Below are positions 1-64,000 of a stretch of DNA of 64,000 nucleotides, piece after piece (position 1 is the first letter of the stretch; each line of letters starts with the position of its first letter). The notes under the pieces are model-generated. The model was given only the letters and a program-made list of their open reading frames with translations. It searched no databases and was not told the origin of the DNA. The position numbers and the translations under genes were made by a program. The stretch spans positions 186,001 to 250,000 of the forward strand of contig PGZF01000001.1 in the NCBI GenBank assembly GCA_002840125.1. The letters are read 5' to 3'. This stretch comes from Gammaproteobacteria bacterium HGW-Gammaproteobacteria-15 (lineage in GTDB: Bacteria; Pseudomonadota; Gammaproteobacteria; Enterobacterales; Alteromonadaceae).

Positions 1-294
1 CGCTTCAAGGCCCAGTTGCTGCTGCATGGCTTTAACGGAAAAGCGCCAGTGAAAATTGGTCATACTGATCTGATCACTGGTTACCGGACAAGCTATAGCA
101 ATAGCCACGTGCTTAATGTCCGTTAAACCTTGTTGCTGCTGATAATGTATTAATGCATCGGCCAAAGTAGCAAATTCTGCACAGGGATAAACAGCAACCT
201 TGTCCATCGCCAGGCTGGCAAGCTCCACCCGGCTAAAACGGGCGTTGGTACCACCGATGTCAGCTACAATAGCGTAGGCAGGCAACTTAGCCAT
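1..294 (-). CDS. glk: Glucokinase, N-terminal part (gene runs off the left edge)
   Basis: Reading leftward from the ATG at 294, about 98 codons stay open to the window edge. The protein begins [20 protein letters not shown], the phosphate-binding DIGGTNARF loop of bacterial glucokinases, followed by the expected IAIACPV segment. It phosphorylates glucose to glucose-6-phosphate and so feeds zwf in the same operon. The start overlaps the edd stop codon by 8 nt, indicating translational coupling in a zwf-pgl-edd-glk transcription unit. The C-terminal two thirds, including the catalytic Asp region, lie outside the window. The family assignment is secure; that the gene is intact is not visible. 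Confidence 0.93.
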
Positions 295-2119
295 GCAGAT
301 GCTCCTCTGTAGTAAACAGACTGCAAGCACCCTGCTCAGCGCCGGTTAACTGACTGCGCAGTGCGCCAAACATTTCACGGCCCATACCATAGTAACTGTC
401 AGCCATATCCATAGTGGCAACGTCGCGGGCGGCCAGTTCAGCATCAGATACCAGCACTTCAAGCCGGCCGGTGTTGCCGTCTACCAGCATCATATCGCCG
501 GTTTTAATCCGGGCGATATTGCCGCCATCAACTGCCTCAGGTGTTACATGGATAGCGGCAGGTACTTTACCTGAAGCGCCTGACATACGACCATCGGTTA
601 CCAATGCTACTGTAAAGCCGCGATCCTGTAACACACCCAGCGGTGGGGTCAGCTTGTGCAGCTCTGGCATGCCACAGGCTTTAGGCCCCTGAAAGCGCAC
701 TACCACGATACAATCTTTGTTTAAGTCACCGGCTTTAAAGGCAGCGTCTAATTCATGCTGGCTGGAGAATACCACCGCAGGCGCTTTTACAATCTCGGTG
801 CCTTCACGCAGTGCTGAGGTTTTAATCACGCCACGGCCAACATTGCCGGACAATACTTCCAGACCACCGTGAGCTTTAAAGGGTTTTTTCACTGTTGCCA
901 ATACATCCGGGTCAAGCGACGTTTGTGGTGCATCAACCCAAAGCAGTTTGCCATCCTGCATCACAGGTTGCTGGGTATAACGGCGTAAGCCGGGGCCAGC
1001 AACAGTTTGCACATCTTCGTGCAATAAACCGGCATCCAGTAATTCGCGGATCAGCAGCGCCATGCCACCGGCATGCTGGAAGTGATTAATATCGGCCTGG
1101 CCATTGGGGTAAATACGGGTTAGCAATGGTGTGGCAGCAGACAGCTCGGCAAAATCATCCCAATTAACAATAAAGCCAGCAGCGCGGGCCATAGCAATTA
1201 AATGCATAGTGTGATTAGTAGAACCACCGGTAGCCAGCAAACCGACAATGCCGTTTACTATGGCTTTGGCATCGATCATTTTGCCCACTGGCAGGTAATC
1301 TGTGCCTAAGTCTGTTAACCGCGTAACCTGACGTGCCGCGGCTTTAGTTAACTCGTCACGCAGTTCGGTGCCCGGATTGACAAAAGACGCGCCGGGTAAG
1401 TGCAGGCCCATAATTTCTACGACTAACTGATTTGAGTTAGCTGTGCCGTAGAAAGTACAGGTACCAGCAGAGTGATAAGAGGCCGATTCAGCCGCCAGCA
1501 ACTCTTCTTTGCCGACTTTACCTTCAGCATACAACTGGCGTATGCGCGCTTTTTCTTTGTTCGGAATACCTGAAGGCATAGGGCCTGCTGGTACAAATAC
1601 AAACGGCAGGTGGCCAAAGCTCAGTGCGGCCATAAATAAACCCGGCACGATTTTATCGCAAATGCCCAGCATCAAACCGCCGTCAAACATATTGTGCGAT
1701 AAGCCTACTGCTGCTGACATTGCAATAATGTCGCGGCTTAACAGGCTAAGTTCCATGCCCGGCTGGCCCTGGGTTACGCCATCGCACATTGCCGGCACAC
1801 CACCGGCAAATTGCGCCACGCTGCCAACATCTTTTACCGCCTGTTTAATAATTGCCGGGTAATGTTCATACGGCTGATGCGCCGACAGCATGTCGTTGTA
1901 AGACGATACGATACCAATATTCGCTTTGGTCAGGCTGCGTAAATCGCCTTTTTCCTGTTGATCACAGGCGGCAAAACCATGTGCGAGGTTACCACAGCTT
2001 AATACTCCACGATGCGGGCCTTTTAAGCGGGCTTTTTCCAGCCGTTGCAGATAAATATCGCGGCTGCGTGTACTGCGGGCAATAATTCTGTCCGTTACTT
2101 TCTGAATCACAGGATCCAT
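287..2119 (-). CDS. edd: Phosphogluconate dehydratase (Entner-Doudoroff)
   Basis: The 610-residue protein matches the usual Edd length and converts 6-phosphogluconate to 2-keto-3-deoxy-6-phosphogluconate in the cytoplasm. IlvD/Edd-family signatures are visible: SCGNLAHG near residue 42, [20 protein letters not shown] at 111-130 and GICDK at 152-156. C42, C112 and C154 are candidates for iron-sulphur cluster binding. It is the third gene of the leftward operon, 9 nt after pgl, and its stop overlaps glk. No eda aldolase is seen in the window; it probably lies beyond glk. HexR control is inferred from the site upstream of zwf. Confidence 0.97.
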
Positions 2120-2128
2120 GACTATCCC

Positions 2129-2821
2129 CTAGTTTTCGGTGTACATCACCGTAACTTGCGCTACAGGATGGTGTAAAAAGGCACGGATCGGCATGGCCAG
2201 CACATCCTGCTCTGCCATAGCGTTGTTCAGTACCGAGAGTTTATTGCTGCCAACCAGATGCAAAAAGATATTACGGCTGTTTAGCAGCCGGGGCAGGCTT
2301 AACGACATACGCTGATAAGGTGCGGTTTGCGGTTGCACCGCTAATACCGCAGGGGCGTTATCAGCCAGGCCATCCTTAATTTGTTCGCTGCACGGGAATA
2401 ATGATGCCGTGTGGCCATCCTCCCCCATACCAAGTATTACAGCATCAAAGGTTGGCAAAGGCGTAATACGTGGCAGCACCTGGGCAACGCCGTCAAACGC
2501 TGATGCTACATTGGCATATAAGCTGATAAAACGGGCTGCCTTAGCGTTATTTTGTAACAACGTGGCCTTAACCAAACGCTCGTTAGAATCTGTCTGATTA
2601 GCATCAAGCCAGCGATCGTCGGCCAGTAGCACCGTAACCTTGTTCCAGGCTAAATCAACCTGGCTTAAGGTATTAAACAGTGCCTGCGGCGTTTTGCCGC
2701 CGGATACCACTAAATATGCTTCGCCGCGTTCAGCTATAGCCTGCTGTAAAATGCTGACTAAACGGCTGGCGAAATCGTCATTAAGGGCACTGGTATTGCT
2801 AAATTGTTTTAGTTGCATCAT
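2129..2821 (-). CDS. pgl: 6-phosphogluconolactonase
   Basis: A 230-residue protein of the DevB/NagB-like lactonase type, which hydrolyses 6-phosphogluconolactone made by Zwf. Characteristic motifs are VVSGGKTPQALF near residue 40 (sugar-phosphate loop) and MGEDGHTASLFP near residue 130, where the Asp-Gly-His triad is typical. It starts 3 nt after the zwf stop and is followed by edd after 9 nt, so it sits in the middle of the upper Entner-Doudoroff operon. The start MMQLKQF could be either of two adjacent ATGs. No anomalies are seen. Confidence 0.96.
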   Translation of the reverse strand: MMQLKQFSNTSALNDDFASRLVSILQQAIAERGEAYLVVSGGKTPQALFNTLSQVDLAWNKVTVLLADDRWLDANQTDSNERLVKATLLQNNAKAARFISLYANVASAFDGVAQVLPRITPLPTFDAVILGMGEDGHTASLFPCSEQIKDGLADNAPAVLAVQPQTAPYQRMSLSLPRLLNSRNIFLHLVGSNKLSVLNNAMAEQDVLAMPIRAFLHHPVAQVTVMYTEN

Positions 2822-2824
2822 GGC

Positions 2825-4294
2825 TTATTCTTCCCAGTTGCGCTCGTCACGGGCTAGCATAGAAATAGCTGCAACCGGCCCCCAACTGCCTGCCTGATAA
2901 GTTTTTGGCGGCTCATTGCTGGTTTTCCACGCATTAAGAATACCATCAACCCATTTCCAGGCATGTTCAACTTCATCACGGCGTACAAACAGATACTGGT
3001 TACCCAGCATGGCTTCCAGTAACAACCGCTCATAAGCATCGGCAATGCGCTGCGATTTAAAGGTTTCGTCAAAGCTTAAATCAAGCTTACTTTCCTGCAG
3101 GCGCATATTTTCGCCCAGGCCAGGTATTTTGTTCAGTACCTGAATTTCCACGCCTTCGTCTGGCTGCAAACGAATAATCAGTTTATTAGCCGGTAACTGG
3201 TTGTAAGTAGCATGAAAAATATTATGCGGCTGCGGTTTAAAGCAAATCACCACTTCACTTAACTTAGATGCCATACGCTTACCGGTACGCAGGTAGAACG
3301 GCACACCAGCCCAACGCCAGTTATCAATATCTACCTTAATAGCAACAAAGGTTTCGGTTTTACTGTTTGGCCTGGCGCCCTCTTCTTCCAGATAACCTGG
3401 CGCGGCTTTACCGGCAACAAAACCACTGCCGTACTGACCGCGTACGGTTTTTTCCTGAATGTTACTGATATCAATGCGGCGTAGTGCTTTAAGTACTTTT
3501 AGCTTTTCGTCACGAATACTGTCGGCGTCCAGACGGGCCGGCGGCTCCATCGCTATCAAGGTCAGTACCTGTAACAGGTGGTTCTGCACCATGTCACGCA
3601 TTTGCCCTGCATCGTCGTAGTAGCTCCAGCGCCCTTCTACACCTACTTCTTCTGCGACCGTTATTTGCACATGATCAATAGAATTATGATCCCAGTTACC
3701 GGCAAAAATAGCGTTAGCAAAACGCAGCGCTAACAGGTTAAGTACAGTTTCTTTGCCCAGATAATGATCAATACGATAAATTTGGCTTTCTTTGTAAAAC
3801 TCAGCGACCTGATCATTGATCACTTTAGAAGACGCTAAGTCGTGGCCGATGGGTTTTTCCAGCACTACGCGTGCTGGCTCTTCTGCCAGCCCTGCTACCG
3901 CCAGCCCTTTACAGATAGAGCCGAATAACGAAGGTGGTGTAGCAAAGTAACTTACCGGAACACGCTTATTTATATCAGTAACCGCTGTCAGCTTTTTATA
4001 GTCCTGCTCATTTGTCAGATCCAACTGCACGTATACCAGTTTTTGCTGCAAACGCTGCCATATATCATTGTCCAGCGGCTCTTTAAGGAATTTGTTCAGG
4101 TTGGTTAACACCAGCTCAGCATAGGCTTCTGTCGACATTTCATCGCGGGCAACGCCGATAATGCGGGATTCAGGACAAAGCAAATCTGCTTTTTCCAGCT
4201 GATACATAGCAGGTAACAGCTTGCGCCGTGCTAAATCACCTTTAGTGCCAAACAGAATTAAATCACACGCTGAATTTTGTGCTGTTGTCGTCAT
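2825..4294 (-). CDS. zwf: Glucose-6-phosphate 1-dehydrogenase
   Basis: A 489-residue NADP-type dehydrogenase of normal length. It has the N-terminal nucleotide loop LFGTKGDLARRKLLPA (residues 14-29), EKPIGHD at 146-152 and the active-site signature RIDHYLGKE at 174-182. It oxidises glucose-6-phosphate to the lactone and is the first gene of the leftward zwf-pgl-edd-glk operon. The 255-nt gap to the divergent hexR gene holds a perfect HexR palindrome at 4376-4390, so repression by HexR relieved by KDPG is likely from what is known of HexR in gammaproteobacteria. Confidence 0.98.
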   Translation of the reverse strand: MTTTAQNSACDLILFGTKGDLARRKLLPAMYQLEKADLLCPESRIIGVARDEMSTEAYAELVLTNLNKFLKEPLDNDIWQRLQQKLVYVQLDLTNEQDYKKLTAVTDINKRVPVSYFATPPSLFGSICKGLAVAGLAEEPARVVLEKPIGHDLASSKVINDQVAEFYKESQIYRIDHYLGKETVLNLLALRFANAIFAGNWDHNSIDHVQITVAEEVGVEGRWSYYDDAGQMRDMVQNHLLQVLTLIAMEPPARLDADSIRDEKLKVLKALRRIDISNIQEKTVRGQYGSGFVAGKAAPGYLEEEGARPNSKTETFVAIKVDIDNWRWAGVPFYLRTGKRMASKLSEVVICFKPQPHNIFHATYNQLPANKLIIRLQPDEGVEIQVLNKIPGLGENMRLQESKLDLSFDETFKSQRIADAYERLLLEAMLGNQYLFVRRDEVEHAWKWVDGILNAWKTSNEPPKTYQAGSWGPVAAISMLARDERNWEE

Positions 4295-4313
4295 AGCTGA
4301 CCCTTGATTTAGA

Positions 4314-4325
4314 TGTAATTTTACA
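4314..4325. promoter_or_regulatory. Short-spaced HexR-like half-site pair before zwf
   Basis: The 12-mer TGTAATTTTACA lies 19 nt upstream of the zwf start. It has the same TGTAA/TTACA arms as the HexR palindrome but a spacer 3 nt shorter, so it may be chance, a degenerate second site or part of the leader. I give it little weight. Confidence 0.25.
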
Positions 4326-4375
4326 ACACTTCGGCCATACTAGCGCAGCATAACAGGGTTGTAAACCAGATATCT

Positions 4376-4390
4376 TGTAATTAAATTACA
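4376..4390. promoter_or_regulatory. HexR operator in the zwf/hexR intergenic region
   Basis: TGTAATTAAATTACA is a near-perfect 15-bp palindrome that matches the known HexR consensus of gammaproteobacteria. It lies between divergent zwf and hexR, so it can serve both and allows autoregulation. The identical 15-mer recurs before pyk at 5475-5489, which makes chance occurrence unlikely. Confidence 0.92.
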
Positions 4391-4549
4391 GATTGCGTAA
4401 TGTTTTGACTATTCTTATATAATAAGGCAGCCTTAGCAACGGATCTGTGGTTTTGTAGTAAATTTAGCACTATTTTGACCACCGCCCTGACGGGCTACAC
4501 CCTGTATTACAAACCTGTATCAGCCTAATTATAAGCCAGGAATTGCCGG

Positions 4550-5407
4550 ATGAACGTGCTGGAAAAAATCGTCAATAGCGTAAACAGTTTTAGTAAATCG
4601 GAACGTAAAGTAGCCGATGTGATTCTGGCTAACCCACAAACAACTATACATAGCAGTATAGCGGCATTGGCTAAAATGGCCGATGTCAGCGAACCCACTG
4701 TTAACCGGTTTTGTCGCAGGCTGGATACCAAAGGCTTTCCTGACTTTAAGCTGCATTTAGCCCAAAGCCTGGCCAATGGCACACCTTATGTAAACCGCCA
4801 TGTAGAAGAAGAAGACGGCCCGGAAGCTTATACCGCTAAAATCTTTGAATCCACTATGGCTGCACTGGATACAGCAAGGCAACGTGTTGATATTAACACA
4901 ATAAACCGTGCGGTGGATGTGCTGACCCAGGCGAAGAAAATTTCTTTTTTCGGTTTAGGGGCTTCTGCGTCGGTGGCCCATGACGCGCAAAATAAATTTT
5001 TCCGTTTTAATGTGCCTGTGGTGTGTTTTGACGACATTGTGATGCAGCGGATGAGTGCAATAAACAGTGCTGAAGGTGATGTTGTGGTATGTATCAGCCA
5101 CACCGGCCGCACGAAAAACCTATGTGATATTGCCGCTATAGCGCGTGAAAACGACGCTACAGTTATTGGTGTTACCGCTTATGACAGCCCGCTGGCAAAA
5201 GAATGTACACTGGTATTGTCGCTGGACGTGCCGGAAGATACCGACATGTATATGCCAATGGCATCACGCGTAGCGCAACTGGTGCTGATAGACATTCTGG
5301 CCACCGGCTTTACACTGCGCCGCGGTAGTAAATTCCGCGAAAACCTGAAAAAAGTCAAAGACAGCCTGCGCGGCTCCCGCTTCGACAAAAAAGATTTCAA
5401 CAACTGA
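4550..5407 (+). CDS. hexR: HexR, RpiR-family regulator of central carbon metabolism
   Basis: A 285-residue RpiR-type repressor. The N-terminal helix-turn-helix domain spans about residues 1-77 (MADVSEPTVNRFCRRL is the recognition region), followed by a SIS sugar-phosphate-binding domain at about 120-260 (FGLGASASVAHDAQNKFFR and CISHTGRTKNL). In other gammaproteobacteria HexR senses KDPG and controls zwf, edd, pyk and related genes. Its position between zwf and pyk, with exact HexR sites in both promoter regions, supports the specific name. A different RpiR paralogue occurs at 48448-49323. Confidence 0.96.
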   Translation: MNVLEKIVNSVNSFSKSERKVADVILANPQTTIHSSIAALAKMADVSEPTVNRFCRRLDTKGFPDFKLHLAQSLANGTPYVNRHVEEEDGPEAYTAKIFESTMAALDTARQRVDINTINRAVDVLTQAKKISFFGLGASASVAHDAQNKFFRFNVPVVCFDDIVMQRMSAINSAEGDVVVCISHTGRTKNLCDIAAIARENDATVIGVTAYDSPLAKECTLVLSLDVPEDTDMYMPMASRVAQLVLIDILATGFTLRRGSKFRENLKKVKDSLRGSRFDKKDFNN

Positions 5408-5413
5408 TAAGCC

Positions 5414-5453
5414 GGTGCAGTTGTGTCGGCAACTGCACCAACCTGTAATTTTT
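5414..5453 (+). terminator. Hairpin downstream of hexR
   Basis: A perfect 10-bp stem (GGTGCAGTTG paired with CAACTGCACC, 6-nt loop) begins 6 nt after the hexR stop codon. The T-rich stretch follows about 10 nt after the stem instead of immediately, so it is not a textbook intrinsic terminator, but attenuation of read-through into pyk is plausible. Confidence 0.5.
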
Positions 5454-5474
5454 CTTCATTGCTTTGCTGTATTC

Positions 5475-5489
5475 TGTAATTAAATTACA
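5475..5489. promoter_or_regulatory. HexR operator upstream of pyruvate kinase
   Basis: The second exact copy of TGTAATTAAATTACA, 52 nt before the pyk start codon. This links pyruvate kinase to the same regulator as the zwf operon, as known for HexR regulons in Shewanella and related genera. Confidence 0.92.
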
Positions 5490-5541
5490 TTAAACTAACA
5501 GCAAGCTACTACACCCTCTTTGCAACAAGCAGGAAATAACC

Positions 5542-6978
5542 ATGCACAGAAGAACTAAAATCGTCGCGACGCTAGGCCCCGCCACCAATACACAACTGTC
5601 TATTGAAAAACTGATAAAGGCTGGTGCAACCGTATTCCGTCTGAACTTCTCGCATGGCAGTGCTGATGATCACCGTGAGCGTGCCACTATGGTGCGTGCT
5701 GCAGCTGAAGCACTGGGCGCACACGTTGCTATTTTAGGCGATTTACAGGGCCCGAAAATTCGCGTTTCTACCTTTAAAAATGGTGCGGTAATACTCGAAG
5801 AAGGCATGCCATATGTGCTGGATGCAGAACTGCCAAAAGGCGAAGGTGATGAGCATCAGGTAGGCATTGACTATAAAGAGTTACCGCAGGATGTAAAAGC
5901 CGGTGACTTATTACTGTTAGACGATGGCCGCATTCAGTTAGCTGTAGATAGAGTTGAAGGCGCCAGGGTTTATACCACTGTTACTGTTGGCGGTAAGTTA
6001 AGCAACAATAAAGGTATTAACCGCCAGGGTGGTGGTTTAACTGCCCCTGCCCTGACCGACAAAGATAAGCGCGATATTATTACAGCGGCCGAAATTGACG
6101 TTGATTATCTGGCGGTATCTTTCCCACGCTGTGGTGATGACTTACGCTTAGCCCGTGATTTAGCGCTGGCAGCGGGTTCTGAAGCCCGTATTATGGCAAA
6201 AATAGAACGTGCTGAAGCGGTTGCTGATGACGAAACGCTGGATGACATTATCCGTGCTTCTGATGCGGTAATGGTTGCCCGTGGTGATTTAGGCGTTGAA
6301 ATTGGTGATGCGGAGCTGGTTGGCCAGCAAAAACGCATTATTGCCCGTTCGCGTCAGTTAAATCGTGTGGTGATCACTGCAACCCAGATGATGGAAAGCA
6401 TGATTGAAAGCCCGATGCCAACCCGCGCCGAAGTAATGGATGTGGCCAATGCCGTGCTGGATGGTACAGATGCTGTTATGTTGTCAGCTGAAACGGCTGC
6501 CGGCAAATACCCGACAGAAACCGTGCGGGCGATGGCCCGGGTATGTGACGGAGCGGAAAAACACCCAAGCGTGCAAATTTCTAAGCATCGCATGGATGTT
6601 ACCTTTACTGAAATAAGCGAAACCATTGCACTGTCTGCTATGTATGCTGCCAACCACCTCGAAGGCATTAAAGCCATTATTACGCTGACAGAATCAGGCT
6701 ATACCGCCAAACTGATGTCACGTATTACTTCGCCACAACCTATTTACGCTTTGTCGCGCCATACCAAAACGCTGAACAAAATGGCGTTGTACCGTGGTGT
6801 TTATCCGGCGTTTTTTGACAGCACAGCGTTACAAGGGCAATCACTGGCCGATGCGGCTATTGAAGCGGTAAAAGTCAAAGCAGGTTTAAAAAGTGGCGAC
6901 TTGGTTATCATGACACACGGTGATGTTATGGAAACTATCGGTGCCTCTAATACCTGCAGAATTGTGCAGGTAAAATAG
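5542..6978 (+). CDS. pyk: Pyruvate kinase (PykA type)
   Basis: A 478-residue pyruvate kinase of standard length that makes pyruvate and ATP from phosphoenolpyruvate. It starts [14 protein letters not shown]. It also has the KIERAEAV active-site lysine region, the [12 protein letters not shown] motif, and [16 protein letters not shown] followed by [17 protein letters not shown]. The C-terminal domain is complete. A HexR site lies 52 nt upstream and a strong intrinsic terminator immediately downstream, so it is probably monocistronic. The length and N-terminus fit the PykA (type II) branch of E. coli better than PykF, but that is judged by eye. Confidence 0.97.
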
Positions 6979-7000
6979 TACGCCTACTGCTACTAATACG

Positions 7001-7023
7001 AAGGGCTCATACGAGCCCTTTTT
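7001..7023 (+). terminator. Intrinsic terminator of pyk
   Basis: An 8-bp stem AAGGGCTC/GAGCCCTT with a 4-nt loop is followed directly by a T-run. It lies 22 nt after the pyk stop codon and could also act for the convergent permease gene. Confidence 0.92.
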
Positions 7024-7035
7024 GCTGCCTGCTAT

Positions 7036-8007
7036 TTAAAACACATCGCGTTGCAGCTTACGTATTTTAAGTGCGCTATGATATTGCACAAATTGCGGTG
7101 CCAGCGCGGTTAACGCTGATCCCACAACCACCAGCGCTGCGCCCAGCCAGGACCAAAGGTTAAGTTGTTGTGCCGCTAAATAAGCCGGAAACAGCCAGCC
7201 CACAATATTGGCAAACAAAATAGTAAACAGTGGTGTTACGGCCAATACCGCACTGACTTTAGATGCCTCCCAGTGATGCAAGGCTTCAGCAAAAGCGCCG
7301 TAGGCTACTACGGTATTTAAACAGCAAAAAATAAGCAGCAACCAGTGCAGGCCCGTCATAGTTAACAGCGGTGTAAAATCAGATACCGGTATAAAAGCAA
7401 TAGTACCTGCTACATAGAGTAAATACATAATTTGCTTTGAAGTGTAATGCACCAGTAATTGTTTTTGTGCCAGAGCATAGGCTGCCCAGGTTACCGCAGC
7501 AGCAATCACCAGCAATACGCCCAGCGTTTCGGTACCCGCTTGCAAGATCAGTTGCACCAGGCGCTCATTAAAAAACAGCAGCAAACCCGCAACCAGAATA
7601 ACCGCACCGGCTTTTTGCCACAGCAACAGGCGCTCTTTAAATATAAACACACCGCCTATCATCATTAAAAATGGTGCCAATTGAATAACCACTTGCGCGG
7701 TTTCTGCACTGAGGTAGTTCAGGCCACTTAAATACATAATGTAGTTAGACAGCAAGCCCACCACAGCAATCAGCATCAGTTTTGCTATATTGGGCTTAAG
7801 GAGTAAAGCGGCTTTGGGCAATTTACCCCGTACACCGAGCCAGATACCGACGATAACAGCAGCGACCAAAAACCGGATTAGCGTTATGGTATTCGCGGTT
7901 AATACATCGAGCAAAATTTTTAATGCGATAGGCAAAATGCCCCATAAAACGGCAGTGGTTAAGGCTAACAATAACCCAACCAGGCTTTTACCTGTAATTT
8001 GATGCAT
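7036..8007 (-). CDS. EamA/DMT-family permease
   Basis: A 323-residue hydrophobic protein with roughly ten membrane segments arranged as two EamA repeats (about residues 8-145 and 158-300), as in the drug/metabolite transporter superfamily. The first repeat carries the usual LWGILPIALKILL and GLNYLSAETAQVVIQLAPFL features. Members export or import small metabolites such as amino acids or nucleosides; the substrate cannot be told from sequence. It is a stand-alone gene, convergent with pyk and divergent from pfkA. The 211-nt gap to pfkA shows no motif I recognise. Confidence 0.88.
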   Translation of the reverse strand: MHQITGKSLVGLLLALTTAVLWGILPIALKILLDVLTANTITLIRFLVAAVIVGIWLGVRGKLPKAALLLKPNIAKLMLIAVVGLLSNYIMYLSGLNYLSAETAQVVIQLAPFLMMIGGVFIFKERLLLWQKAGAVILVAGLLLFFNERLVQLILQAGTETLGVLLVIAAAVTWAAYALAQKQLLVHYTSKQIMYLLYVAGTIAFIPVSDFTPLLTMTGLHWLLLIFCCLNTVVAYGAFAEALHHWEASKVSAVLAVTPLFTILFANIVGWLFPAYLAAQQLNLWSWLGAALVVVGSALTALAPQFVQYHSALKIRKLQRDVF

Positions 8008-8218
8008 GGTGCAGATCCAATGTAATAAACAAAGTGGCAGGCGTTGCAGATTATATCTCTGCGCAGAGTGGCGCTATTTTCGCTTATTTTACCTGGTGCT
8101 GTCTTTAGACTGATACTGTTATATCGACTAACACACTAACTATTGCGCTATATCAAACACGGCCCGGACTTTAACACCCTATACTGAGCAACATGGTAGC
8201 TGTAAACAGAGATAAACG

Positions 8219-9208
8219 ATGATTAAACGTGTTGGTGTATTAACCTCAGGCGGCGACGCCCCGGGGATGAATGCGGCAATCCGCGCTATTGTCCTTACCG
8301 GCGCGGCATACAATATCGATATTATTGGTTTTCGTCATGGGTTTAACGGTTTACTCGACGATGACTATCAAACGCTGCTGCCGCAGCACGTACAGAACAT
8401 TATTCAGCATGGCGGTACTATCTTAAAAAGCGCCCGCTGCAAAGCATTGCATACCCAGGAAGGCGCAAAACAAGCTGCAGAGGCATTGCAGCGTTTGCAA
8501 CTGGATGCGCTGGTGGTTATTGGTGGTGATGGCAGTTTTCGCGGCGCACTGGCAATAGCAGAATATTATCAGGGCCAGATCATCGGTGTGCCCGGCACAA
8601 TTGATAATGATGTAGACGGCACCGACTACACCATCGGTTTTGCTACCGCTATAGACACTGCGTTAGATGCAATAGATAAAATCCGCGACACCGCCGATGC
8701 ATTTGAACGGATATTTCTGGTTGAACTGATGGGTCGTCATTCTGGCTATATTACCTTGTCTGCGGGTATCGCCGGTGGAGCTGAACAGATTATTTGCCCG
8801 GAGTTTGACACCCTGCAACCTGATGACTTAAAAACGCTGATAGCGCCGGTGCAGCGCGCCCAGCTACTACGTGGCAAAAGCAGTTACATTATTGTTGTTG
8901 CAGAAAACAGTTACCCTGGCGGTACAACCGCATTGGCAGAAGCACTTAGCGGTGCCTTGGGCATTGAATGCCGGGCTTGTATTCTTGGCCATATCCAGCG
9001 CGGAGGCTCACCTGTGGGGGCAGACAGAATTCTGGCAACTAAACTGGGTGCTTATGCCATAGAGCAGCTGGTCTTGGGGGCTAATTTAATGATGGCAGGT
9101 GAAATAAACCAACAGGCGGTTTTATACCCTATGGCACAAACCGGTGCGAAGAAAAAGCAGATAGACCCTTATCTGGTGCGCTGGCAACAAACTATTGCCA
9201 GCGATTAA
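8219..9208 (+). CDS. pfkA: ATP-dependent 6-phosphofructokinase
   Basis: A 329-residue PFK-A family enzyme, close to the E. coli length of 320. It has the N-terminal TSGGDAPGMNA nucleotide motif, GGDGSFRG near residue 103 and the catalytic PGTIDND motif near residue 123. Gly in GGDGS and Gly in PGTIDND are the ATP-type states; pyrophosphate-dependent enzymes usually show GGDD and PKTIDND. MGRHSGYI and GHIQRGG, which bind fructose-6-phosphate, are present. It gives the organism a glycolytic route in parallel with the Entner-Doudoroff genes at the left edge. No HexR site was found before it. Confidence 0.95.
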   Translation: MIKRVGVLTSGGDAPGMNAAIRAIVLTGAAYNIDIIGFRHGFNGLLDDDYQTLLPQHVQNIIQHGGTILKSARCKALHTQEGAKQAAEALQRLQLDALVVIGGDGSFRGALAIAEYYQGQIIGVPGTIDNDVDGTDYTIGFATAIDTALDAIDKIRDTADAFERIFLVELMGRHSGYITLSAGIAGGAEQIICPEFDTLQPDDLKTLIAPVQRAQLLRGKSSYIIVVAENSYPGGTTALAEALSGALGIECRACILGHIQRGGSPVGADRILATKLGAYAIEQLVLGANLMMAGEINQQAVLYPMAQTGAKKKQIDPYLVRWQQTIASD

Positions 9209-9228
9209 GCATGCCAGATAACAAGGTA

Positions 9229-10047
9229 CTACTGATTAAAAACCTGTTTTACCCGATCTTTATAGCTACGGCTTACTTTAACGGCCTGGCCGTTGGTTAA
9301 CATTAACTGATGCTCACCATTGGCCAGCATCTGTAATTTGGCAATGGTGTGCACGTTTACAATAGCAGAGCGATGTACCCGTACAAACAGCTTGGGATCC
9401 AGCTCCTGCTCAAGCTCTTTCATGGTACGGCGCAAAATATGTGTTTGCCCGTCACGGGTATGAATACACATGTAGTCGCCGGCAGCGTCAACCCACTCAA
9501 TGGCGGCTACCGGCACCCGGGTAATTTCGCCGCTGTCTTTAATACTGATCGCATCCGGGAAACGGTCATTTACCACCGGCTGAGCATTATCCAGCCGCTG
9601 CAGTATATTACCGGTGTCATCTCCGGTGAGTTTTGCAACAGCCTCTGCCAACTGACCTTTATGTCTTTGCGTGTCCTGTGCCTGATATATTTTCAGAACC
9701 TTTTCTACTGCCTGTTTTAAACGCTCAGGTTCAACCGGCTTTAACACATAATCCAGCGCACTGACTTCAAAAGCACTGTAAGCATAATGGTCATACGCTG
9801 TAACAAAAACAATGTAAGGTAAAACCGCATTTTGCGCCTGCAATTGCTTAAGCACCGCAAAGCCGTCCATGCCTGGCATTTCAACGTCCAGAAAAACCAG
9901 ATCCGGTGTTAGCTGACTGATACTGTCAATAGCCTGCTGGCCATTGGTACATTCGGCGATAACTTCCAGCTCAGGAAACTCCCGTAACCGCACCATCATT
10001 CCCTTGCGGGCTAAAGGTTCATCATCAACTACTATTACCTTAAGCAT
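9229..10047 (-). CDS. LytTR-type response regulator
   Basis: A 272-residue two-domain regulator. The receiver domain (residues 1-120) has the acidic pocket VVDDE at 6-10, the phosphoacceptor D54 in FLDVEMPGMDG and the conserved Lys in LKPVEP near residue 103. The C-terminal LytTR DNA-binding domain (about 165-270) contains VDAAGDYMCIHT and FVRVHRSAIVNV. It overlaps the upstream sensor kinase gene by 8 nt and resembles the BtsR/YpdB/AlgR group. The target genes are unknown. It converges on pfkA with only 20 nt between the stops. Confidence 0.93.
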   Translation of the reverse strand: MLKVIVVDDEPLARKGMMVRLREFPELEVIAECTNGQQAIDSISQLTPDLVFLDVEMPGMDGFAVLKQLQAQNAVLPYIVFVTAYDHYAYSAFEVSALDYVLKPVEPERLKQAVEKVLKIYQAQDTQRHKGQLAEAVAKLTGDDTGNILQRLDNAQPVVNDRFPDAISIKDSGEITRVPVAAIEWVDAAGDYMCIHTRDGQTHILRRTMKELEQELDPKLFVRVHRSAIVNVHTIAKLQMLANGEHQLMLTNGQAVKVSRSYKDRVKQVFNQ

Positions 10048-11122
10048 GTTCCTGTTCCGTTTTTTCTAGTTGTAATGGAATTCTGATATTTACTTTTAAG
10101 CCCTGTGGCTGATTATGCGTTAAAACCAGAGCAAAGTTATTGTCGTACAGTGCGGATAAACGCTCTTTAGTGTTAACCAGCCCAACCCCACTGTCACTGC
10201 TTTTGGGCAAACCATTGGTAATGGTCATACCCGGCCCGTTATCAGCTACTTCCAGCAATAAATCATGGCCAAACTTTTTCGCTGTAATGGCTATTTCACC
10301 GCCATTAATCTGGCTGGCTACCGCATACTTAATAGCATTTTCAATTAGCGGCTGCAAAATTAAACTGGGTACCAGCGCTTTCTCTGTTCCTGGCTCAAGA
10401 TCGAATATAACAGACAAACGCTCGGAGAAGCGCACCTTTTCAATCTCAAGATACAAACGGGCGGCATATACCTCTTGCTCCAGCGGTACCTTGTTAATAG
10501 GATCTTTGTACAATGAATAACGCAAAAAGTCACTAAGCCTGGTTACCATTTTATTGGCAGTATCGGCCTCATTAATTAACACCAGCGTGGAAATAGCATT
10601 AAGGGTATTAAACAAAAAATGCGGGTTAAGCTGATAACGCAGCATTTTCAGCTGTGCTTCATGTGCTTTGTTGGTTGCTGTCAGTGATTTTTGCTTCTCT
10701 TGCTGTAGTGTTTGATAGTACTTAATACCGAAATATAAGCCACTCCAGCTTAACATGACATAAAACGCCACCGGCGTATCACGGATATACTTTAGCCAGT
10801 CATCTGGCCGCGCGCCGTGGCGATATATTTCCCAATAGTTAAAGTTACGCACTGCTGTCCATATTGCCGCGACAAAAAATGCCAGCAGCAATACGGTTAT
10901 GATCATTTTCCAGGGTGTCCAGTACCAGGCGCGTTGATAAGCGTAGCGCAGAGGTATGGTAATTAACCAGCCAATATAAGAGTCCAGCGCAACGATAATC
11001 AGGTAAGCGTCGCGTGTTTCCTGGATCAGAGAGCCAAGATAATTGACGATGGCAAAACCCAGCCAGCCTAATGTATGCAGTATCCAGAACTGGCGGGTAC
11101 GATCTTCAAATAACTTATACAA
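10040..11122 (-). CDS. LytS/YehU-type sensor histidine kinase
   Basis: A 360-residue inner-membrane kinase with an N-terminal hydrophobic region of about four membrane segments (residues 12-140). This is followed by the His_kinase domain, with the phosphoacceptor motif LRYQLNPHFLFNTLNAIST near residue 165, and an HATPase domain (ILQPLIENAIKYAV, VADNGPGM, GVGLVNTKERL). It lacks an obvious extracellular sensor domain, so the signal is probably sensed in the membrane. It is co-transcribed with the LytTR regulator through an 8-nt overlap. Pfam-type assignment (PF06580) is from motif recognition only. Confidence 0.92.
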   Translation of the reverse strand: MYKLFEDRTRQFWILHTLGWLGFAIVNYLGSLIQETRDAYLIIVALDSYIGWLITIPLRYAYQRAWYWTPWKMIITVLLLAFFVAAIWTAVRNFNYWEIYRHGARPDDWLKYIRDTPVAFYVMLSWSGLYFGIKYYQTLQQEKQKSLTATNKAHEAQLKMLRYQLNPHFLFNTLNAISTLVLINEADTANKMVTRLSDFLRYSLYKDPINKVPLEQEVYAARLYLEIEKVRFSERLSVIFDLEPGTEKALVPSLILQPLIENAIKYAVASQINGGEIAITAKKFGHDLLLEVADNGPGMTITNGLPKSSDSGVGLVNTKERLSALYDNNFALVLTHNQPQGLKVNIRIPLQLEKTEQEHA

Positions 11123-11255
11123 AACAATAACCCGCAGGCCAATAAGGTAATAGCCCGATTATAACTAAATGGTAGCCAAAATCCCCGTTCACTGGCCGTG
11201 TTTGCATATGTATTAATCGCATTATATTAGTCATTTAGCCAGGCAACCCGGTGCT

Positions 11256-11654
11256 TTAGCCCAACACCGGTGTGGGTTTGCGATCTGGCCCTAAAGCAAC
11301 AAAAGTAAAGTTGCCGGAAATCGCTTTATGCTGATCATCGTTATACATATGCTCAACAAAAATATCGACATGTACACGAATACTGGTGCGGCCAATGTGT
11401 TCAACCCGGGCAACCAGTTCAATAATAGTGCCGGCCGGAATAGACTCTTTAAAATCTACCCGGTCTGAGCTGACAGTAACCAGAGGTTTGCGACAAAAGC
11501 GTGTGGCCGCAATAAAGGCCGCTTCATCCATCCAGGCCAGCGCTTCGCCGCCAAATAAGGTGTTATGGTGATTAGTCCGGCCGGGAAATACTGTTTTAGT
11601 CACCCGTGTTACCGCATGTTCCATCCGTTTGGCAATTAACGCTTCGTTACTCAT
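11256..11654 (-). CDS. Acyl-CoA thioesterase, hotdog fold (YciA-like)
   Basis: A 132-residue single hotdog domain hydrolysing acyl-CoA thioesters. Typical features are the N-terminal NHHNTLFGGEALAWMDEAAFIAA, where N and the Asp of MDE are near the active site, and the strand-rich VDFKESIPAGTIIELVARV. The size and sequence resemble YciA/acyl-CoA hydrolase family members with a broad chain-length range. It stands alone, with a 101-nt gap to the kinase gene and a 115-nt gap to the HIT gene. The physiological substrate is not deducible. Confidence 0.87.
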   Translation of the reverse strand: MSNEALIAKRMEHAVTRVTKTVFPGRTNHHNTLFGGEALAWMDEAAFIAATRFCRKPLVTVSSDRVDFKESIPAGTIIELVARVEHIGRTSIRVHVDIFVEHMYNDDQHKAISGNFTFVALGPDRKPTPVLG

Positions 11655-11769
11655 AGCAATACTCAGTTATAGCAGTGAAAGACGCGGCGATTCTATAAGA
11701 GCCACACCCAATTGCAACAGTATCGCACACAAATACGGATCCGGCGGCCCGGTTGCCGCTTTAGTTAAG

Positions 11770-12120
11770 TTACCGGCTTAACATTGGGCCAAGTGCTCTG
11801 CCGCCAACCAGGTGCAAATGAATATGATAAACTTCCTGCCCGCCATGGGCGTTGCAGTTCATTATCAGCCGGTAGCCTTTGTCTGCAATACCATGCTCTG
11901 CAGCCAATTTACGTGCTACGGTAAACAGCCTGCCAAGCGCGGCCTCATGCTTTGGCTCAACATCATTAACGGTTGGAATAAGCTGGTTAGGTACTAACAA
12001 AATGTGCACCGGTGCACGCGGGCGGATGTCGCGAAAGGCGGTAACCAGGTCGTCCTGATACAAAATATCGGCTTGTGCCTCGCGGCGAATAATTTTGCTG
12101 AATACCGTTTCTGTTGCCAT
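11770..12120 (-). CDS. hinT: HIT family purine nucleoside phosphoramidase (HinT-like)
   Basis: The likely product is 116 residues, from [24 protein letters not shown] to GPMLSR. The C-terminal histidine triad [11 protein letters not shown] gives the AMP-lysine hydrolase/phosphoramidase active site. I chose the ATG at 12120 and not the longer frame opening at 12186 because it has an AAGGAAAA ribosome site and aligns with the usual HinT N-terminus. It is divergent from the M61 peptidase gene. HinT proteins act on aminoacyl-adenylates and nucleoside phosphoramidates in the cytoplasm. Confidence 0.93.
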
Positions 12121-12221
12121 GTCATTTTCCTTATTCGGTTTTAGCGGCATAATAGCCAGCTTAATACGGCACAACGCTGTAGGCAAAGGGTAAACCTTTT
12201 ACCTACAAAAAGAGTAATACT

Positions 12222-14000
12222 ATGAAATCTGTGAAATACCAGCTTGATATAACCGATGTCAGCGCGCATCTGATATCTGTAACGCTCTGTTTTACTCCCA
12301 GCTCACCGGTACATGAACTGATGCTTCCTGCCTGGATCCCCGGCAGCTATATGATTCGTGATTTTGCCCGCAATATTGTCGCAATAACAGCCTGCGATAA
12401 ATTCGGCGTTCTTGAGTTGCAACAGCTGGATAAACAGCGCTGGCAATTACAGTGTAACGACAGCCCGGTGACGGTTAGTTATCAGCTTTATGCTTACGAT
12501 TTATCCGTCCGGGCCGCTTACATTGATGATGAGGTAGCGGTGTTAAACCCGGCCAGCCTGTGTTTAAGCGTCAATACGTTGGAAGCCTTGCCGCATCGGG
12601 TTAATATCAGCAAACCTCAGTCACGCGTTACCGAGGGCTGGCAGGTAGCTACCGGTTTAACCCGGTGCCAGGGCACGGAGTTTCTTGGTTTTGGTGAATA
12701 TAGCGCGGCTAATTATCAAGTGCTTATCGACAGCCCCATTCTGCTGGGTAAATTTACCCTTACCGAGTTTGTCATTGCGGGTATCAGCCATTATCTGGTC
12801 GTTACCGGTGATAACCTGACCAACCTTGACCGCTTCACCGACGATTTAACCCGGATTTGCCAGCAGCAGGTTAACGTATTTGGCAGTTTACCGGCAGATT
12901 TAACCAGCTACTGGTTTTTGCTGTGGGTAACAGAAGATGGTTACGGTGGCCTGGAGCATCTGAACTCTACTTTACTGCTGTGCAGCCGTTTTGATTTGCC
13001 AGCACCGGAACAAACTCTGGTAGATGAAAACTACCAGAACCTGCTGGCACTATGCAGCCATGAATATTTTCATACTTGGTGGGTTAAGCGCTTAAAGCCT
13101 GCTGTCTTTCAGCAGTATCAGCTAACAGCAGAGCAATACACCCGCCAACTTTGGCTATATGAAGGGTTTACCTCTTACTATGATGATTTGGCGTTGATAC
13201 GTGCCGGCTTAATTGACAGCAAAACCTATATTAAAACGCTGGAAAAAACCATTTCAAGAGTTACACGTAACCCGAGCGACGGCCAGCAAAGCCTTATAGA
13301 CAGTAGCTTTACTGCCTGGACCAAGTTTTATAAGCAAGATGAGAACGCAGTAAATGCCGTAGTAAGTTATTACGCCAAAGGCGCCTTACTGGCCTTGTGT
13401 CTGGATGCCAGCCTGCGCAGCTGCAATAGCTCACTGGATGACGTTGTGCGCCAGTTATGGCAACGCTATCTGGTGTCTGGTACGCCAGATAATGCGCTGC
13501 ACAACGTTTTGACAGAGCTTGGCTTTGCTGAACTTGCCACACAAAGTGATAAATGGCTGACACAAGCTGCAGCACTGCCACTGGCAGAATTATTGCCAGC
13601 ACTTGGCCTGACGTTAACACTGCGGCCGATGCAACATGGTGATGATTTCGGAGGTGAAGCAGGTGCTGAAAATTTACCCTTTATTGGTGCCCAAACTAAA
13701 CCGCTAAATGGCTTGCTGCAATTAACACAGGTTTACCGTGGCGGTAGCGCGCATCAGGCCGGTTTAATGAGCGGAGATCAGCTGTTAGCTCTAGATAGCC
13801 GTAAAATCAGCGCTGTCAGCCTGCCACAGCTGTTAAAGCGTTACCCTAACGGCAGCACGTTAACTGTGCATTTTTATCGGAAAGATCGGTTGTTGCAAAG
13901 CCAACTGACGTTAAATGCCGCGCAACAACAGGTCGCGGTGCTTACTGTGGCTGAGCAAGCGCTGTGCGACAGCTGGCTGCAGCAAGCACTGCCAGGTTAA
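12222..14000 (+). CDS. M61 family glycyl aminopeptidase with PDZ domain
   Basis: A 592-residue protein with the M61 layout: an N-terminal beta domain (residues 1-170), a thermolysin-like catalytic domain with the zinc motif HEYFHTWWVKRL near residue 285 and the downstream Glu in YEGFTSYYDD, then a PDZ domain at about 490-565 (VYRGGSAHQAGLMSGDQLLALDS). Such enzymes remove N-terminal residues with a preference for Gly or Ala. No signal peptide is seen, so it is probably cytoplasmic. Its 3' end overlaps the convergent M23 peptidase gene by 4 nt. The length is typical of the proteobacterial family. Confidence 0.93.
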   Translation: MKSVKYQLDITDVSAHLISVTLCFTPSSPVHELMLPAWIPGSYMIRDFARNIVAITACDKFGVLELQQLDKQRWQLQCNDSPVTVSYQLYAYDLSVRAAYIDDEVAVLNPASLCLSVNTLEALPHRVNISKPQSRVTEGWQVATGLTRCQGTEFLGFGEYSAANYQVLIDSPILLGKFTLTEFVIAGISHYLVVTGDNLTNLDRFTDDLTRICQQQVNVFGSLPADLTSYWFLLWVTEDGYGGLEHLNSTLLLCSRFDLPAPEQTLVDENYQNLLALCSHEYFHTWWVKRLKPAVFQQYQLTAEQYTRQLWLYEGFTSYYDDLALIRAGLIDSKTYIKTLEKTISRVTRNPSDGQQSLIDSSFTAWTKFYKQDENAVNAVVSYYAKGALLALCLDASLRSCNSSLDDVVRQLWQRYLVSGTPDNALHNVLTELGFAELATQSDKWLTQAAALPLAELLPALGLTLTLRPMQHGDDFGGEAGAENLPFIGAQTKPLNGLLQLTQVYRGGSAHQAGLMSGDQLLALDSRKISAVSLPQLLKRYPNGSTLTVHFYRKDRLLQSQLTLNAAQQQVAVLTVAEQALCDSWLQQALPG

Positions 14001-14809
14001 GGTAACTTCAAACCTGGTAGCAGCGCGGGGTCAAGCCGTTCCTGCTGCCAGTTAATCCGCCAATCCAGGTGCGGGCCGGTTACTCTCCCGGTCGCCCCTA
14101 CTTCAGCAATTTTCTGCCCTTGCTCAATATTATCGCCAACAGCAACGTCAAAGCGGCTTAAATGCATAAAGGTAGAACTGATACCAAAACCATGATCAAT
14201 GATCAGTGTTAAGCCAGAATAGTATAAGTCTTCAGCTAACAATACTTTACCACTTAACGGCGCTACAACAGGCGCACCAACAGGTGCTGCAACATCAAGG
14301 CCGTAATGTGGATTTCGCGGCTCACCGTTAAATACACGCTGGCTGCCATAAACACCGGAAATGCGGCCTTTGGCCGGCATTATAGGAGTATCAAAGATAA
14401 ACGGCAGGCCGGATACAGTTTCACGCACAGCACGCACCTGCTGGTTGTCACGGCGGATACGTTCGGTTACCTCTGCAGGTGGCGTAACGTACTTTTGTGC
14501 CACACCGTTAACATGCTGAATATCATACTGGCGCGCAGTAAAGGTTAACGGCTTGATATACTTTTCGCCATTAAGTTGCACGGTAAGCTGATGCTTAAGC
14601 GGTGCATCCCGGCCAATACCAAACACAAAACGACCATCGCTGCTTAGTGGCAGTTCAATGTCATTAAAAAATACTTTACTACCCACCGCAGCCTTGCCCC
14701 GCAGCAAACTGCCCTGGGTTAACTGCCCTTCCAGCTCTAAAGCAGGTTGAGCGAATAATGCAAAGCTAACACTAGCTAACAGCGATAGCGCCTTTACCCA
14801 CACCTTCAT
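13997..14809 (-). CDS. M23 family metallopeptidase, secreted
   Basis: A 270-residue protein with an N-terminal signal peptide (residues 1-20, ending near LFAQP), a beta-sheet region and a C-terminal LytM/M23 domain. The zinc ligands are recognisable: HYGLDVAAP (H and D), STFMHLS and GPHLDWRI. Such enzymes cut peptidoglycan cross-links in the periplasm, or act as divisome or endopeptidase regulators when degenerate; here all ligands look intact. The start lies 38 nt inside the 3' end of the upstream PTPS-family gene, suggesting co-transcription. Confidence 0.92.
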   Translation of the reverse strand: MKVWVKALSLLASVSFALFAQPALELEGQLTQGSLLRGKAAVGSKVFFNDIELPLSSDGRFVFGIGRDAPLKHQLTVQLNGEKYIKPLTFTARQYDIQHVNGVAQKYVTPPAEVTERIRRDNQQVRAVRETVSGLPFIFDTPIMPAKGRISGVYGSQRVFNGEPRNPHYGLDVAAPVGAPVVAPLSGKVLLAEDLYYSGLTLIIDHGFGISSTFMHLSRFDVAVGDNIEQGQKIAEVGATGRVTGPHLDWRINWQQERLDPALLPGLKLP

Positions 14810-15629
14810 AAGCTACGACCTTATATTGTCTGGTGTTATCCAGTTGCTTTAATTCTGCTGCGATATATTCCGCCAGACATTCTACAGTAGTATCACAGGG
14901 TACAATTTCACAATGGGCTTTGGATATTGTCAGTTCAAACCAACCCTGTGCGGCCTGATAGCGGAAGCTATAGTCATCAGTACCGGCAGTAAGATACTGT
15001 AAAGCCTCAGCGCTGCATAAATCTTCCGCAGATCCGAGATAAATATCCTGCCAGCGCTCGCACCAGTATTTATTCAGCCGCGGCGTTAACATACCGTCAG
15101 CGTATATCTGAATGGTTGAGCGATGCCCATGGGCAATACGCTGGCAATTGCCATCGTGCTTCTTTAAACCATGGCTGTAATGATAGTAAAAGCCACTGAC
15201 AGTTTCTGCACGCAAGGTAAATACCAGTTTATCAATATTGGCCGGTAACAATGGCTTAATACTGTGCTGTAAGAACTCAGTAACGGTTTGCAGGTTAATG
15301 GCATCAGCCTTAATGGCTACAATAGCCTCGGCCGGCGCTGCCATCTGAATATGACCACGACTACTTTCGAAGCTCAGTTGCTGCAACCCTTGTGCATTTC
15401 GCAGTTTTACGGCAGCCGATAATTCTGGTACTGCCAGCTTATGATCAATCAGCTGATCAATAGCATGTTTAATAACTTTTTTTACCTTGCCAAAATCCAG
15501 CACCATCGAGGTTTGGTCCAGGCCGCCATGCAGCTCTACATCAACAATATAGCTTTCGCCCAACATGCCACGCTTTTGACACAGGTAAGAAAAATCAATA
15601 ACGGTCAGATCCCTTACAAACAAAATCAT
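14772..15629 (-). CDS. Two-domain 6-pyruvoyl/6-carboxy-tetrahydropterin synthase family protein
   Basis: The 285-residue protein is about twice the length of QueD and reads as a tandem of PTPS-like halves. The C-terminal half keeps the Cys-x4-His-x-His zinc/catalytic motif (NCQRIAHGHRS near residues 170-180) and a terminal AYEG glutamate. The N-terminal half has SYLCQKRGMLGES at the equivalent place, with the histidines lost, but keeps the MVLDFGKVKK and LIDHKL segments that supply the catalytic Asp-His. A role in 7-deazaguanine or pterin chemistry is the family expectation; the exact reaction is uncertain. It precedes and overlaps the M23 gene. Confidence 0.83.
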   Translation of the reverse strand: MILFVRDLTVIDFSYLCQKRGMLGESYIVDVELHGGLDQTSMVLDFGKVKKVIKHAIDQLIDHKLAVPELSAAVKLRNAQGLQQLSFESSRGHIQMAAPAEAIVAIKADAINLQTVTEFLQHSIKPLLPANIDKLVFTLRAETVSGFYYHYSHGLKKHDGNCQRIAHGHRSTIQIYADGMLTPRLNKYWCERWQDIYLGSAEDLCSAEALQYLTAGTDDYSFRYQAAQGWFELTISKAHCEIVPCDTTVECLAEYIAAELKQLDNTRQYKVVAYEGVGKGAIAVS

Positions 15630-15707
15630 CAGTGGCTCTCAATTACTAACTAGATTGCCGGCATTATACCGCTGAACGCAATACAGCAACACCTCAGGCC
15701 GGGTATT

Positions 15708-15995
15708 TTAACGCTTATGCTCGGTAAGCCAGCTATTTAAAATACCTACCTGGCCGCATTTATGCGCCGCATACATCAACCGTATAGCGTTGCTGAGCAA
15801 GACACTGTCGCTCCACTCGGTTTTTTGCTGAATTTCCTGATAGCAACTTAAGGCCTCCGGTGTTAGATATCCACGCAGCTCTTTTTTACCGGATTGCTTT
15901 TGCCGTTCACGATACCGAAATTGTTTTTCTGCATTGGTCAGCGCTTTTCCACTCGAATTTGTCATGATGTCACTCTTTGGCAATAACACTGTCAT
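15708..15995 (-). CDS. Small hypothetical protein, possibly ribbon-helix-helix type
   Basis: A 95-residue (or 85 from the second ATG at 15965) basic protein of unknown function. The segment AEKQFRYRERQKQSGKKELRGYLTPEAL looks like the start of an RHH/CopG-type DNA-binding region in which a beta strand follows a charged helix, but I could not confirm this. It lies alone between the PTPS-family gene and fabA, divergent from fabA. The upstream region it shares with fabA contains the FabR-like operator at 16058-16075, about 60-110 nt from its start. Codon use resembles its neighbours. Confidence 0.6.
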   Translation of the reverse strand: MTVLLPKSDIMTNSSGKALTNAEKQFRYRERQKQSGKKELRGYLTPEALSCYQEIQQKTEWSDSVLLSNAIRLMYAAHKCGQVGILNSWLTEHKR

Positions 15996-16057
15996 ACACT
16001 CAAGCAGTTAACTGCTTGATGCGTAAAATTAAGACTTAATACAAATCGGACTTGTTT

Positions 16058-16075
16058 GGCGTACAAGTGTTCGCT
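16058..16075. promoter_or_regulatory. FabR-like operator upstream of fabA
   Basis: GGCGTACAAGTGTTCGCT contains the interrupted palindrome GCG-N-ACA-NN-TGT-N-CGC, which closely resembles the known FabR operator of fabA/fabB in enterobacteria and related gammaproteobacteria. It lies 36 nt before the fabA start. FabR itself is not in the window. Confidence 0.72.
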
Positions 16076-16110
16076 AAAGTGGCCCGGTATTTTCAACGGA
16101 TTAAACATAC

Positions 16111-16623
16111 ATGACTAAGAATAGCTTTACAAAAGAAGATTTGATCGCCTGTGGCAATGGCGAGCTGTTTGGTGAAGGCAATAGCCAGCTACCCTCTGAC
16201 AATATGCTGATGATGGACCGTATTATCCACATTTCAGAAGAAGGTGGCCTATATGGTAAAGGCCAGATCATTGCTGAGCTGGATATTACACCAGACCTGT
16301 GGTTTTTTGCCTGTCACTTTAAAGGCGATCCGGTAATGCCAGGTTGCCTTGGGCTTGATGCTATGTGGCAACTCGTCGGCTTCTTCTTAGGCTGGTGTGG
16401 CGGCCCGGGGAAAGGCCGGGCACTGGGCGTGGGTGAAGTGAAATTTACCGGCCAGGTGCTACCTACCGCCAAAAAAGTGACTTACACCATTAATATGAAG
16501 CGTGTTATCAAGCGCAAACTATATATGGGCATTGGCGACGGTGTGGTAAGTGTCGATGGCCGTGATATTTACGCAGCAACCGATCTTAAAGTCGGTTTGT
16601 TTCAGGATACATCCAGTTTTTAA
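16111..16623 (+). CDS. fabA: 3-hydroxydecanoyl-[ACP] dehydratase/isomerase
   Basis: The 170-residue protein is the expected FabA length. It dehydrates 3-hydroxydecanoyl-ACP and isomerises the product to the cis-3 form, committing chains to unsaturated fatty acid synthesis. The active-site helix [21 protein letters not shown] supplies catalytic H69 and D83, equivalent to His70 and Asp84 of the E. coli enzyme. A FabR-like palindrome is centred about 45 nt upstream and an intrinsic terminator follows, indicating a monocistronic, regulated gene. Confidence 0.98.
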
Positions 16624-16643
16624 TATGCCTCATGCTTAATGCT

Positions 16644-16678
16644 AAAAGCCCCGCAAGTTATCCTGACGGGGCTTTTTT
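16644..16678 (+). terminator. Intrinsic terminator of fabA
   Basis: A 10-bp stem AAAAGCCCCG/CGGGGCTTTT with a 13-nt loop and trailing T-run, 21 nt after the fabA stop codon. Being A-rich on one side and T-rich on the other, it may also end the convergent rmf transcript. Confidence 0.9.
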
Positions 16679-16702
16679 AATGCCTGGGCTTACCGGGAAA
16701 AA

Positions 16703-16885
16703 TTACTGACCTTTATTAAACAGCCCAACATTGCGATCTTCGATGGCTTCGCGCCAGCCTCCTAACCATTGTGAGCGCGTATCTAAACCTTGATAAGGGC
16801 AAATTTCTTTTGACCGTCCGGTTACACCGGCACGATAACCTTGAGCATGAGCACGTTCCAGACGATCACGTTTTTGTCTTTTCAT
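16703..16885 (-). CDS. rmf: Ribosome modulation factor
   Basis: A 60-residue basic protein. MKRQKRDRLERAHAQGYRAG, then GRSKEICPYQ and RSQWLGGWREA, is nearly identical to the known Rmf sequence. It binds 70S ribosomes in stationary phase and promotes 100S dimer formation. The open frame extends upstream to 17020, but the ATG at 16885 has an AGGAAG site 8 nt before it and begins exactly where Rmf begins, so the shorter form is chosen. The neighbouring fabA is a common arrangement in Alteromonadales. Confidence 0.97.
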   Translation of the reverse strand: MKRQKRDRLERAHAQGYRAGVTGRSKEICPYQGLDTRSQWLGGWREAIEDRNVGLFNKGQ

Positions 16886-17121
16886 ACGGCAGTCTTCCTC
16901 AACTTTATGTGATAAAAAATAACCGCAAATAAGTTTGCGATTACTCTTTAATTGATAGTCGACAGTGATAAAAGGTTCAATCTGAAATGGACAGATTAAA
17001 AGCTTGACAAGGACTAACAAGCTGAAGTTGTTTAAGATTTGATGACAGTTTTATTTATATCGAATTACACTAAGCAGCTAGCTTTTATAACTATAACGCT
17101 GCAACAACCTTACAGGCATTA

Positions 17122-17145
17122 AAAAAGCTGCCGAAGCAGCTTTTT
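17122..17145 (-). terminator. Intrinsic terminator of the DUF3466 gene
   Basis: A 10-bp stem AAAAAGCTGC/GCAGCTTTTT with a 4-nt CGAA loop (TTCG on the transcribed strand), 8 nt beyond the stop codon of the leftward DUF3466 gene. On that strand it ends in a T-run. Confidence 0.88.
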
Positions 17146-17152
17146 ATTCACG

Positions 17153-18904
17153 TTATACTTTACGCCGACGCCACCAAACTAACGCTGCGCCTAATGTTAA
17201 CCAGCCAAAACCCGCTGGGCCGCCTTTACGCTCATATTCTGTTTGCTCAGATGCACAGTCTTCCGGCTCACCATTGGCTACTGGCTGCAATTTAACTGTC
17301 ACTGCCAGCTCTTCCTTTACAGGGTTGCCTTGCGCATCAACAACGACTTCACCCAGCAAATCTTTACGCTCTTTCATTATCAGCGCTGTTGCCAGAATGT
17401 CACCATTGTTATTGATATCGGCTGCATCAACCACAGTATAAGGCGAGTTACAGCCAATTAATGCATTCAAATCAGTAAAGCTGTTAGCGGTAATATCGTA
17501 AATAAAACCATGGCCTCTTCGGGTAGTCGTGCCACCGAGAATAACTTCAGCCTGGCCTACAATCTGATTACTGTCATTAATAGCACGTGGAAATGTGTTT
17601 GAACTGGAGAAAAATCCATCAACAAAACGTGTCTGGCCTGAACTGTAATCATGGTAAAACATCTTGTTGCGCACAGCGCTGTTAATTACCTTCTGGCCAT
17701 AACCAATAATAATGTCGTTGTTATTAATAGCTACAGCATCACTGATAGACCACTCAAGCGGGTCAACCAAAGGTAATACCTGATCTTCAACATATAAACT
17801 GGCATGCTGGGCCCTGACAATCCGATCCACAACCTGATTACCCACCCTTACTCGCTCCGTACGATCTGAGTCACTATAAAGTGAACGGCCTACCGCAATG
17901 CCATTATTATTTACATCATTGGCCACGCTAAAATAAGTTACAGCATTGACCCCTTCACCTTCAAAAGCAGTTCCGGTATTTTTATCACCTAAAAAGCCTA
18001 ATATCTCAGGCGCAGCGACACTGCCATCCGCTTGTAACTGCCATACCATACCGCGTTGCAGATAACTACCCGCAACAGCTCTGTTATATAAACACGTAGC
18101 TACCGGCTGACTTGCGCCGGTACAAGCCTCTTCAATGGCTTCCTTGATATCATCCGTCATGCCGCTGCTGCCATAACCGGCAATCAAGCCATTATTACTA
18201 ATAGCTCGTGCAACCGTATAACCACCACCTAGTTCCTGATAAGGAGCCGGTATAACCCTGACTTGCCCGTCCTGAACAACAGCGCCTAACTGATGTGATG
18301 CCTCTGGAACCCATAATTCAACTGTTTCCGGCTCTGGCTCGTCATCTGTTACATCAGGAGTATAACTTTGCCAAGTAAAGGTGGTGGTTGCCACACCTAC
18401 AGCAACGCCGGCGTTATTAATGTCATACAGATATTCACTATTGCTGCGCTGTTGCGTGAGGTCACGTAGCGGTAGATTTTGTAAAACCCCATCAATCCCA
18501 TTGATATAACTAAGAGAAAAACCTATACGTTGAGCGGCTGGATTCAGACTTAACAAAATGTTCTGTACAGTAGCATCAATATTGCCATTGATGGCATCAG
18601 CAAGTTGTTCATCAGTTAAAACTGCAGTAATGCTTTCACTTTCAAAATCAATAGCGTTTAAATCAATCGGAAAATTAAACGCACCCAAGCCATTGCCGTT
18701 TTGGGGGACACCCTGCGCATTGAGTGCACTGTTAGTACTGATAGCACCGTTAAATACTGCGTGCCCGCTATCATTGATAGCCGCAGCATAGGTTGATTTG
18801 ACTTCACTTACTTCACCAATCTCAACGACGTTATAAACGGCCGCTTGTACAGAACACAGACTTAACAGCGGCAATATCGCCAGACTGATGCGTGATAACT
18901 TCAT
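17153..18904 (-). CDS. DUF3466 family exported protein with GlyGly-CTERM-like tail
   Basis: A 583-residue protein with a signal peptide (residues 1-21, cleaved after VQAA). The body contains repeated segments of the kind INNNGIAVG, AINDSNQIVGQA and DINNNGDILA, as in repeat-rich DUF3466 proteins common in Shewanella, Vibrio and Alteromonas. The C-terminus is a Gly-rich patch, a single hydrophobic helix and a basic end (GGPAGFGWLTLGAALVWWRRRKV region split by the helix), which fits the GlyGly-CTERM sorting signal processed by rhombosortase. The function is unknown. It lies between rmf and uup, an arrangement conserved in related genera. Confidence 0.88.
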   Translation of the reverse strand: MKLSRISLAILPLLSLCSVQAAVYNVVEIGEVSEVKSTYAAAINDSGHAVFNGAISTNSALNAQGVPQNGNGLGAFNFPIDLNAIDFESESITAVLTDEQLADAINGNIDATVQNILLSLNPAAQRIGFSLSYINGIDGVLQNLPLRDLTQQRSNSEYLYDINNAGVAVGVATTTFTWQSYTPDVTDDEPEPETVELWVPEASHQLGAVVQDGQVRVIPAPYQELGGGYTVARAISNNGLIAGYGSSGMTDDIKEAIEEACTGASQPVATCLYNRAVAGSYLQRGMVWQLQADGSVAAPEILGFLGDKNTGTAFEGEGVNAVTYFSVANDVNNNGIAVGRSLYSDSDRTERVRVGNQVVDRIVRAQHASLYVEDQVLPLVDPLEWSISDAVAINNNDIIIGYGQKVINSAVRNKMFYHDYSSGQTRFVDGFFSSSNTFPRAINDSNQIVGQAEVILGGTTTRRGHGFIYDITANSFTDLNALIGCNSPYTVVDAADINNNGDILATALIMKERKDLLGEVVVDAQGNPVKEELAVTVKLQPVANGEPEDCASEQTEYERKGGPAGFGWLTLGAALVWWRRRKV

Positions 18905-18931
18905 TCGGAGCCCCTAAATATACTTCAATTC

Positions 18932-20833
18932 TTATGCGTCTAATTCTTCCCAGCGTGCATACGCTTGCGCCAGCTTCGACTCGATCTGTTGCAGTTGGTT
19001 CAACGTGTTTTGGGTTTGCTCGGTACTTTGCTTAAAAAAATCGGCGTCATTTACTTTCAGCTGTAATGCTTCAAGCTCACCTTCCAGTTGCTCCAGCAAA
19101 GCAGGCAGTTGTTCTAATTCACGTTGTTCTTTGTATGATAACTTTTTAGCACTGCTAACAGAAGCCTGCGCTGGTATTTCTTCTGTTACGCTCTGTGATG
19201 GCTTTGTCACTTTTTGTGCTGTCGCAGCAGGTGCCTGCATGCGTTGCTGGTAAGCGGTAACATCATCATAACCGCCTGCTATTTCAATAATACGCCCTGC
19301 ACCGGCAAACAACAGTGAGCTGGTGACGGTATTATTAACAAATTCCCGGTCATGGCTTACCAGTAATACGGTGCCTTGGTACTGTTGCAAAATATCTTCC
19401 AGCAGCTCCAATGTTTCTACATCCAGATCGTTGGTCGGTTCATCCAGGATCAGCAGATTACTGGGCCGGGCAAACAATTTGGCCAGCAACAGACGGTTTT
19501 TCTCACCGCCCGATAAGGCTTTTACCGGAGTGCGAGCCCGCGCAGGTGGGAATAGAAAATCCTGCAGGTAGCTAAGCACATGGCGGCTTTTACCGTTTTG
19601 GGTAATTTCCTGCTTACCTTCAGCTACGTTATCCTGCACTGTGGCTTCTAAGTCCAGTGCAATACGATGTTGATCAAAATAGGCCACTTCAATATTGGTG
19701 CCGCGCTTAATCTCGCCGCTATCATGTTTATAGTCACCCAGTAACAGCTTAATCAGGGTTGATTTACCCACACCATTGGGGCCAACCAGGGCAATACGGT
19801 CACCACGCATTACCAGCAAGTCCAACTGGTCGATAACGGTTTTACCGTTGAAACCGCAGCTAATGGCTTTGGTTTCAAATACCAGCTTGCCAGAGCGATC
19901 GGCCTGTTCGATATTAAAATCGACCTTACCCAGGCTTTCTACCCGTTCGGCCCGTTCACGGCGCAGTGCTTTAAGGGCTCTTACCCGGCCTTCATTGCGG
20001 GTACGGCGGGCCTTAATGCCCTGGCGGATCCACACTTCTTCTTCGGCCAGTTTTTTATCAAACAATGCGTTGTGTTGCTGCTCGTCTTCGAGCATTTTTT
20101 GTTTGCGATCCAGATACTGCTGATAATTACCCGGATGCGAGGTTAATAAACCACGGTCCAGATCAATAATGCGGGTAGCCAGCGCGCGAATAAAGGCCCT
20201 GTCGTGCGAGACAAAAATAATGGCACCGGAGAAATTCAGTAAAAATTGCTCCAACCACTGAATAGCGGCCACATCCAAATGGTTGGTTGGCTCATCCAGC
20301 AGTAAAATATCCGGCCGTGCCACTAAAGCCCGTGCCAGCGCCGCCTTGCGCAACCAGCCGCCAGATAGCGTAGCCAGGCTGGCATTGCCATCCATACTGA
20401 ATTGCTGACACAAATCGGCGACGCGCGATTCCAGCCCCCAGCCATCGCGGGTATCCATTTCACTTTGTAGTTGCTCAAATAAGCGATAGTCGGCATCTGA
20501 GGCGCCGTCTAAATTTTCTGACAAGGTATAAAACTGCTGGGCAATTTGGGCTAAATCACCGGCACCTTCGCGGATAAAATCGGCAATTTTTACGTCCATT
20601 TTTGCCGGTGGATCTTGTTCCAGCCGGCTTAATACCACTCCGGTATTCACCACTATCTGGCCGTCATCCAGGTTTTGCTGTCCTGTCAGCAATTTTAATA
20701 ATGACGATTTACCGGCGCCGTTACGGCCCACCAGACACACGCGCTCGCCGCTGAATAAGCTGAAGTCGACATGATCTAATATCGGGTTAGTGCCAAAAGC
20801 TAAACACGCCTGCTGAAAACGTAATAATTCCAC
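18932..20833 (-). CDS. uup: ABC-F family ATPase Uup
   Basis: The 633-residue soluble protein has two ABC domains, with Walker A motifs GRNGAGKSSLLKLL (near residue 37) and GPNGVGKSTLIKLL (near residue 350). The signatures are LSGGWLRKAALA and LSGGEKNRLLLA, and the Walker B segments are LLLDEPTNHLD and LILDEPTNDLD. An ABC-F linker lies between the domains. The C-terminus (about 560-633) is a charged coiled coil as in Uup. It acts on ribosomes or branched DNA intermediates. The start is a GTG that overlaps the TAG stop of the preceding glutaredoxin gene by 1 nt, preceded by AAGGA. Confidence 0.95.
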   Translation of the reverse strand: MELLRFQQACLAFGTNPILDHVDFSLFSGERVCLVGRNGAGKSSLLKLLTGQQNLDDGQIVVNTGVVLSRLEQDPPAKMDVKIADFIREGAGDLAQIAQQFYTLSENLDGASDADYRLFEQLQSEMDTRDGWGLESRVADLCQQFSMDGNASLATLSGGWLRKAALARALVARPDILLLDEPTNHLDVAAIQWLEQFLLNFSGAIIFVSHDRAFIRALATRIIDLDRGLLTSHPGNYQQYLDRKQKMLEDEQQHNALFDKKLAEEEVWIRQGIKARRTRNEGRVRALKALRRERAERVESLGKVDFNIEQADRSGKLVFETKAISCGFNGKTVIDQLDLLVMRGDRIALVGPNGVGKSTLIKLLLGDYKHDSGEIKRGTNIEVAYFDQHRIALDLEATVQDNVAEGKQEITQNGKSRHVLSYLQDFLFPPARARTPVKALSGGEKNRLLLAKLFARPSNLLILDEPTNDLDVETLELLEDILQQYQGTVLLVSHDREFVNNTVTSSLLFAGAGRIIEIAGGYDDVTAYQQRMQAPAATAQKVTKPSQSVTEEIPAQASVSSAKKLSYKEQRELEQLPALLEQLEGELEALQLKVNDADFFKQSTEQTQNTLNQLQQIESKLAQAYARWEELDA

Positions 20834-21078
20834 TACTGTACATCCTTAAGCCATGTTGCAAGCCGGTCCGCATCAAAGGGCCAGCATAATTCGTTATTTC
20901 CCTGGCACAATACCGGGATCATCAAGCGGTAACGCGCAAATGCCTGCTCGTCATCAACAATATCAGTAACCTGAAACCGGCCCGCAAGGCCAGCCTGCAA
21001 TAATAACTGCTCAGCTTCATCACACAGATGACAACCCCAGGTACTGTATAAGGTTAAGGCCGGGCGCATGCTATTCAT
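20833..21078 (-). CDS. Small glutaredoxin-family protein
   Basis: An 81-residue thioredoxin-fold protein starting LTLYSTWGCHLCDEAEQLLLQAG, with a C-x-x-C redox motif (CHLC near residue 16), typical of the DUF836/glutaredoxin-like family found beside uup and rlmKL in Alteromonadales. IPVLCQGNNE provides the cis-proline. The start may be the first or the fourth codon (both Met). It is sandwiched between rlmKL (4-nt gap) and uup (1-nt overlap), so it is co-transcribed with both; the redox partner is unknown. Confidence 0.87.
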   Translation of the reverse strand: MNSMRPALTLYSTWGCHLCDEAEQLLLQAGLAGRFQVTDIVDDEQAFARYRLMIPVLCQGNNELCWPFDADRLATWLKDVQ

Positions 21079-21082
21079 ACTA

Positions 21083-23197
21083 TTAACGCGTTAACTCAAA
21101 ACAAACGTGAATATTGGGGTTGCGCTTATAATCTTCCGGCAAGGTTGCTGCAGAGATATCTTTTACCTGCCAGCCAGCGTCATTAAGTGCTTGAGTATCA
21201 ATTTTAAAGCGGCGTTTATTATTAGAGAAAATCACTTTGCCACCCGGTGCCAGCCTTGCTGTCAGCATATTTAATAAGTTAACGTGATCGCGCTGCACAT
21301 CCCAGTTATCCTGCATCCGTTTCGAGTTAGAAAAGGTTGGTGGGTCTACAAAAATTAAATCGAACTGAACACGGCTGCGGCTTAGCCATTGCAGGCAGTC
21401 GGCTTGTTCAAACTGATATTGCTTACCGGTTAAGCCGTTAATGGTGAAGTTGCGCTTGGCCCAGTCTAAATATGTGTTCGACATATCTACTGTTGTTACG
21501 CTGGCCGCACCGCCAATGGCCGCATGCACAGAAGCACTGCCGGTATAGGCAAACAGGTTTAATACCGTTTTACCTTTGGCCTGCTGCTGGATCATCCGCC
21601 GGGTTATACGATGATCTAAAAATAAACCGGTATCCAGATAATCGCGCAGGTTGACTAAAAATTTAGCACCGTACTCGCTGACTTCTTTATACTGGCCAGC
21701 TTTGGCCAACGCCTGATATTGCGAAGAGCCCTTTTGCTTTTCACGTACCTTTAAAATCATTTTGTCCGAGCCGATACCCAAAACCTGCGGCACCTGGTTT
21801 ACCACATCGAACAAACGTTTTTGCGAAACCTGCTCGTCCACCGTAGCCGGGGCGGCATATTCATGCACCACCACTTCGCCGTCATACCAATCTACCGCCA
21901 CGTTATATTCCGGAATATCGGCATCATATAAACGGTAACAACTTAAGCCTTCTTTTTTCGCCCACTTTTGCAATTGCTTTAAGTTTTTCGCTAAGCGATT
22001 GCCAAAAGAGCTGCTTTCATTAAAAAACAGCGACGGTGCATCAGAGCTTACTGCCACCTGCTTTTCAGTTAAATCAAACAGGGTGAAATCACAATCCAGC
22101 GGGCCATTGGTAAATTTATAGCTTTTGCTTTTTGATAAACGCAGCGCCCGCAATAAATCGGTATTTGAGGTAATAATGGCTAGGCGCCAGCCCTGATAAT
22201 GCTGCTTTAACGCTAAGGAAAACTTACTGTACAGCGGTATTAATGAGGGTAAATCGCCCAGGCGTTCACCATAAGGCGGGTTGGTAACAATAACACCCGG
22301 CACATTAGTTACCGGCGCTTTTAACGCTGTGGCATCGGCATAATCAAACTGCACGTAAGCAGCAACACCGGCACGGGCGGCATTTTGCTTCGCTTTGGCT
22401 AAATTGCGCTCATCAAAGTCCGAGCCCCAAAACTGTACCACAGCGGGTAAAGTACGCTGTGCTGCTTTGGTCTCTTGCTTTAATTGCTGCCAAATAGCAT
22501 CACGGTGGCCGGGCCAACCTTCAAAGGCAAACTTCTCGCGGCTTAAGCCGGGTGCTTTATTCAGCGCTATCAGTGCCGCTTCCAGCACTATAGTGCCACT
22601 GCCGCAAAACGGGTCAAATAACGGCTGCTCTACCTGCCAGCCCGAGCGCTTTAACAGCGCCGCCGCTAAATGCTCTTTTAATGGAGCTTCGCCCTGCCCG
22701 GTGCGATAACCGCGCTGATGCAACGACGGACCGGAAAAATCCTGCAAAAAGTGAAAATGAGCTTTATCTAACCGCACCTGAAAGCGAACATCGGGGTCCA
22801 TGCGGTCAACATCCGGCCGGTGGCCGGTTTCTTCACGGAACTGATCAACAATAGCGTCTTTTAAGCGGATAGCGCCAAACTGGGTGTTATCAATTTTCGG
22901 GTGCTTGCCAACACAGTCTACTGCCAGCGTATTGCGCAGCGACATCTGCTGTGGCCAGTCAATTTTTTGCGCAATCTGGTAAATATCACTATCAGCCGTT
23001 ACCGGCTCAGATTGGATTAAACGCAAAATACGGGTAGCCAGGCGCGACCACAAACATAACTGATACCCGGTGCGCAGTTCTGCCTTAAAGCGCACCACGC
23101 CCATGGTCACTTTTAATACTTCGCCACCCTGATGGCGAATTTCATCCGCCAGCAGTTCTTCTACCCCTTTAGACGTTAACGCCCAGAATTCCAGCAT
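21083..23197 (-). CDS. rlmL: Fused 23S rRNA methyltransferase RlmKL (m2G2445 / m7G2069)
   Basis: A 704-residue fused enzyme, as in E. coli (702). The order is: a THUMP domain at about 45-155; an RlmL methyltransferase domain with FDPFCGSGTIVLEAALIA near residue 190 and the catalytic TNPPYGERLGD near residue 310; and an RlmK domain with LNLFAYTGSASVHAA near residue 545 and FVDPPTFSNSKRM near residue 625. It modifies two guanosines of 23S rRNA. The frame can be opened at a TTG 9 nt upstream, but ATG 23197 with AAGGG upstream and family alignment is preferred. Confidence 0.97.
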   Translation of the reverse strand: MLEFWALTSKGVEELLADEIRHQGGEVLKVTMGVVRFKAELRTGYQLCLWSRLATRILRLIQSEPVTADSDIYQIAQKIDWPQQMSLRNTLAVDCVGKHPKIDNTQFGAIRLKDAIVDQFREETGHRPDVDRMDPDVRFQVRLDKAHFHFLQDFSGPSLHQRGYRTGQGEAPLKEHLAAALLKRSGWQVEQPLFDPFCGSGTIVLEAALIALNKAPGLSREKFAFEGWPGHRDAIWQQLKQETKAAQRTLPAVVQFWGSDFDERNLAKAKQNAARAGVAAYVQFDYADATALKAPVTNVPGVIVTNPPYGERLGDLPSLIPLYSKFSLALKQHYQGWRLAIITSNTDLLRALRLSKSKSYKFTNGPLDCDFTLFDLTEKQVAVSSDAPSLFFNESSSFGNRLAKNLKQLQKWAKKEGLSCYRLYDADIPEYNVAVDWYDGEVVVHEYAAPATVDEQVSQKRLFDVVNQVPQVLGIGSDKMILKVREKQKGSSQYQALAKAGQYKEVSEYGAKFLVNLRDYLDTGLFLDHRITRRMIQQQAKGKTVLNLFAYTGSASVHAAIGGAASVTTVDMSNTYLDWAKRNFTINGLTGKQYQFEQADCLQWLSRSRVQFDLIFVDPPTFSNSKRMQDNWDVQRDHVNLLNMLTARLAPGGKVIFSNNKRRFKIDTQALNDAGWQVKDISAATLPEDYKRNPNIHVCFELTR

Positions 23198-23355
23198 GCT
23201 ACCCAAACCCTTATCAAAAATGGCGGTTAGTATAGCAGAATGTGCTATTTATCCGTTTGAGTTTTTGCAGCAGCGCTAAATTGCCGCTTAAATCAGCGCT
23301 TTGTTTAACAAAGCAGCAGTTAAGCAACAGGTTAAAAATAAAAGCAGATAAAGGC

Positions 23356-23384
23356 TTGCATGGCTTGGTTAAAAACACTAAGAT
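23356..23384 (+). promoter_or_regulatory. Probable sigma70 promoter of the tRNA-fMet genes
   Basis: TTGCAT and TAAGAT are separated by exactly 17 nt and followed by the GC-rich discriminator GCGCCCC. This is the arrangement of growth-rate and stringently controlled stable-RNA promoters. The predicted start would be a few bases before the first tRNA gene at 23403. Confidence 0.7.
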
Positions 23385-23402
23385 GCGCCCCGCAATGACG
23401 GA

Positions 23403-23479
<77 letters not shown>

Positions 23480-23500
23480 ACTAATCATTGCATATCAAAA

Positions 23501-23527
23501 TATTACAACAACTGCTCGGTTGTAATA
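23501..23527. repeat. Inverted repeat between the two tRNA genes
   Basis: A perfect 9-bp inverted repeat (TATTACAAC / GTTGTAATA, 9-nt loop) fills much of the 55-nt spacer between the tRNA genes. No T-run follows, so it is more likely a processing hairpin of the dicistronic transcript than a terminator. Confidence 0.55.
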
Positions 23528-23534
23528 TCACGGA

Positions 23535-23611
<77 letters not shown>

Positions 23612-23620
23612 ACACTAAGG

Positions 23621-23643
23621 CCGACTTAATAGTCGGTTTTTTT
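23621..23643 (+). terminator. Intrinsic terminator of the tRNA operon
   Basis: A 6-bp stem CCGACT/AGTCGG with a 4-nt loop and seven T residues, just after the second tRNA. Confidence 0.85.
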
Positions 23644-23649
23644 GTGCCT

Positions 23650-23748
23650 GTTATTCGCCCTCGGGCTCCTCTTTATAATCGCGGGGCGAAGGTCGCAAAT
23701 CCGGCTCCCGCAACCAACATTTAAGCCTACTTTAACGTAGGTTTTTTT
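23650..23748 (+). repeat. Degenerate tRNA-fMet 3'-half plus terminator, unit 2
   Basis: The stretch contains TCGGGCTC, then CGAAGGTCG and a 21-nt perfect match to the tRNA-fMet 3' end (23697-23717, CAAATCC through CCGCAACCA), interrupted by about 16 unrelated bases. It is followed by a second hairpin (CCTAC/GTAGG) and a T-run at 23726-23748. It cannot fold as a tRNA because the 5' half is missing. Confidence 0.8.
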
Positions 23749-23764
23749 GTGTCTGGAATTCGGG

Positions 23765-23848
23765 GAACCCGAAGGTCGTCGGTTCGCTCTTCATAAAGAT
23801 CACGGCTCCCGCAATCAACATTTAAGCCAGCATTAAGCTGTTTTTTTT
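23765..23848 (+). repeat. Degenerate tRNA-fMet 3'-half plus terminator, unit 3
   Basis: AACCCGAAGGTCGTCGGTTC matches the anticodon-arm/variable-loop/T-arm part of tRNA-fMet. Then comes a short insert similar to that in unit 2 (CTCTTCATAA against CTCTTTATAA), GGCTCCCGCAA with a mutated CCA (TCA), and a CAGC/GCTG hairpin with eight T residues at 23828-23848. A faint fourth unit (ACCTAAAGGTCG) follows at 23866-23878. Confidence 0.75.
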
Positions 23849-23976
23849 GTATCTGAAATTCAACAACCTAAAGGTCGATGATAAGTAATCTGATTGCTTT
23901 TTGACTGCGCTCCTCCTATATTGAATGCACTTTAATGAGTTCTTCACTTTTTCAGAGCTCCCGGAGGTGGCTATCT

Positions 23977-24231
23977 ATGGCTATGATGACGGTTAGAAAC
24001 ATACCTGATGAGATACACAGCGCTTTAAAAGCCAGAGCCAAGCGGCACAATCGCAGTGCCGAGGCTGAAATGCGGGCAATTCTGGAAGAGGCAATATTAC
24101 CCAAAACACGCATTCAAATCGGCGATGCACTGGCAGAACTGGGGCGTAAGATCGGGCTGACAAATGACGATTTAACCGCTTTAGACCAAGCACGCACCAC
24201 TACCCCTGCAGAACCGATGGAATTTGAATGA
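23977..24231 (+). CDS. FitA/VapB-type antitoxin, ribbon-helix-helix
   Basis: An 84-residue protein. MMTVRNIPDEIHSALKARAK is a ribbon-helix-helix N-terminus like FitA/Arc, and the acidic C-terminus (TTTPAEPMEFE) would wrap the toxin. The start at 23977 is chosen over the longer frame from 23935 because GGAGG lies 8 nt upstream and the family begins here. Its stop overlaps the toxin start (ATGA). It neutralises the PIN toxin and represses its own promoter by analogy with FitAB. It lies immediately beyond the decayed tRNA units, a common landing place for such modules. Confidence 0.9.
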   Translation: MAMMTVRNIPDEIHSALKARAKRHNRSAEAEMRAILEEAILPKTRIQIGDALAELGRKIGLTNDDLTALDQARTTTPAEPMEFE

Positions 24232-24647
24232 TCGTTCTGGATACCAACGTTATATCTGAAGCGATGAAGCCAAAACCTCATCCACAGGTGAAAGCCTGGC
24301 TTAATGCGCAATCAGCCGAAACGCTGTACCTGTCCAGTGTTACCCTGGCTGAGCTGCTGTTTGGCATTGCCGTGTTACCCGCCGGCAAGCGTAAAGATAT
24401 GCTAAATGAAGCTCTTAACGGACTTATGGCGCTTTTTACCGGAAGGATACTGTCTTTTGATCACGCTGCGGCTATGCAGTATGCCCGGTTAGCGTCCACA
24501 GCAAGAGTTGCCGGAAAAGGCTTCCCTGTACCCGATGGCTATATTGCGGCTATCGCGGTGTCACAGGGCTTTAAAGTCGCATCGCGCGATATGTCTGCAT
24601 TTGTAGCAGCGAATATGGATGTTATTAATCCGTGGGAAGCAAAGTAG
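24228..24647 (+). CDS. PIN-domain ribonuclease toxin (FitB/VapC type)
   Basis: A 139-residue PIN domain. The metal-binding acidic residues are visible as D5 in LDTNVISE, the Glu in TLAELLFG near residue 42, D102 in VPDGYIAAIA and the Asp in SRDMSAF near residue 119. It is a Mg-dependent RNase, usually cutting tRNA or mRNA, held inactive by the upstream antitoxin with which it shares a 4-nt overlap. All four acidic positions are intact, so the toxin looks functional. The C-terminus VINPWE is typical of the FitB group. Confidence 0.92.
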   Translation: MIVLDTNVISEAMKPKPHPQVKAWLNAQSAETLYLSSVTLAELLFGIAVLPAGKRKDMLNEALNGLMALFTGRILSFDHAAAMQYARLASTARVAGKGFPVPDGYIAAIAVSQGFKVASRDMSAFVAANMDVINPWEAK

Positions 24648-24669
24648 TAGGTTTTGCTGTTTACGAACA

Positions 24670-25164
24670 TTACGGCCTTGCGTTGCTTAAGCGCAGCATC
24701 AACACCATAGGGTTTACAGGCGACGGCTGAAAACCATAATACTCGTAGAACCCTTTGCCTTGCTCATGCAGAGCGTGCACCAATAATGCTCTTACTCCGG
24801 TATTTTGCGACACATTTACCGCCCTTTGTACGGCATCTTGTAACAACCCTGCCCCAACCTTCATGCCCTGGGCGCGAGTATCGACCGCTAAACGAGCCAA
24901 AACCAACACTGGCAACGGGTCTGGCATGTTTCTATGCACGTTCGCACTAGCAGCCCGCAACGCCACCGCACCTGCCGCCAACGCATAATAACCCAACACG
25001 GTATTTTGCCTGTCGGTAACAACAAAGGTACGGCTGGCACCACGTAGCTGATTAGCCATTGCCCGTCTTTTTAGCCAGTTATCTAATTCCGTCTCACCAC
25101 AGCTAAAGCTATCAAGCTGGTGGTTTACAGTTAACGGCTGTGGTGCAACAAGGTCAAAACTCAT
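24670..25164 (-). CDS. GNAT acetyltransferase toxin (TacT-like)
   Basis: A 164-residue GNAT-fold protein. LARLAVDTRAQGMKVGAGLLQDA is the acetyl-CoA pyrophosphate loop (Q-x-x-x-G-A-G), and FYEYYGFQ near residue 145 supplies the catalytic Tyr region of TacT/AtaT toxins, which acetylate aminoacyl-tRNA. The N-terminus FSCGETELDNWLKRRA is very typical of this group. It follows a DUF1778 antitoxin with a 4-nt overlap. It is convergent with the FitB-like toxin gene, so two different TA modules sit end to end. Confidence 0.92.
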   Translation of the reverse strand: MSFDLVAPQPLTVNHQLDSFSCGETELDNWLKRRAMANQLRGASRTFVVTDRQNTVLGYYALAAGAVALRAASANVHRNMPDPLPVLVLARLAVDTRAQGMKVGAGLLQDAVQRAVNVSQNTGVRALLVHALHEQGKGFYEYYGFQPSPVNPMVLMLRLSNARP

Positions 25165-25427
25165 GCTTTATACCACGGCGCCTGCACTGCCAGTAAGCGT
25201 TCTAACCCGGCATTGTGTTGCGGTTGTTCATCAAGTAAGCCAACAAACTGGTTAAACTTGGTCTGGTCCAGAGCAAAATGCAGCTGATCTAACATCACGC
25301 TTTGTGCCCGCTCACAAGCAGCTTCCAACATAAAATCAGAACGGTTTTTACCCAGCACTTTAGCGGCCTGATCAATAAGATCACGCTGTTCCGGCAAGGC
25401 CCGTAAATTGATGGCGGCGTCACGCAT
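25161..25427 (-). CDS. DUF1778 antitoxin (TacA-like)
   Basis: An 88-residue ribbon-helix-helix antitoxin. AINLRALPEQRDLIDQAAKVLGKNRSDFMLEAACERA is the standard DUF1778/TacA N-terminal DNA-binding region, and the C-terminal tail (PQHNAGLERLLAVQAPW) is the toxin-binding part. AAGGG lies 7 nt before the ATG. An 8-bp inverted repeat in the promoter region (25454-25484) is a good candidate for its autoregulatory operator. Confidence 0.92.
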   Translation of the reverse strand: MRDAAINLRALPEQRDLIDQAAKVLGKNRSDFMLEAACERAQSVMLDQLHFALDQTKFNQFVGLLDEQPQHNAGLERLLAVQAPWYKA

Positions 25428-25453
25428 AAATAAACCCTTTGTGTAAATACAAT

Positions 25454-25492
25454 AGCTATACAGACCCTAAATGTGCGTATAGCTGTTGTCAA
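25454..25492 (-). promoter_or_regulatory. Putative operator/promoter of the TacAT-like module
   Basis: A perfect 8-bp inverted repeat AGCTATAC-N15-GTATAGCT lies 27-57 nt upstream of the antitoxin start. On the antitoxin strand a consensus TTGACA (complement of 25487-25492) abuts it, with a weak -10 (TAGGGT) 17 nt further on, so the repeat would cover the core promoter. Autoregulation by the RHH antitoxin is inferred. Confidence 0.6.
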
Positions 25493-25558
25493 GACAGCAG
25501 TCTAATTACTATTGAACTCAACTGTAGCGATGGCGGAACAATCTGCGCAGCTAAGTGT

Positions 25559-27094
25559 TTACATTGTGCTGCTACCCAGCAACAACACAAACAACACGCA
25601 GCACAGTAACGCCGTCGTTGAAACCAGCGGGCGGTTAAGCGCGCGGTTTATGCGTCGCTCCAGTGGGCGCAGGCTAAACGCAGGCCAATGCCATTGTGGC
25701 TGACTAACTGGTTGATACAAACGTTTTAGCCGTAGCGAGTAATACAGTGCCGGGGCGTTACGGTTGTACCAGTGCACCGGTAGCTGTAAGCCAAATTTAT
25801 ACCACAGCCACCTTGCCAGCACAGCCAACAGCAACGGCAGTAATAGTGCGCCGCTCTGCGACAATGTTGGCCGGGGCAGCTGCCACTGCTGGACGATAAA
25901 CCACGGCAGTAGCCACAGCGCGGCAACTAATAGCGAAAGCAGGGCCCAGCGCACAGAGGCATTAACGCTACTTTTACCCTTGGCAACCTCTCCGCCCTTA
26001 GTAAGCTGCTTTAGCTGTGCGGCTAAATGCAATAGCAGCAGCGCGGTAAGTGCGGCCCCTGCCGTTAACAGCAGGCTAAGCACGTCGGCATTAAGCCAGT
26101 TGGGTAAATTGGCCGCCGCCAGCTGCGTTTTCAGGCCGGTTTTTACCAGAGCGCCACTGCTCAGTGGCAATGCCATTAATGCCAGTGCCGCTAACCAAAA
26201 TAATGCCTGGCGCCAGATGCGCCCTGCGGCTTCACCCGCCATTCCGGCATATAAAAACAACGACGCCTTAGCCATGCCGTGGTGCACTACATAGGCCAGC
26301 AATACCGGCAATGCTGCTACGCCGGTTAAACTTAAAAGCGCAAACAGCAGCAATAAATAACCCATTTGGCTAACAGAAGAGTACGCCAATATCACTTTGG
26401 CTTGTGTGTATAATAAGCCTGCTAACACACCATAAAAAGCCGAGATCAGGCCAATAACTAGCAGCAACGGTGCCCACTGCTGCATTAGCGTATCAGTAGC
26501 AGGTAAAAACATCAGCATACCAAGCAGGCCGGCTTTAATCATTACGCCGGATAACAGCGCGCTGGCCGGTGCCGGTGCCACCGGGTGTGCCTGTGGCAGC
26601 CACCAATGCAGTGGCCAAAAGCCGGCTTTTAAACCCAGCCCCAGCAGCAATAAGGTTAAACTTAATGGTTCCAGCGGCACGGCCTGCCAGCTATGCCAGT
26701 CAAACCGCCCGCCAGCAGCAGAGGCACGTAGCAGCAAACCGCTAAACAGCAAAATTTCGCCCAGTACTGCCAGTTGCAGATACAGCCTGCCGGCACGCCT
26801 GGCTTTAGCGGTATTGTTGTGGATCACTAAACCATAGGCTGCCAAACTCATCAGGCTAAAACCAAGATAAAAACTCACCGCGTCCAGTGCGGCTATCAGC
26901 AACATATTGCCGGCAAAACACAGCGTAAAAAACAGCCAGTAACGTAACGCCCTTGTATCGCGCAGCTGCGACAACAGGCTAAACCCACCAACCAGTAACC
27001 ATAACAGTAAACTGAAATACCACCAGGGCCGGGTAAACTCATCACCTAAGCCCAACCCGGCGCCGGGCCACAGCCAGTTGCTTAGGTCAATCAT
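25559..27094 (-). CDS. Third antiporter-like (proton_antipo) membrane subunit of the Mrp-type operon
   Basis: A 511-residue polytopic protein with about 14 membrane segments, of the NuoL/M/N-MrpA/D type. The hallmark LGLKAGFWPLHWWLPQAH...APASALLSGVMIKAG contains the conserved Lys residues of the proton channel, with the second Lys in the VMIKAG helix. The last gene of the operon, its ATG at 27094 (GGGAG upstream) overlaps the previous stop by 8 nt; the frame's TTG opening at 27112 is less likely. The charged linker at about 385-395 is short. It is an extra copy relative to classical Mrp systems. Confidence 0.85.
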   Translation of the reverse strand: MIDLSNWLWPGAGLGLGDEFTRPWWYFSLLLWLLVGGFSLLSQLRDTRALRYWLFFTLCFAGNMLLIAALDAVSFYLGFSLMSLAAYGLVIHNNTAKARRAGRLYLQLAVLGEILLFSGLLLRASAAGGRFDWHSWQAVPLEPLSLTLLLLGLGLKAGFWPLHWWLPQAHPVAPAPASALLSGVMIKAGLLGMLMFLPATDTLMQQWAPLLLVIGLISAFYGVLAGLLYTQAKVILAYSSVSQMGYLLLLFALLSLTGVAALPVLLAYVVHHGMAKASLFLYAGMAGEAAGRIWRQALFWLAALALMALPLSSGALVKTGLKTQLAAANLPNWLNADVLSLLLTAGAALTALLLLHLAAQLKQLTKGGEVAKGKSSVNASVRWALLSLLVAALWLLPWFIVQQWQLPRPTLSQSGALLLPLLLAVLARWLWYKFGLQLPVHWYNRNAPALYYSLRLKRLYQPVSQPQWHWPAFSLRPLERRINRALNRPLVSTTALLCCVLFVLLLGSSTM

Positions 27095-28595
27095 GGCGAA
27101 ACTCCCGCTCAACTATTAGTTCGGCCCAGCTTAGCGGGCTCAATTCAGTGCTGGCAAACAAGCCCATGAGTAACAGCAGCACTGCAGTAAAGACGGCGGG
27201 CGTTAGTAACATCCAGTGTGTTTCAAACCGGTTTGATAACTGCTGTTCTTGCGGCCAGGGCCCGCTTTGCGGTAAAAACCACATGCGGTAAACCAGTGGT
27301 AAAAAATACGCTGCGTTAAGCAAACCCGATAGCGCAAACACCAGAATAAGCCAGTTTTGCTCTACTTCTGCCGACCCCAGCCCCAAATACCATTTGCTGA
27401 TAAAACCAGCGGTGGGTGGTATGCCTATCATACCCAGGGCCCCCAGCGTAAAAGCCATGGCCGTTATTGGCATACGCCGCCCGACGCCATTTAACTGACG
27501 AATTTTATGAATGCCTAAGGTTTCGGCAAAGTTACCGGCACAAAAAAACAACGTGATTTTCATTACGCCCTGATGCACCAGATGCACCAGGCCACCTACC
27601 GCCGCCAACGGCCCCAGCATTGCCACACCCAGCGTAATGTAAGACACCTGGCTGATAGTAGAGTACGCCAACCGCCGCTTAAGATCCTGCTGCGCCAGCG
27701 CGCGCCAGGAACCGTACAAAATAGTCGCGGCCGCCAGCAGCATTAAGGGCTGTGCCAGTTGCAGTGCGTGCATGCTTTCGACGCCAAAAACATCGTACAC
27801 CAGGCGGATAATGCCAAAAGCACCAGCTTTCACTACTGCTACTGCATGCAATAAAGCACTGACCGGCGCCGGCGCTACCATCGCCTGCGGCAGCCAGCCA
27901 TGTAGTGGCAATAAGGCCGCTTTTACCCCCAAGCCTGTGATCATTAACGCAAAGGCCAGCATTAACAGGCCCTCATTGCCACTTATAACGGCTGTAACAT
28001 AGCCGCCGGGGGTAAATAGCGGGCTTTGTACCAGCGAATGTAGCAGCGCCACACCCAGCATCAGTATTACACCACCGCCAAGGGTGTACGCCAGATATTT
28101 GCGCCCGGCAGCCAATGATTCTACCGTACCGCGATGCACCACCAGCGGAAAAGTCGCCAGCGTCAGCAGTTCATAAAACAATAAAAAAGTAACCAGATTA
28201 CCGGCCAGCGCCAGGCCAACCGTGGCGCTGACACAAAGGCTGAAATAACCAAAAAAGCGCGAGCGCAGTGGTGAGTGTTCGAGATAACCAATGGCATAAA
28301 TGGTGGTAGCCAGCCACAGCACGGAAGACAGCACCACAAACAGCAGCGACAACGCATCGCCCTGCAGCACTAGATCGGCACCCGGTAAAAACGGCAGACT
28401 AAAATAAAACTGCTGACCGGCTTTTACTGCCTGCCACATCAACAATACCAGCACCAGCTTTACGCCTACGCCAAACAGGTTCAGGCTAATACGCAGCTTC
28501 ACCTGGGTTTCTTTCAGGGTAAAAATAATCAGTCCGGGTAATAACGAGCTAAGAATAATGGCCAGCGGTAAATATTGTTGCCAAAACAGGCTCAT
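27087..28595 (-). CDS. Second antiporter-like (proton_antipo) membrane subunit, MrpD/NuoM-like
   Basis: A 502-residue polytopic membrane protein. GLGVKAALLPLHGWLPQAMVAPAPVSALLHAVAVVKAG is the diagnostic proton_antipo segment with both conserved Lys, and the Glu of FYELLTLATFPLVVH corresponds to the conserved TM5 Glu of NuoL/M and MrpA/D. I start it at 28595 (AGGAGG upstream, ATGA overlap with mnhD), not at the longer opening at 28682. It is probably a cation/proton-translocating module of the complex. MrpA versus MrpD identity cannot be resolved by eye. Confidence 0.87.
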   Translation of the reverse strand: MSLFWQQYLPLAIILSSLLPGLIIFTLKETQVKLRISLNLFGVGVKLVLVLLMWQAVKAGQQFYFSLPFLPGADLVLQGDALSLLFVVLSSVLWLATTIYAIGYLEHSPLRSRFFGYFSLCVSATVGLALAGNLVTFLLFYELLTLATFPLVVHRGTVESLAAGRKYLAYTLGGGVILMLGVALLHSLVQSPLFTPGGYVTAVISGNEGLLMLAFALMITGLGVKAALLPLHGWLPQAMVAPAPVSALLHAVAVVKAGAFGIIRLVYDVFGVESMHALQLAQPLMLLAAATILYGSWRALAQQDLKRRLAYSTISQVSYITLGVAMLGPLAAVGGLVHLVHQGVMKITLFFCAGNFAETLGIHKIRQLNGVGRRMPITAMAFTLGALGMIGIPPTAGFISKWYLGLGSAEVEQNWLILVFALSGLLNAAYFLPLVYRMWFLPQSGPWPQEQQLSNRFETHWMLLTPAVFTAVLLLLMGLFASTELSPLSWAELIVEREFRHD

Positions 28596-30010
28596 AAGCC
28601 CTCCTGTTTTAGCAGCCGCAGCAGTGGCTCGCTGTACAGTGCCATGGCCCACACGGCCAGCGCAGGCAATAAAGCCAGCCACTGCGGCAAAATACGCGGC
28701 GCAAAATCCGGTGTCACCGGATCGGCCCGATCAAATGCCAGTACCACTACCCGAAATACATAAGCGGCCGACAGTAAGGTCACCACTACTATTACCAGCA
28801 GATAAAGCAGTTGATCGCCTTGTAACCACAGCCCTTGCAGTAACGCCCATTTGGCCAGAAAACCGCCACTGGGCGGTAAGCCAATCAAACTGCCACCTGC
28901 TACCGCAAAAGCAAACATGGCCAACGGCATTGTCTGGCTGGCACCTTTTAATGTGTTTAGCCGCTTACCACCTAAGGTTGTAGTTATCTCGCCTATTGCC
29001 AAAAAGCAGGCCGCTTTAGCCAGGGCATGCGCCAGCACAAATAACCACAGTGCTGCAGCAAATAACGGCTGGTTAAAACGCAGTAATAAGCCAAGCGCCA
29101 ACATGGCATAACCCAGCTGTGCTACGGTGGAATAGGCCACCATATTTTTGGCAAAAGGCGTACGCAGTGCCGACACACCGCCAAGCAGCAAGGCCGCTAA
29201 ACCGCAACCGGCAAACAACGGCGCTATTGCCGTAGCTTGCGGTGCACTTGCCAATTGCAGCCATAATAAACACAGAATAAACAACGGGCCTTTTACTACC
29301 AGCGCCGATAACAAAGCACTCACCGGTGCCGGTGCTGCCGCATGCGCCGCCGGTAGCCAGCCATGCAGCGGCCACAGTGCAGCTTTTATCATCAGCCCCA
29401 GTGTCATCAGCAGCAGCGCTGCAGTACTGAGTATGTTGGCTTGCCACTGCAACGCCAACGCGCTGATATCCAGCACACCATAAGCGCCATACAGCATTGC
29501 CACACCCAGCAAATAACACAGCGAACCGAATAAGGATAACAACAGGTAATTCAGTGCCGGTTTAATGGCTTTATCACCCGACAAACTGACCAGTGCTACA
29601 GCCACTATGCCAAGTAACTCCAGACAGACATAGAGGTTAAACAAATCCCGCGACAGCCAAAGCGCGGTTAAGCCAAGCTGCAGTAGGTTGCTAAGTGGCC
29701 AAAAACCAGCACCAAGTTTATCGCGCCGGTAAGTTGCAACAGCATATAACCCAACCAGTAACTGCAGCAGCGCTGTCAGCAAAATAAGCAAGCTGCTTAA
29801 GTTGTTGGCTTCAAGGCTGATAGCCAGCCCCGACGGCCAGCCTGCCAGCATGATCTGCTGGCTGCCCTGCTCACTTACCAGCGACAATAGCTGCAGCGCT
29901 GCCAGGCTGCAAACAGCAGCTGTTAACAGTGTCAGTAACGGCGCAATTTTTGGCCAAAGCAGCATCAGCACGGCGCCAACTAATGGCAGCACCAACAGCA
30001 ATACCATCAT
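28592..30010 (-). CDS. mnhD: Na+/H+ antiporter subunit D (MnhD/MrpD-like)
   Basis: A 472-residue membrane protein, the length typical of MrpD. It has ICLEL-type segment YVCLELLGIVAVALVS with the TM5 Glu, GLMIKAALWPLHGWLPAAHAAAPAPVSALLSALVVKG with the channel Lys pair, and MVAYSTVAQLGYAMLA. It follows mnhC with a 4-nt overlap, as in Mrp operons, so the MnhD name fits position as well as sequence. It is an inner-membrane proton/cation-translocating subunit. Confidence 0.88.
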   Translation of the reverse strand: MMVLLLVLPLVGAVLMLLWPKIAPLLTLLTAAVCSLAALQLLSLVSEQGSQQIMLAGWPSGLAISLEANNLSSLLILLTALLQLLVGLYAVATYRRDKLGAGFWPLSNLLQLGLTALWLSRDLFNLYVCLELLGIVAVALVSLSGDKAIKPALNYLLLSLFGSLCYLLGVAMLYGAYGVLDISALALQWQANILSTAALLLMTLGLMIKAALWPLHGWLPAAHAAAPAPVSALLSALVVKGPLFILCLLWLQLASAPQATAIAPLFAGCGLAALLLGGVSALRTPFAKNMVAYSTVAQLGYAMLALGLLLRFNQPLFAAALWLFVLAHALAKAACFLAIGEITTTLGGKRLNTLKGASQTMPLAMFAFAVAGGSLIGLPPSGGFLAKWALLQGLWLQGDQLLYLLVIVVVTLLSAAYVFRVVVLAFDRADPVTPDFAPRILPQWLALLPALAVWAMALYSEPLLRLLKQEGL

Positions 30011-30345
30011 GGCCTTTGCTCCTGCCCAAGCGCGTCCTGAGCAGCCGGCGCTTGCTTTAACCGTGCCAGCAGCGCCAGTGCAAAAGCCGTTGCACTAACT
30101 GCGACTACCAGGCCGGTTAAGATCAGCGCCTGTAATACCGGATCGGGCGAGGCAACGGCCGCGCCATCTGCCAGCCCGCGATACGCCAGCACCACCATCA
30201 GCATAAAAATACCGGCGCCGGTAATATTCAGCGCCAAAATACGCCGCAGCGTTTGCGGCCCGACAATAAAACCATACAAGCCTATGGCGAACAGGCCGGC
30301 AGCAGTGCCAATATACAACAGCAGTTGCGGGCTAAGATCAGTCAT
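30007..30345 (-). CDS. mnhC: Na+/H+ antiporter subunit C (MnhC/MrpC, NuoK-like)
   Basis: A 112-residue protein with three membrane helices, homologous to NuoK. The first helix has AAGLFAIGLYGFIVG, and the motif LQALILTGLVVAVSATAFALALL is the well-conserved MnhC/NuoK segment that ends TGIVI(S/A)-like. It overlaps both neighbours by 4 nt. The C-terminal 15 residues are a polar tail rich in Gln, Ala and Glu. Confidence 0.9.
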   Translation of the reverse strand: MTDLSPQLLLYIGTAAGLFAIGLYGFIVGPQTLRRILALNITGAGIFMLMVVLAYRGLADGAAVASPDPVLQALILTGLVVAVSATAFALALLARLKQAPAAQDALGQEQRP

Positions 30346-31289
30346 GCGTCCTCCCCGCCGCTCTTTTGCTGCGTCGGTTCGGCAGCAGCGGGTTCTCCCA
30401 CTACCAGCAAGGTTAATGTTAGCGCTATGGCCAGCGTAGCAAACAGTTCAACCAGCAAAATAAAGCTTCCGGCCAGTTGTGGCGGCCAGCGTAGCCAGAT
30501 GACGTCTGCATTGTCTGGCGTTAACAACACAGCCAGTAGTGCCGCCAGCACAAAAACCAATACCCCCGACACAATCAGCAACCTGATCCAAAAGTTGCTC
30601 CAGCCTAACCAGTTAAGCTGGTGGTTAAGCCGCAGTACCACTGCACCGGCAGCCAGTAAGGCACCGGCCTGAAACGCGCCGCCAGGTTGGCTGGCCCCGG
30701 CCCACAGCAGATAACCGGCCAGCAAGATCACCATAGGTGCCAGTAACCGGCTCCAACTAAGGCTAAGCGGCCAGCTGGTTGTTGGTTTGGCTGCAGGGGC
30801 TACCTGTAAAGCCCCTAACAATGCCAGCAGCAATACGACTAACTCCAGCAAGGTATCCCAGCTGCGAAAGTTCAGCAGCACCGCAGTAACCGGATGGCTA
30901 ACACCGCTGTTGCCAAGTTCAGCCTGCGTCATTACAACCAGCGGGCTGGCAGTGGGCGGCAACTGTAACAACGCTGCCAGTACACCACCGAGCATCAGTA
31001 GCACAAATACTGCCGGCCACAGCCGTTTTGGCCAGCTAAGTACAGCTGGATGGTGCAATTGTTGGCGGGCCAGTGCAGAAAAACACAAAGCGCCGGTGAG
31101 GCCGGCACCAATAGCTGCCTCGGCCAGCGCTAAATCAGGTGCGGCCAGCCTGGCCCAGGCCAAGGCCATCATCAGGCCAAAAGCAATATACAGTATCACT
31201 GCATGCGCTAACTGCCGGCTTAACATACTGGCCAGCGCCAGTACCAGTAGTAACAGGCATAAGATGGCATCAAATAACAACAGGCTCAT
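30342..31289 (-). CDS. DUF4040/MbhE-like/MnhB fusion subunit
   Basis: A 315-residue membrane protein that joins three pieces usually found in separate proteins or split between MrpA and MrpB. Residues about 1-75 are a DUF4040 domain (ILYIAFGLMMALAWARLAAPDLALAEAAIGAG, as in MbhD and the MrpA C-terminus). About 80-160 resembles MbhE (VTAVLLNFRSWDTLLELVVLLLALLG). About 180-300 is MnhB (GGAFQAGALLAAGAVVLRL). It would supply the MrpA C-terminal domain that the operon otherwise lacks, since no 800-residue MrpA is present. Confidence 0.87.
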   Translation of the reverse strand: MSLLLFDAILCLLLLVLALASMLSRQLAHAVILYIAFGLMMALAWARLAAPDLALAEAAIGAGLTGALCFSALARQQLHHPAVLSWPKRLWPAVFVLLMLGGVLAALLQLPPTASPLVVMTQAELGNSGVSHPVTAVLLNFRSWDTLLELVVLLLALLGALQVAPAAKPTTSWPLSLSWSRLLAPMVILLAGYLLWAGASQPGGAFQAGALLAAGAVVLRLNHQLNWLGWSNFWIRLLIVSGVLVFVLAALLAVLLTPDNADVIWLRWPPQLAGSFILLVELFATLAIALTLTLLVVGEPAAAEPTQQKSGGEDA

Positions 31290-31597
31290 GTTTTATCCTG
31301 CCGGGCTTTAGCAAAGCGGGCCAATAGCTGACACGATACCGAGCCCGACGCCAGCACCAGTAACCAGATCAGCAACAACAGCAGGTTTTGCCACAACTCA
31401 CCGTAAAACATCAGCCCGGCAACGATTGAGCCCAGGCCTAACGAGTCCGCTTTGGTAACGGCATGCAAACGACTGAAGCTATCGGGAAAACGCAGCATGC
31501 CAATACTGCCGGCAATAAAGAAAAATAAGCCCACCATTAACAACAGGCTACTAAGTACCGTGCTCAGAGTAGACAACTGCCCTGTACTGTCGATCAT
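31286..31597 (-). CDS. mnhG: Na+/H+ antiporter subunit G (MnhG/MrpG)
   Basis: A 103-residue protein with three membrane helices. FFFIAGSIGMLRFPDSFSRLHAVTKADSLGLGSIVAGLM is the highly conserved MnhG core, with the RFPD and RLHA-KADSLG signatures. It overlaps the neighbours by 4 nt each. It is a structural subunit of the antiporter in the inner membrane. Confidence 0.93.
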   Translation of the reverse strand: MIDSTGQLSTLSTVLSSLLLMVGLFFFIAGSIGMLRFPDSFSRLHAVTKADSLGLGSIVAGLMFYGELWQNLLLLLIWLLVLASGSVSCQLLARFAKARQDKT

Positions 31598-31872
31598 CGG
31601 TTATCCTCAGAAGATGGCGGTTGTGCTATTTGTTGCTGCTTTAAGCGTTGTACCAGTGCAGCGGGTGCGGCAGCAGCCAGCACGGCCAGCACCAGCGCCA
31701 CATCACGCAGTGCACTCATGCCAAGTGCCTGCGCTAATACCAAACACAGTGCTACACCGGTAGTGCCGAATAATTGCACTGACAATAGCCGGTCTAACAA
31801 AGCCGGTCCCTTAATTACCCGCCATAGCCCCAGCACCATGGTGAGCAATAATGCTACTGCCAAGGCGATCAT
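31594..31872 (-). CDS. mnhF: Na+/H+ antiporter subunit F (MnhF/MrpF)
   Basis: A 92-residue protein with three membrane helices. RVIKGPALLDRLLSVQLFGTTGVALCLVLAQALG matches the MnhF motif (R-x-x-x-G-P-x-x-x-D-R), and the helix LRDVALVLAVLAAAAPAALVQRL follows. It carries 4-nt overlaps on both sides. The Asp in the DR motif is thought to help cation movement in Mrp complexes. Confidence 0.92.
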   Translation of the reverse strand: MIALAVALLLTMVLGLWRVIKGPALLDRLLSVQLFGTTGVALCLVLAQALGMSALRDVALVLAVLAAAAPAALVQRLKQQQIAQPPSSEDNR

Positions 31873-32381
31873 GGCACTTGTCCGTGCACAGGTTCATCAC
31901 CCAGCAGTAAAGTCAGTTGTTGCTCCAGCGCAGCGACACCGCTGCGCCAGTTAGCATTGCCATCCAGCACATGTAACAGCAAAACATCCGGCTGGCCTGT
32001 TTCGATATTTACCGCGCAGGTACCAGGCAACAGGCTTACCATACTGGCCAGCAAACGCTGGCTGGCCGGTTGGGCCAGGCTTATGGCATAAGGTTGCCAC
32101 TGCGGTGCTAATCTGGGTGACGGTGCCAATGCCCGCCAGGCAACATCCCAGGCGCCCAGTACTAACTGCCGGCTAAAAAACAGCAAAAAACCCGGCACGG
32201 CCTTAAACCGAACCGGCGGCAGGCTTAATTTAGCCCAATAGCACCAAAGCAGTAGCAGTAAACACAGCGGCAGAAAAAACCACCAGCCCCGCCCTCCGGT
32301 TAACGCCGCCCAGCACAGCGCAAACACCCCACCCAGTGCGGTATAACGGATAAAGCTTGACGCGCCCTGCGGCAATATCAT
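31869..32381 (-). CDS. mnhE: Na+/H+ antiporter subunit E (MnhE/MrpE)
   Basis: A 170-residue protein, the first gene of the antiporter operon. It has two to three N-terminal helices and a cytoplasmic domain with LLASMVSLLPGTCAVNIETGQPDVLLLHVLDG, the usual MnhE signature (S-x-x-P-G-T, then a short strand and H-x-L). The promoter must lie in the 143-nt gap to the divergent selO; no clear motif was seen there. In Mrp and MBH operons E-F-G also come first in this order in several groups. Confidence 0.9.
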   Translation of the reverse strand: MILPQGASSFIRYTALGGVFALCWAALTGGRGWWFFLPLCLLLLLWCYWAKLSLPPVRFKAVPGFLLFFSRQLVLGAWDVAWRALAPSPRLAPQWQPYAISLAQPASQRLLASMVSLLPGTCAVNIETGQPDVLLLHVLDGNANWRSGVAALEQQLTLLLGDEPVHGQVP

Positions 32382-32524
32382 GCGAACTCCTGAATAAAAT
32401 TACTGAGGTAATAGTATTGAATAGTATAGGAAAGTTCAAAAAATCGGCCATGACTGGCGCTGTAGTGCGCTGTCAACTTCGTGTACACTGTAGCGACAAT
32501 CGTCGTTAAAGCGAAGTATTTGCT

Positions 32525-33994
32525 ATGAACAGTTTTAATACTCAGCACAGCCTGGCAGCCCTTGGTGCGCCGTTTTCGCTGCCCTGTAAGCCTACAGCGG
32601 TTTCTGCCCCACAATGGCTGGCGTTTAATGCTGAACTGGCAACACAGCTGCGTTTGCCTGAACAATATTGGCACTCTAACGACGGCCTTGCTGTATTTAG
32701 CGGCAACACTGTGCCGGATTGGGCCAGCCCGCTGGCACATGCTTATGCCGGCCATCAGTTTGGCCATTTTGTACCACAATTGGGCGATGGCCGGGCTTTA
32801 CTACTGGCCGAAGTTATCAGTGCGAATAATCAGCGCTTTGACATACAACTTAAAGGCGCCGGCCAAACGCCGTTTTCGCGCCGTGGCGATGGCCGCTCAC
32901 CACTGGGGCCGGTACTGCGGGAGTATTTAGTCAGTGAAGCAATGCATGCACTGGGTGTGCCTACCACCCGTGCACTGGCTGCAGTATTAACCGGTGACTT
33001 TGTGCAGCGCGAAACCGCAGAGCCGGGCGCAATACTTACCCGGGTGGCCAGCAGCCACATCCGTATTGGCAGTTTTCAGTATCTGGCTGCAAGAGGCGAT
33101 CATGCTCAACTGAAAACTTTTGCCGACTACGTGATTAACCGGCACTACCCGACGTGCGCCAGCGAGGCGAACCCTTATCTGGCGTTCCTTGCTGCTGTAG
33201 TTGCAGCACAGGCAAAACTGATTGCCAAATGGATGAGCCTGGGTTTTATTCATGGCGTAATGAATACCGACAATATGAGCATTGCCGGCGAAACCATAGA
33301 TTACGGCCCCTGTGCTTTTATGGACAGCTTTAACCCGGCGCAGATATATAGCTTTATTGATACGCAAGGCCGTTACGCCTGGGGCAACCAGCCACGTATT
33401 GCCAGCTGGAATCTGGCACGTTTTGCTGAAACCCTGCTGCCGCTGCTAACTGAACAACCAGAGCAGGCTGTAGAGCTTGCTACAGAGGTACTGCAAGGTT
33501 TTAACGGCCAAAACGAAGCCGAATTTCTACGCCTGATGGCGGCGAAAATTGGTATTGGTACTGCAACCGATACCGATGAAGTGTTGATCCGCGACTTGCT
33601 TAACCTGATGAGCGCAAACCATGCCGATTTTAGCCAGAGCTTTCGCTTGCTCAGCCGCTCGGTAAGCGACCCAACCGCCGGTGCCGCAGCGTTATTTGCA
33701 GACAAGCAAGCCTGGGCTGCCTGGGCAGCAAAGTGGCAACAACGCCTTGAAGCGCAAGGTATTGGGTTGGTGCAGGTAAGCCAGCAAATGGATAGCACTA
33801 ACCCGGCACTGATTGCGCGTAACCATTTAGTTGCAGAGGCGATTAAGCAAGCAACAGAGCAAGCTGATTTAACACTGTTTAACCGCCTGCAACAGGCACT
33901 GGCTACGCCCTACACCTTGTCAGACGATAATGCTGATTTTGCCCTGCCACCGCAGCCACAACAGCTTGTTAAAAATACTTTTTGCGGTACCTGA
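32525..33994 (+). CDS. selO: Protein adenylyltransferase SelO (YdiU family)
   Basis: A 489-residue pseudokinase-fold enzyme that AMPylates Ser/Thr/Tyr of target proteins. Conserved blocks are AYAGHQFGHFVPQLGDGRALLL, KGAGQTPFSRRGDGRSPLGPVLREYLVSEAMHALGVPTTRAL, and GFIHGVMNTDNMSIAGETIDYGPCAFMD, which contains the Asn and Asp metal ligands. The C-terminus TFCGT has the conserved Cys that is selenocysteine in animals. Family knowledge links it to redox stress and glutaredoxin regulation. It is a single gene, divergent from mnhE; a hairpin follows at 34006-34028. Confidence 0.96.
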   Translation: MNSFNTQHSLAALGAPFSLPCKPTAVSAPQWLAFNAELATQLRLPEQYWHSNDGLAVFSGNTVPDWASPLAHAYAGHQFGHFVPQLGDGRALLLAEVISANNQRFDIQLKGAGQTPFSRRGDGRSPLGPVLREYLVSEAMHALGVPTTRALAAVLTGDFVQRETAEPGAILTRVASSHIRIGSFQYLAARGDHAQLKTFADYVINRHYPTCASEANPYLAFLAAVVAAQAKLIAKWMSLGFIHGVMNTDNMSIAGETIDYGPCAFMDSFNPAQIYSFIDTQGRYAWGNQPRIASWNLARFAETLLPLLTEQPEQAVELATEVLQGFNGQNEAEFLRLMAAKIGIGTATDTDEVLIRDLLNLMSANHADFSQSFRLLSRSVSDPTAGAAALFADKQAWAAWAAKWQQRLEAQGIGLVQVSQQMDSTNPALIARNHLVAEAIKQATEQADLTLFNRLQQALATPYTLSDDNADFALPPQPQQLVKNTFCGT

Positions 33995-34005
33995 TTATAA
34001 CTTAT

Positions 34006-34028
34006 GCCATCTGCAACAGGCAGATGGC
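34006..34028 (+). terminator. Hairpin downstream of selO
   Basis: An 8-bp stem GCCATCTG/CAGATGGC with a 7-nt loop, 12 nt after the stop codon. No strong T-run follows, so a terminator role is only possible. Confidence 0.4.
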
Positions 34029-34079
34029 TGCTAATTTCGGTATTATAGCCATCTTGATCAGTAACCCAGAGCCACCTCT

Positions 34080-34604
34080 TTGCCAGACATAACCCTCAGT
34101 TTTGCTTTGTCTCAATGTTTAGCCGCTATGGCCTTTATCAGTGGTATTGTGGCTTTTCAGCGCTATGACAGGGCCAGTATGCTGAAATTCTGGTTTGTCT
34201 CTGCCCTGCTTAATGCCAGCCATTTTGCTGTGCTGGGCCAGTACGAAGCGGCATTGTTTGTTGGCTTAACCGCGGTGCGCTTTCTGGTAGCGGCAATAAG
34301 CCCGCGCCAGCGCTGGATGTATTGTTTTCTGGCACTCTCCACCTTGCTGATTGTGCTTAGTTATAGCAACCCGGTTAATCTGCTGCCTTATCTGGCGGCA
34401 GTAGTAGGTACTGTTGGCAGTTTTCAGAAAAATGTGTTGCTGGTACGGGCCCTGATGGCAGTGGGCGCCACAGCCTGGATTATCCATAACCTGCTGGTGG
34501 GTTCGCCGGTAGCCGTATTAATGGAACTGGCATTTTTAAGCAGTAATCTGGTGGGTTATATCAGAAGCCGCAGGCAAAGCTTACCTGCGGCAGATCATAA
34601 ATAA
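34080..34604 (+). CDS. YgjV-like inner-membrane protein
   Basis: A 174-residue protein with five or six hydrophobic segments, resembling E. coli YgjV (Imp-YgjV family): QCLAAMAFISGIVAFQRYDR at the N-terminus, LNAIR-like GLTAVRFLVAA, YLAAVVGTVGSF, and the end WIIHNLLVGSPVAVLMELAFLSSNLVGYIR. The frame starts with TTG and the upstream ribosome site is weak; the TTG is favoured because the N-terminus aligns with the family, but an internal ATG (34128) is possible. The function is unknown. It lies downstream of selO in the same direction. Confidence 0.8.
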   Translation: MPDITLSFALSQCLAAMAFISGIVAFQRYDRASMLKFWFVSALLNASHFAVLGQYEAALFVGLTAVRFLVAAISPRQRWMYCFLALSTLLIVLSYSNPVNLLPYLAAVVGTVGSFQKNVLLVRALMAVGATAWIIHNLLVGSPVAVLMELAFLSSNLVGYIRSRRQSLPAADHK

Positions 34605-34608
34605 CGTG

Positions 34609-37290
34609 TTAACGCACAGCACCGCTATGTGCCGGCGCCAGCAATACCGCATTAGCCAGCGCAATATGCAAGCCATTTACATAAGCACGATAGTTGGGCT
34701 CCTGGGTAAAACTTATCACCATACCGTCACCTTGTGGTGCCCACATTAATAAGGGTTTGTGCGCTATCTGCTGCTGGTTATCCTGCCAGACAAAACCACT
34801 GGCTTTAACCTCATCGGCGCCAGCAAATTTCAGCAGGTTGCGGCCGTGGTTTATTGCCAGCGGCTGATAAATTTCATTACCCACATACACCGTATTAACG
34901 CTGGCCGGTAAGCCCGCCGTTAACCAATGCGACTGATCAACCTCGGCTTTTGCCAGAAAACCCGGCACCCAATCCGGCCTGGCCTGCTTTGCTTTAACCA
35001 TTTGCTGGTATTGCTCGGTATTTAGTACTGTGCCGGCGACCTGCTCTTTATCCTTGCCGTCTGTTGCGGGCTCTTCACCGGCTTTGTATTCCCGTTTACT
35101 GGCCAGCAAAGGTGCTTCACCGCTTAAAACGAAGTTAGTTGCATTACCTAACGTAATTAATACGCCGCCGCGCTCTGTCCAGTGGCGGATATTGTTATAA
35201 CCGGCTTCCCCCAGCGCCTGCTGGTAACTGCCACCGGCACTGGCTGGCAGCACCAATACCTGATAGCGGCTTAAATCGGCCTGTTTTAATTGCGCTGGCC
35301 GGATAGCCGTTACCTGTTGACCAAGCTCGCGCTCCAGCACAAAACGGGCACTACCAGCACTTAAACTGCTGGCAGGTTCATCCCATAACATGGCTACATT
35401 AACCGGTTGCAACCGCACCATATTGGCCGAGCCGGCATTGGGGCCATCGGTATGCCAGCTGCTGTCTACTCCGTGCAGTATAGCGCCACTTTGTGCAGAA
35501 AGCTTCTCAAGCATTTGATTAAGCTCAGCATTATTATCTGCTCTGGCAATAATTAAACTGCCGGATGGGTAACGCGTACCGTTTTGATGAGTAAAAGGCA
35601 GATCGCTGCTACGCATAACCACACCGGCTTTTAACGCAGCGGCGGCAAAACGGGCGGCGTCCATACCACCCCAGGGCACAATAAAGCCGTATGTCGCATC
35701 TGGCCGCGTCAGGTTACCGGGTAAAATACGCTGTGCAGTTACTGTTACACCTTCTACTTTTACGCTGGCGCGGCATTCGTTCATCTCCAGATTAAACATC
35801 AGCGGCAATGACCAGGCCGTTACATCGTATATCTGATCCGGTAAGTTATTTGCCCGAAGTGCTTCCTGCTGTTTAATAAACGGCTGATCCATGGGTACGT
35901 CGGTATCAAGCAAAGTACGCAGTAAATGATAAGTGCTTTGGGCGCTGTCGATAACATAAGCGCCGCTTTGGTAATCTTTACCGCAGGCACTGAATGCTTT
36001 TGTTGCCTGAGTAACCTTGATGCCCTGCTCTGTTAATAATGCGGTTAAACGCTGATGCCCGGCTTTATCGCGGCTGGCCGGAAAAATATAGCTGCGGGTT
36101 TTGGCTTTGCTACCTTGTGCCACCGCATCTTTACGGTACTGATAAAAGCGCTGTAATAAAGGCTTGGCGCGCTGGCTGGCGGTTTCCAGCGTAGCCATAA
36201 AAGCAACAAAGTTACGCTGAATACCGTCGGCAAAGGTTACTACTGTGCCGTCGCTGCGGCGATAGTGATGGCCACGGGCAGAAGCCATTTCATAGGTCAT
36301 AGCAATGCTGCCCTGATACAACGGCCAGCTGGCGCCGTAACCCGGATAAAATGCATCAAAAATCTCGCGGGTAAAATAATGATAGCCAAAGCGGTCAAAC
36401 CATTTGGCATTGTTTTGCCCCACCCAATCTAATACTTCACGCTGTGCCTGCTGAATATGCGGGTTATAAGGCTCGGCTTCCGGGCTGAAATAGTACGTCA
36501 TGTCGCCGCCCATTTCATGCGAGTCAACGTATAACAGCGGATAGGTGCTTCGTAGCGCCTTAACACGGCCACGGTTTTCCGGTTGGGTTAAGCTGATCCA
36601 ATCGCGGTTCATATCAAACAAATAATGATTACTGCGGCCATTGGGCCAGGGCTCGTTTTGCTCGGCAGATAAACGATCGTCAGAATGCTCCATACCGGCA
36701 GTAGCGTAATAGCGGCTGACAAAACGATGATGGCCATCCGGGTTTTGCAGCGGGTCAATATATACCAGGGTGTTGGTCAGAATATTGCGGGTAAATTCAC
36801 TTTGGTCGGCCAGTAAATGCCAGGCCAGCGCCATTGACGATTCCGCCGGGCTTAATTCATTACCATGCAGGGTATTGGCAATCCACACCGATGCCGGTTG
36901 TTGTTCAATCAGGGCTTTGGCGTCCGCTTCGCTGGTATTAAGCGGATCAGCCAGCCGGCGCATATTTTGTTCCAACTGGTCTAAACGGGCAATATTCTGC
37001 TCTGAGCCTATTACCACATAAAACAGCTGCCGTCCCTGCCAGCTTTCACCGTATGGCACCAGCTTTAGCTGCTGCGGATATTGCGCTGCCAGGGTAGTAA
37101 AATACTGCCTTATGGCCGCCGGCTCTGAGATACGGCTACCCAGTTTATAGCCCAGCACTTGTTGGGTATTGGGTACACTGTTGTTGTATTGGCTGCCGGG
37201 AAACTCCGGCAACGCCGAAGCGGCAAAGCTGCTGCCCAAAGCAGCGAAAATGGTACTGAAGATAAATGTACGACGGCTGTTACTGCGCAT
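34609..37290 (-). CDS. Large M14 family zinc carboxypeptidase, exported
   Basis: An 893-residue protein. The N-terminus NSRRTFIFSTIFAALGSSFAASA looks like a Tat or Sec signal peptide (SRRTF). The M14 domain spans about residues 45-380, with zinc ligands in NTLHGNELSPAE (H..E) and YVDSHEMGG, and the catalytic Glu in MTYEMASARG near residue 336. The remaining 500 residues form an accessory region including a glutamine amidotransferase-like stretch (VLPASAGGSYQQAL, GGVLITLGNAT). M14 enzymes of this size occur in Alteromonadales and hydrolyse C-terminal residues of peptides in the periplasm or outside the cell. Confidence 0.9.
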   Translation of the reverse strand: MRSNSRRTFIFSTIFAALGSSFAASALPEFPGSQYNNSVPNTQQVLGYKLGSRISEPAAIRQYFTTLAAQYPQQLKLVPYGESWQGRQLFYVVIGSEQNIARLDQLEQNMRRLADPLNTSEADAKALIEQQPASVWIANTLHGNELSPAESSMALAWHLLADQSEFTRNILTNTLVYIDPLQNPDGHHRFVSRYYATAGMEHSDDRLSAEQNEPWPNGRSNHYLFDMNRDWISLTQPENRGRVKALRSTYPLLYVDSHEMGGDMTYYFSPEAEPYNPHIQQAQREVLDWVGQNNAKWFDRFGYHYFTREIFDAFYPGYGASWPLYQGSIAMTYEMASARGHHYRRSDGTVVTFADGIQRNFVAFMATLETASQRAKPLLQRFYQYRKDAVAQGSKAKTRSYIFPASRDKAGHQRLTALLTEQGIKVTQATKAFSACGKDYQSGAYVIDSAQSTYHLLRTLLDTDVPMDQPFIKQQEALRANNLPDQIYDVTAWSLPLMFNLEMNECRASVKVEGVTVTAQRILPGNLTRPDATYGFIVPWGGMDAARFAAAALKAGVVMRSSDLPFTHQNGTRYPSGSLIIARADNNAELNQMLEKLSAQSGAILHGVDSSWHTDGPNAGSANMVRLQPVNVAMLWDEPASSLSAGSARFVLERELGQQVTAIRPAQLKQADLSRYQVLVLPASAGGSYQQALGEAGYNNIRHWTERGGVLITLGNATNFVLSGEAPLLASKREYKAGEEPATDGKDKEQVAGTVLNTEQYQQMVKAKQARPDWVPGFLAKAEVDQSHWLTAGLPASVNTVYVGNEIYQPLAINHGRNLLKFAGADEVKASGFVWQDNQQQIAHKPLLMWAPQGDGMVISFTQEPNYRAYVNGLHIALANAVLLAPAHSGAVR

Positions 37291-37454
37291 ATTGCTCCCA
37301 TGATTTTTATATATTGTTATAGCGGCAAACTACCTTGGCGCTGCCTGCTTGGCAATGTACTGATAACACTGCTGCGACTAAATACCGGTTTTTACCGCTG
37401 ATTTGAACAACAGTCAGTATTTCGCCAACAGTGAATTGCCGCTATCATCAGCAG

Positions 37455-38276
37455 ATGACTCATTCCGTGCCGCGTATTCAGCGTCAATATTACCGTAATG
37501 GCCCACCACACCGTGGTGGTGCCGACGTTAGCTTTGCCGATCTGGTAAAAATTTTTGGCTTTAATAGCATTCATATTGGCCGCTGGGTAACGGCCGATGA
37601 ACTGCAACTGGCGGCAAATTTATTTTTCGATGCCTTTTGCGATTTACAACAATTGCTGCAGGTGCCGCCGCAGGTAATATCACTAAATGGCAGCTTAGCG
37701 CTGACTTTTGGCATTGGTGGCCAGCCTGGAGTGTGTGCGCATTACCAACCGCAGGGGCGTATTCTGGCACTTGCCAAAAACGCCGGTGGCGGCAGCCTGG
37801 CGCATGAATGGTTTCATGCCTTTGATCACTATATTGCCAGTAAAATGTTTGGCAATAACGCTACGCGTAACCAATTTTCCAGCCGCTGCTGGCTACAGCA
37901 TAAAACTATAATTCCGCATTATTTCAATTCGTTACTGGATGGCGCCTATAAAAAACTGTTTTTATCCGCTGATGGTAACAGTAGCAGCGATTTTTTTAAT
38001 CATTGCCGTAGATTAGACGCCGCGCAAAAACGTTTATACCTGGCTATGCCGGAGGAAATGGCGGCCAGAGCCTTTGAAAAAGTGCTACAGATGCAAAGCC
38101 TGAAAAACAGTTTTCTGGTGTCGGGTACGCTAAAAAGTAAAGCTGCCGAACTGGGAGTGTATCCGGATAATAGGCTTAGCACTGAACTTGCCGGTTTATG
38201 GCTGCAGTACTTCCGGTTATTAGGCCAGGGGCTGCAACATAAAACCCGCAGTAAAAATACCCTGGTGGACGGGTGA
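37455..38276 (+). CDS. LPD1/CLCA_X-like putative metalloprotease
   Basis: A 273-residue protein (281 if a GTG at 37431 is used; no clear ribosome site decides it). The core is FGFNSIHIGRWVTADE, then VISLNGSLALTFGIGGQPGVCAHYQPQGRILALAK and GGGSLAHEWFHAFDHY near residue 125. This is the layout of the large polyvalent protein-associated domain LPD1 and of proteins named CLCA_X. HEWFH is an HExxH zinc motif, so peptidase activity is likely but unproven. No signal peptide is seen. The 3' end is part of a long inverted repeat. Confidence 0.8.
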   Translation: MTHSVPRIQRQYYRNGPPHRGGADVSFADLVKIFGFNSIHIGRWVTADELQLAANLFFDAFCDLQQLLQVPPQVISLNGSLALTFGIGGQPGVCAHYQPQGRILALAKNAGGGSLAHEWFHAFDHYIASKMFGNNATRNQFSSRCWLQHKTIIPHYFNSLLDGAYKKLFLSADGNSSSDFFNHCRRLDAAQKRLYLAMPEEMAARAFEKVLQMQSLKNSFLVSGTLKSKAAELGVYPDNRLSTELAGLWLQYFRLLGQGLQHKTRSKNTLVDG

Positions 38277-38333
38277 TTATTATCTTAGCCATGCAGCAGG
38301 CTAAGGCCGGGAGAAGCATTAATAATCACCCGT
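38269..38333. repeat. Nested inverted repeat between convergent genes
   Basis: A 14-bp perfect stem (38269-38282 with 38320-38333; core ACGGGTGATTATTA) encloses a second 7-bp hairpin (CTTAGCC/GGCTAAG, 38284-38305). It overlaps the stop codon of the LPD1-like gene and precedes the convergent TonB receptor stop. It has no T-run; it may be a bidirectional terminator or RNA 3'-end stabiliser. Confidence 0.6.
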
Positions 38334-38363
38334 GGTTAACTTAGTCAATAAAACCGTTGGCCA

Positions 38364-41300
38364 TTAAAAAACAGCCCGCACACTTAGCGCATACCGACGA
38401 TCAGTGGTAAAGCTCAGTGCATCGGTTCTATCCCCGGCCTGATTCATCTGGTACTGGGTTTTAGTTTCTGTTTTCAGCAGATTGCTGCCTTCAATACCAA
38501 TTTTCCAGTTCTCGTTAATGCTGTAGTACAAGCTGGCGTCCATCATGCCGGATGCTTTGGCATAGGCTGGCACATACTCTTCAGATTCACGCAACGTCAG
38601 CAGGTACTCAGAGCGCCAGGTATAAGCCAGCCGGAATGAAATGTCGTTATATTCGTACATACCAACGATGTTCATATTCTGATCGGAATAGCCTTGCAAT
38701 GGCAAACCACCAAATACACGGAAGGTATTACGGTTGTCTGCTATGCGGTTACCATTTTCATCAAAGCCCAACGTCCCCTCTGACACAGCGTTAGGATCTT
38801 CCAGGCCACTCTGGTCGATGTAGGTGTAGTTAAACTGTAAACCCAAACCGCTCCAGGCACCTGGCAACATGTCATAGAACTGCGAGTACGAAAATTCAAC
38901 GCCGCGGATAGAGCCTGAGCCGGTGTTAGCCGGGCCATAAGCCGATACATCGTAACTTTGGCCGTTGTAGGCAATATCAAGATCAAATTGCCGGTTGCGG
39001 ATAATGTTATCCAGCTTTTTGTGAAAGATACCCAGATTCAAAAATCCGGCCGGTGCAAAATACCACTCTGCGGTTAAATCCAGATTGATTGACTCTTCCG
39101 GCTCCAGATAGGGGTTGCCCGCCAAAGCTGTCACTTCAATATCATCCAGCCCCACTACCGGGTTATTAACTTCATCCTGATCTTGCCCCGGTGTTTGCAG
39201 GCGACGGGTGTAGTCTAAATCGAGCAGGCTGATATTGCGGGCATCTACCAGGCTTGGATAATACAAACCTTTTGACGCACCAAAGCGCACGACTACGTCA
39301 TCGGTTATACCAAAGTTCAGGTTTAAGCTCGGTAATACGGTGTCGTAATCGGTGCCTTTTACCGTACTCAACTGAGATTCGCCGGACGCAAGATCGTAAT
39401 AGCGCCGGTACTCTGCTTGCTGCATTACATTGTTAAGCGACGTGCCGGGCTCACCACGTTTACTGGTTAACGGCTGTACAAAGGCACCGGTAGATTCCAG
39501 CTCGTAACTAACGTAGCGCAAACCAATATTACCTTTTACCGGAATATCCCAATCAGCAAACTCGAAATCACCGCGCAGATAAAACTCGGTACGCTTTTCA
39601 TTCGATGAACTAATGTTATGCGCAGCAAATGGCCCTTCAACACGGTTAGGCTTGTCGGCATAAGGCACATAGGTACCAGTGCAAACGCCGTTATTGGCCG
39701 CGCTTAGCGTAGCGTTGTGCCAGCCTTCCTGGCAGCCCTGGCGTAATGAGTTAGCATAGTTTTTCACCAGATCCATCCGCGGGAACAGAAAGTTATTAAC
39801 ATTACCTATCAGTACATTACCATTGTAGTAATCTGAAAAATCCACCCGCTCAAACAACTCAGGCCGGTTCACGGCAGCCGCGGCATTACGATCATTCATA
39901 TCCCAGGGAGTACCAATAGCAGACCAGCCTTCATACGCCGTATCACGCACGGTTAAGTCTTTATCGGTGTAATAAGCCCCTGTTTTAATGCCGGTGAAAA
40001 TGCCATCCAGCTCATAACTGAGGTCAAACTTAAAGCTGTTCGCTTTGGCGGTATTGTGCTCTTCCTGCTCCATACCACTGCCCAGAAATAAATTCGGCAC
40101 CGGCCCGTTCCAATCCTGATTCGGCGACCAGCCTGGGGTCAGAATATTATCGCTGAGAAACTCAACAGTTGGGCGGGAACCGCGCATGTCGAGGAAATAG
40201 GGTGATACCACATGCACATGATTACCACGGGTCTGGCCTGACATACTGTAGTTGTGTACCACTTTCTCAGAGTCTATGCGCTGATAATCAAAACTCAGTG
40301 CTAAGCGGTCTGTCGGTTTTAACTTCAGGTTAAATGAGGTGTCTTCAACGGTATTTTCGTTGTAGTTCCAACGGCTGCGATAGAAAAACGGCGTTTCAGG
40401 GCTAACGCCAAGCGCAACACCTGAAGTGACATAACCGTTTTCTACTGTTAACGGATGACCGTTGGCGGCATCGTCCCGCCAGTTTTGCGACGAGCCCATA
40501 AAACCTCTGAAACCTTGTGCCGCCTGGCCAATTTGCCGCTCATTCCACTCTAACGAGGCTTTAGAATTAATGTGCTCTAAGGTGGCCACTATGGTGTTAT
40601 CGGTATTTGCCCACTGCAAAGAGGTGGTAAAGCCGGTACGCTTGCGATCATTTTCGGCCGTACTCATGTGAATAGCTACCGGTACGTGCCAGACACTGCC
40701 AGCAGGCTGCCCAGGCAGTGCCGGGCCATCAACCGGTGAATCAGGATCAACACCGGTAATACCGCCCCACTCATCAGTGGTTGGGATAAAAGAGTCACCG
40801 CGGGAATGGAAATTACCTAAACCAATACCATCGCCACGTGATTTATATTCCGATTTAGAACCGGCAAGCAGAAAACCAAATTTACCGGCTTTGGTTTCCC
40901 AGCTATCAGAAAACAGCGCAGAGAACGACGGCGTCAGCTCTTCACGAAAATCGCCGTAGTTCGCTTTGGCATTAACAGATAACAACTGTTTATCAGAATC
41001 AAACGGCTTGCGGGTAATCAGATTAACCGTACCGGCAATACCACCGGAGATCAGATCTGCCGTCTGGTTTTTCACCACTTCTACTGAACCGAGCAATTCT
41101 GCCGGGAAGTCTTCATAGCTCAGGCCACCCCATGGGTTGGCACTAAAAGCACCACGGCCGTTGACTTCAGAGCGTACCCGATCCAGGCCACGCACCAGCA
41201 CGCCGGTACCTTCATCGGCATAGTGCTTTGGATCATCAGAAGAAGCAAAGCGCTCAATAGTAACACCGGGCACACGCTGTAAAGCTTCAGTAACTGATTT

Positions 41301-41582
41301 ATCCGGTAGTGCACCTATATCAGTGGCAGTGATAACGTCTTTAACGGTATCGGCATAACGCTTCAGGTTCTGTGCGTTATTAAGGCTGCTACGCATGCCT
41401 TTTACTTCAATAACCTCTACCGGCTCAGTTGCCTGTGCAGCAATGACACCGCTGTCATTTTCAGGCAAAGCCTGTGCAGCAAGCCAGCATGGGCTTATCC
41501 CCAGCAAAGCGGCAGTAATAGCCAGGCTTAACCGGTTTTGTTTGCTACTATACTTGTAATTATCGCTCAGTAATTCAGACAT
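38364..41582 (-). CDS. TonB-dependent receptor (large, TonB-Xanth-Caul type)
   Basis: A 1072-residue outer-membrane receptor with a signal peptide (about 1-36), a plug domain (LKRYADTVKDVITATDIGALPDK, then VTIERF and GVLVRGLDRVRSEVNGRGAF, ending SGGIAGTVNLITRKP) and a 22-strand barrel ending in the aromatic Phe RAVF. The length and plug are those of the long receptors of oligosaccharide-use loci in Xanthomonas, Caulobacter and Alteromonadales. It diverges from a GH20-fusion hexosaminidase; the intergenic region holds an element also found before the RpiR gene, so it likely imports the oligosaccharide or glycopeptide degraded by this locus. Confidence 0.92.
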   Translation of the reverse strand: MSELLSDNYKYSSKQNRLSLAITAALLGISPCWLAAQALPENDSGVIAAQATEPVEVIEVKGMRSSLNNAQNLKRYADTVKDVITATDIGALPDKSVTEALQRVPGVTIERFASSDDPKHYADEGTGVLVRGLDRVRSEVNGRGAFSANPWGGLSYEDFPAELLGSVEVVKNQTADLISGGIAGTVNLITRKPFDSDKQLLSVNAKANYGDFREELTPSFSALFSDSWETKAGKFGFLLAGSKSEYKSRGDGIGLGNFHSRGDSFIPTTDEWGGITGVDPDSPVDGPALPGQPAGSVWHVPVAIHMSTAENDRKRTGFTTSLQWANTDNTIVATLEHINSKASLEWNERQIGQAAQGFRGFMGSSQNWRDDAANGHPLTVENGYVTSGVALGVSPETPFFYRSRWNYNENTVEDTSFNLKLKPTDRLALSFDYQRIDSEKVVHNYSMSGQTRGNHVHVVSPYFLDMRGSRPTVEFLSDNILTPGWSPNQDWNGPVPNLFLGSGMEQEEHNTAKANSFKFDLSYELDGIFTGIKTGAYYTDKDLTVRDTAYEGWSAIGTPWDMNDRNAAAAVNRPELFERVDFSDYYNGNVLIGNVNNFLFPRMDLVKNYANSLRQGCQEGWHNATLSAANNGVCTGTYVPYADKPNRVEGPFAAHNISSSNEKRTEFYLRGDFEFADWDIPVKGNIGLRYVSYELESTGAFVQPLTSKRGEPGTSLNNVMQQAEYRRYYDLASGESQLSTVKGTDYDTVLPSLNLNFGITDDVVVRFGASKGLYYPSLVDARNISLLDLDYTRRLQTPGQDQDEVNNPVVGLDDIEVTALAGNPYLEPEESINLDLTAEWYFAPAGFLNLGIFHKKLDNIIRNRQFDLDIAYNGQSYDVSAYGPANTGSGSIRGVEFSYSQFYDMLPGAWSGLGLQFNYTYIDQSGLEDPNAVSEGTLGFDENGNRIADNRNTFRVFGGLPLQGYSDQNMNIVGMYEYNDISFRLAYTWRSEYLLTLRESEEYVPAYAKASGMMDASLYYSINENWKIGIEGSNLLKTETKTQYQMNQAGDRTDALSFTTDRRYALSVRAVF

Positions 41583-41718
41583 AGTTTAAGTCTCTTCTGT
41601 TCTTGTTGTAATCCATGCAACCTGTCAACCGCGTTAGCGCCGACAAAGCCGTTATGCACTTACCTTGCTCTTCCTGTTTAAAGCTGCCATTACTACCAAA
41701 TATGCCAAGCTCTGATGT

Positions 41719-41748
41719 TACTTTGTACCACGAAGATTAAAAAGTAAA
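41719..41748. promoter_or_regulatory. Shared inverted-repeat element A, TBDR/GH20 intergenic region
   Basis: The blocks TACTTTGTACCA (41719-41730) and AAAAGTAAA (41740-41748) occur at the same distance (21 nt between starts) as in element B at 49383-49412. Within them lies the inverted repeat TACTTT-N16-AAAGTA. A role as operator for the RpiR regulator at 48448 is inferred. It lies 137 nt from the TBDR start and about 72 nt from the GH20 start. Confidence 0.65.
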
Positions 41749-41819
41749 CATAATTCGATGAAAAAACTATCTTATATAGCATTGAATTCTAGACAAGCAC
41801 TTCTTTATTGCTTATTAAT

Positions 41820-44800
41820 ATGTTACCAAGTAACAATAAAGTGATCTGTGTTATGCGTTCAATCTGTTGCTGTGCCCTGCTGCTGTTAAGCAGTATGCCG
41901 TTGTTTGCTAAAAATAGCCTTGCTGCTACGGTGGCTCTGTTGCCCTATCCCGCCGAGATTGAGCAAGCTGAAGGTTACTTTGATCTCAGGCTGGGGCTAA
42001 CAATAAAAGTGCCACCAGACAACCCGGTGCTACAGGCAGCAGCCGAACGTTTTACTGCCCGTTTAGACCAAAGAGCCGGTTTTGCCATTCCGCTTTTGGC
42101 CGCTGCAAATGTGCAACTGCAACTTACCGGCCTACCCGCGGCAACTGGCGCAGTCCCTCAGCCGGATATGACAGAGCAGTATTACCTGCGTGTCACTAAC
42201 ACAGAGATTATCCTCAGTGCAGCTGCTGAAACCGGCATTCTGCGTGGCCTGGAAACCCTGTTACAGCTGGCTGACAAGGGTAAAATTGCTGCAGTTAGTA
42301 TTAAAGATCAGCCGCGTTTTAGCTGGCGCGGCCTGCTATTGGACCCGGCCCGGCGTTTTTTACCTCTGGGGGTGTTAAAACGGCAGATCGATATTATGGC
42401 GGCAGCCAAACTTAATGTCCTGCACCTGCATTTAACCGACGATCAGGGCTGGCGCTTTGAATCAAAGCTCTTTCCCAAACTGCAACAAATTGGCGGCGCT
42501 GATGGCTTTTATACCCAGGCAGAGCTGAAACAACTGGTACATTACGCCGCAGAGCGCGGCATCCGGGTGGTACCCGAAATTGACTTACCCGGCCACACTA
42601 CTGCTCTTGGAGCGGCCTACCCTGAGTTTATGAGCCAGCCCGGCCCCGCAGAGCCAGAGCAGCATTGGGGCGTGCATCCGGCCGTGCTTGACCCGGCAAA
42701 TGAGCAACTTTATCCGTTTTTGCAGCAGTTACTGGCTGAAGTCGCCGATGTATTTCCTGATCCTTATCTGCATATTGGCGGTGATGAGGTGCTAAGTGAG
42801 CACTGGCTGGCTACGCCGCATATTGTGGCCTTTATGCAGCAACAGCAGCTTGATGGTGCGCCGGCACTGCAAGCCTATTTCAACCGCCGTTTACAGCAGA
42901 TTTTGCAGCAACTGGGCCGCAATATGATTGGCTGGGATGAAGTACTGGACAGCAACTTACCAAACTCCGTGCTGATACAGTCCTGGCGTGGCACCGAATC
43001 CTTGTATCAGGCCGCTGCAGCCGGCCACAACGCGATTTTATCAACCGGCTATTATCTTGATCAGCCCCAGTTTGCCGGTTATCACTACCGTAATGATCCG
43101 CTACCGCAAGCAACAGCAGTACCAGATCTGACCCAGTTACAACAATGGTCGGCCTGGCAGTTTAGCTTCGACCGTCTGCGCGGCAATGCTATTTCCGGTA
43201 AGTTACTGCTGCTTAGCTTTAACGATGGCGCTGTTAAAGGGGCAATTGAATTTAGCGGGCGCAAAGCAGCAATGCTCAATGATCTTGTTGTTAATGCCAA
43301 TACGCTAACCTTTACGGTTGACAGTTGGATGGGGCCGTTAAGCGCTCAGCTGCAGTTAGGCGCAACGCTGTCCGGGCAGCTTGTCACCGGTAATGCGCCC
43401 TATCAGGTTAACGGCCAGGCACTGGCCTTACAGCAAAGCGCGGCAACCACTCTGCCGTTTAGCCTGCAACCGATCGATGTTAACGACGCTATGCACGCAA
43501 ACATTCTGGGTGGGGAAATTACCTTATGGGCCGAGCTGGTGACACCGGATAATATTGATATCCGGCTCTGGCCCAATGGCTTTGCTGTAGCTGAACGTTT
43601 ATGGTCAAGCGCCAGCATCCGCGATGAAGCCAGCCTGCACCAGCGCATGCAACGTATTACACAACAATTAACGACAGAAGGCAGCCTGCAGCATATACAG
43701 CAACAGCGTGCCGGCTTTACATTTTTAGCCACTGATTATGCTGACACCCTTGAACATCTGACGCAGATACTGGAACCCGCACACTATTACCACCGGTTGC
43801 ACCAGAAATCAGCTGCTGGCCTTTACCATAAAGCGGCTGCGCTAAATCAGTTAGTTGATTTTCTGCCCGCCGAAAACCCGCAGCTGCAGCAGTTTTCGCA
43901 GGTATTACAGCGCTGGCTGAAACAACAGGATGCTACAGATACCGCCTGGCTCACCCGGCAACTACAACAATGGCAGCATGCGGCTGATACTCTTATAACA
44001 GCTGCAGCTGCGCCACAGCATACAAAGCTAAAGCCGTATGTCCCTGAGCTGCAGCGGATCAGTGCGCTGTGTCAGTTGGGGCTGTTACTGCTTAACAGTA
44101 TCAGCTCACAAACACCGTTAGAGAATGTTGTGCGACAGCAAATAGCCCGACAACTACAACAGGCTGGCGCTATTTCGCAAGAAATGATTATTGCGCTGCA
44201 CCGCCCGTTGCAGCAGTTGTTTGACTATGCCCCGCACAGCCAGGTTTGGCTACCGGCAAACACCTTTAGTGCCGAGGCTGAGGGCCCGGCAGTTGATAGT
44301 ATGGGTAACCTTTATGCCGTTAACTTTGGCCACGACAGTGCTATTAACAGCACCGCTACTGCTGGCGGAACCATTGGCAAAGTGACACCAGACGGACAAG
44401 CCAGCTTATATTTAACCCTGCCACAGGGCAGCACCGGTAACGGTATAGTATTTGGCCCAAGTGGTAGCTTATATAGCGGAGCCATGTTTATCGCCGATTA
44501 TACCGGCCATAATATTTTGCGTTACGCACAAGGTAAGCTTGAGGTATATGCGCACAATAAAGCCATGCATCAGCCTAATGATCTGGCCATTATGCAAAGC
44601 GGCGTTATCTTTGCCAGCGATCCAGACTGGGCCAATAGCAGCGGGCAGCTTTGGCGCATAGATACTGACGGCTCCAGCCAGTTACTGTATAGCAATATGG
44701 GCACAACCAACGGTATTGCCGTAAGCCCGGATCAGCAATTTTTATATGTTAATGAAAGCGTGCAGCGCCGGGTATGGCGTTTTCGCATCAACGCCGATAA

Positions 44801-45056
44801 CTCACTGAGCGATAAACACCTGTTTGCCCAATTCAGTGATTTTGGTCTTGATGGGATGCGTTTTGATAGCAAAGGCAGTTTGTATATTGCCCGCTACGGT
44901 AAAGGTACAGTGGTAAAGCTGGATAACGCAGGCCGTATCCAGCAGGAATACCGGCTGAACCATGCTCTGCCAACTAATGTCAGCCTGAACCCGGATAACA
45001 GCACACTCTATGTCACGATACAGCAGTGCGGCTGTATTGAGCGGATACAGCTATAG
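41820..45056 (+). CDS. GH20 beta-N-acetylhexosaminidase fused to SMP-30/gluconolactonase-like propeller
   Basis: 1078 residues from ATG 41820 (an ATG at 41853 would give a tidier signal peptide, MRSICCCALLLLSSMPLFA). The first domain (about 50-400 plus 560-600) is GH20: HLHLTDDQGWRFESK near residue 205 and LHIGGDEVLSEHW with the catalytic Asp-Glu near residue 322. A beta-rich insert of about 120 residues (roughly 437-564) splits the catalytic barrel before NILGGEITLWAELV. The C-terminal 260 residues form an SMP-30/gluconolactonase-like propeller with ligand-type Glu (AEGPAVD), Asn (TNGIAVSPD) and Asp (LDGMRFD). It is secreted or periplasmic. The substrate is presumably a GlcNAc- or GalNAc-containing glycan. 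Confidence 0.85.
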   Translation: MLPSNNKVICVMRSICCCALLLLSSMPLFAKNSLAATVALLPYPAEIEQAEGYFDLRLGLTIKVPPDNPVLQAAAERFTARLDQRAGFAIPLLAAANVQLQLTGLPAATGAVPQPDMTEQYYLRVTNTEIILSAAAETGILRGLETLLQLADKGKIAAVSIKDQPRFSWRGLLLDPARRFLPLGVLKRQIDIMAAAKLNVLHLHLTDDQGWRFESKLFPKLQQIGGADGFYTQAELKQLVHYAAERGIRVVPEIDLPGHTTALGAAYPEFMSQPGPAEPEQHWGVHPAVLDPANEQLYPFLQQLLAEVADVFPDPYLHIGGDEVLSEHWLATPHIVAFMQQQQLDGAPALQAYFNRRLQQILQQLGRNMIGWDEVLDSNLPNSVLIQSWRGTESLYQAAAAGHNAILSTGYYLDQPQFAGYHYRNDPLPQATAVPDLTQLQQWSAWQFSFDRLRGNAISGKLLLLSFNDGAVKGAIEFSGRKAAMLNDLVVNANTLTFTVDSWMGPLSAQLQLGATLSGQLVTGNAPYQVNGQALALQQSAATTLPFSLQPIDVNDAMHANILGGEITLWAELVTPDNIDIRLWPNGFAVAERLWSSASIRDEASLHQRMQRITQQLTTEGSLQHIQQQRAGFTFLATDYADTLEHLTQILEPAHYYHRLHQKSAAGLYHKAAALNQLVDFLPAENPQLQQFSQVLQRWLKQQDATDTAWLTRQLQQWQHAADTLITAAAAPQHTKLKPYVPELQRISALCQLGLLLLNSISSQTPLENVVRQQIARQLQQAGAISQEMIIALHRPLQQLFDYAPHSQVWLPANTFSAEAEGPAVDSMGNLYAVNFGHDSAINSTATAGGTIGKVTPDGQASLYLTLPQGSTGNGIVFGPSGSLYSGAMFIADYTGHNILRYAQGKLEVYAHNKAMHQPNDLAIMQSGVIFASDPDWANSSGQLWRIDTDGSSQLLYSNMGTTNGIAVSPDQQFLYVNESVQRRVWRFRINADNSLSDKHLFAQFSDFGLDGMRFDSKGSLYIARYGKGTVVKLDNAGRIQQEYRLNHALPTNVSLNPDNSTLYVTIQQCGCIERIQL

Positions 45057-45087
45057 CTTATTAAACACGAGCTTAGTAAATATAAGC

Positions 45088-46545
45088 CTAGTCAAACGGC
45101 TGCTCTGTAATGGGCCACAGTGGCCGGCTAAGCTTGCGATAGCCATTACGCTTAGGATCGCTGGGGTACGGGGCTCCGGCATCGACGTACAAAATTTGCG
45201 CAGCCAGCGGAGCAAAACCCTGGTAAAAATGGTTAGTGGATTTTACCAGCAGCAAGCTGCACTGCTGCGGCGCTATGCCCAGAGCTTGGAATAAACTCGG
45301 GTCAAACGACTGGCAACGGTTGCTGTTTAAAATGACCTCAATACCATCGAAGGTAATTAAAGCACAATCGCCCATAGGCACATTGCTATCAGCAAACTGC
45401 TGCTGCGCATTTGCCTTCAGCCTGACAACCTTAACCTCTTTGTCTATTGGCGCTCCGGCTGTGGCACAGCTTTTACCACCAAAACGCAAGTTTATTACCG
45501 CGCCCTCTCCTGCGGCAAAACACAGCTTTACGGCCATCGGGTCCCAAATGGTGCCTACCGCAACCCCTGTCAGCCCGCGAGCAATGATCTGCTGCAATAT
45601 CAGGGTGCCGTCTCCGGCAACCCCACCGCCCGGGTTGTCCCAGACATCGGCCAGCACTGTAGTACCCCCGCTGCATTGCTGGGCTAAATCCAGGGCTGCG
45701 TCAATACCATGAAACTCCGGCAAGGTTTTACCACGAAATGAAAACAGCTCCAGGCCAAGCTGACGCGCCAGTTGCTGGCCAAGTTGTGGCTGGTTATCGG
45801 TGATCACCAGCAAGCGCGAGCCCATATCCGGCACGTCACCCGCCATAAAGCCGTGGATCACCGAAACAGATAACACGCCGGCCTGTTGCTCCATCTGCCG
45901 CACTTTAGCAATAAACGATTTCATCGGTTCATGGCTGGTAGGCAACACATCTATCATCCGGCAGTCAAAACTGCTCATGCAGGGGGTTATCTGGCGCTGC
46001 ACTGCGGCGACTGCAAGCTGGACTAATTCCCGCGCGCACTGCATAAAATCAAGATGTGGAAACTCTTTGAATGCAATCAACAAATTAGCGGCCTGCAGCC
46101 GCTCTGGCGTTAAATGGCTATGCGGATCCAATGTAGCGCCTATAATCACCTCTGGCCCGGTAATAGCACGGACATGCTGCAGTAAATCGCCTTCGCAATC
46201 GTCATATCCCTGGGCTACCATAGCGCCGTGCAAACCCAGCAGCACCGCCTGCACCGGCATAGCCTCGCGCAGTTGCAGCAATATTTCATCCCGCAGTAGC
46301 TCGTACGACTGACGGTTAAGTAAACCACCAGGCTCTGCCCAGGCACAGCTACCCTCTATTATTTCAGTACCGGCATGTGCCTGAGCATATTCACGACAGG
46401 CAATTAACGGAGCACTGCACAGCGTAGGTGTGGCCGGATGCTGGCCCGGCGCCGCATAAAAACTCTGATAAAAGCTGTGCACATCAGTATACATTGGAGA
46501 GAAAGTATTGGTTTCAGTGGCCAGAGACGCCGTAAAAATACGCAT
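45088..46545 (-). CDS. M81 family metallopeptidase (MlrC-like)
   Basis: A 485-residue protein starting MRIFTASLATETNTFSP, the signature N-terminus of MlrC/M81 enzymes. Further family motifs are GLHGAMVAQGYDDCEGDLLQ near residue 105 and ATLDPHSHLTPE near residue 136, which hold the putative zinc ligands, TSHEPMKSF, and VWDNPGGGVAGDGT near residue 290. MlrC opens linearised microcystin, a peptide with D-amino acids; other members are poorly characterised. It has no signal peptide, so it is cytoplasmic. It is the last gene of the leftward RpiR-RidA-SSS-M81 operon, 14 nt after the symporter gene, with GAGGAACT before its ATG. Confidence 0.9.
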   Translation of the reverse strand: MRIFTASLATETNTFSPMYTDVHSFYQSFYAAPGQHPATPTLCSAPLIACREYAQAHAGTEIIEGSCAWAEPGGLLNRQSYELLRDEILLQLREAMPVQAVLLGLHGAMVAQGYDDCEGDLLQHVRAITGPEVIIGATLDPHSHLTPERLQAANLLIAFKEFPHLDFMQCARELVQLAVAAVQRQITPCMSSFDCRMIDVLPTSHEPMKSFIAKVRQMEQQAGVLSVSVIHGFMAGDVPDMGSRLLVITDNQPQLGQQLARQLGLELFSFRGKTLPEFHGIDAALDLAQQCSGGTTVLADVWDNPGGGVAGDGTLILQQIIARGLTGVAVGTIWDPMAVKLCFAAGEGAVINLRFGGKSCATAGAPIDKEVKVVRLKANAQQQFADSNVPMGDCALITFDGIEVILNSNRCQSFDPSLFQALGIAPQQCSLLLVKSTNHFYQGFAPLAAQILYVDAGAPYPSDPKRNGYRKLSRPLWPITEQPFD

Positions 46546-46559
46546 AGTTCCTCGATGAT

Positions 46560-48047
46560 TTATTGCCGCTCAGGCAGCGATCCCTGCGGCAGTGATTCAG
46601 TTACAGTTTGATATTCTTCACGTTGTGCACTGATAAGTTTCAGTGCTTCTGCCCGGCTGGTGCGACAAGGTGGTGTCAGCAGACTTACAGCAACCGCTGC
46701 CAGCAAGGCACAACCTACGGCTGGCAGGCAGGGGTTGCCCCAGTAAGCCAGCCATTGTGACTGGCTGATCAGTACCAACGACGTTGTAATGGCTCCCAGC
46801 ATAGCGGCTAAGGCCCCTTGCCAGTTAAGCCGCAGCCAGAACCGGCCCAGTATTGCTACCACAAACATGCCGGACATCAGCGTCGCAATCATATTGCTGA
46901 TATAGCGGATCAAATCATCTGATAACAACGCCAGTAGCAAGGCCACACCAGACACCAGCAGCACCGATAAACGGGCATATAAAATGGCTTTATCAGGCGG
47001 CGGCATAGCACCGTTGATTGCCTGATAAAAATCGCGGATCAGCACCGATACCGCCGCGATAGCATCAGAGCTGGCCGACGATAGCGTGGCAGAAAGGCCG
47101 GCAAGCAGCACCAGCATCGCCAGAGACGCGGGTAATACCAGCACGGCGACAGTAGTAAAAGCAAACTGGTGGTTCTCAAGTTGAGGTGCCAGTGAAAACG
47201 CCGCTATACCAATCACCGCCGGCAGTGCGGCAAAAACCAGATACAGTACACCGGAGAAAATAAAAGATCGCCGCACAGTGCCTATACTGCGCGCAGCATA
47301 GATGCGCTGGCGAAACGAAGGTGTTGCCAGCACCCCCACAGTAACAACAGCGGCCAGTGAAATTGCCGGCAACAGCGGCAACTGCTGCATCATGCCCAGT
47401 TGCCTAGCCGAGGCAACAGCTGTACCCAGCGCCATAACACCACCTGCGGCCTGCACAGCGGCATAGCTCATCAGCAAAAAGCCGGCAAATAATATCAATG
47501 CCATCAGGCTGTCTGTCCACACCACCGCGCGGTAACCGCCGATCATTACATACAAGGTAAATGCCATGGCAATTAACAGCTTGCTGTAAAAAAGCTCCAG
47601 CCCGGTAGCCCAGGACAAATACAGCGCACCACCAATAATATGTGCGCCCATCCAGCCCAGTGACGCCAGAAAAATCATTACCGCACTGCAGTGTTTAACC
47701 CGAAAATTGGCCCCGGCGTAATAACTCAGCTCTTCACTCATGGTCATAAAACGCATACGTCTGAGTGGAGCAAATAACCAGGCCGTCAGTAAAATGCCAA
47801 CCGCACCGCCGATACCATACAACATACCGCCCCAGCCATGCTGATAGGCATAGCCTACCGCCCCCATACTGGTGCCGGTACCAATCATAGTGGCTACAGT
47901 GGTGCCAAATGTCAGGCCACCAGACACATTGCGCCCAGCCAGCAAAAAGTCTTCGCTGCTATGCTGTTTGCGTGATACCAGATAACTTATTACTATCATC
48001 AGCAACAGATACAGGCCAAACCCCAGCAAAAACAGGCTGCTATTCAT
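46560..48047 (-). CDS. Sodium:solute symporter (SSS family)
   Basis: A 495-residue inner-membrane protein with about 13 hydrophobic segments. The N-terminus has SSEDFLLAGRNVSGGLTFGTTVATMIGTGTSMGAVGYAYQHG and the core GGYRAVVWTDSLMALILF, both standard for solute:sodium symporters; LSATLSSASSDAIAAVSVLIRDFY is the conserved SSS segment with Na-binding Ser residues. It starts 1 nt after the RidA stop. From its neighbours the cargo is likely an amino acid, small peptide or amino-sugar product, but sequence alone cannot tell. Confidence 0.92.
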   Translation of the reverse strand: MNSSLFLLGFGLYLLLMIVISYLVSRKQHSSEDFLLAGRNVSGGLTFGTTVATMIGTGTSMGAVGYAYQHGWGGMLYGIGGAVGILLTAWLFAPLRRMRFMTMSEELSYYAGANFRVKHCSAVMIFLASLGWMGAHIIGGALYLSWATGLELFYSKLLIAMAFTLYVMIGGYRAVVWTDSLMALILFAGFLLMSYAAVQAAGGVMALGTAVASARQLGMMQQLPLLPAISLAAVVTVGVLATPSFRQRIYAARSIGTVRRSFIFSGVLYLVFAALPAVIGIAAFSLAPQLENHQFAFTTVAVLVLPASLAMLVLLAGLSATLSSASSDAIAAVSVLIRDFYQAINGAMPPPDKAILYARLSVLLVSGVALLLALLSDDLIRYISNMIATLMSGMFVVAILGRFWLRLNWQGALAAMLGAITTSLVLISQSQWLAYWGNPCLPAVGCALLAAVAVSLLTPPCRTSRAEALKLISAQREEYQTVTESLPQGSLPERQ

Positions 48048-48048
48048 C

Positions 48049-48441
48049 TTAAGCTCTGTCAGCGCGATAGCATGTCAGATCAACTTCTACTTTGCAGTCA
48101 ACCACTAAATCGGCCACGGCACAGATCCGTGCCGGCGGCGCCTCGCTGAACACCCGGCGAAACACCTGATTAAAACTGCTGAAATACCGTGCATCGGTTA
48201 GATACACCTTTACATGCACCACATCACAAAGGCTGTAGCCAGCCTGCTGCATAATATCCAGGCAATTTTGCAGCGCCAGCTCAGATTGCTCAACAATGCC
48301 GCCTTCCACTACCTCGCCATTGCGCATTGGTGTCTGGCCCGATACATACAACCAGCCTGCGGCTTCTACCGCTTTGGCAAACGGCAGTTTTTGCCCGCCG
48401 GTGCCGGTACTTTCATCCACACCATAACGTTTTATCGTCAT
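48049..48441 (-). CDS. RidA/YjgF family enamine/imine deaminase
   Basis: A 130-residue RidA-fold protein (LPFAKAVEAAGWLYVSGQTPM, then ARICAVADLVVDCKVEVDLTCYR). The Arg in PPARICAV and the Glu in CKVEVDL are the positions that bind the carboxylate and water in RidA. The family hydrolyses reactive 2-aminoacrylate and related imines released by PLP-dependent dehydratases. That fits the PLP enzyme encoded on the other side of the regulator. It starts 6 nt after the RpiR gene and is followed immediately by the symporter. Confidence 0.93.
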   Translation of the reverse strand: MTIKRYGVDESTGTGGQKLPFAKAVEAAGWLYVSGQTPMRNGEVVEGGIVEQSELALQNCLDIMQQAGYSLCDVVHVKVYLTDARYFSSFNQVFRRVFSEAPPARICAVADLVVDCKVEVDLTCYRADRA

Positions 48442-48447
48442 TGCTAA

Positions 48448-49323
48448 TTAATCTCCCAGTGGCTGACGGTCATCACCGCCGCGATGGCTGTCGAGCGATA
48501 GTTTTACCCGGCGTAATTTGTCACGCGATTTGCGTTTATTCAGTTTGGCCACTTCGGTTGCCAGCACATCAATAATGGCCAGCATGGCATAACGTGACGC
48601 TGAAGGTTTGTAGATAAAATCGGTTTCCGGCGCCTGCAAGCCCAGCACAATGTCGGCATTGGCGGCAAGTTGTGAACCAGGCTTGGTAATAGCAATGACT
48701 CTGGCACCATACTGACGGGCAATAGCGGCTGAGTCGATAATCTCACCGGTGTTACCGGTTAACGAAATAGCCACTACTACATCTTGCGGTTCAACTGCCG
48801 CCGCTACCATTCGTGTTAATAAGCCATCCTGATAACTGCATACCGGCATGCCAAAGCGAAACAAGCGGTATTGCAGTTCCTGTGAACCAATAGATGAGCC
48901 GCCACCCATACCAATACAGAAGATCATCCGCGCCTGTTGTAAATAGCTGACCGCCAGTTTTATATCAGCCTCTACCAATAACTTGCGGCTTAAGTCCAGC
49001 GTATTTTTAATCGCTTCATACACGCCCTGAATACCATCCAGATCAGGGGTTTCTTCCACAAAGCGCTGCCCTACTGCTAAGGATTGCGCCAGTTTAACCT
49101 TAAGCTGACGTACATCTTTACAATCCACCGTGCGGGCAAAACGGGTAACCGTTGCCTGGCTAACACCAGCACTTTCAGATAGCCTGGCAATACTCATTTC
49201 ACTGGCAGCTTTTACATTATCCAGTATGACCTGAGCCACCCTTTGTTCAGATTCACTCATTTCGACAAAGCGCTCTGAGATACGTGACAGCACATCTATT
49301 TCATAACTCATAGTTTTATCCAT
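48448..49323 (-). CDS. RpiR/MurR-family regulator of the locus
   Basis: A 291-residue regulator with an HTH domain at about 1-85 (SESAGVSQATVTRFARTV) and a SIS domain at about 125-260 (FCIGMGGGSSIGSQELQYRLFRFG, VAISLTGNTGEIIDSA). It shares the layout and end (RDKLRRVKLSL) with HexR but is clearly a separate paralogue. The first ATG (49323) or the fifth codon (49311) could be the start. It heads the leftward operon. A shared element lies upstream at 49383-49412 and again in the TBDR/GH20 gap, so it probably controls the whole locus. The effector is likely a sugar phosphate or related compound, by family. Confidence 0.9.
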   Translation of the reverse strand: MDKTMSYEIDVLSRISERFVEMSESEQRVAQVILDNVKAASEMSIARLSESAGVSQATVTRFARTVDCKDVRQLKVKLAQSLAVGQRFVEETPDLDGIQGVYEAIKNTLDLSRKLLVEADIKLAVSYLQQARMIFCIGMGGGSSIGSQELQYRLFRFGMPVCSYQDGLLTRMVAAAVEPQDVVVAISLTGNTGEIIDSAAIARQYGARVIAITKPGSQLAANADIVLGLQAPETDFIYKPSASRYAMLAIIDVLATEVAKLNKRKSRDKLRRVKLSLDSHRGGDDRQPLGD

Positions 49324-49334
49324 TTGCTTATGGT

Positions 49335-49362
49335 GTTACTCAGTAACCTTTGCTAAAGTAAC
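49335..49362. promoter_or_regulatory. GTTACT/AGTAAC half-site cluster before the RpiR gene
   Basis: GTTACTCAGTAAC (49335-49347) is a perfect 13-bp palindrome, followed by AAAGTAAC at 49355-49362. Both are variations on the half-site in elements A and B. The cluster is 12-39 nt from the regulator start, a suitable place for autoregulation. Confidence 0.45.
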
Positions 49363-49382
49363 ATTTCAACCTAACTTAAAGG

Positions 49383-49412
49383 TACTTTGTACCAAAGCAA
49401 CATAAAAGTAAA
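49383..49412. promoter_or_regulatory. Shared inverted-repeat element B, RpiR/PLP-enzyme intergenic region
   Basis: TACTTTGTACCA (49383-49394) and AAAAGTAAA (49404-49412) repeat element A with identical spacing; over 35 aligned bases (49381-49415 against 41717-41751) I count 25 identities. The inverted repeat TACTTT-N16-AAAGTA lies inside. It sits midway between the divergent RpiR and PLP-enzyme genes. Confidence 0.68.
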
Positions 49413-49488
49413 TATCAATATGGCTTTATTACAGTAATTTACCAAAATTAAAGCGATATAAACATTAACAAGCCAAGAGCGCAATGTT

Positions 49489-50712
49489 ATGAAGTACCAA
49501 AATATATGGCAAAAATCTGCAAGCCCGCTGGCTGACCAGCAACACTTAAACTTGTTGCAACAGGATATCTGCCTGCCTGCTGTTATTCTGAAACACAGTG
49601 CGCTGTTGCATAACCTGCAGTGGATGCAGAACTTTGCCGATGCCAGCGGGGTGTTGCTGGCACCACATGGTAAAACCAGCATGACGCCCTGGTTATTTCA
49701 GCAGCAACTGGCCGCCGGTGCCTGGGGTATTACTGTGGCAACGTCTTATCAGGCACAGGTTGCAGTGCAAGCCGGTGCCCGGCGGCTGATCCTGGCAAAC
49801 CAACTGGTGGGTAAAGCGAATATGGCAGTTATTGCCGCACTGCTGGCCAGCGGTAATGAGATTTATGTCTGTATCGACAATATTGATAACGCCAGCGCAC
49901 TGTCAGCCTTTTTCAGCGCCGAAGGCTTATGTTTGCCTGTGCTGATAGAGCTTGGTGTACCTGGTGGAAGATGCGGTTGTCGCACTAACCAGCAGGCCGT
50001 TGAACTGGCACAACAGCTGGCAACGTTGCCAGGGCTGAGTCTGGCAGGTATAGAGTTTTATGAAGGGGTAATTAAGAGCACAGACACCGCACGCACTGTG
50101 CGCCAGTTTGTGCAACAGGCCGCGGCGCTGGCTAAAGCCCTGTTCAGACAACAACTGCTGCACTACCCCAGAGCACTAATCAGCGGCGCCGGCTCGGTTT
50201 GGTATGACATAGTGGCAGCAGAGCTGAAAAAAGCCACCTTACCCGATACCATGCAGATAGTGCTACGTCCGGGTTGCTATGTCAGCCATGATCTGGGTAT
50301 TTACCAGCAGGCACAACAACAGGTTTTGGCCCGCAGTAATACGGCTTGTCGTTTAGGCGAAAACTTACAAAACGCGCTTGAACTGGCGGCTTATGTGCAA
50401 TCGCTGCCAGAGCCGGGGCTGGCAGTGCTGGGGTTTGGTAAACGCGATGCCGCCTTTGACGCCGGCTTGCCCCAGGCCATTGCTATTTACCGTAATGGGC
50501 AATTGCTAAGCGATACACTCAGCCAGTGTGAAACCAGTAAAGTCATGGATCAACATGCCTTCTGGCGCTACGACAATACCATTCAGCCTCAGGTTGGCGA
50601 CATGGTATTGCTGGGGACTTCACACCCCTGCCTGACGTTTGATAAGTGGCGCAGCCTGTGGCTGGCAGATGATAATTACAATCTGCTGCAAAGCCTGGAA
50701 ACCTGTTTTTGA
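49489..50712 (+). CDS. D-threonine aldolase / D-serine dehydratase-like PLP enzyme (amino acid deaminase)
   Basis: A 407-residue alanine-racemase-fold enzyme. APHGKTSMTPWL contains the PLP-binding K62, with the barrel running to about residue 260. The C-terminal D-serine-dehydratase-like domain ends with GTSHPCLTFDKW, where H379 and C381 match the zinc ligands of DSD1-type D-serine dehydratases. Enzymes of this type remove the amino group or cleave D-amino acids (D-Ser, D-Thr and others). It is transcribed rightward, divergent from the RpiR operon, across the shared element. RidA in the neighbouring operon would handle its enamine product. Confidence 0.88.
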   Translation: MKYQNIWQKSASPLADQQHLNLLQQDICLPAVILKHSALLHNLQWMQNFADASGVLLAPHGKTSMTPWLFQQQLAAGAWGITVATSYQAQVAVQAGARRLILANQLVGKANMAVIAALLASGNEIYVCIDNIDNASALSAFFSAEGLCLPVLIELGVPGGRCGCRTNQQAVELAQQLATLPGLSLAGIEFYEGVIKSTDTARTVRQFVQQAAALAKALFRQQLLHYPRALISGAGSVWYDIVAAELKKATLPDTMQIVLRPGCYVSHDLGIYQQAQQQVLARSNTACRLGENLQNALELAAYVQSLPEPGLAVLGFGKRDAAFDAGLPQAIAIYRNGQLLSDTLSQCETSKVMDQHAFWRYDNTIQPQVGDMVLLGTSHPCLTFDKWRSLWLADDNYNLLQSLETCF

Positions 50713-50727
50713 TCGATAGGCCTTTTG

Positions 50728-51471
50728 CTAGTTAAGCAACATACCGGCGCTAAATACCGGCCCGGCCAGTTGCGCCGGGTTATGCATACATAATTGCCGG
50801 GCTTGTTCTTCACCAACAAGCTGACAACTGTGCTGGTATGCCTGTTGTAGTTTAGGCGGGCGGCGTTTAACAGAGTGAGCGTCGCTGGCAATAACATGAT
50901 ACAGCCCCTGCTTTAACCATTGCTGTGCTAAGGCTTTAACATCCTGCCCCATATCACCATCAAGCGCAGCAGCGGTTAACTGAAACAGGCAACCGGCTTT
51001 AATAAAGGGCTTAATTTTATCCGGTGCGGCCAGCAAATCGCGGTTTCGTTCCGGGTGCGCCAGCATAACTGTAATATCATGCCGTGCCAGCCATGCCAAA
51101 AGTTTATCGCTACCTGCCGGAATATGGCTGTGCGGCAACTCCAGTAACAGCACCTTATTACCCTGATAACGGCCAATAAAAGGCATTTGTTGCTGTTCTA
51201 TCAATGGCAATATTTCTGCGCCGATCCTAACCTCGGCAGCCGCAGCCAGTGTAATGCCAATACCTGCAGCACTTGCAGCCTGTTGCAGCGCCGTTATGGC
51301 TTCAGTTATCGAGGCAGCATTGTTGTTATAACGCCCGGCATGCAGGTGCGGGGTAGCCAGCATATGGCTTATGCCCTGTTGCTGTGCCAGTTGCAGCAAA
51401 GCCAGCGCCTCGGCCATATCTTTGGCGCCGTCATCAACGCCGGGCAATATATGGTTATGCAGATCAAACAT
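50728..51471 (-). CDS. PHP-family protein-tyrosine phosphatase (CpsB/YwqE-like)
   Basis: A 247-residue (from ATG 51471) PHP-domain phosphatase: MFDLHNHILPGVDDGAKDMAEAL has the H-x-H metal site and ATPHLHAGRY the next ligand. LLLELPHSHIPAG and MLAHPERNRDL follow, and ASDAHSVKRRPP closes the trinuclear site. It dephosphorylates the BY-kinase encoded just upstream (26-nt gap), as CpsB does for CpsD. It is the last gene of the exopolysaccharide operon. The frame can open at 51492, but the Met at 51471 has the better-spaced AGGCGG and matches the family. Confidence 0.92.
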   Translation of the reverse strand: MFDLHNHILPGVDDGAKDMAEALALLQLAQQQGISHMLATPHLHAGRYNNNAASITEAITALQQAASAAGIGITLAAAAEVRIGAEILPLIEQQQMPFIGRYQGNKVLLLELPHSHIPAGSDKLLAWLARHDITVMLAHPERNRDLLAAPDKIKPFIKAGCLFQLTAAALDGDMGQDVKALAQQWLKQGLYHVIASDAHSVKRRPPKLQQAYQHSCQLVGEEQARQLCMHNPAQLAGPVFSAGMLLN

Positions 51472-51497
51472 AAGCATACCGCCTGCCGGCAATGGGT

Positions 51498-53660
51498 TTA
51501 CACACCATAGTTGGCATAATAAGGCTCGGCTTTATTCATTTTCATCTGGTTTAACACTACACCATATACCCTTGCATGTGCCTGATGTAATTGTCCCAGC
51601 GTATGTTGCACCAGCGGAATACGGGTGTGATCTGCTTTAACCACCAGCACCACGGCATCAGCGTGCGGTGCAACCAGCAGCGGATCGCTAACTGCCTGAA
51701 CCGGTGCGGTATCAATAATAATTTTGTCGTAGCGCCCTTTTAGCTCTGTCAGCAAGCTTTGCAAGCCGTGACCGGCCAGCAACTCCATTGGGTTTAACGG
51801 TATGGCGCCAGCCGGCATTACATCAACGCCTTCCTGCACGTCTTTAACAATACATTCGTCCAGTGTTGCGGTGCGGGACAATATATTGGCTAAACCACTT
51901 TGATACAGAGGCAAATTAAACCGTGAGCCCACTGAAGGTTTGCGCAAATCGGCATCAATTAACAACACCCGCTCCAGCGCAGCAAAAGCAAACGCCAGAT
52001 TGATACTCACGGTAGTTTTACCTTCCTGTGGCTGTGATGAGGTAACTTCGATTACCTGTAGTGGTTTATCCAGCGCCATTAAGGATAAGGCCGTGCGGAT
52101 ATTACGCACCGACTCACTGTAACGGCGCTGTTTGGGATCAAAATACGCCAGACTACGTTGTTGATCGTTTTTCTTTTTAAGGCCTTTAGGCAAATAACCT
52201 AGCGCACATTGGGCCAGTGCCTGCTCTATATCAGCAGTATTTTTAACAGTATCGTTAAGCATATCCTGTAACAAGGCAATAATGGCGCCAAGCAACAAGG
52301 TCGATATAAAGGTCAGCACAACAATCAGCTTTTTATTCGGCTTAACCGGCTCTGACGGTAATACAGCACGGTCAGTAAAACGGGCGATAGGCGCGTCAAA
52401 ATCGCCGGTTACTTCAGTTTCTTTTTGCCGGGCAAAAAAGCTGTCAAACAGTAGCTGATTGGTTTCTACTTCGCGCTGCAAACGGCGGTAATCTGACTCA
52501 ACCGAACCCAGGCTGGAAAACGCTGTTTTGGTGCGGCTAAATTGCTGCTCCAGCGACGACAAACGTCTTTCCGCGCTTTGCGCTTCTTTTTCAATACCTT
52601 CAATAAGGCGGTTTATTTGCTGGCGCAGGCTGTTATTTACTGTTAGCAGTTCAGCTTGAACGGCAATCATTTTCGGGTGTTTAGGCCCGTATACCTTATT
52701 AAGCTCTGAATACTTACGCTCTACCGCCATCACCTCACGCTTAACGTTTTGTACCGACGGGTGCGACGTGATTTCAGGCAGGCTTTCCAGGCCCGATACA
52801 TCGTGCTGATCAAACTGACGCACCAATGCTAAAAAACCTTCAGCTTTAGCTTTTTTCGAGCGCGCATCTGTCAGCTCTTCGTTCAGCCGTTCCAGCTCAC
52901 GGGCATCCAGCGCGGTTACACCCTCTACATCTACCAGATTATGTTGCGCGCGAAACGCTTCCAGCCGGCTTTCTGATTGCTCTAAGCGCTCGCGCAGCTC
53001 GCCAATGCGGCCACCCAGCCAACTGCTGGCTTTTTGCGTAATCCCCAGGCGGGCATCAAGCTGGCTGGCAATATAAGCCTCGCCAATAGCATTGGCCACA
53101 GCCTGTGCCAGGCGTGGATCAGACGACTCATAGCTCAGGTTTACCAGCTGGGTTTTACGTACCGGGTTAATTTGAATGCCGCTGCTAAACTTGTCCAGCC
53201 TGCGCTTATGTGTTAAAGCGCTGCTTAGCTCAGTATCAACCGCTGCCGGCTTCGGCGGGCTCAACAGTGATTTAACATAGTCCTTAGCTTTATTGCTGAA
53301 TGAGGGCTTGCCCTGCAGTGCCGGGTGCCCTGCCAGCGACAGCTCATCAAATACCCGTCCAGCAATAGAGCGTGATTTTAAAATTTCAAACTGCGTCAGG
53401 TAATATTCCTGCTGAGCCGAATTAAAACCATAAACCTCTTCAATTTTAATTGCTCTGGCCTGCTGAGCTTCAATCAGCAAGGTGGCAGTAGAGCGGTATA
53501 TTGGTGTCATATTTTGCGCGATACTGGCAGCCAAAATGGCGCTGCTAACGGCCAGTATTAATATGCGCCATTTAAAACGGCCAATTACGCCAAACAGCTT
53601 ACTGACATCAACCAGTTTCTCACCGGATGCCAGCGGTTTTTCATTCGAATATACAGCCAT
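51498..53660 (-). CDS. Wzc-like polysaccharide co-polymerase / tyrosine autokinase
   Basis: A 720-residue inner-membrane protein. An N-terminal helix (about 30-50) and a second one near 440-460 flank a Wzz domain and a long coiled-coil/GNVR periplasmic region (residues about 190-430). The C-terminal kinase has Walker A SSQPQEGKTTVSINLA near residue 540 and the A' motif LLIDADLRKPSVG near residue 565. Only a few Tyr lie at the very C-terminus (EPYYANYGV), a small cluster compared with E. coli Wzc. It controls export and chain length with the OPX protein encoded 2 nt upstream. Confidence 0.94.
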   Translation of the reverse strand: MAVYSNEKPLASGEKLVDVSKLFGVIGRFKWRILILAVSSAILAASIAQNMTPIYRSTATLLIEAQQARAIKIEEVYGFNSAQQEYYLTQFEILKSRSIAGRVFDELSLAGHPALQGKPSFSNKAKDYVKSLLSPPKPAAVDTELSSALTHKRRLDKFSSGIQINPVRKTQLVNLSYESSDPRLAQAVANAIGEAYIASQLDARLGITQKASSWLGGRIGELRERLEQSESRLEAFRAQHNLVDVEGVTALDARELERLNEELTDARSKKAKAEGFLALVRQFDQHDVSGLESLPEITSHPSVQNVKREVMAVERKYSELNKVYGPKHPKMIAVQAELLTVNNSLRQQINRLIEGIEKEAQSAERRLSSLEQQFSRTKTAFSSLGSVESDYRRLQREVETNQLLFDSFFARQKETEVTGDFDAPIARFTDRAVLPSEPVKPNKKLIVVLTFISTLLLGAIIALLQDMLNDTVKNTADIEQALAQCALGYLPKGLKKKNDQQRSLAYFDPKQRRYSESVRNIRTALSLMALDKPLQVIEVTSSQPQEGKTTVSINLAFAFAALERVLLIDADLRKPSVGSRFNLPLYQSGLANILSRTATLDECIVKDVQEGVDVMPAGAIPLNPMELLAGHGLQSLLTELKGRYDKIIIDTAPVQAVSDPLLVAPHADAVVLVVKADHTRIPLVQHTLGQLHQAHARVYGVVLNQMKMNKAEPYYANYGV

Positions 53661-53662
53661 AA

Positions 53663-54196
53663 TCAGAAAAATCTCTGTTCGATAGTAATAGTATCACCCG
53701 CCAGAATACGGCTGCTCAGGCTGCCGCTCTCATTCTGGTTTTTGTCGCCTTCACGTGAAATGCGGATTTTTTCTCTGGATGCGCGCTCTGTCATGCCACC
53801 GGCCAGCGCAATAGCCTGATTTACCGTCATACCTGGCTGGTACGGGTAAGCACCAGGCTGTTTTACTTCGCCGTGAATATAAAATGGCCGGTATTCAACC
53901 ATGCCGACAAAGACGTTAGGCTCAACCAGATAGTCGCCTTTGAGGCCCTGATAAATTAATGCTTCCACCTGTTTGATGCTTTTGCCGCTCAGTTGTAATT
54001 TACCCAGAAACGGATAGTTTATTGTGCCGCTATCAGTCAGCCGGGTTTGCAGCTCCAGATCATCCTGCCCATACACCTTAATCACGATAAGATCACCAGG
54101 CCCCAGCACATATTGCTCTTGCGCACTTAATGGCCAGCCAATAAACAAACAGAATAATACGGCGGCAATAACACGATTTGACATCTTGATCCTCAT
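53663..54196 (-). CDS. Short Wza-like polysaccharide export (OPX) protein
   Basis: A 177-residue exported protein with a signal peptide (VIAAVLFCLFIGWPLSAQE). It contains a poly_export domain starting YVLGPGDLIVIKVYGQDDL and one SLBB-like segment (FYIHGEVKQPGAYPYQPGMTVNQAIALAGG). At half the length of E. coli Wza, it lacks the C-terminal amphipathic helix that forms Wza's outer-membrane pore, and no lipobox Cys is evident. It would need a separate pore; the barrel encoded just before it, sharing a 4-nt overlap, is the obvious candidate. Confidence 0.92.
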   Translation of the reverse strand: MRIKMSNRVIAAVLFCLFIGWPLSAQEQYVLGPGDLIVIKVYGQDDLELQTRLTDSGTINYPFLGKLQLSGKSIKQVEALIYQGLKGDYLVEPNVFVGMVEYRPFYIHGEVKQPGAYPYQPGMTVNQAIALAGGMTERASREKIRISREGDKNQNESGSLSSRILAGDTITIEQRFF

Positions 54197-55392
54197 AACG
54201 CGAGCTGCACAGCAAAAAACACTTCATTTTTGTCAAATTCAATGTTTGCCTGCGAAGAATTGTTACGGTGCAGGCGGACACCAGCATTAAGCAACAATTG
54301 CGGTAACAGCGAGTATTTACCACTTAATTGGTAACTGGTCAGCCTGTCACGCCGGTCAAAGCCGGTGTAGTCGTCGTTTGTCCGTTTTACACCAAGGCTG
54401 CTGCTGAACAACGGTTGCCATTGATGATTCCAGAACAGGCTGTAATGGGTTTCTTTAACAAAATCACCTTGTGTATCAGGCTCTTTTGATTGCCGGCCAG
54501 TACCGAGATTAAAACGTGAGTAGCTCAGCGGCGCCCACTGCACCGCCATTTCCCAGGCCAGACCAGAAAAATCCTGCCGCTGCGGGTTATCAAACTGACG
54601 ATTCTGATAACCTAATCGCAGCTCTGCTGAGGTCAGCTCACTGGGTTGCCAGCGGGCACCCAGGCGGTAATTCATAGTGTCGCTATCCCGGCTGCCGCTA
54701 ATATCGGTATTATCGTACCGGGTGTGTAAACGGCTGACTTCTGTGATCAGGCGGGTATTGGCACCGGTGTTGTAGTACAGCTCGGTGCCCAGTTTGATAC
54801 TGTGGTAAGTACGAAACTGTGTCAGTGCTTCGTAGTTGCGATAATCTTTATCGTAGTACGCCGTAAGTAAACGCAAACGGGTACGGCTGCTTTTCGCACC
54901 GTATTCATAGGCGCCTTGTACACTCAGCAGGCGCAAATCAGCCGGTTCAGTAAGATTGTTACCCTGCCCTTCGGTAATGCCGGTACCTCTGGCCTCATGT
55001 GCGGCAGCGTAGCGGCCTTTGACATCAAACCGATGCCGGTGCGACAACTCCACTAACGCTGCAGTGCTGAAATTCCAATCCAGGTAGCTGTCATCACTAC
55101 TACTGAAATAACTGCCGGATGCCAGCTCCAGTGCGGCCTGATACTCGTTAGGGCCCGATAATAACTGCGCAGTCAGCTTGGGCGTTAATAACGAAATCCA
55201 GCTACTGCGCTCAGCCTCGGGTGCATTGGCAATGTTGTCATCATGGCGCAGCTCAAAACGCAGCTCCGGAATAAAATCAATGCCAGACTCAGTTCTGATG
55301 GCGTTGCGTACCAGCTCCTGTGCAGATAAATCTATACTGCCAACCAACAACACCGCCAGCACCGATCGACACAAGATCACATTACAATACAT
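54193..55392 (-). CDS. Outer-membrane beta-barrel protein of the EPS cluster (VpsM-like)
   Basis: A 399-residue exported protein (signal peptide ending near LSAQE) in which alternating hydrophobic strands and polar turns run to the C-terminus VFFAVQLAL. The N-terminal FIPELRFELRHDDNIANAPEAERSSWI is the typical start of the BBP2-like barrels found in exopolysaccharide clusters. It overlaps the short Wza-like gene by 4 nt, so the two are probably made in equal amounts. The assignment as a polysaccharide porin rests on this partnership and on resemblance to VpsM/WzpX-type proteins. Confidence 0.85.
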   Translation of the reverse strand: MYCNVILCRSVLAVLLVGSIDLSAQELVRNAIRTESGIDFIPELRFELRHDDNIANAPEAERSSWISLLTPKLTAQLLSGPNEYQAALELASGSYFSSSDDSYLDWNFSTAALVELSHRHRFDVKGRYAAAHEARGTGITEGQGNNLTEPADLRLLSVQGAYEYGAKSSRTRLRLLTAYYDKDYRNYEALTQFRTYHSIKLGTELYYNTGANTRLITEVSRLHTRYDNTDISGSRDSDTMNYRLGARWQPSELTSAELRLGYQNRQFDNPQRQDFSGLAWEMAVQWAPLSYSRFNLGTGRQSKEPDTQGDFVKETHYSLFWNHQWQPLFSSSLGVKRTNDDYTGFDRRDRLTSYQLSGKYSLLPQLLLNAGVRLHRNNSSQANIEFDKNEVFFAVQLAL

Positions 55393-55403
55393 CTGTCTTC
55401 CTG

Positions 55404-56801
55404 TTAGTACGCATTTTTATCAACAAAGCCTTTAAATACCGTTTTAAACACAATCCGTACATCAAAAAACAGCGACCAGTTGCGGATGTAATCCAGATCA
55501 TATTTTACCCGCATCTCCATTTTCTCCAGGGTGTCGGTTTCGCCGCGCCAGCCATTGATCTGTGCCCAACCGGTAATACCAGGACGCACTTTGTGGCGTA
55601 ACATGTAATAAGCTACCTGCTTACGGTATTCTTCATTGTGCGCAACCGCATGCGGCCTTGGTCCGACAACCGACATTTCACCCAGCAGTACGTTGAAAAA
55701 CTGTGGCAGCTCATCCAGTGACGTACGACGTAAAAAGGCACCGACAGCAGTAACGCGACTATCATTGCGTTTAGCCTGCGTTACTGCGCCACCATTTTCC
55801 ATCACTTTCATTGAGCGGAATTTATATACACCAATTTTCTTACCGTCCAGGCCATAACGATCCTGACGAAACAAAACCGGCCCTTTGGACGTGAGCTTAA
55901 TAGCGGCGGCAATCATCAGCAGCAGCGGCGAAATAAGCAGCAGCACAGTGCCGCTGAACAATACATCGAAACTGCGCTTGTAAAAGCTCTGAAAACCAAA
56001 CATCGGTGACTCAAACACACTGATAGTATCAATGCTACCGACATTACCAATACGGGCATGCATCAGGTTTTTAAACAGGAAATCCGGCACTATCAACACA
56101 TCAGAAGTGGTGTCTCCTAAGCGGCTGATAATATCTGCAATGCGTTTTTCGGCCATCATTGGTAAGCAGATATAAATTTTTACCAGTTTGCCGGCGCGGG
56201 CCATTTGTACGGCATCTTCCACACTGCCCAGCAGCGACTCTGTTGGCAGGCCATCCACACACTCTGGCGGGCGATCATCAAAAAAACCGATACAGTTAAA
56301 ACCCAGTTCAAAGTGTTGTTCAATTTCGTTATGCAGTGCTACGCCAGAGGGTGTTAAACCGATAATGGCCACCTGCTGCAGGCTTAAACCACGTTTACGG
56401 CGCCAGGTTTTTATTGCCCGGGCCGACACCCGCCACAATAGCAGCACCATTAAGCCGCCCAGGTACCAGCTCACTAAGGCCAGACGCGAAAAGCTCTCGG
56501 CTTCTTTTAGCAAAAACAAACCGGCCACAATTAATAAAAATGACACAGTGTGAATAGTGGCTACATGCATCAGCATGTGGGAAAACCGGCCCGCCCGCCA
56601 CGAGCGGTACAGCTGCACTGATTCGGCCAGGTAGGAATATATTGCCAGCGAAACGCTGAGCAATATCAGATAATCTTTATCAAGAGGTACACCGTACAGA
56701 TGCATACTGGCGAGAAACACGCCGCACAAAATCATCAGATCAATAAAACGGTATACCACTGATGAGCCTGGTTGCTCATAACGTAAGATTGAATTAGTCA
56801 T
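55404..56801 (-). CDS. Undecaprenyl-phosphate sugar phosphotransferase (WcaJ type)
   Basis: 465 residues from ATG 56801, which has GGAG 8 nt upstream; the frame opens earlier at 56921 but without a good site. Four to five N-terminal membrane helices and a CoA-binding-like domain (IIGLTPSGVALHNEIEQ) precede the C-terminal sugar-transferase domain (about 270-465): KRSFDVLFSGTVLLL, VLFRQDRYGLDGK, YKFRSMKV, RRTSLDELPQFFNVLLGEMSVVGPRPHA and KVRPGITGWAQINGWRG. It starts repeat-unit synthesis by adding a hexose-1-phosphate, usually glucose, to undecaprenyl phosphate. The 212-nt gap to the preceding gene could hold an extra promoter. Confidence 0.95.
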   Translation of the reverse strand: MTNSILRYEQPGSSVVYRFIDLMILCGVFLASMHLYGVPLDKDYLILLSVSLAIYSYLAESVQLYRSWRAGRFSHMLMHVATIHTVSFLLIVAGLFLLKEAESFSRLALVSWYLGGLMVLLLWRVSARAIKTWRRKRGLSLQQVAIIGLTPSGVALHNEIEQHFELGFNCIGFFDDRPPECVDGLPTESLLGSVEDAVQMARAGKLVKIYICLPMMAEKRIADIISRLGDTTSDVLIVPDFLFKNLMHARIGNVGSIDTISVFESPMFGFQSFYKRSFDVLFSGTVLLLISPLLLMIAAAIKLTSKGPVLFRQDRYGLDGKKIGVYKFRSMKVMENGGAVTQAKRNDSRVTAVGAFLRRTSLDELPQFFNVLLGEMSVVGPRPHAVAHNEEYRKQVAYYMLRHKVRPGITGWAQINGWRGETDTLEKMEMRVKYDLDYIRNWSLFFDVRIVFKTVFKGFVDKNAY

Positions 56802-57013
56802 CTCTGGTGCTCCGCATTCGCTGTTGTAGAAAGCAAAAGTCACAAGCCGGTACGGCTGGCTATTCACTTTTGCTATTCTTATTAAACTACTGCGTCTGTG
56901 TGGGCTGTTACAAACGAACATTTATAACCCGTTGAGTTAGAAAAATTCACCCATAATTAATACTTTATTAATAGATTGGTTCACTTTTCATTCAGCTAAA
57001 GCATGCTACTACT

Positions 57014-58279
57014 TTAGCTTTTAGCCGGTGTTTTGCTGCTCAGATCACAAAATAGCAACACTGTGATGATCAGCGCAGCACTAAGCATAATGGTTTTGCC
57101 TGATATGCCTGTGCCAGAGCTCCAGGCAATAAAAGCATACAGCCATGGAAACAATAATAACGGTGACAACCGCTGATATAACTGCTGCAGGCAATAATAT
57201 AATGCATACAGTAACAACGCCGATAACACTGCGCCATAAGTCAGCAGTAAGGCAATCCAGCCAATTTCAATACCATAGCGCGAGCCAAACAGCTGCACTT
57301 TATCCGACAAACTGCGATCTATATCCCCCAACAGCAGGTTCAGCCAGGACGTATCCAGCATTAACTCAATCGCAATCAGCCGGGTGGATGCACTACCCTG
57401 ATCATCTTCCAGCCGGCTAAGCACAGGTTCAAGTAAACCAATGCTGTACGCCAGATAAAACAGTAACGGTAGTAACAACAACGATGACAACAAATAAAGC
57501 AAAGCCTGCTGGGTCAGCACACGTCGTTGCATACTTTGCAATGCTTTGAGGAGGAGTAAAAGCGCTATAACTATTACCGCCGCCAGAATGGAGCCACGCC
57601 CGCCAAATAACGGCAAGGCCGTTAATAACAGCAACGCCGTTGCACTTTCAGTTAAGCTCACTCTGGCAAACAGTGCTTTGGCAACATAACACACCAGATA
57701 AAAGCCACTTAACATAGTGCTGGTTAACGGATGGCCAAGCAAACCGGCTGAGCGGATTTGCCCCCACTCTGAGGTGTCAATCACTTCACCGCTGGCAGCA
57801 TCAGTCAGCACCAGAGGCGCAATTAAACCACCACCGGCATATTCATACATGCCTACCAGTGCATTGGCCGACAACAACAGCAATAACCACGATCTCAGTT
57901 GCAGCAGCCGGCCCGGGCTAAGCGCTTTTAGCAGTAAAACAAATAACGCAGCGCTGACATAACTTACGATAGCCGACGATAATGGCCGGCCCAGCACAAC
58001 ATCGTGCAGTAATAAACACAATGCCGCACCAAAAAGCAGAAAGTGGCTGCGCACAGTAAACAAATAATACAGTTGCGCCACCCCGCCCTGATACAGCGTC
58101 CAACTGGCCAGCGACAATAACAGCAGATAAAACGACGGGTGAATTTTGTGCAACGGATTGCCGCCCGGTGAATCATAAAAGATACCGGCCTGATACAATA
58201 CATTGCCCGACAAACTAAACAGCGCCACTATTGCAAGCAACAGCAGCATAAAACTCAGTGCCGGCATTTGCCTTTGCAT
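57014..58279 (-). CDS. VpsF/Wzy-like polysaccharide polymerase
   Basis: A 421-residue inner-membrane protein with about ten to eleven hydrophobic segments and a polar stretch SGEVIDTSEWGQIRSAGLLGHPLTSTM near residue 175, which marks the periplasmic loop of O-antigen polymerase/ligase-like proteins; the arginine of GGRGSIL follows. The arrangement next to a flippase and an initiating transferase fits the Vibrio VpsF type. It would polymerise repeat units on the periplasmic face. Sequence conservation in this family is low, so the exact name is tentative. The gene starts 2 nt after the flippase stop. Confidence 0.8.
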   Translation of the reverse strand: MQRQMPALSFMLLLLAIVALFSLSGNVLYQAGIFYDSPGGNPLHKIHPSFYLLLLSLASWTLYQGGVAQLYYLFTVRSHFLLFGAALCLLLHDVVLGRPLSSAIVSYVSAALFVLLLKALSPGRLLQLRSWLLLLLSANALVGMYEYAGGGLIAPLVLTDAASGEVIDTSEWGQIRSAGLLGHPLTSTMLSGFYLVCYVAKALFARVSLTESATALLLLTALPLFGGRGSILAAVIVIALLLLLKALQSMQRRVLTQQALLYLLSSLLLLPLLFYLAYSIGLLEPVLSRLEDDQGSASTRLIAIELMLDTSWLNLLLGDIDRSLSDKVQLFGSRYGIEIGWIALLLTYGAVLSALLLYALYYCLQQLYQRLSPLLLFPWLYAFIAWSSGTGISGKTIMLSAALIITVLLFCDLSSKTPAKS

Positions 58280-58281
58280 AG

Positions 58282-59718
58282 TTAACCGGCTCCTGACTGA
58301 CGCTGGCGGATAAACCCGGCCACGTCAGCGCGAAACAACAACAGCATCACGGCAATATAGGATAACGCCCCAACGCCAATTTTAAGCAGAAGTGACGTTA
58401 GCGGCTGTGCTGCATCCACTTTTTGTACCAGCAGATACATCACGCCTACCGCCAGCAGCATTTTTCCAATACTCAGGTAAGGTAGCGTTACACGTTTAGT
58501 AAGCAGCAGCCACAGGCCAATAACCGCAATACCCAGTGCCAACGCCATTGTACTGGCCATAGCACCGCCTTTAATACCCATAGCGCTGACTAAAAAGTAA
58601 CTTAACACCACTGCGGCCAGCGCCATAGCCGCATCGTAGCCCAAAATGGCGCCGGTACGTTTACGGATAAAAAAGTAATGGTTTAAATAGCCGTTTTTAA
58701 TCGCCTCAATACCCCCGGCCAGTAAGGCCCATGGCATAACCAGTAAGGCGGCATCAACAAACCGCTGTTCAACCAACAGCGGAATAAGCACCGGCATCAC
58801 CGCATATAAGCCTACCAAGCCGGGTAACAACACCAACAGCAACAGCAACAGGTTTTGCTGAAGCTGCGCCACAGCCGCCGGCTCGCCTTTTTCATGTACC
58901 AGTTTAAACAATAAGGGTAACGCAGCGGGAGTCACCATCATGGTGATCAATGAAGCAATACGCAGGCCAAGACCAACGCCGACTGCATACAGGCCGGCTT
59001 GTTCCAGGCTCATGCTGCTGGCAATAAAATAACGTGGGTATTGCAGAATAAGCCAGGCAAACAAGGCCGAGCCTATCATCGGAAAACCGTAGTGCAGCGC
59101 CTGCAGTACAGTACTGCGGTTAACTGACCAATGCCGCCAGCTCGCACTGCTGCGCCGGTATGCCAGAATACTGGCCAGCATTTCACCCAGGACATAACCC
59201 AGCAGCGGATAAAGCGGATCAGCGCCAAATTGCTGCAATAAAGCTACACCGATAAAAAGCCCGACAAAAGGCCCCACAGTGGTAAGAATGGAATAGCGCA
59301 CTATTTGCTGCTCCAGCGAAGCAATAGCAGCGTTAAAATTATTGCTGGCCCTGAACATGGCATAAAGCGCCACTAATATACAGGTTGTTAAACTGGCAGC
59401 CTGGTCAATAAACAGCAGCAGGTTTATCAGCGCGGCAATAACCATCAACACAGACGAAATAGCGATAACACTGCGCGAACTTTGCCAGAATGCCGGCAGA
59501 TTATTCTGTTGTTTAAAGGTACCGTACTCGCGCATGGCATAGTGCATCCACCAATTAACAAACATCGCCATCGCCAGCTCCTGAAACGCTGTGATTAACG
59601 TGATATAGCCAATTAGCTTTTCATCACCAAAATAAGTCCACAAAATAATGGACAGAAATTGCGACAGCGGCGCCAGCACCTGGGAGGGCAAATATTTAAG
59701 CGTATTAGACAACAACAT
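58282..59718 (-). CDS. Wzx-like lipid-linked oligosaccharide flippase
   Basis: A 478-residue MATE-like membrane protein with about 12-14 helices: the N-terminus PSQVLAPLSQFLSIILWTYFGDEKLIGYITLITAFQELAM matches polysaccharide-transport proteins, and ALHYGFPMIGSALFAWLILQYPRYFIASSMSLEQAGLYAVGVGLG is a typical mid-protein signature. It would move undecaprenyl-linked repeat units to the periplasm. It shares one base with the acyltransferase gene upstream and is followed closely by the VpsF-like gene. Confidence 0.9.
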   Translation of the reverse strand: MLLSNTLKYLPSQVLAPLSQFLSIILWTYFGDEKLIGYITLITAFQELAMAMFVNWWMHYAMREYGTFKQQNNLPAFWQSSRSVIAISSVLMVIAALINLLLFIDQAASLTTCILVALYAMFRASNNFNAAIASLEQQIVRYSILTTVGPFVGLFIGVALLQQFGADPLYPLLGYVLGEMLASILAYRRSSASWRHWSVNRSTVLQALHYGFPMIGSALFAWLILQYPRYFIASSMSLEQAGLYAVGVGLGLRIASLITMMVTPAALPLLFKLVHEKGEPAAVAQLQQNLLLLLLVLLPGLVGLYAVMPVLIPLLVEQRFVDAALLVMPWALLAGGIEAIKNGYLNHYFFIRKRTGAILGYDAAMALAAVVLSYFLVSAMGIKGGAMASTMALALGIAVIGLWLLLTKRVTLPYLSIGKMLLAVGVMYLLVQKVDAAQPLTSLLLKIGVGALSYIAVMLLLFRADVAGFIRQRQSGAG

Positions 59719-60767
59719 TATCTGGCAGCCTTAACACGAACGACACCGGGTTCAAAACAGTAGCGCAATAACACCACCCGACGGATAAACCAGCCTGCAG
59801 CAATCGACAATACTATACTGCCGAGCAAAATAGCCAGCTGCACTAACACGCCTCCCTGGCCTGCGAGACGTTGCAACACTTGCTGCAAAAACACATGAAA
59901 GATCAGAATATACAGGCTGTAACGGCCGCACAGCATAAAAGCATCGCTTAGCAATGGCAGCTTGCTAAGCAGTAAAGACCACTGCAGTAACATAAAGCAG
60001 CCGGTAACTATAATAAAGGGTAGCCAAAGTGGCGGCGTATATAAACGCAGATTAAAATCGACAGCAGCACTGAAGGCAAATACCAATACCGCAAATAACA
60101 CCGTCAGCACTAACAGCAACAACGGGTTAAAACGGGCCTGGGTAAACTGCTGTTTTAGCAAATACCCCAGCGTAAAATAGCCCAGCGACAGCGGTAAAAA
60201 ATCAGCACCCCACGGCAGGCCGCTGCGTAACAACAACGATGCCGATTGCGAAAACTGCGGCTGCAAATAGCCCAGCACCAGGCCTGAGAGTATTAGCCAC
60301 AGCAAAATAAGACTAAACTGCTGAGCGCGTTTTAACGCGCTAAAGCCGCCGGGGCGCAACAACAATGCCGCCGAGGTATAGAGTAAAAACAAATGCGGTA
60401 AAAACCATAGCGGTGTCCAGGCTATGGTTTGGCCGTTGCCGTACAAAACACCGGCCATATAGGCAGCAAAATCGCCCCCCGACAGCCACTGCTTAATACC
60501 TATCGCCGTTAAGACAAAAAAGTACGGCGTTAAAAGCGCAATACTTTTTTGTCTGCTGTAGTGCAGGATATTAGGCTGCGAGCTGAAAAACAGCCCGGCC
60601 AGCAAAAAGAAAAACGGCATTCTGACCACACCCAACGCATCGGCTGCGGCATGCATATCTGCCAGGGCACTGTGACCAAATGCAACCAGCACTATGCTAA
60701 GGCCTCTGGCCAGTGCGATATGTGGATAATGCGGCTTTGCCAGAGGTTTAGCGAGCATTTCAGCCAT
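59718..60767 (-). CDS. Acyltransferase family 3 (O-acetyltransferase-like) membrane protein
   Basis: 349 residues from ATG 60767, the more likely start because the frame opening at 60833 lies deep inside the GH10 gene. PHIALARGLSIVLVAFGHSALADM is the diagnostic N-terminus of acyltransferase-3 proteins, with Arg and His probably catalytic; MPFFFLLAGLFF follows. About ten membrane helices are apparent. It would O-acetylate or otherwise acylate the exopolysaccharide. It overlaps the GH10 stop by 8 nt (ATGGCTGA). Confidence 0.87.
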   Translation of the reverse strand: MAEMLAKPLAKPHYPHIALARGLSIVLVAFGHSALADMHAAADALGVVRMPFFFLLAGLFFSSQPNILHYSRQKSIALLTPYFFVLTAIGIKQWLSGGDFAAYMAGVLYGNGQTIAWTPLWFLPHLFLLYTSAALLLRPGGFSALKRAQQFSLILLWLILSGLVLGYLQPQFSQSASLLLRSGLPWGADFLPLSLGYFTLGYLLKQQFTQARFNPLLLLVLTVLFAVLVFAFSAAVDFNLRLYTPPLWLPFIIVTGCFMLLQWSLLLSKLPLLSDAFMLCGRYSLYILIFHVFLQQVLQRLAGQGGVLVQLAILLGSIVLSIAAGWFIRRVVLLRYCFEPGVVRVKAAR

Positions 60768-61881
60768 GGCGCGGTATAGCCAGCGTTGTTGCCAGCGCCT
60801 GATACGCCGGTTTGGCACGCATATCGCGGTCAAAAGGTAATACTCTTACCAACCGTTCCTGCCGGCCCTGATAAAACGAGTATTTGTCACTTAATTGCCA
60901 GGTTTGTACCATTTCTATTATTGGGTTTTTCAGTACTTCCTGTAAAAAATCCCGGTATGTACTGGCAACCTGCTGATCCCTTTGGGTTTCATCATCGACA
61001 AAGCTTTGATCATTCACATCAAGCTCAGTAATGTAAACCGGCAACTGGCGTTGCTTTAACTGTTCAACTAACTGCAAAAATGCATCCATATCCAGGTTGC
61101 CGGGTGCCAGATGGCACTGCAGGCCTATAGCGTCAATAGGTGTCCCCTGATCAAGCAGCTTATCGAGCAATGGCAAAAAGGCTGAGCGCAGGCCGCGGCC
61201 CCAATGATCGGCGCGATCAAGCCAGGCTTCATTTAGTACCCGCTTTGCCGCAGGATCGGTACGCGCAGTAACATCAAAAGCCCGCTTTATGTAATCCGGC
61301 CCCATCGCACGTAACCAGGGTCCTGCGCGCAAGCCAGATTCACGGTTATGGCCCGGCCACATTGGCTCGTTTATCACATCCCAGGAGTGAAATTGCCCGG
61401 CATAGCGGCCAACCACCTCTTCAATATGGCGGTCGAGCCAGTATGCTACCCGGCTGTCAGATGCCTGGTTCAGCCAGTCCGGGTTCCACTCGTTCCAAAT
61501 CAACGTATGGCCCCGTACCGGTATACCTGCTGCCCGGGCAAAGGCCATTAACTGATCTGTTTTGCTGTAACTGATCTCACTTTCGCGCCACCTTAAGGTG
61601 CCAAATTTAAACTGATAATCTGTGGTCAATATACCGCAATGATGTTTAAGCAAACTGCCGTATTGTGGGTCATTAATTGATGCCATATCAAAAGCGCTAC
61701 CAAATAAGCGCCCGGCGGCACTGGCAATCTGGTTGAGCGATGTCACCTCTGTACCCGGCAGTAACGCTGCGGCTGTGCTGTTGCCTTGCAGTATTGTGGC
61801 AGGCTTTGCCAGACAGGCTGGCATTGCAGCCACCACACCAAGCCCAAGCAGGCTCTGTACAAACTGTCTGCGCGATAACAT
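60760..61881 (-). CDS. GH10 endo-1,4-beta-xylanase-like protein with Tat signal
   Basis: A 373-residue protein: MLSRRQFVQSLLGLGVVAAMPACLA is a twin-arginine-type signal peptide (SRRQFV). The GH10 domain follows from about residue 50, with the acid/base E172 in WDVINEPMW and the nucleophile E286 in VYITELDVN. HTLIWNEWNPDW, HSWDVIN and CHLAPGNLDMD are family blocks. Both catalytic Glu are present, so an active enzyme is expected. Its position inside the exopolysaccharide operon suggests trimming or release of the cell's own polymer, not xylan digestion. Confidence 0.93.
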   Translation of the reverse strand: MLSRRQFVQSLLGLGVVAAMPACLAKPATILQGNSTAAALLPGTEVTSLNQIASAAGRLFGSAFDMASINDPQYGSLLKHHCGILTTDYQFKFGTLRWRESEISYSKTDQLMAFARAAGIPVRGHTLIWNEWNPDWLNQASDSRVAYWLDRHIEEVVGRYAGQFHSWDVINEPMWPGHNRESGLRAGPWLRAMGPDYIKRAFDVTARTDPAAKRVLNEAWLDRADHWGRGLRSAFLPLLDKLLDQGTPIDAIGLQCHLAPGNLDMDAFLQLVEQLKQRQLPVYITELDVNDQSFVDDETQRDQQVASTYRDFLQEVLKNPIIEMVQTWQLSDKYSFYQGRQERLVRVLPFDRDMRAKPAYQALATTLAIPRHG

Positions 61882-61920
61882 AACACTATTCCTGTAACGG
61901 TTTATTTAGCGGATTTGTGC

Positions 61921-63144
61921 TTAACTTTGGGCAACCAGCCCGGCTGAGCGGCTTTGTAACTGAGCATGTTTATCAAACAGCACTCTCATCTGATTACTGG
62001 CCTTATAAGGTGCAACCTTTTGATTAACCTGCTCTGGCTGTATCTGGCCATCGCGCATACTTTGCCAGGTGGCAAGCATCTGCTGCGCCAGTTGTTGCAC
62101 CAGTTCAGCTGAATCATTGTTTTGCTCCAGCACCACACCATTAATATTGTTGTCTATTACCAGTGATAACTGCGGCAGGTTAACCGAGCAAACCGGCCTC
62201 CCTGCACACAATGCCTCAAGTACATATACCGGCATGCCTTCAAATACTGAGGTTACGATGCCCATATGCCAGCCCTGCCAAAGCTGCGCTACCTGCGCTG
62301 AAGTTTTAAAGCCATGGCAGACTGTCAGCGGTGCTATGGCGGCAAACTCGGCAAAGCTTTGTGGCTTAGCGGCACCTACATAATGAAACTCAACCTGGTT
62401 ATCGGTTTGTTTTGCCAGCTCGGCAATAACCTTAAACATCATGCCCGGGCGTTTAAAGGTGTCGAGCCGGCCGACAAAAGCAATTTTTAACGGCCCTGGC
62501 AAATTCTGGTAAGCGGTGGGTTTAAACAACTGATCATCTACGCTTACTGTCATAAAGTCGGTTTTTGTTGCCACTTCCGGGTAATCACGGCGTATGCGGT
62601 CAGTTTGCTGCTGATTGACTGAATACACATGGCGGGCACTGCGCACAGCATGTTTTTCATTAAACTTGTGCAAAAACCAGTAACGGCTGAGCAAAGAATC
62701 CATTGGCTGATCCGGATTTGCATCGCCGTGCGTAGTTAACACATAGTCAAAACCATATAAACGGCACAGCCAGGCGAACTCGTAACGCTGAATATCGAAG
62801 CTGCTTGGCATCTCTTTTGCCAGCGCCTTAATGCGCGAGCTAAAACGGATAAAATTAACGAAAAATCTTAATGTAGTAGACTGAAACAGCGATTTGGCCG
62901 CCGCATTTACTTCCTCCTGATGACAATGCATTATTGGCATAAACAGAAAACGGCCACCGAACATTTCTACTTCAGTTAGCTCACCCAGTTTGCGTTTACC
63001 ACTGTCGTCTACACCAATCAGGATCAGCCGCATACCGGCCGGGCAATATTTCAGCAGTTGCCGCACATGGGTTTCAATACCACCTACTTTGCTACCAAAA
63101 GGGTCTATCGGGTGCACGGAAAAAAATGTGGTTTTGTAAGTCAT
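61921..63144 (-). CDS. GT4 family glycosyltransferase
   Basis: A 407-residue cytoplasmic glycosyltransferase of the GT-B fold. The N-terminus PFGSKVGGIETHVRQLLKYCP is the acceptor-domain glycine-rich loop. The C-terminal domain has KIAFVGRLDTFKRPGMMFKV near residue 226 and the EX7E-type motif VFEGMPVYVLEALCAGRPV near residue 310, typical of GT4 enzymes. It adds a sugar to the exopolysaccharide repeat unit; donor and acceptor are not deducible. It lies 39 nt before the GH10 gene in the operon. Confidence 0.9.
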   Translation of the reverse strand: MTYKTTFFSVHPIDPFGSKVGGIETHVRQLLKYCPAGMRLILIGVDDSGKRKLGELTEVEMFGGRFLFMPIMHCHQEEVNAAAKSLFQSTTLRFFVNFIRFSSRIKALAKEMPSSFDIQRYEFAWLCRLYGFDYVLTTHGDANPDQPMDSLLSRYWFLHKFNEKHAVRSARHVYSVNQQQTDRIRRDYPEVATKTDFMTVSVDDQLFKPTAYQNLPGPLKIAFVGRLDTFKRPGMMFKVIAELAKQTDNQVEFHYVGAAKPQSFAEFAAIAPLTVCHGFKTSAQVAQLWQGWHMGIVTSVFEGMPVYVLEALCAGRPVCSVNLPQLSLVIDNNINGVVLEQNNDSAELVQQLAQQMLATWQSMRDGQIQPEQVNQKVAPYKASNQMRVLFDKHAQLQSRSAGLVAQS

Positions 63145-63158
63145 AATTGCACCTTAAA

Positions 63159-64000
63159 TTAATTTAACTGGCTTTGTGCCGCCAGGCTGTCACAACCGAG
63201 CTGCTCAAATACCTGTTCGGTTTGACGGGCAGCTTTAGGCCAGTTAAAACGTTGCTGATTTTGCAGGGCTTTAGCTGACAGCGCACTGAATAACGCATCA
63301 TCATGTAACAGCGCATACATATGTTCGGCCAAAGCGGCAGCATCTTCGGGGGCAAAAAACAACGCACCATCTCCGGCAACTTCACGCAGTACCGGAATAT
63401 CTGCCGCAATCACAGGCGTGCCGTGAGCCTGAGCTTCAACAACCGGTAAACCAAAGCCTTCGTAACGTGACGGAAATGCCAAGAACCGCGCCCGGCTGTA
63501 TAGCTCACTAAGCTGGCCATCGCTTAAGTAACCCAGTGAAACAGGCGCCGCCCCATGCGGTATTGCAGCAACAAAGCGGGCAAAGTTACCCTGAGTGTCG
63601 GCACCCACATGTTTAACCTCAATACTGCGCCCACTATGGCGTAGCAGCCCCAGCGCCCTTACCAGGGTATCGGCGCCTTTATTCGGTGAGACATTGGCCA
63701 CAAAAAGGCCAAAGCTCTGGCGTTTTTGGACATCACTATCGATATTTTCCGGTATTGTCAGGCAAGGCCCCTCACCGATAACGACCGTTTTATCGGCAAA
63801 CTGTGGGTAGTAACGTGCCACATCATTACGGGTATTTTGTGATACACAGATAATCTTGCTGGCGCTGCGGCATGTCAGCGGATAAAACAACTGCCACCAT
63901 AAGCGATGATGCCGCTTGTAAGAGGCCGGTGATACATTGAAATACAGATCATGCGTTACGGTAACTCTGGGCCAGCTGCCGATAAAACCACCTAAGGGGT
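63159..64000 (-). CDS. GT4 family glycosyltransferase, C-terminal part (gene runs off the right edge)
   Basis: The frame stays open from the stop at 63159 to the window edge, so the real start is outside; an apparent opening at 63890 is a TTG inside the coding region. Upstream residues VTVTHDLYFNVSPASYKRHH are the usual end of the N-terminal GT-B domain. The C-terminal domain has SKIICVSQNTRNDV, GLFVANVSPNKGADTLVRAL and FPSRYEGFGLPVVEAQAHGTPVIAAD, a classic GT4 EX7E motif. It is part of the exopolysaccharide operon, 14 nt before the next glycosyltransferase gene. Confidence 0.92.
   Translation of the reverse strand, partial: PLGGFIGSWPRVTVTHDLYFNVSPASYKRHHRLWWQLFYPLTCRSASKIICVSQNTRNDVARYYPQFADKTVVIGEGPCLTIPENIDSDVQKRQSFGLFVANVSPNKGADTLVRALGLLRHSGRSIEVKHVGADTQGNFARFVAAIPHGAAPVSLGYLSDGQLSELYSRARFLAFPSRYEGFGLPVVEAQAHGTPVIAADIPVLREVAGDGALFFAPEDAAALAEHMYALLHDDALFSALSAKALQNQQRFNWPKAARQTEQVFEQLGCDSLAAQSQLN

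What the first reader, a model, noticed from the sequence alone, without database searches (positions are those of the whole stretch)
38364..50712. Candidate regulon for degrading an amino-sugar / D-amino-acid substrate
Seen: a long TonB receptor diverges from a GH20-fusion enzyme, followed by an RpiR-RidA-SSS-M81 operon that diverges from a DSD1-like PLP enzyme. Known: GH20 frees HexNAc, M81 (MlrC) acts on D-amino-acid-containing peptides, DSD1-type enzymes deaminate D-amino acids, and RidA clears their enamine products. Inferred: one coherent pathway taking glycopeptide such as peptidoglycan fragments through the outer membrane to pyruvate and ammonia. No N-acyl-D-amino-acid deacylase or sugar kinase is present, so the pathway is incomplete or uses M81 as the deacylating/peptidase step. 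I know of no described system with this exact gene set.
Basis: partly seen in the sequence, partly recalled or inferred. Interest (0 to 1): 0.78.

Follow-up and report, generated by a model that had tools for sequence, protein, structure and literature searches.

The report
Oxidised-chitin gene cluster, swapped deacetylase
This is a Rheinheimera version of the known bacterial gene set for eating oxidised chitin, in which the essential deacetylase appears to have been replaced by an unrelated zinc enzyme otherwise known from breaking down a cyanobacterial toxin, so one enzyme assay would test a new enzyme function.

Summary
It is a variant of the ong cluster (Pseudoalteromonas prydzensis, 2022), which imports C1-oxidised chitooligosaccharides and turns GlcNAc1A into KDG. 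TBDR=OngOT, GH20=OngA, SSS=OngIT, RidA=OngD, RpiR=OngR, PLP enzyme=OngC. The genome also has ChiA-ChiC-LPMO and, elsewhere, a KdgK-like kinase with KDPG aldolase. New features: the essential deacetylase OngB is absent (0 of 31 genus genomes) and a zinc M81 (MlrC-type) enzyme stands in the operon; OngA is fused to an SMP-30-type domain; KdgK has left the cluster. The M81 clade is otherwise almost wholly alphaproteobacterial, often beside other DSD1-type PLP, RidA, RpiR and GH20 genes. It keeps MlrC's zinc ligands, but five MlrC substrate residues are replaced by other invariant ones. Best reading: M81 is a non-homologous GlcNAc1A deacetylase. This is inferred, not assayed. Against: 13 of 78 clade loci sit beside a peptidase, and 38 alphaproteobacterial genomes tested have no LPMO.

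The parts
38364..41582 (-). TonB-dependent receptor (OngOT-type), predicted outer-membrane import of oxidised chitooligosaccharides
   Evidence: TIGR01782 571 bits; 57% and 79% to the receptors beside the PLP genes of OngB-type loci L048 and L049
41808..45056 (+). GH20 hexosaminidase (OngA-type) fused to a C-terminal SMP-30/gluconolactonase-like domain; true start probably ATG 41853
   Evidence: PF00728 312 bits, PF08450 120 bits; GH20 tree groups it with the order's ong GH20s apart from alphaproteobacterial ones; separate SGL gene next to GH20 in L048, L049, L051
44364..45017 (+). SMP-30/gluconolactonase-like domain of the fusion (residues 853-1070 of the TTG-started ORF)
   Evidence: PF08450; aligns to 7plb SMP-30/Cgr1 family protein over residues 101-257 of the query
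45088..46545 (-). M81 (MlrC-type) zinc amidase, proposed GlcNAc1A deacetylase in place of OngB
   Evidence: PF07364/PF07171; 7ylq MlrC E 1.6e-112; Zn ligands E11, D140, H142, H164 in 38 of 38 aligned clade members; model pLDDT 89.9, closest fold 7ylq TM 0.88
46560..48047 (-). SSS-family sodium symporter (OngIT-type)
   Evidence: PF00474; 51-58% to the SSS of 21 OngB-bearing loci
48049..48441 (-). RidA-family protein (OngD-type)
   Evidence: PF01042; 70-82% to 27 OngB-bearing loci, 35-57% to 50 alphaproteobacterial-type ones
48448..49323 (-). MurR/RpiR-family regulator (OngR-type)
   Evidence: PF01418+PF01380; 42-66% to 25 OngB-bearing loci; groups with them apart from alphaproteobacterial ones, SH-aLRT 99
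49489..50712 (+). DSD1-like PLP enzyme (OngC-type), proposed GlcN1A deaminase
   Evidence: PF01168+PF14031; 42-55% to the PLP enzymes of 27 OngB-bearing loci; closest solved structure 3gwq 'D-serine deaminase' E 1.3e-109
41717..41729 (+). operator candidate GTTACTTTGTACC in the TBDR/GH20 divergent region
41822..41834 (+). operator candidate GTTACCAAGTAAC in the GH20 leader
49335..49347 (+). operator candidate GTTACTCAGTAAC in the RpiR/PLP divergent region
49381..49393 (+). operator candidate GGTACTTTGTACC in the RpiR/PLP divergent region
41719..41751 (+). bipartite element TACTTTGTACCA-N10-AAAGTAAACAT, first of two in the window
   Evidence: 2 matches, 0.00 expected
49383..49415 (+). bipartite element TACTTTGTACCA-N10-AAAGTAAATAT, second of two

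Best explanation
The locus is an OngR-controlled oxidative chitin utilisation (ong) cluster with a swapped deacetylase. Chitinases and an AA10 LPMO encoded elsewhere release C1-oxidised chitooligosaccharides. The TonB receptor brings them into the periplasm. The GH20 half of the fusion trims GlcNAc from the non-reducing end, and the fused SMP-30-type domain opens any terminal 1,5-lactone, giving GlcNAc1A (2-acetamido-2-deoxygluconate). The SSS symporter imports it. The cytoplasmic M81 zinc amidase removes the acetyl group (the OngB step), the PLP enzyme deaminates GlcN1A to KDG, RidA assists, and the KdgK-like kinase and KDPG aldolase of a separate hexuronate cluster finish. The RpiR regulator represses both divergent promoter pairs through the GTTAC-N3-GTAAC elements. 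Shown: gene content, synteny, kinship to ong parts, absence of OngB, presence of LPMO, chitinases and a KdgK-like kinase in the genome, shared promoter elements, conserved zinc ligands. Inferred: substrate, M81 reaction, lactonase role, locations, and which protein binds the elements.
For: Published ong cluster with knockouts and assays: OngOT, OngA, OngIT, OngB, OngC, OngD, KdgK, OngR. Of 32 non-genus loci of the order read around the PLP gene, 27 hold OngB, 0 M81; of the 27, 27 have RidA, 25 RpiR, 23 SSS, 16 GH20, 14 KdgK. The Amidohydro_3 protein of L049 has solved PpOngB (9kb1, E 5.8e-174) as best PDB match. In the genus, M81 is in 11 of 31 genomes, the PLP enzyme in the same 11 of 31, OngB in 0 of 31; the OngB query rings in 12 of 13 non-genus PLP-bearing genomes given as positive control. 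M81 is the part whose nearest kin outside the genus are alphaproteobacterial (53-60%) against 32% or less in the rest of the order sample. Of 78 non-genus clade loci, 53 have a DSD1-type PLP gene within 9 kb, 51 RidA, 69 RpiR, 30 GH20, 41 all of the first three; 0 of 7 control M81-paralogue loci has any of the three. MlrC cuts the Adda-Glu amide, chemically an N-acyl-Glu bond (that the Glu is D is recalled). Zn ligands are kept in 38 of 38 while MlrC's W59, F67, E70, F96 and Q468 are A, T, L, W and H in 38 of 38. Own genome has two GH18 chitinases and the LPMO in a row, and a KdgK-like kinase with KDPG aldolase. Promoter elements.
Against: No activity of any M81 enzyme on a sugar acid has been shown. 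LPMO is in 8 of 11 carriers but also in 5 of 9 tested non-carriers of the genus, so it does not track the cluster; the KdgK-like kinase is in 11 of 11 carriers and 5 of 9 non-carriers. 0 of 38 tested alphaproteobacterial genomes with the M81 clade have an LPMO, so their substrate may differ. 13 of 78 clade loci have an M3 oligopeptidase beside M81, which fits a peptide substrate there. The full-length alphaproteobacterial PLP rows are only 23-27% like the window's (20 rows). MlrC's N41 and D341 are also kept, and F96 to W is conservative, so part of the pocket is shared. The element is weak in OngB-type relatives: 8 sites in 6 of 29 loci, second of 320 palindromes. GH20 is only 34-41% like the order's ong GH20s. 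M81 stands after SSS, not in OngB's place.
Confidence: 0.76

Rival explanations
1. One reading: the locus degrades glycopeptides or peptidoglycan fragments. GH20 frees HexNAc, M81 cuts D-amino-acid peptides, the PLP enzyme deaminates D-Ser/D-Thr to keto acids.
For: OngC deaminates D-Ser and D-Thr in vitro; the characterised M81 enzyme cuts a peptide-type bond; 13 of 78 M81-clade loci sit beside an M3 peptidase; an M14 carboxypeptidase gene lies about 1 kb left of the receptor gene, at 34609-37290, and near the cluster in 3 of the 9 loci fetched (L179-L181).
Against: Receptor, GH20, SSS, RidA, RpiR and PLP are kin of ong parts; in P. prydzensis deletion of the ong receptors or SSS did not affect growth on MurNAc; apart from M81 no peptidase, and no amidase or muramic-acid gene, is among the seven genes; the fused domain is SMP-30/gluconolactonase-like.
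Confidence: 0.09
2. It is an ong cluster for GlcNAc1A, but M81 is not the deacetylase: some other enzyme of the genome deacetylates and M81 handles a different N-acyl or peptide by-product.
For: No direct assay; M81 stands at the end of the operon after SSS, not in OngB's place between RpiR and RidA.
Against: No OngB-like match in any of 31 genus genomes at E 0.001; M81 and the PLP enzyme are in the same 11 of 31; M81 independently sits with PLP/RidA/RpiR/GH20 in alphaproteobacteria; order relatives show OngB 27 of 32, M81 0 of 32.
Confidence: 0.11
3. The cluster serves a different N-acylated sugar acid (for example N-acetylgalactosaminate, or GlcNAc1A made by oxidising free GlcNAc rather than by LPMO), with M81 chosen for that substrate.
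For: 3 of 11 carriers lack an LPMO match; 60 of 78 alphaproteobacterial-type loci have an SDR gene and 13 a TRAP transporter gene within 9 kb, and 0 of 38 tested have LPMO; a lactonase domain would suit enzymatic oxidation.
Against: 8 of 11 carriers have LPMO and the window's genome has it next to two GH18 chitinases; no SDR among the seven genes.
Confidence: 0.15

Closest known systems
ong cluster for oxidative chitin utilisation, Pseudoalteromonas prydzensis ACAM 620 (PMC9537276)
   Same: TonB receptor, GH20, SSS, PLP deaminase, RidA, RpiR regulator in one cluster; host has an AA10 LPMO next to GH18 chitinases
   Different: OngB absent, M81 instead; KdgK not in the cluster; SMP-30-type domain fused to GH20; gene order and operon borders differ
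MlrC, microcystinase C of Sphingomonas sp. ACM-3962 (M81, PDB 7YLQ)
   Same: fold (TM 0.88), 194 of 473 aligned residues identical, zinc ligands E39/D167/H169/H191, also N41 and D341
   Different: W59, F67, E70, F96, Q468 replaced by invariant A, T, L, W, H in the clade; different operon
PpOngB GlcNAc1A deacetylase (PDB 9kb1, PMC12017989)
   Same: proposed reaction and pathway position; metal-dependent amide hydrolase
   Different: unrelated fold: D-aminoacylase-like barrel against the MlrC fold
SMP-30/gluconolactonase-type proteins (e.g. 7plb)
   Same: PF08450 domain, alignable over 157 residues
   Different: fused to GH20; substrate here inferred; not part of the published ong cluster

Membership tests
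ong cluster (oxidative chitin utilisation) | OngC-type PLP enzyme with OngD RidA, OngR RpiR, OngIT SSS and OngA GH20 in one cluster | tested here: met
ong cluster (oxidative chitin utilisation) | OngB GlcNAc1A deacetylase present (essential in P. prydzensis) | tested here: not met
   absent from the locus and from 31 of 31 genus genomes (positive control 12 of 13)
ong cluster (oxidative chitin utilisation) | KdgK in the cluster | tested here: not met
   not in the locus; KdgK-like kinase and KDPG aldolase in a hexuronate cluster elsewhere. Of 27 OngB-bearing order loci only 14 have KdgK in the stretch read
ong cluster (oxidative chitin utilisation) | AA10 LPMO in the genome | tested here: met
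   G000 C9:459824, beside two GH18 chitinases
ong cluster (oxidative chitin utilisation) | RpiR repression of receptor and catabolic operons | tested here: inconclusive
   shared elements found in both divergent promoters; binding not testable here
ong cluster (oxidative chitin utilisation) | growth on and induction by GlcNAc1A | not testable with these tools
   needs bench work
M81 family (MlrC fold) | PF07364/PF07171 and MlrC-type zinc ligands | tested here: met
microcystinase MlrC (NCBIfam NF041767) | score above the curated cut-off and conserved microcystin-binding residues | tested here: not met
   390 bits against a cut-off of 999; of the 10 listed residues 2 kept, 5 replaced by other invariant residues, 3 variable

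The most novel reading that the evidence does not exclude
A whole clade of M81 enzymes (Rheinheimera and many Alphaproteobacteria) is a new, non-homologous family of N-acetyl-aminosugar-acid deacetylases. It defines a second, independently assembled form of the GlcNAc1A pathway (M81 + another DSD1-type PLP enzyme + RidA + RpiR, with TRAP or ABC import and sometimes KdgK) outside the Gammaproteobacteria, and Rheinheimera has transplanted its deacetylase into the gammaproteobacterial ong cluster.
Probability: 0.5. Interest if true: 0.7.

Novelty: new variant of a known kind. Interest (0 to 1): 0.55.

Why it matters
If M81 deacetylates GlcNAc1A, it is a second fold for the committed step of oxidative chitin catabolism, it gives a natural role to a protein clade now named after a toxin-degrading enzyme, and it means that surveys using OngB as the marker miss this genus and possibly many Alphaproteobacteria. 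The fused SMP-30-type domain would add a lactonase step that the published pathway does not include. The claim is directly testable with one purified enzyme and a known substrate.

Tried and rejected
Peptidoglycan/D-amino-acid reading: weighed and ranked low (see rivals). Chance grouping of two unrelated halves: rejected by synteny in 11 of 11 genus carriers with differing flanks and shared promoter elements.

M81 as an ordinary gammaproteobacterial gene: rejected. Of 394 order genomes (own included) 11 have any M81; apart from the own genome and one congener the best is 32% identical. Of 369 class genomes (own included), 3 besides the own genome pass E 1e-50.

LPMO as a marker that tracks the cluster within the genus: not supported (8 of 11 carriers against 5 of the 9 tested of 20 non-carriers). 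LPMO as the source of substrate in Alphaproteobacteria: 0 of 38 tested genomes, of 78 loci (the only positive control named there is Lactococcus lactis, and the genomes' completeness is not given).

Palindrome as a genome-wide regulon: 21 sites in the own genome against 16 for the pattern read backwards. Of the 17 sites outside this locus I inspected 8: 7 lie inside ORFs of 135 aa or more and 1 (L191) overlaps only a 68-aa ORF. No further regulon member was found among these.

Literature that led nowhere: the listings gave no title or abstract tying M81 to sugar acids, or Rheinheimera to this pathway. In the main texts of the two ong papers the words M81, Rheinheimera and lactonase do not occur (supplements not seen).

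The first script run of locus annotation read only part of the files and was repeated. A first element pattern had the wrong spacer and found nothing, repeated correctly.

Full report
What is there. From left to right: a TonB-dependent receptor (-), a GH20 hexosaminidase fused to an SMP-30/gluconolactonase domain (+), then M81, SSS symporter, RidA and RpiR (all -), and a DSD1-like PLP enzyme (+). To the right lies a CpsB/CapC gene (-), to the left a CLCA_X gene and an M14 carboxypeptidase gene.

The host. One same-genus genome, G761, has a first contig of 1,072,845 bases, the same length as the Rheinheimera aquimaris KCTC 12840 contig that carries the same locus (L085). The window is therefore from Rheinheimera or its GTDB equivalent (inference).

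The known system. The gene set matches the ong cluster of Pseudoalteromonas prydzensis (PMC9537276; I read section 5, parts 1-3 of 4, and section 17). There OngOT imports C1-oxidised chitooligosaccharides, OngA (GH20) frees GlcNAc1A, OngIT (SSS) imports it, OngB (D-aminoacylase-like) deacetylates, OngC (PLP) deaminates to KDG, KdgK phosphorylates, OngD (RidA) is essential with unknown role, and OngR (RpiR) represses the receptor and ongCRBD operons. Single deletions of ongB, ongC, ongD, kdgK and ongIT abolish growth on GlcNAc1A.

Relatives. Of 394 genomes of the order, own included, 41 have a PLP match at E 1e-30. Besides the own genome I read the surroundings of 33 of the other 40 (one of them the congener G254) and of 7 control M81 loci. 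Of the 32 non-genus PLP loci, 27 hold OngB and none M81. Of those 27, 27 have RidA, 25 RpiR, 23 SSS, 16 GH20, 14 KdgK and 14 a KDPG aldolase in the stretch read; 22 have PLP, OngB, RidA, RpiR and SSS together. The 5 without OngB are L046, L051-L054. Pfam was run on the Amidohydro_3, PfkB, SGL or KDPG-aldolase proteins of four of the loci (L048, L049, L071, L074). The Amidohydro_3 protein of L049 has the solved PpOngB (9kb1) as its best PDB match, E 5.8e-174, ahead of D-aminoacylase. Window proteins are close to the parts of the OngB-bearing loci: RidA 70-82%, SSS 51-58%, RpiR 42-66%, PLP 42-55%, GH20 34-41% (rows that passed a length filter without a stop). Quick trees place the window's GH20, RidA and RpiR with these sets and apart from alphaproteobacterial copies, with warnings about long branches. 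For PLP the tree separates the order's and the alphaproteobacterial sets with the genus between them, root undetermined.

What differs. (a) OngB is missing. In 31 genus genomes M81 is present in 11, the PLP enzyme in the same 11, and OngB in none. The same OngB query rings in 12 of 13 non-genus PLP-bearing genomes given as a control; the exception, G302, keeps only PLP, GH20 and SGL in the stretch read. (b) M81 sits in the operon after SSS. (c) KdgK is not in the locus, but the genome has a KdgK-like kinase (33% to the L049 one) next to a KDPG aldolase and hexuronate genes. Such a kinase is in 11 of 11 carriers and 5 of 9 tested non-carriers. (d) OngA carries an SMP-30-type domain. In three relatives of two other genera (L048, L049, L051) a separate SGL gene of 46-49% identity, with a signal-peptide-like start by eye, lies beside GH20, so the fusion joins two genes that are neighbours elsewhere. 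I read the domain as a lactonase for the C1 lactone end; this is inference from the family.

One regulon. In all 11 genus carriers the seven genes stay together, though flanks differ, for example L177, L178 and L182. A further metagenome locus, L086, has six of them, with a GH20 lacking the SGL domain and no receptor in the stretch read. The two divergent promoter regions share the element TACTTTGTACCA-N10-AAAGTAAAYAT, found exactly twice in the window (0.00 expected), and the palindrome GKTACNNNGTAMC four times (0.16 expected). The palindrome recurs in both promoters of the other 10 genus carriers. Genome-wide it is near chance, 21 against 16 for the control, and 7 of 8 inspected outside sites (of 17) are inside ORFs. 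Exact matches also occur upstream of the PLP gene in L050 and of an RpiR gene in L065 and L068. With one mismatch allowed, GTTACNNNGTAAC has 8 sites in 6 of 29 relatives' loci, second of 320 palindromes of like composition.

The M81 enzyme. Of 394 order genomes 11 have M81; besides the own genome and one congener these are at most 32% identical. Two are genus-like; the other 78 are 53-60% identical and, by their titles, alphaproteobacterial except L105 (Lentisphaerales) and L124 (title says only 'Bacterium'). The M81 tree groups the genus with this set, SH-aLRT 98, apart from gamma M81 paralogues; I gave it 36 of the 78, and it warns of long branches among the paralogues. Within 9 kb of M81, 53 of the 78 have a DSD1-type PLP gene, 51 RidA, 69 RpiR, 30 GH20; 41 have all of the first three and 21 all four; 3 have none of the first three, two of them on short contigs. 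OngB and SGL were found in none of the 78. None of 7 control M81-paralogue loci of the order has PLP, RidA or RpiR. Closely related genomes are many, so these are not independent counts. Parasedimentitalea L147 shows the pattern best: RpiR, TRAP transporter, M81, PLP, PfkB kinase, RidA, then GH20.

Active site. MlrC's zinc ligands E39, D167, H169, H191 (PMC9982164, passages) map to E11, D140, H142, H164, present in 38 of 38 clade proteins (window, 2 genus-like and 35 of the 78). Of the ten substrate-site residues that paper lists, N41 and D341 are kept; W59, F67, E70, F96 and Q468 map to A31, T39, L42, W69 and H439, also invariant in 38 of 38; the other three positions vary. So the zinc chemistry is kept and the pocket seems set for another substrate shared by the clade. 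MlrC hydrolyses the Adda-Glu amide (PMC4810221 and PMC12474180, passages). Since that Glu is a D-residue acylated on its nitrogen (recalled), the step resembles N-acyl-D-amino-acid deacylation, the chemistry from which OngB is said to have evolved (PMC12017989, outline with abstract, section 9 and a word search). The AlphaFold model (mean pLDDT 89.9, residues 304-311 under 50) has 7YLQ as closest fold, TM 0.88, so M81 and OngB have unrelated folds.

Substrate supply. The own genome has two GH18 chitinases and a GbpA-like LPMO in a row, much like the published chitinase-LPMO cluster. LPMO is in 8 of 11 carriers and 5 of 9 tested non-carriers, so it does not track the cluster.

Other literature seen. 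An Aeromonas study (PMC11653859, passages) found LPMO, KdgK and KdgA homologues but no close OngB or OngC, and says other deacetylases and deaminases cannot be excluded. A natronoarchaeal study (PMC12343721, passages) predicts a GlcN to glucosaminate route by glucose dehydrogenase, a parallel for oxidation without LPMO.

Results against. No M81 enzyme acting on a sugar acid appeared in the listings. None of 38 tested alphaproteobacterial-type carriers (of 78) has an LPMO match, so GlcNAc1A there would have to come from another oxidation, perhaps the SDR found near 60 of 78, or the substrate differs. Thirteen of 78, 11 of them titled Mesorhizobium, have an M3 peptidase beside M81. Seventeen carry a second M81 gene, whose role is unknown.

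Verdict. A real, coherent regulon, already known in kind, with a new variant at its key step. M81 as the substitute GlcNAc1A deacetylase is the most economical reading and is one assay away from proof or refutation.

Noticed in passing
L163 3729-5168, L158 3896-5410: A second M81 gene lies directly beside GH20 in rhizobial-type M81 clusters (17 of 78 loci have one within 9 kb); its role is unknown.
   Followed up: partly
L095 11507-13561 and similar loci: In 13 of 78 M81-clade loci an M3-family oligopeptidase flanks M81 (in L095 with ABC permease genes on the other side), hinting at a peptide substrate in that subgroup.
   Followed up: partly
L051 (G302) 5782-10467: A family relative keeps only PLP, GH20 and SGL side by side, with no OngB or M81 match in the genome: a decayed or third variant of the cluster.
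   Followed up: partly
L048 203-1138, L049 18125-19078, L051 5782-6696: A separate SMP-30/gluconolactonase gene with a signal-peptide-like start sits next to the GH20 gene; it is not part of the published ong pathway.
   Followed up: partly
window 34609-37290 and 37431-38276: An M14 carboxypeptidase gene and a CLCA_X family gene with an LPD1 domain lie left of the receptor gene and keep that place in some genus members (CLCA_X in L176, L178-L181, L184; M14 in L179-L181).
   Followed up: no
window 50728-58279: Exopolysaccharide-like genes (CpsB/CapC by Pfam; Wzc-like and glycosyltransferase-like proteins by eye) immediately right of the cluster.
   Followed up: no
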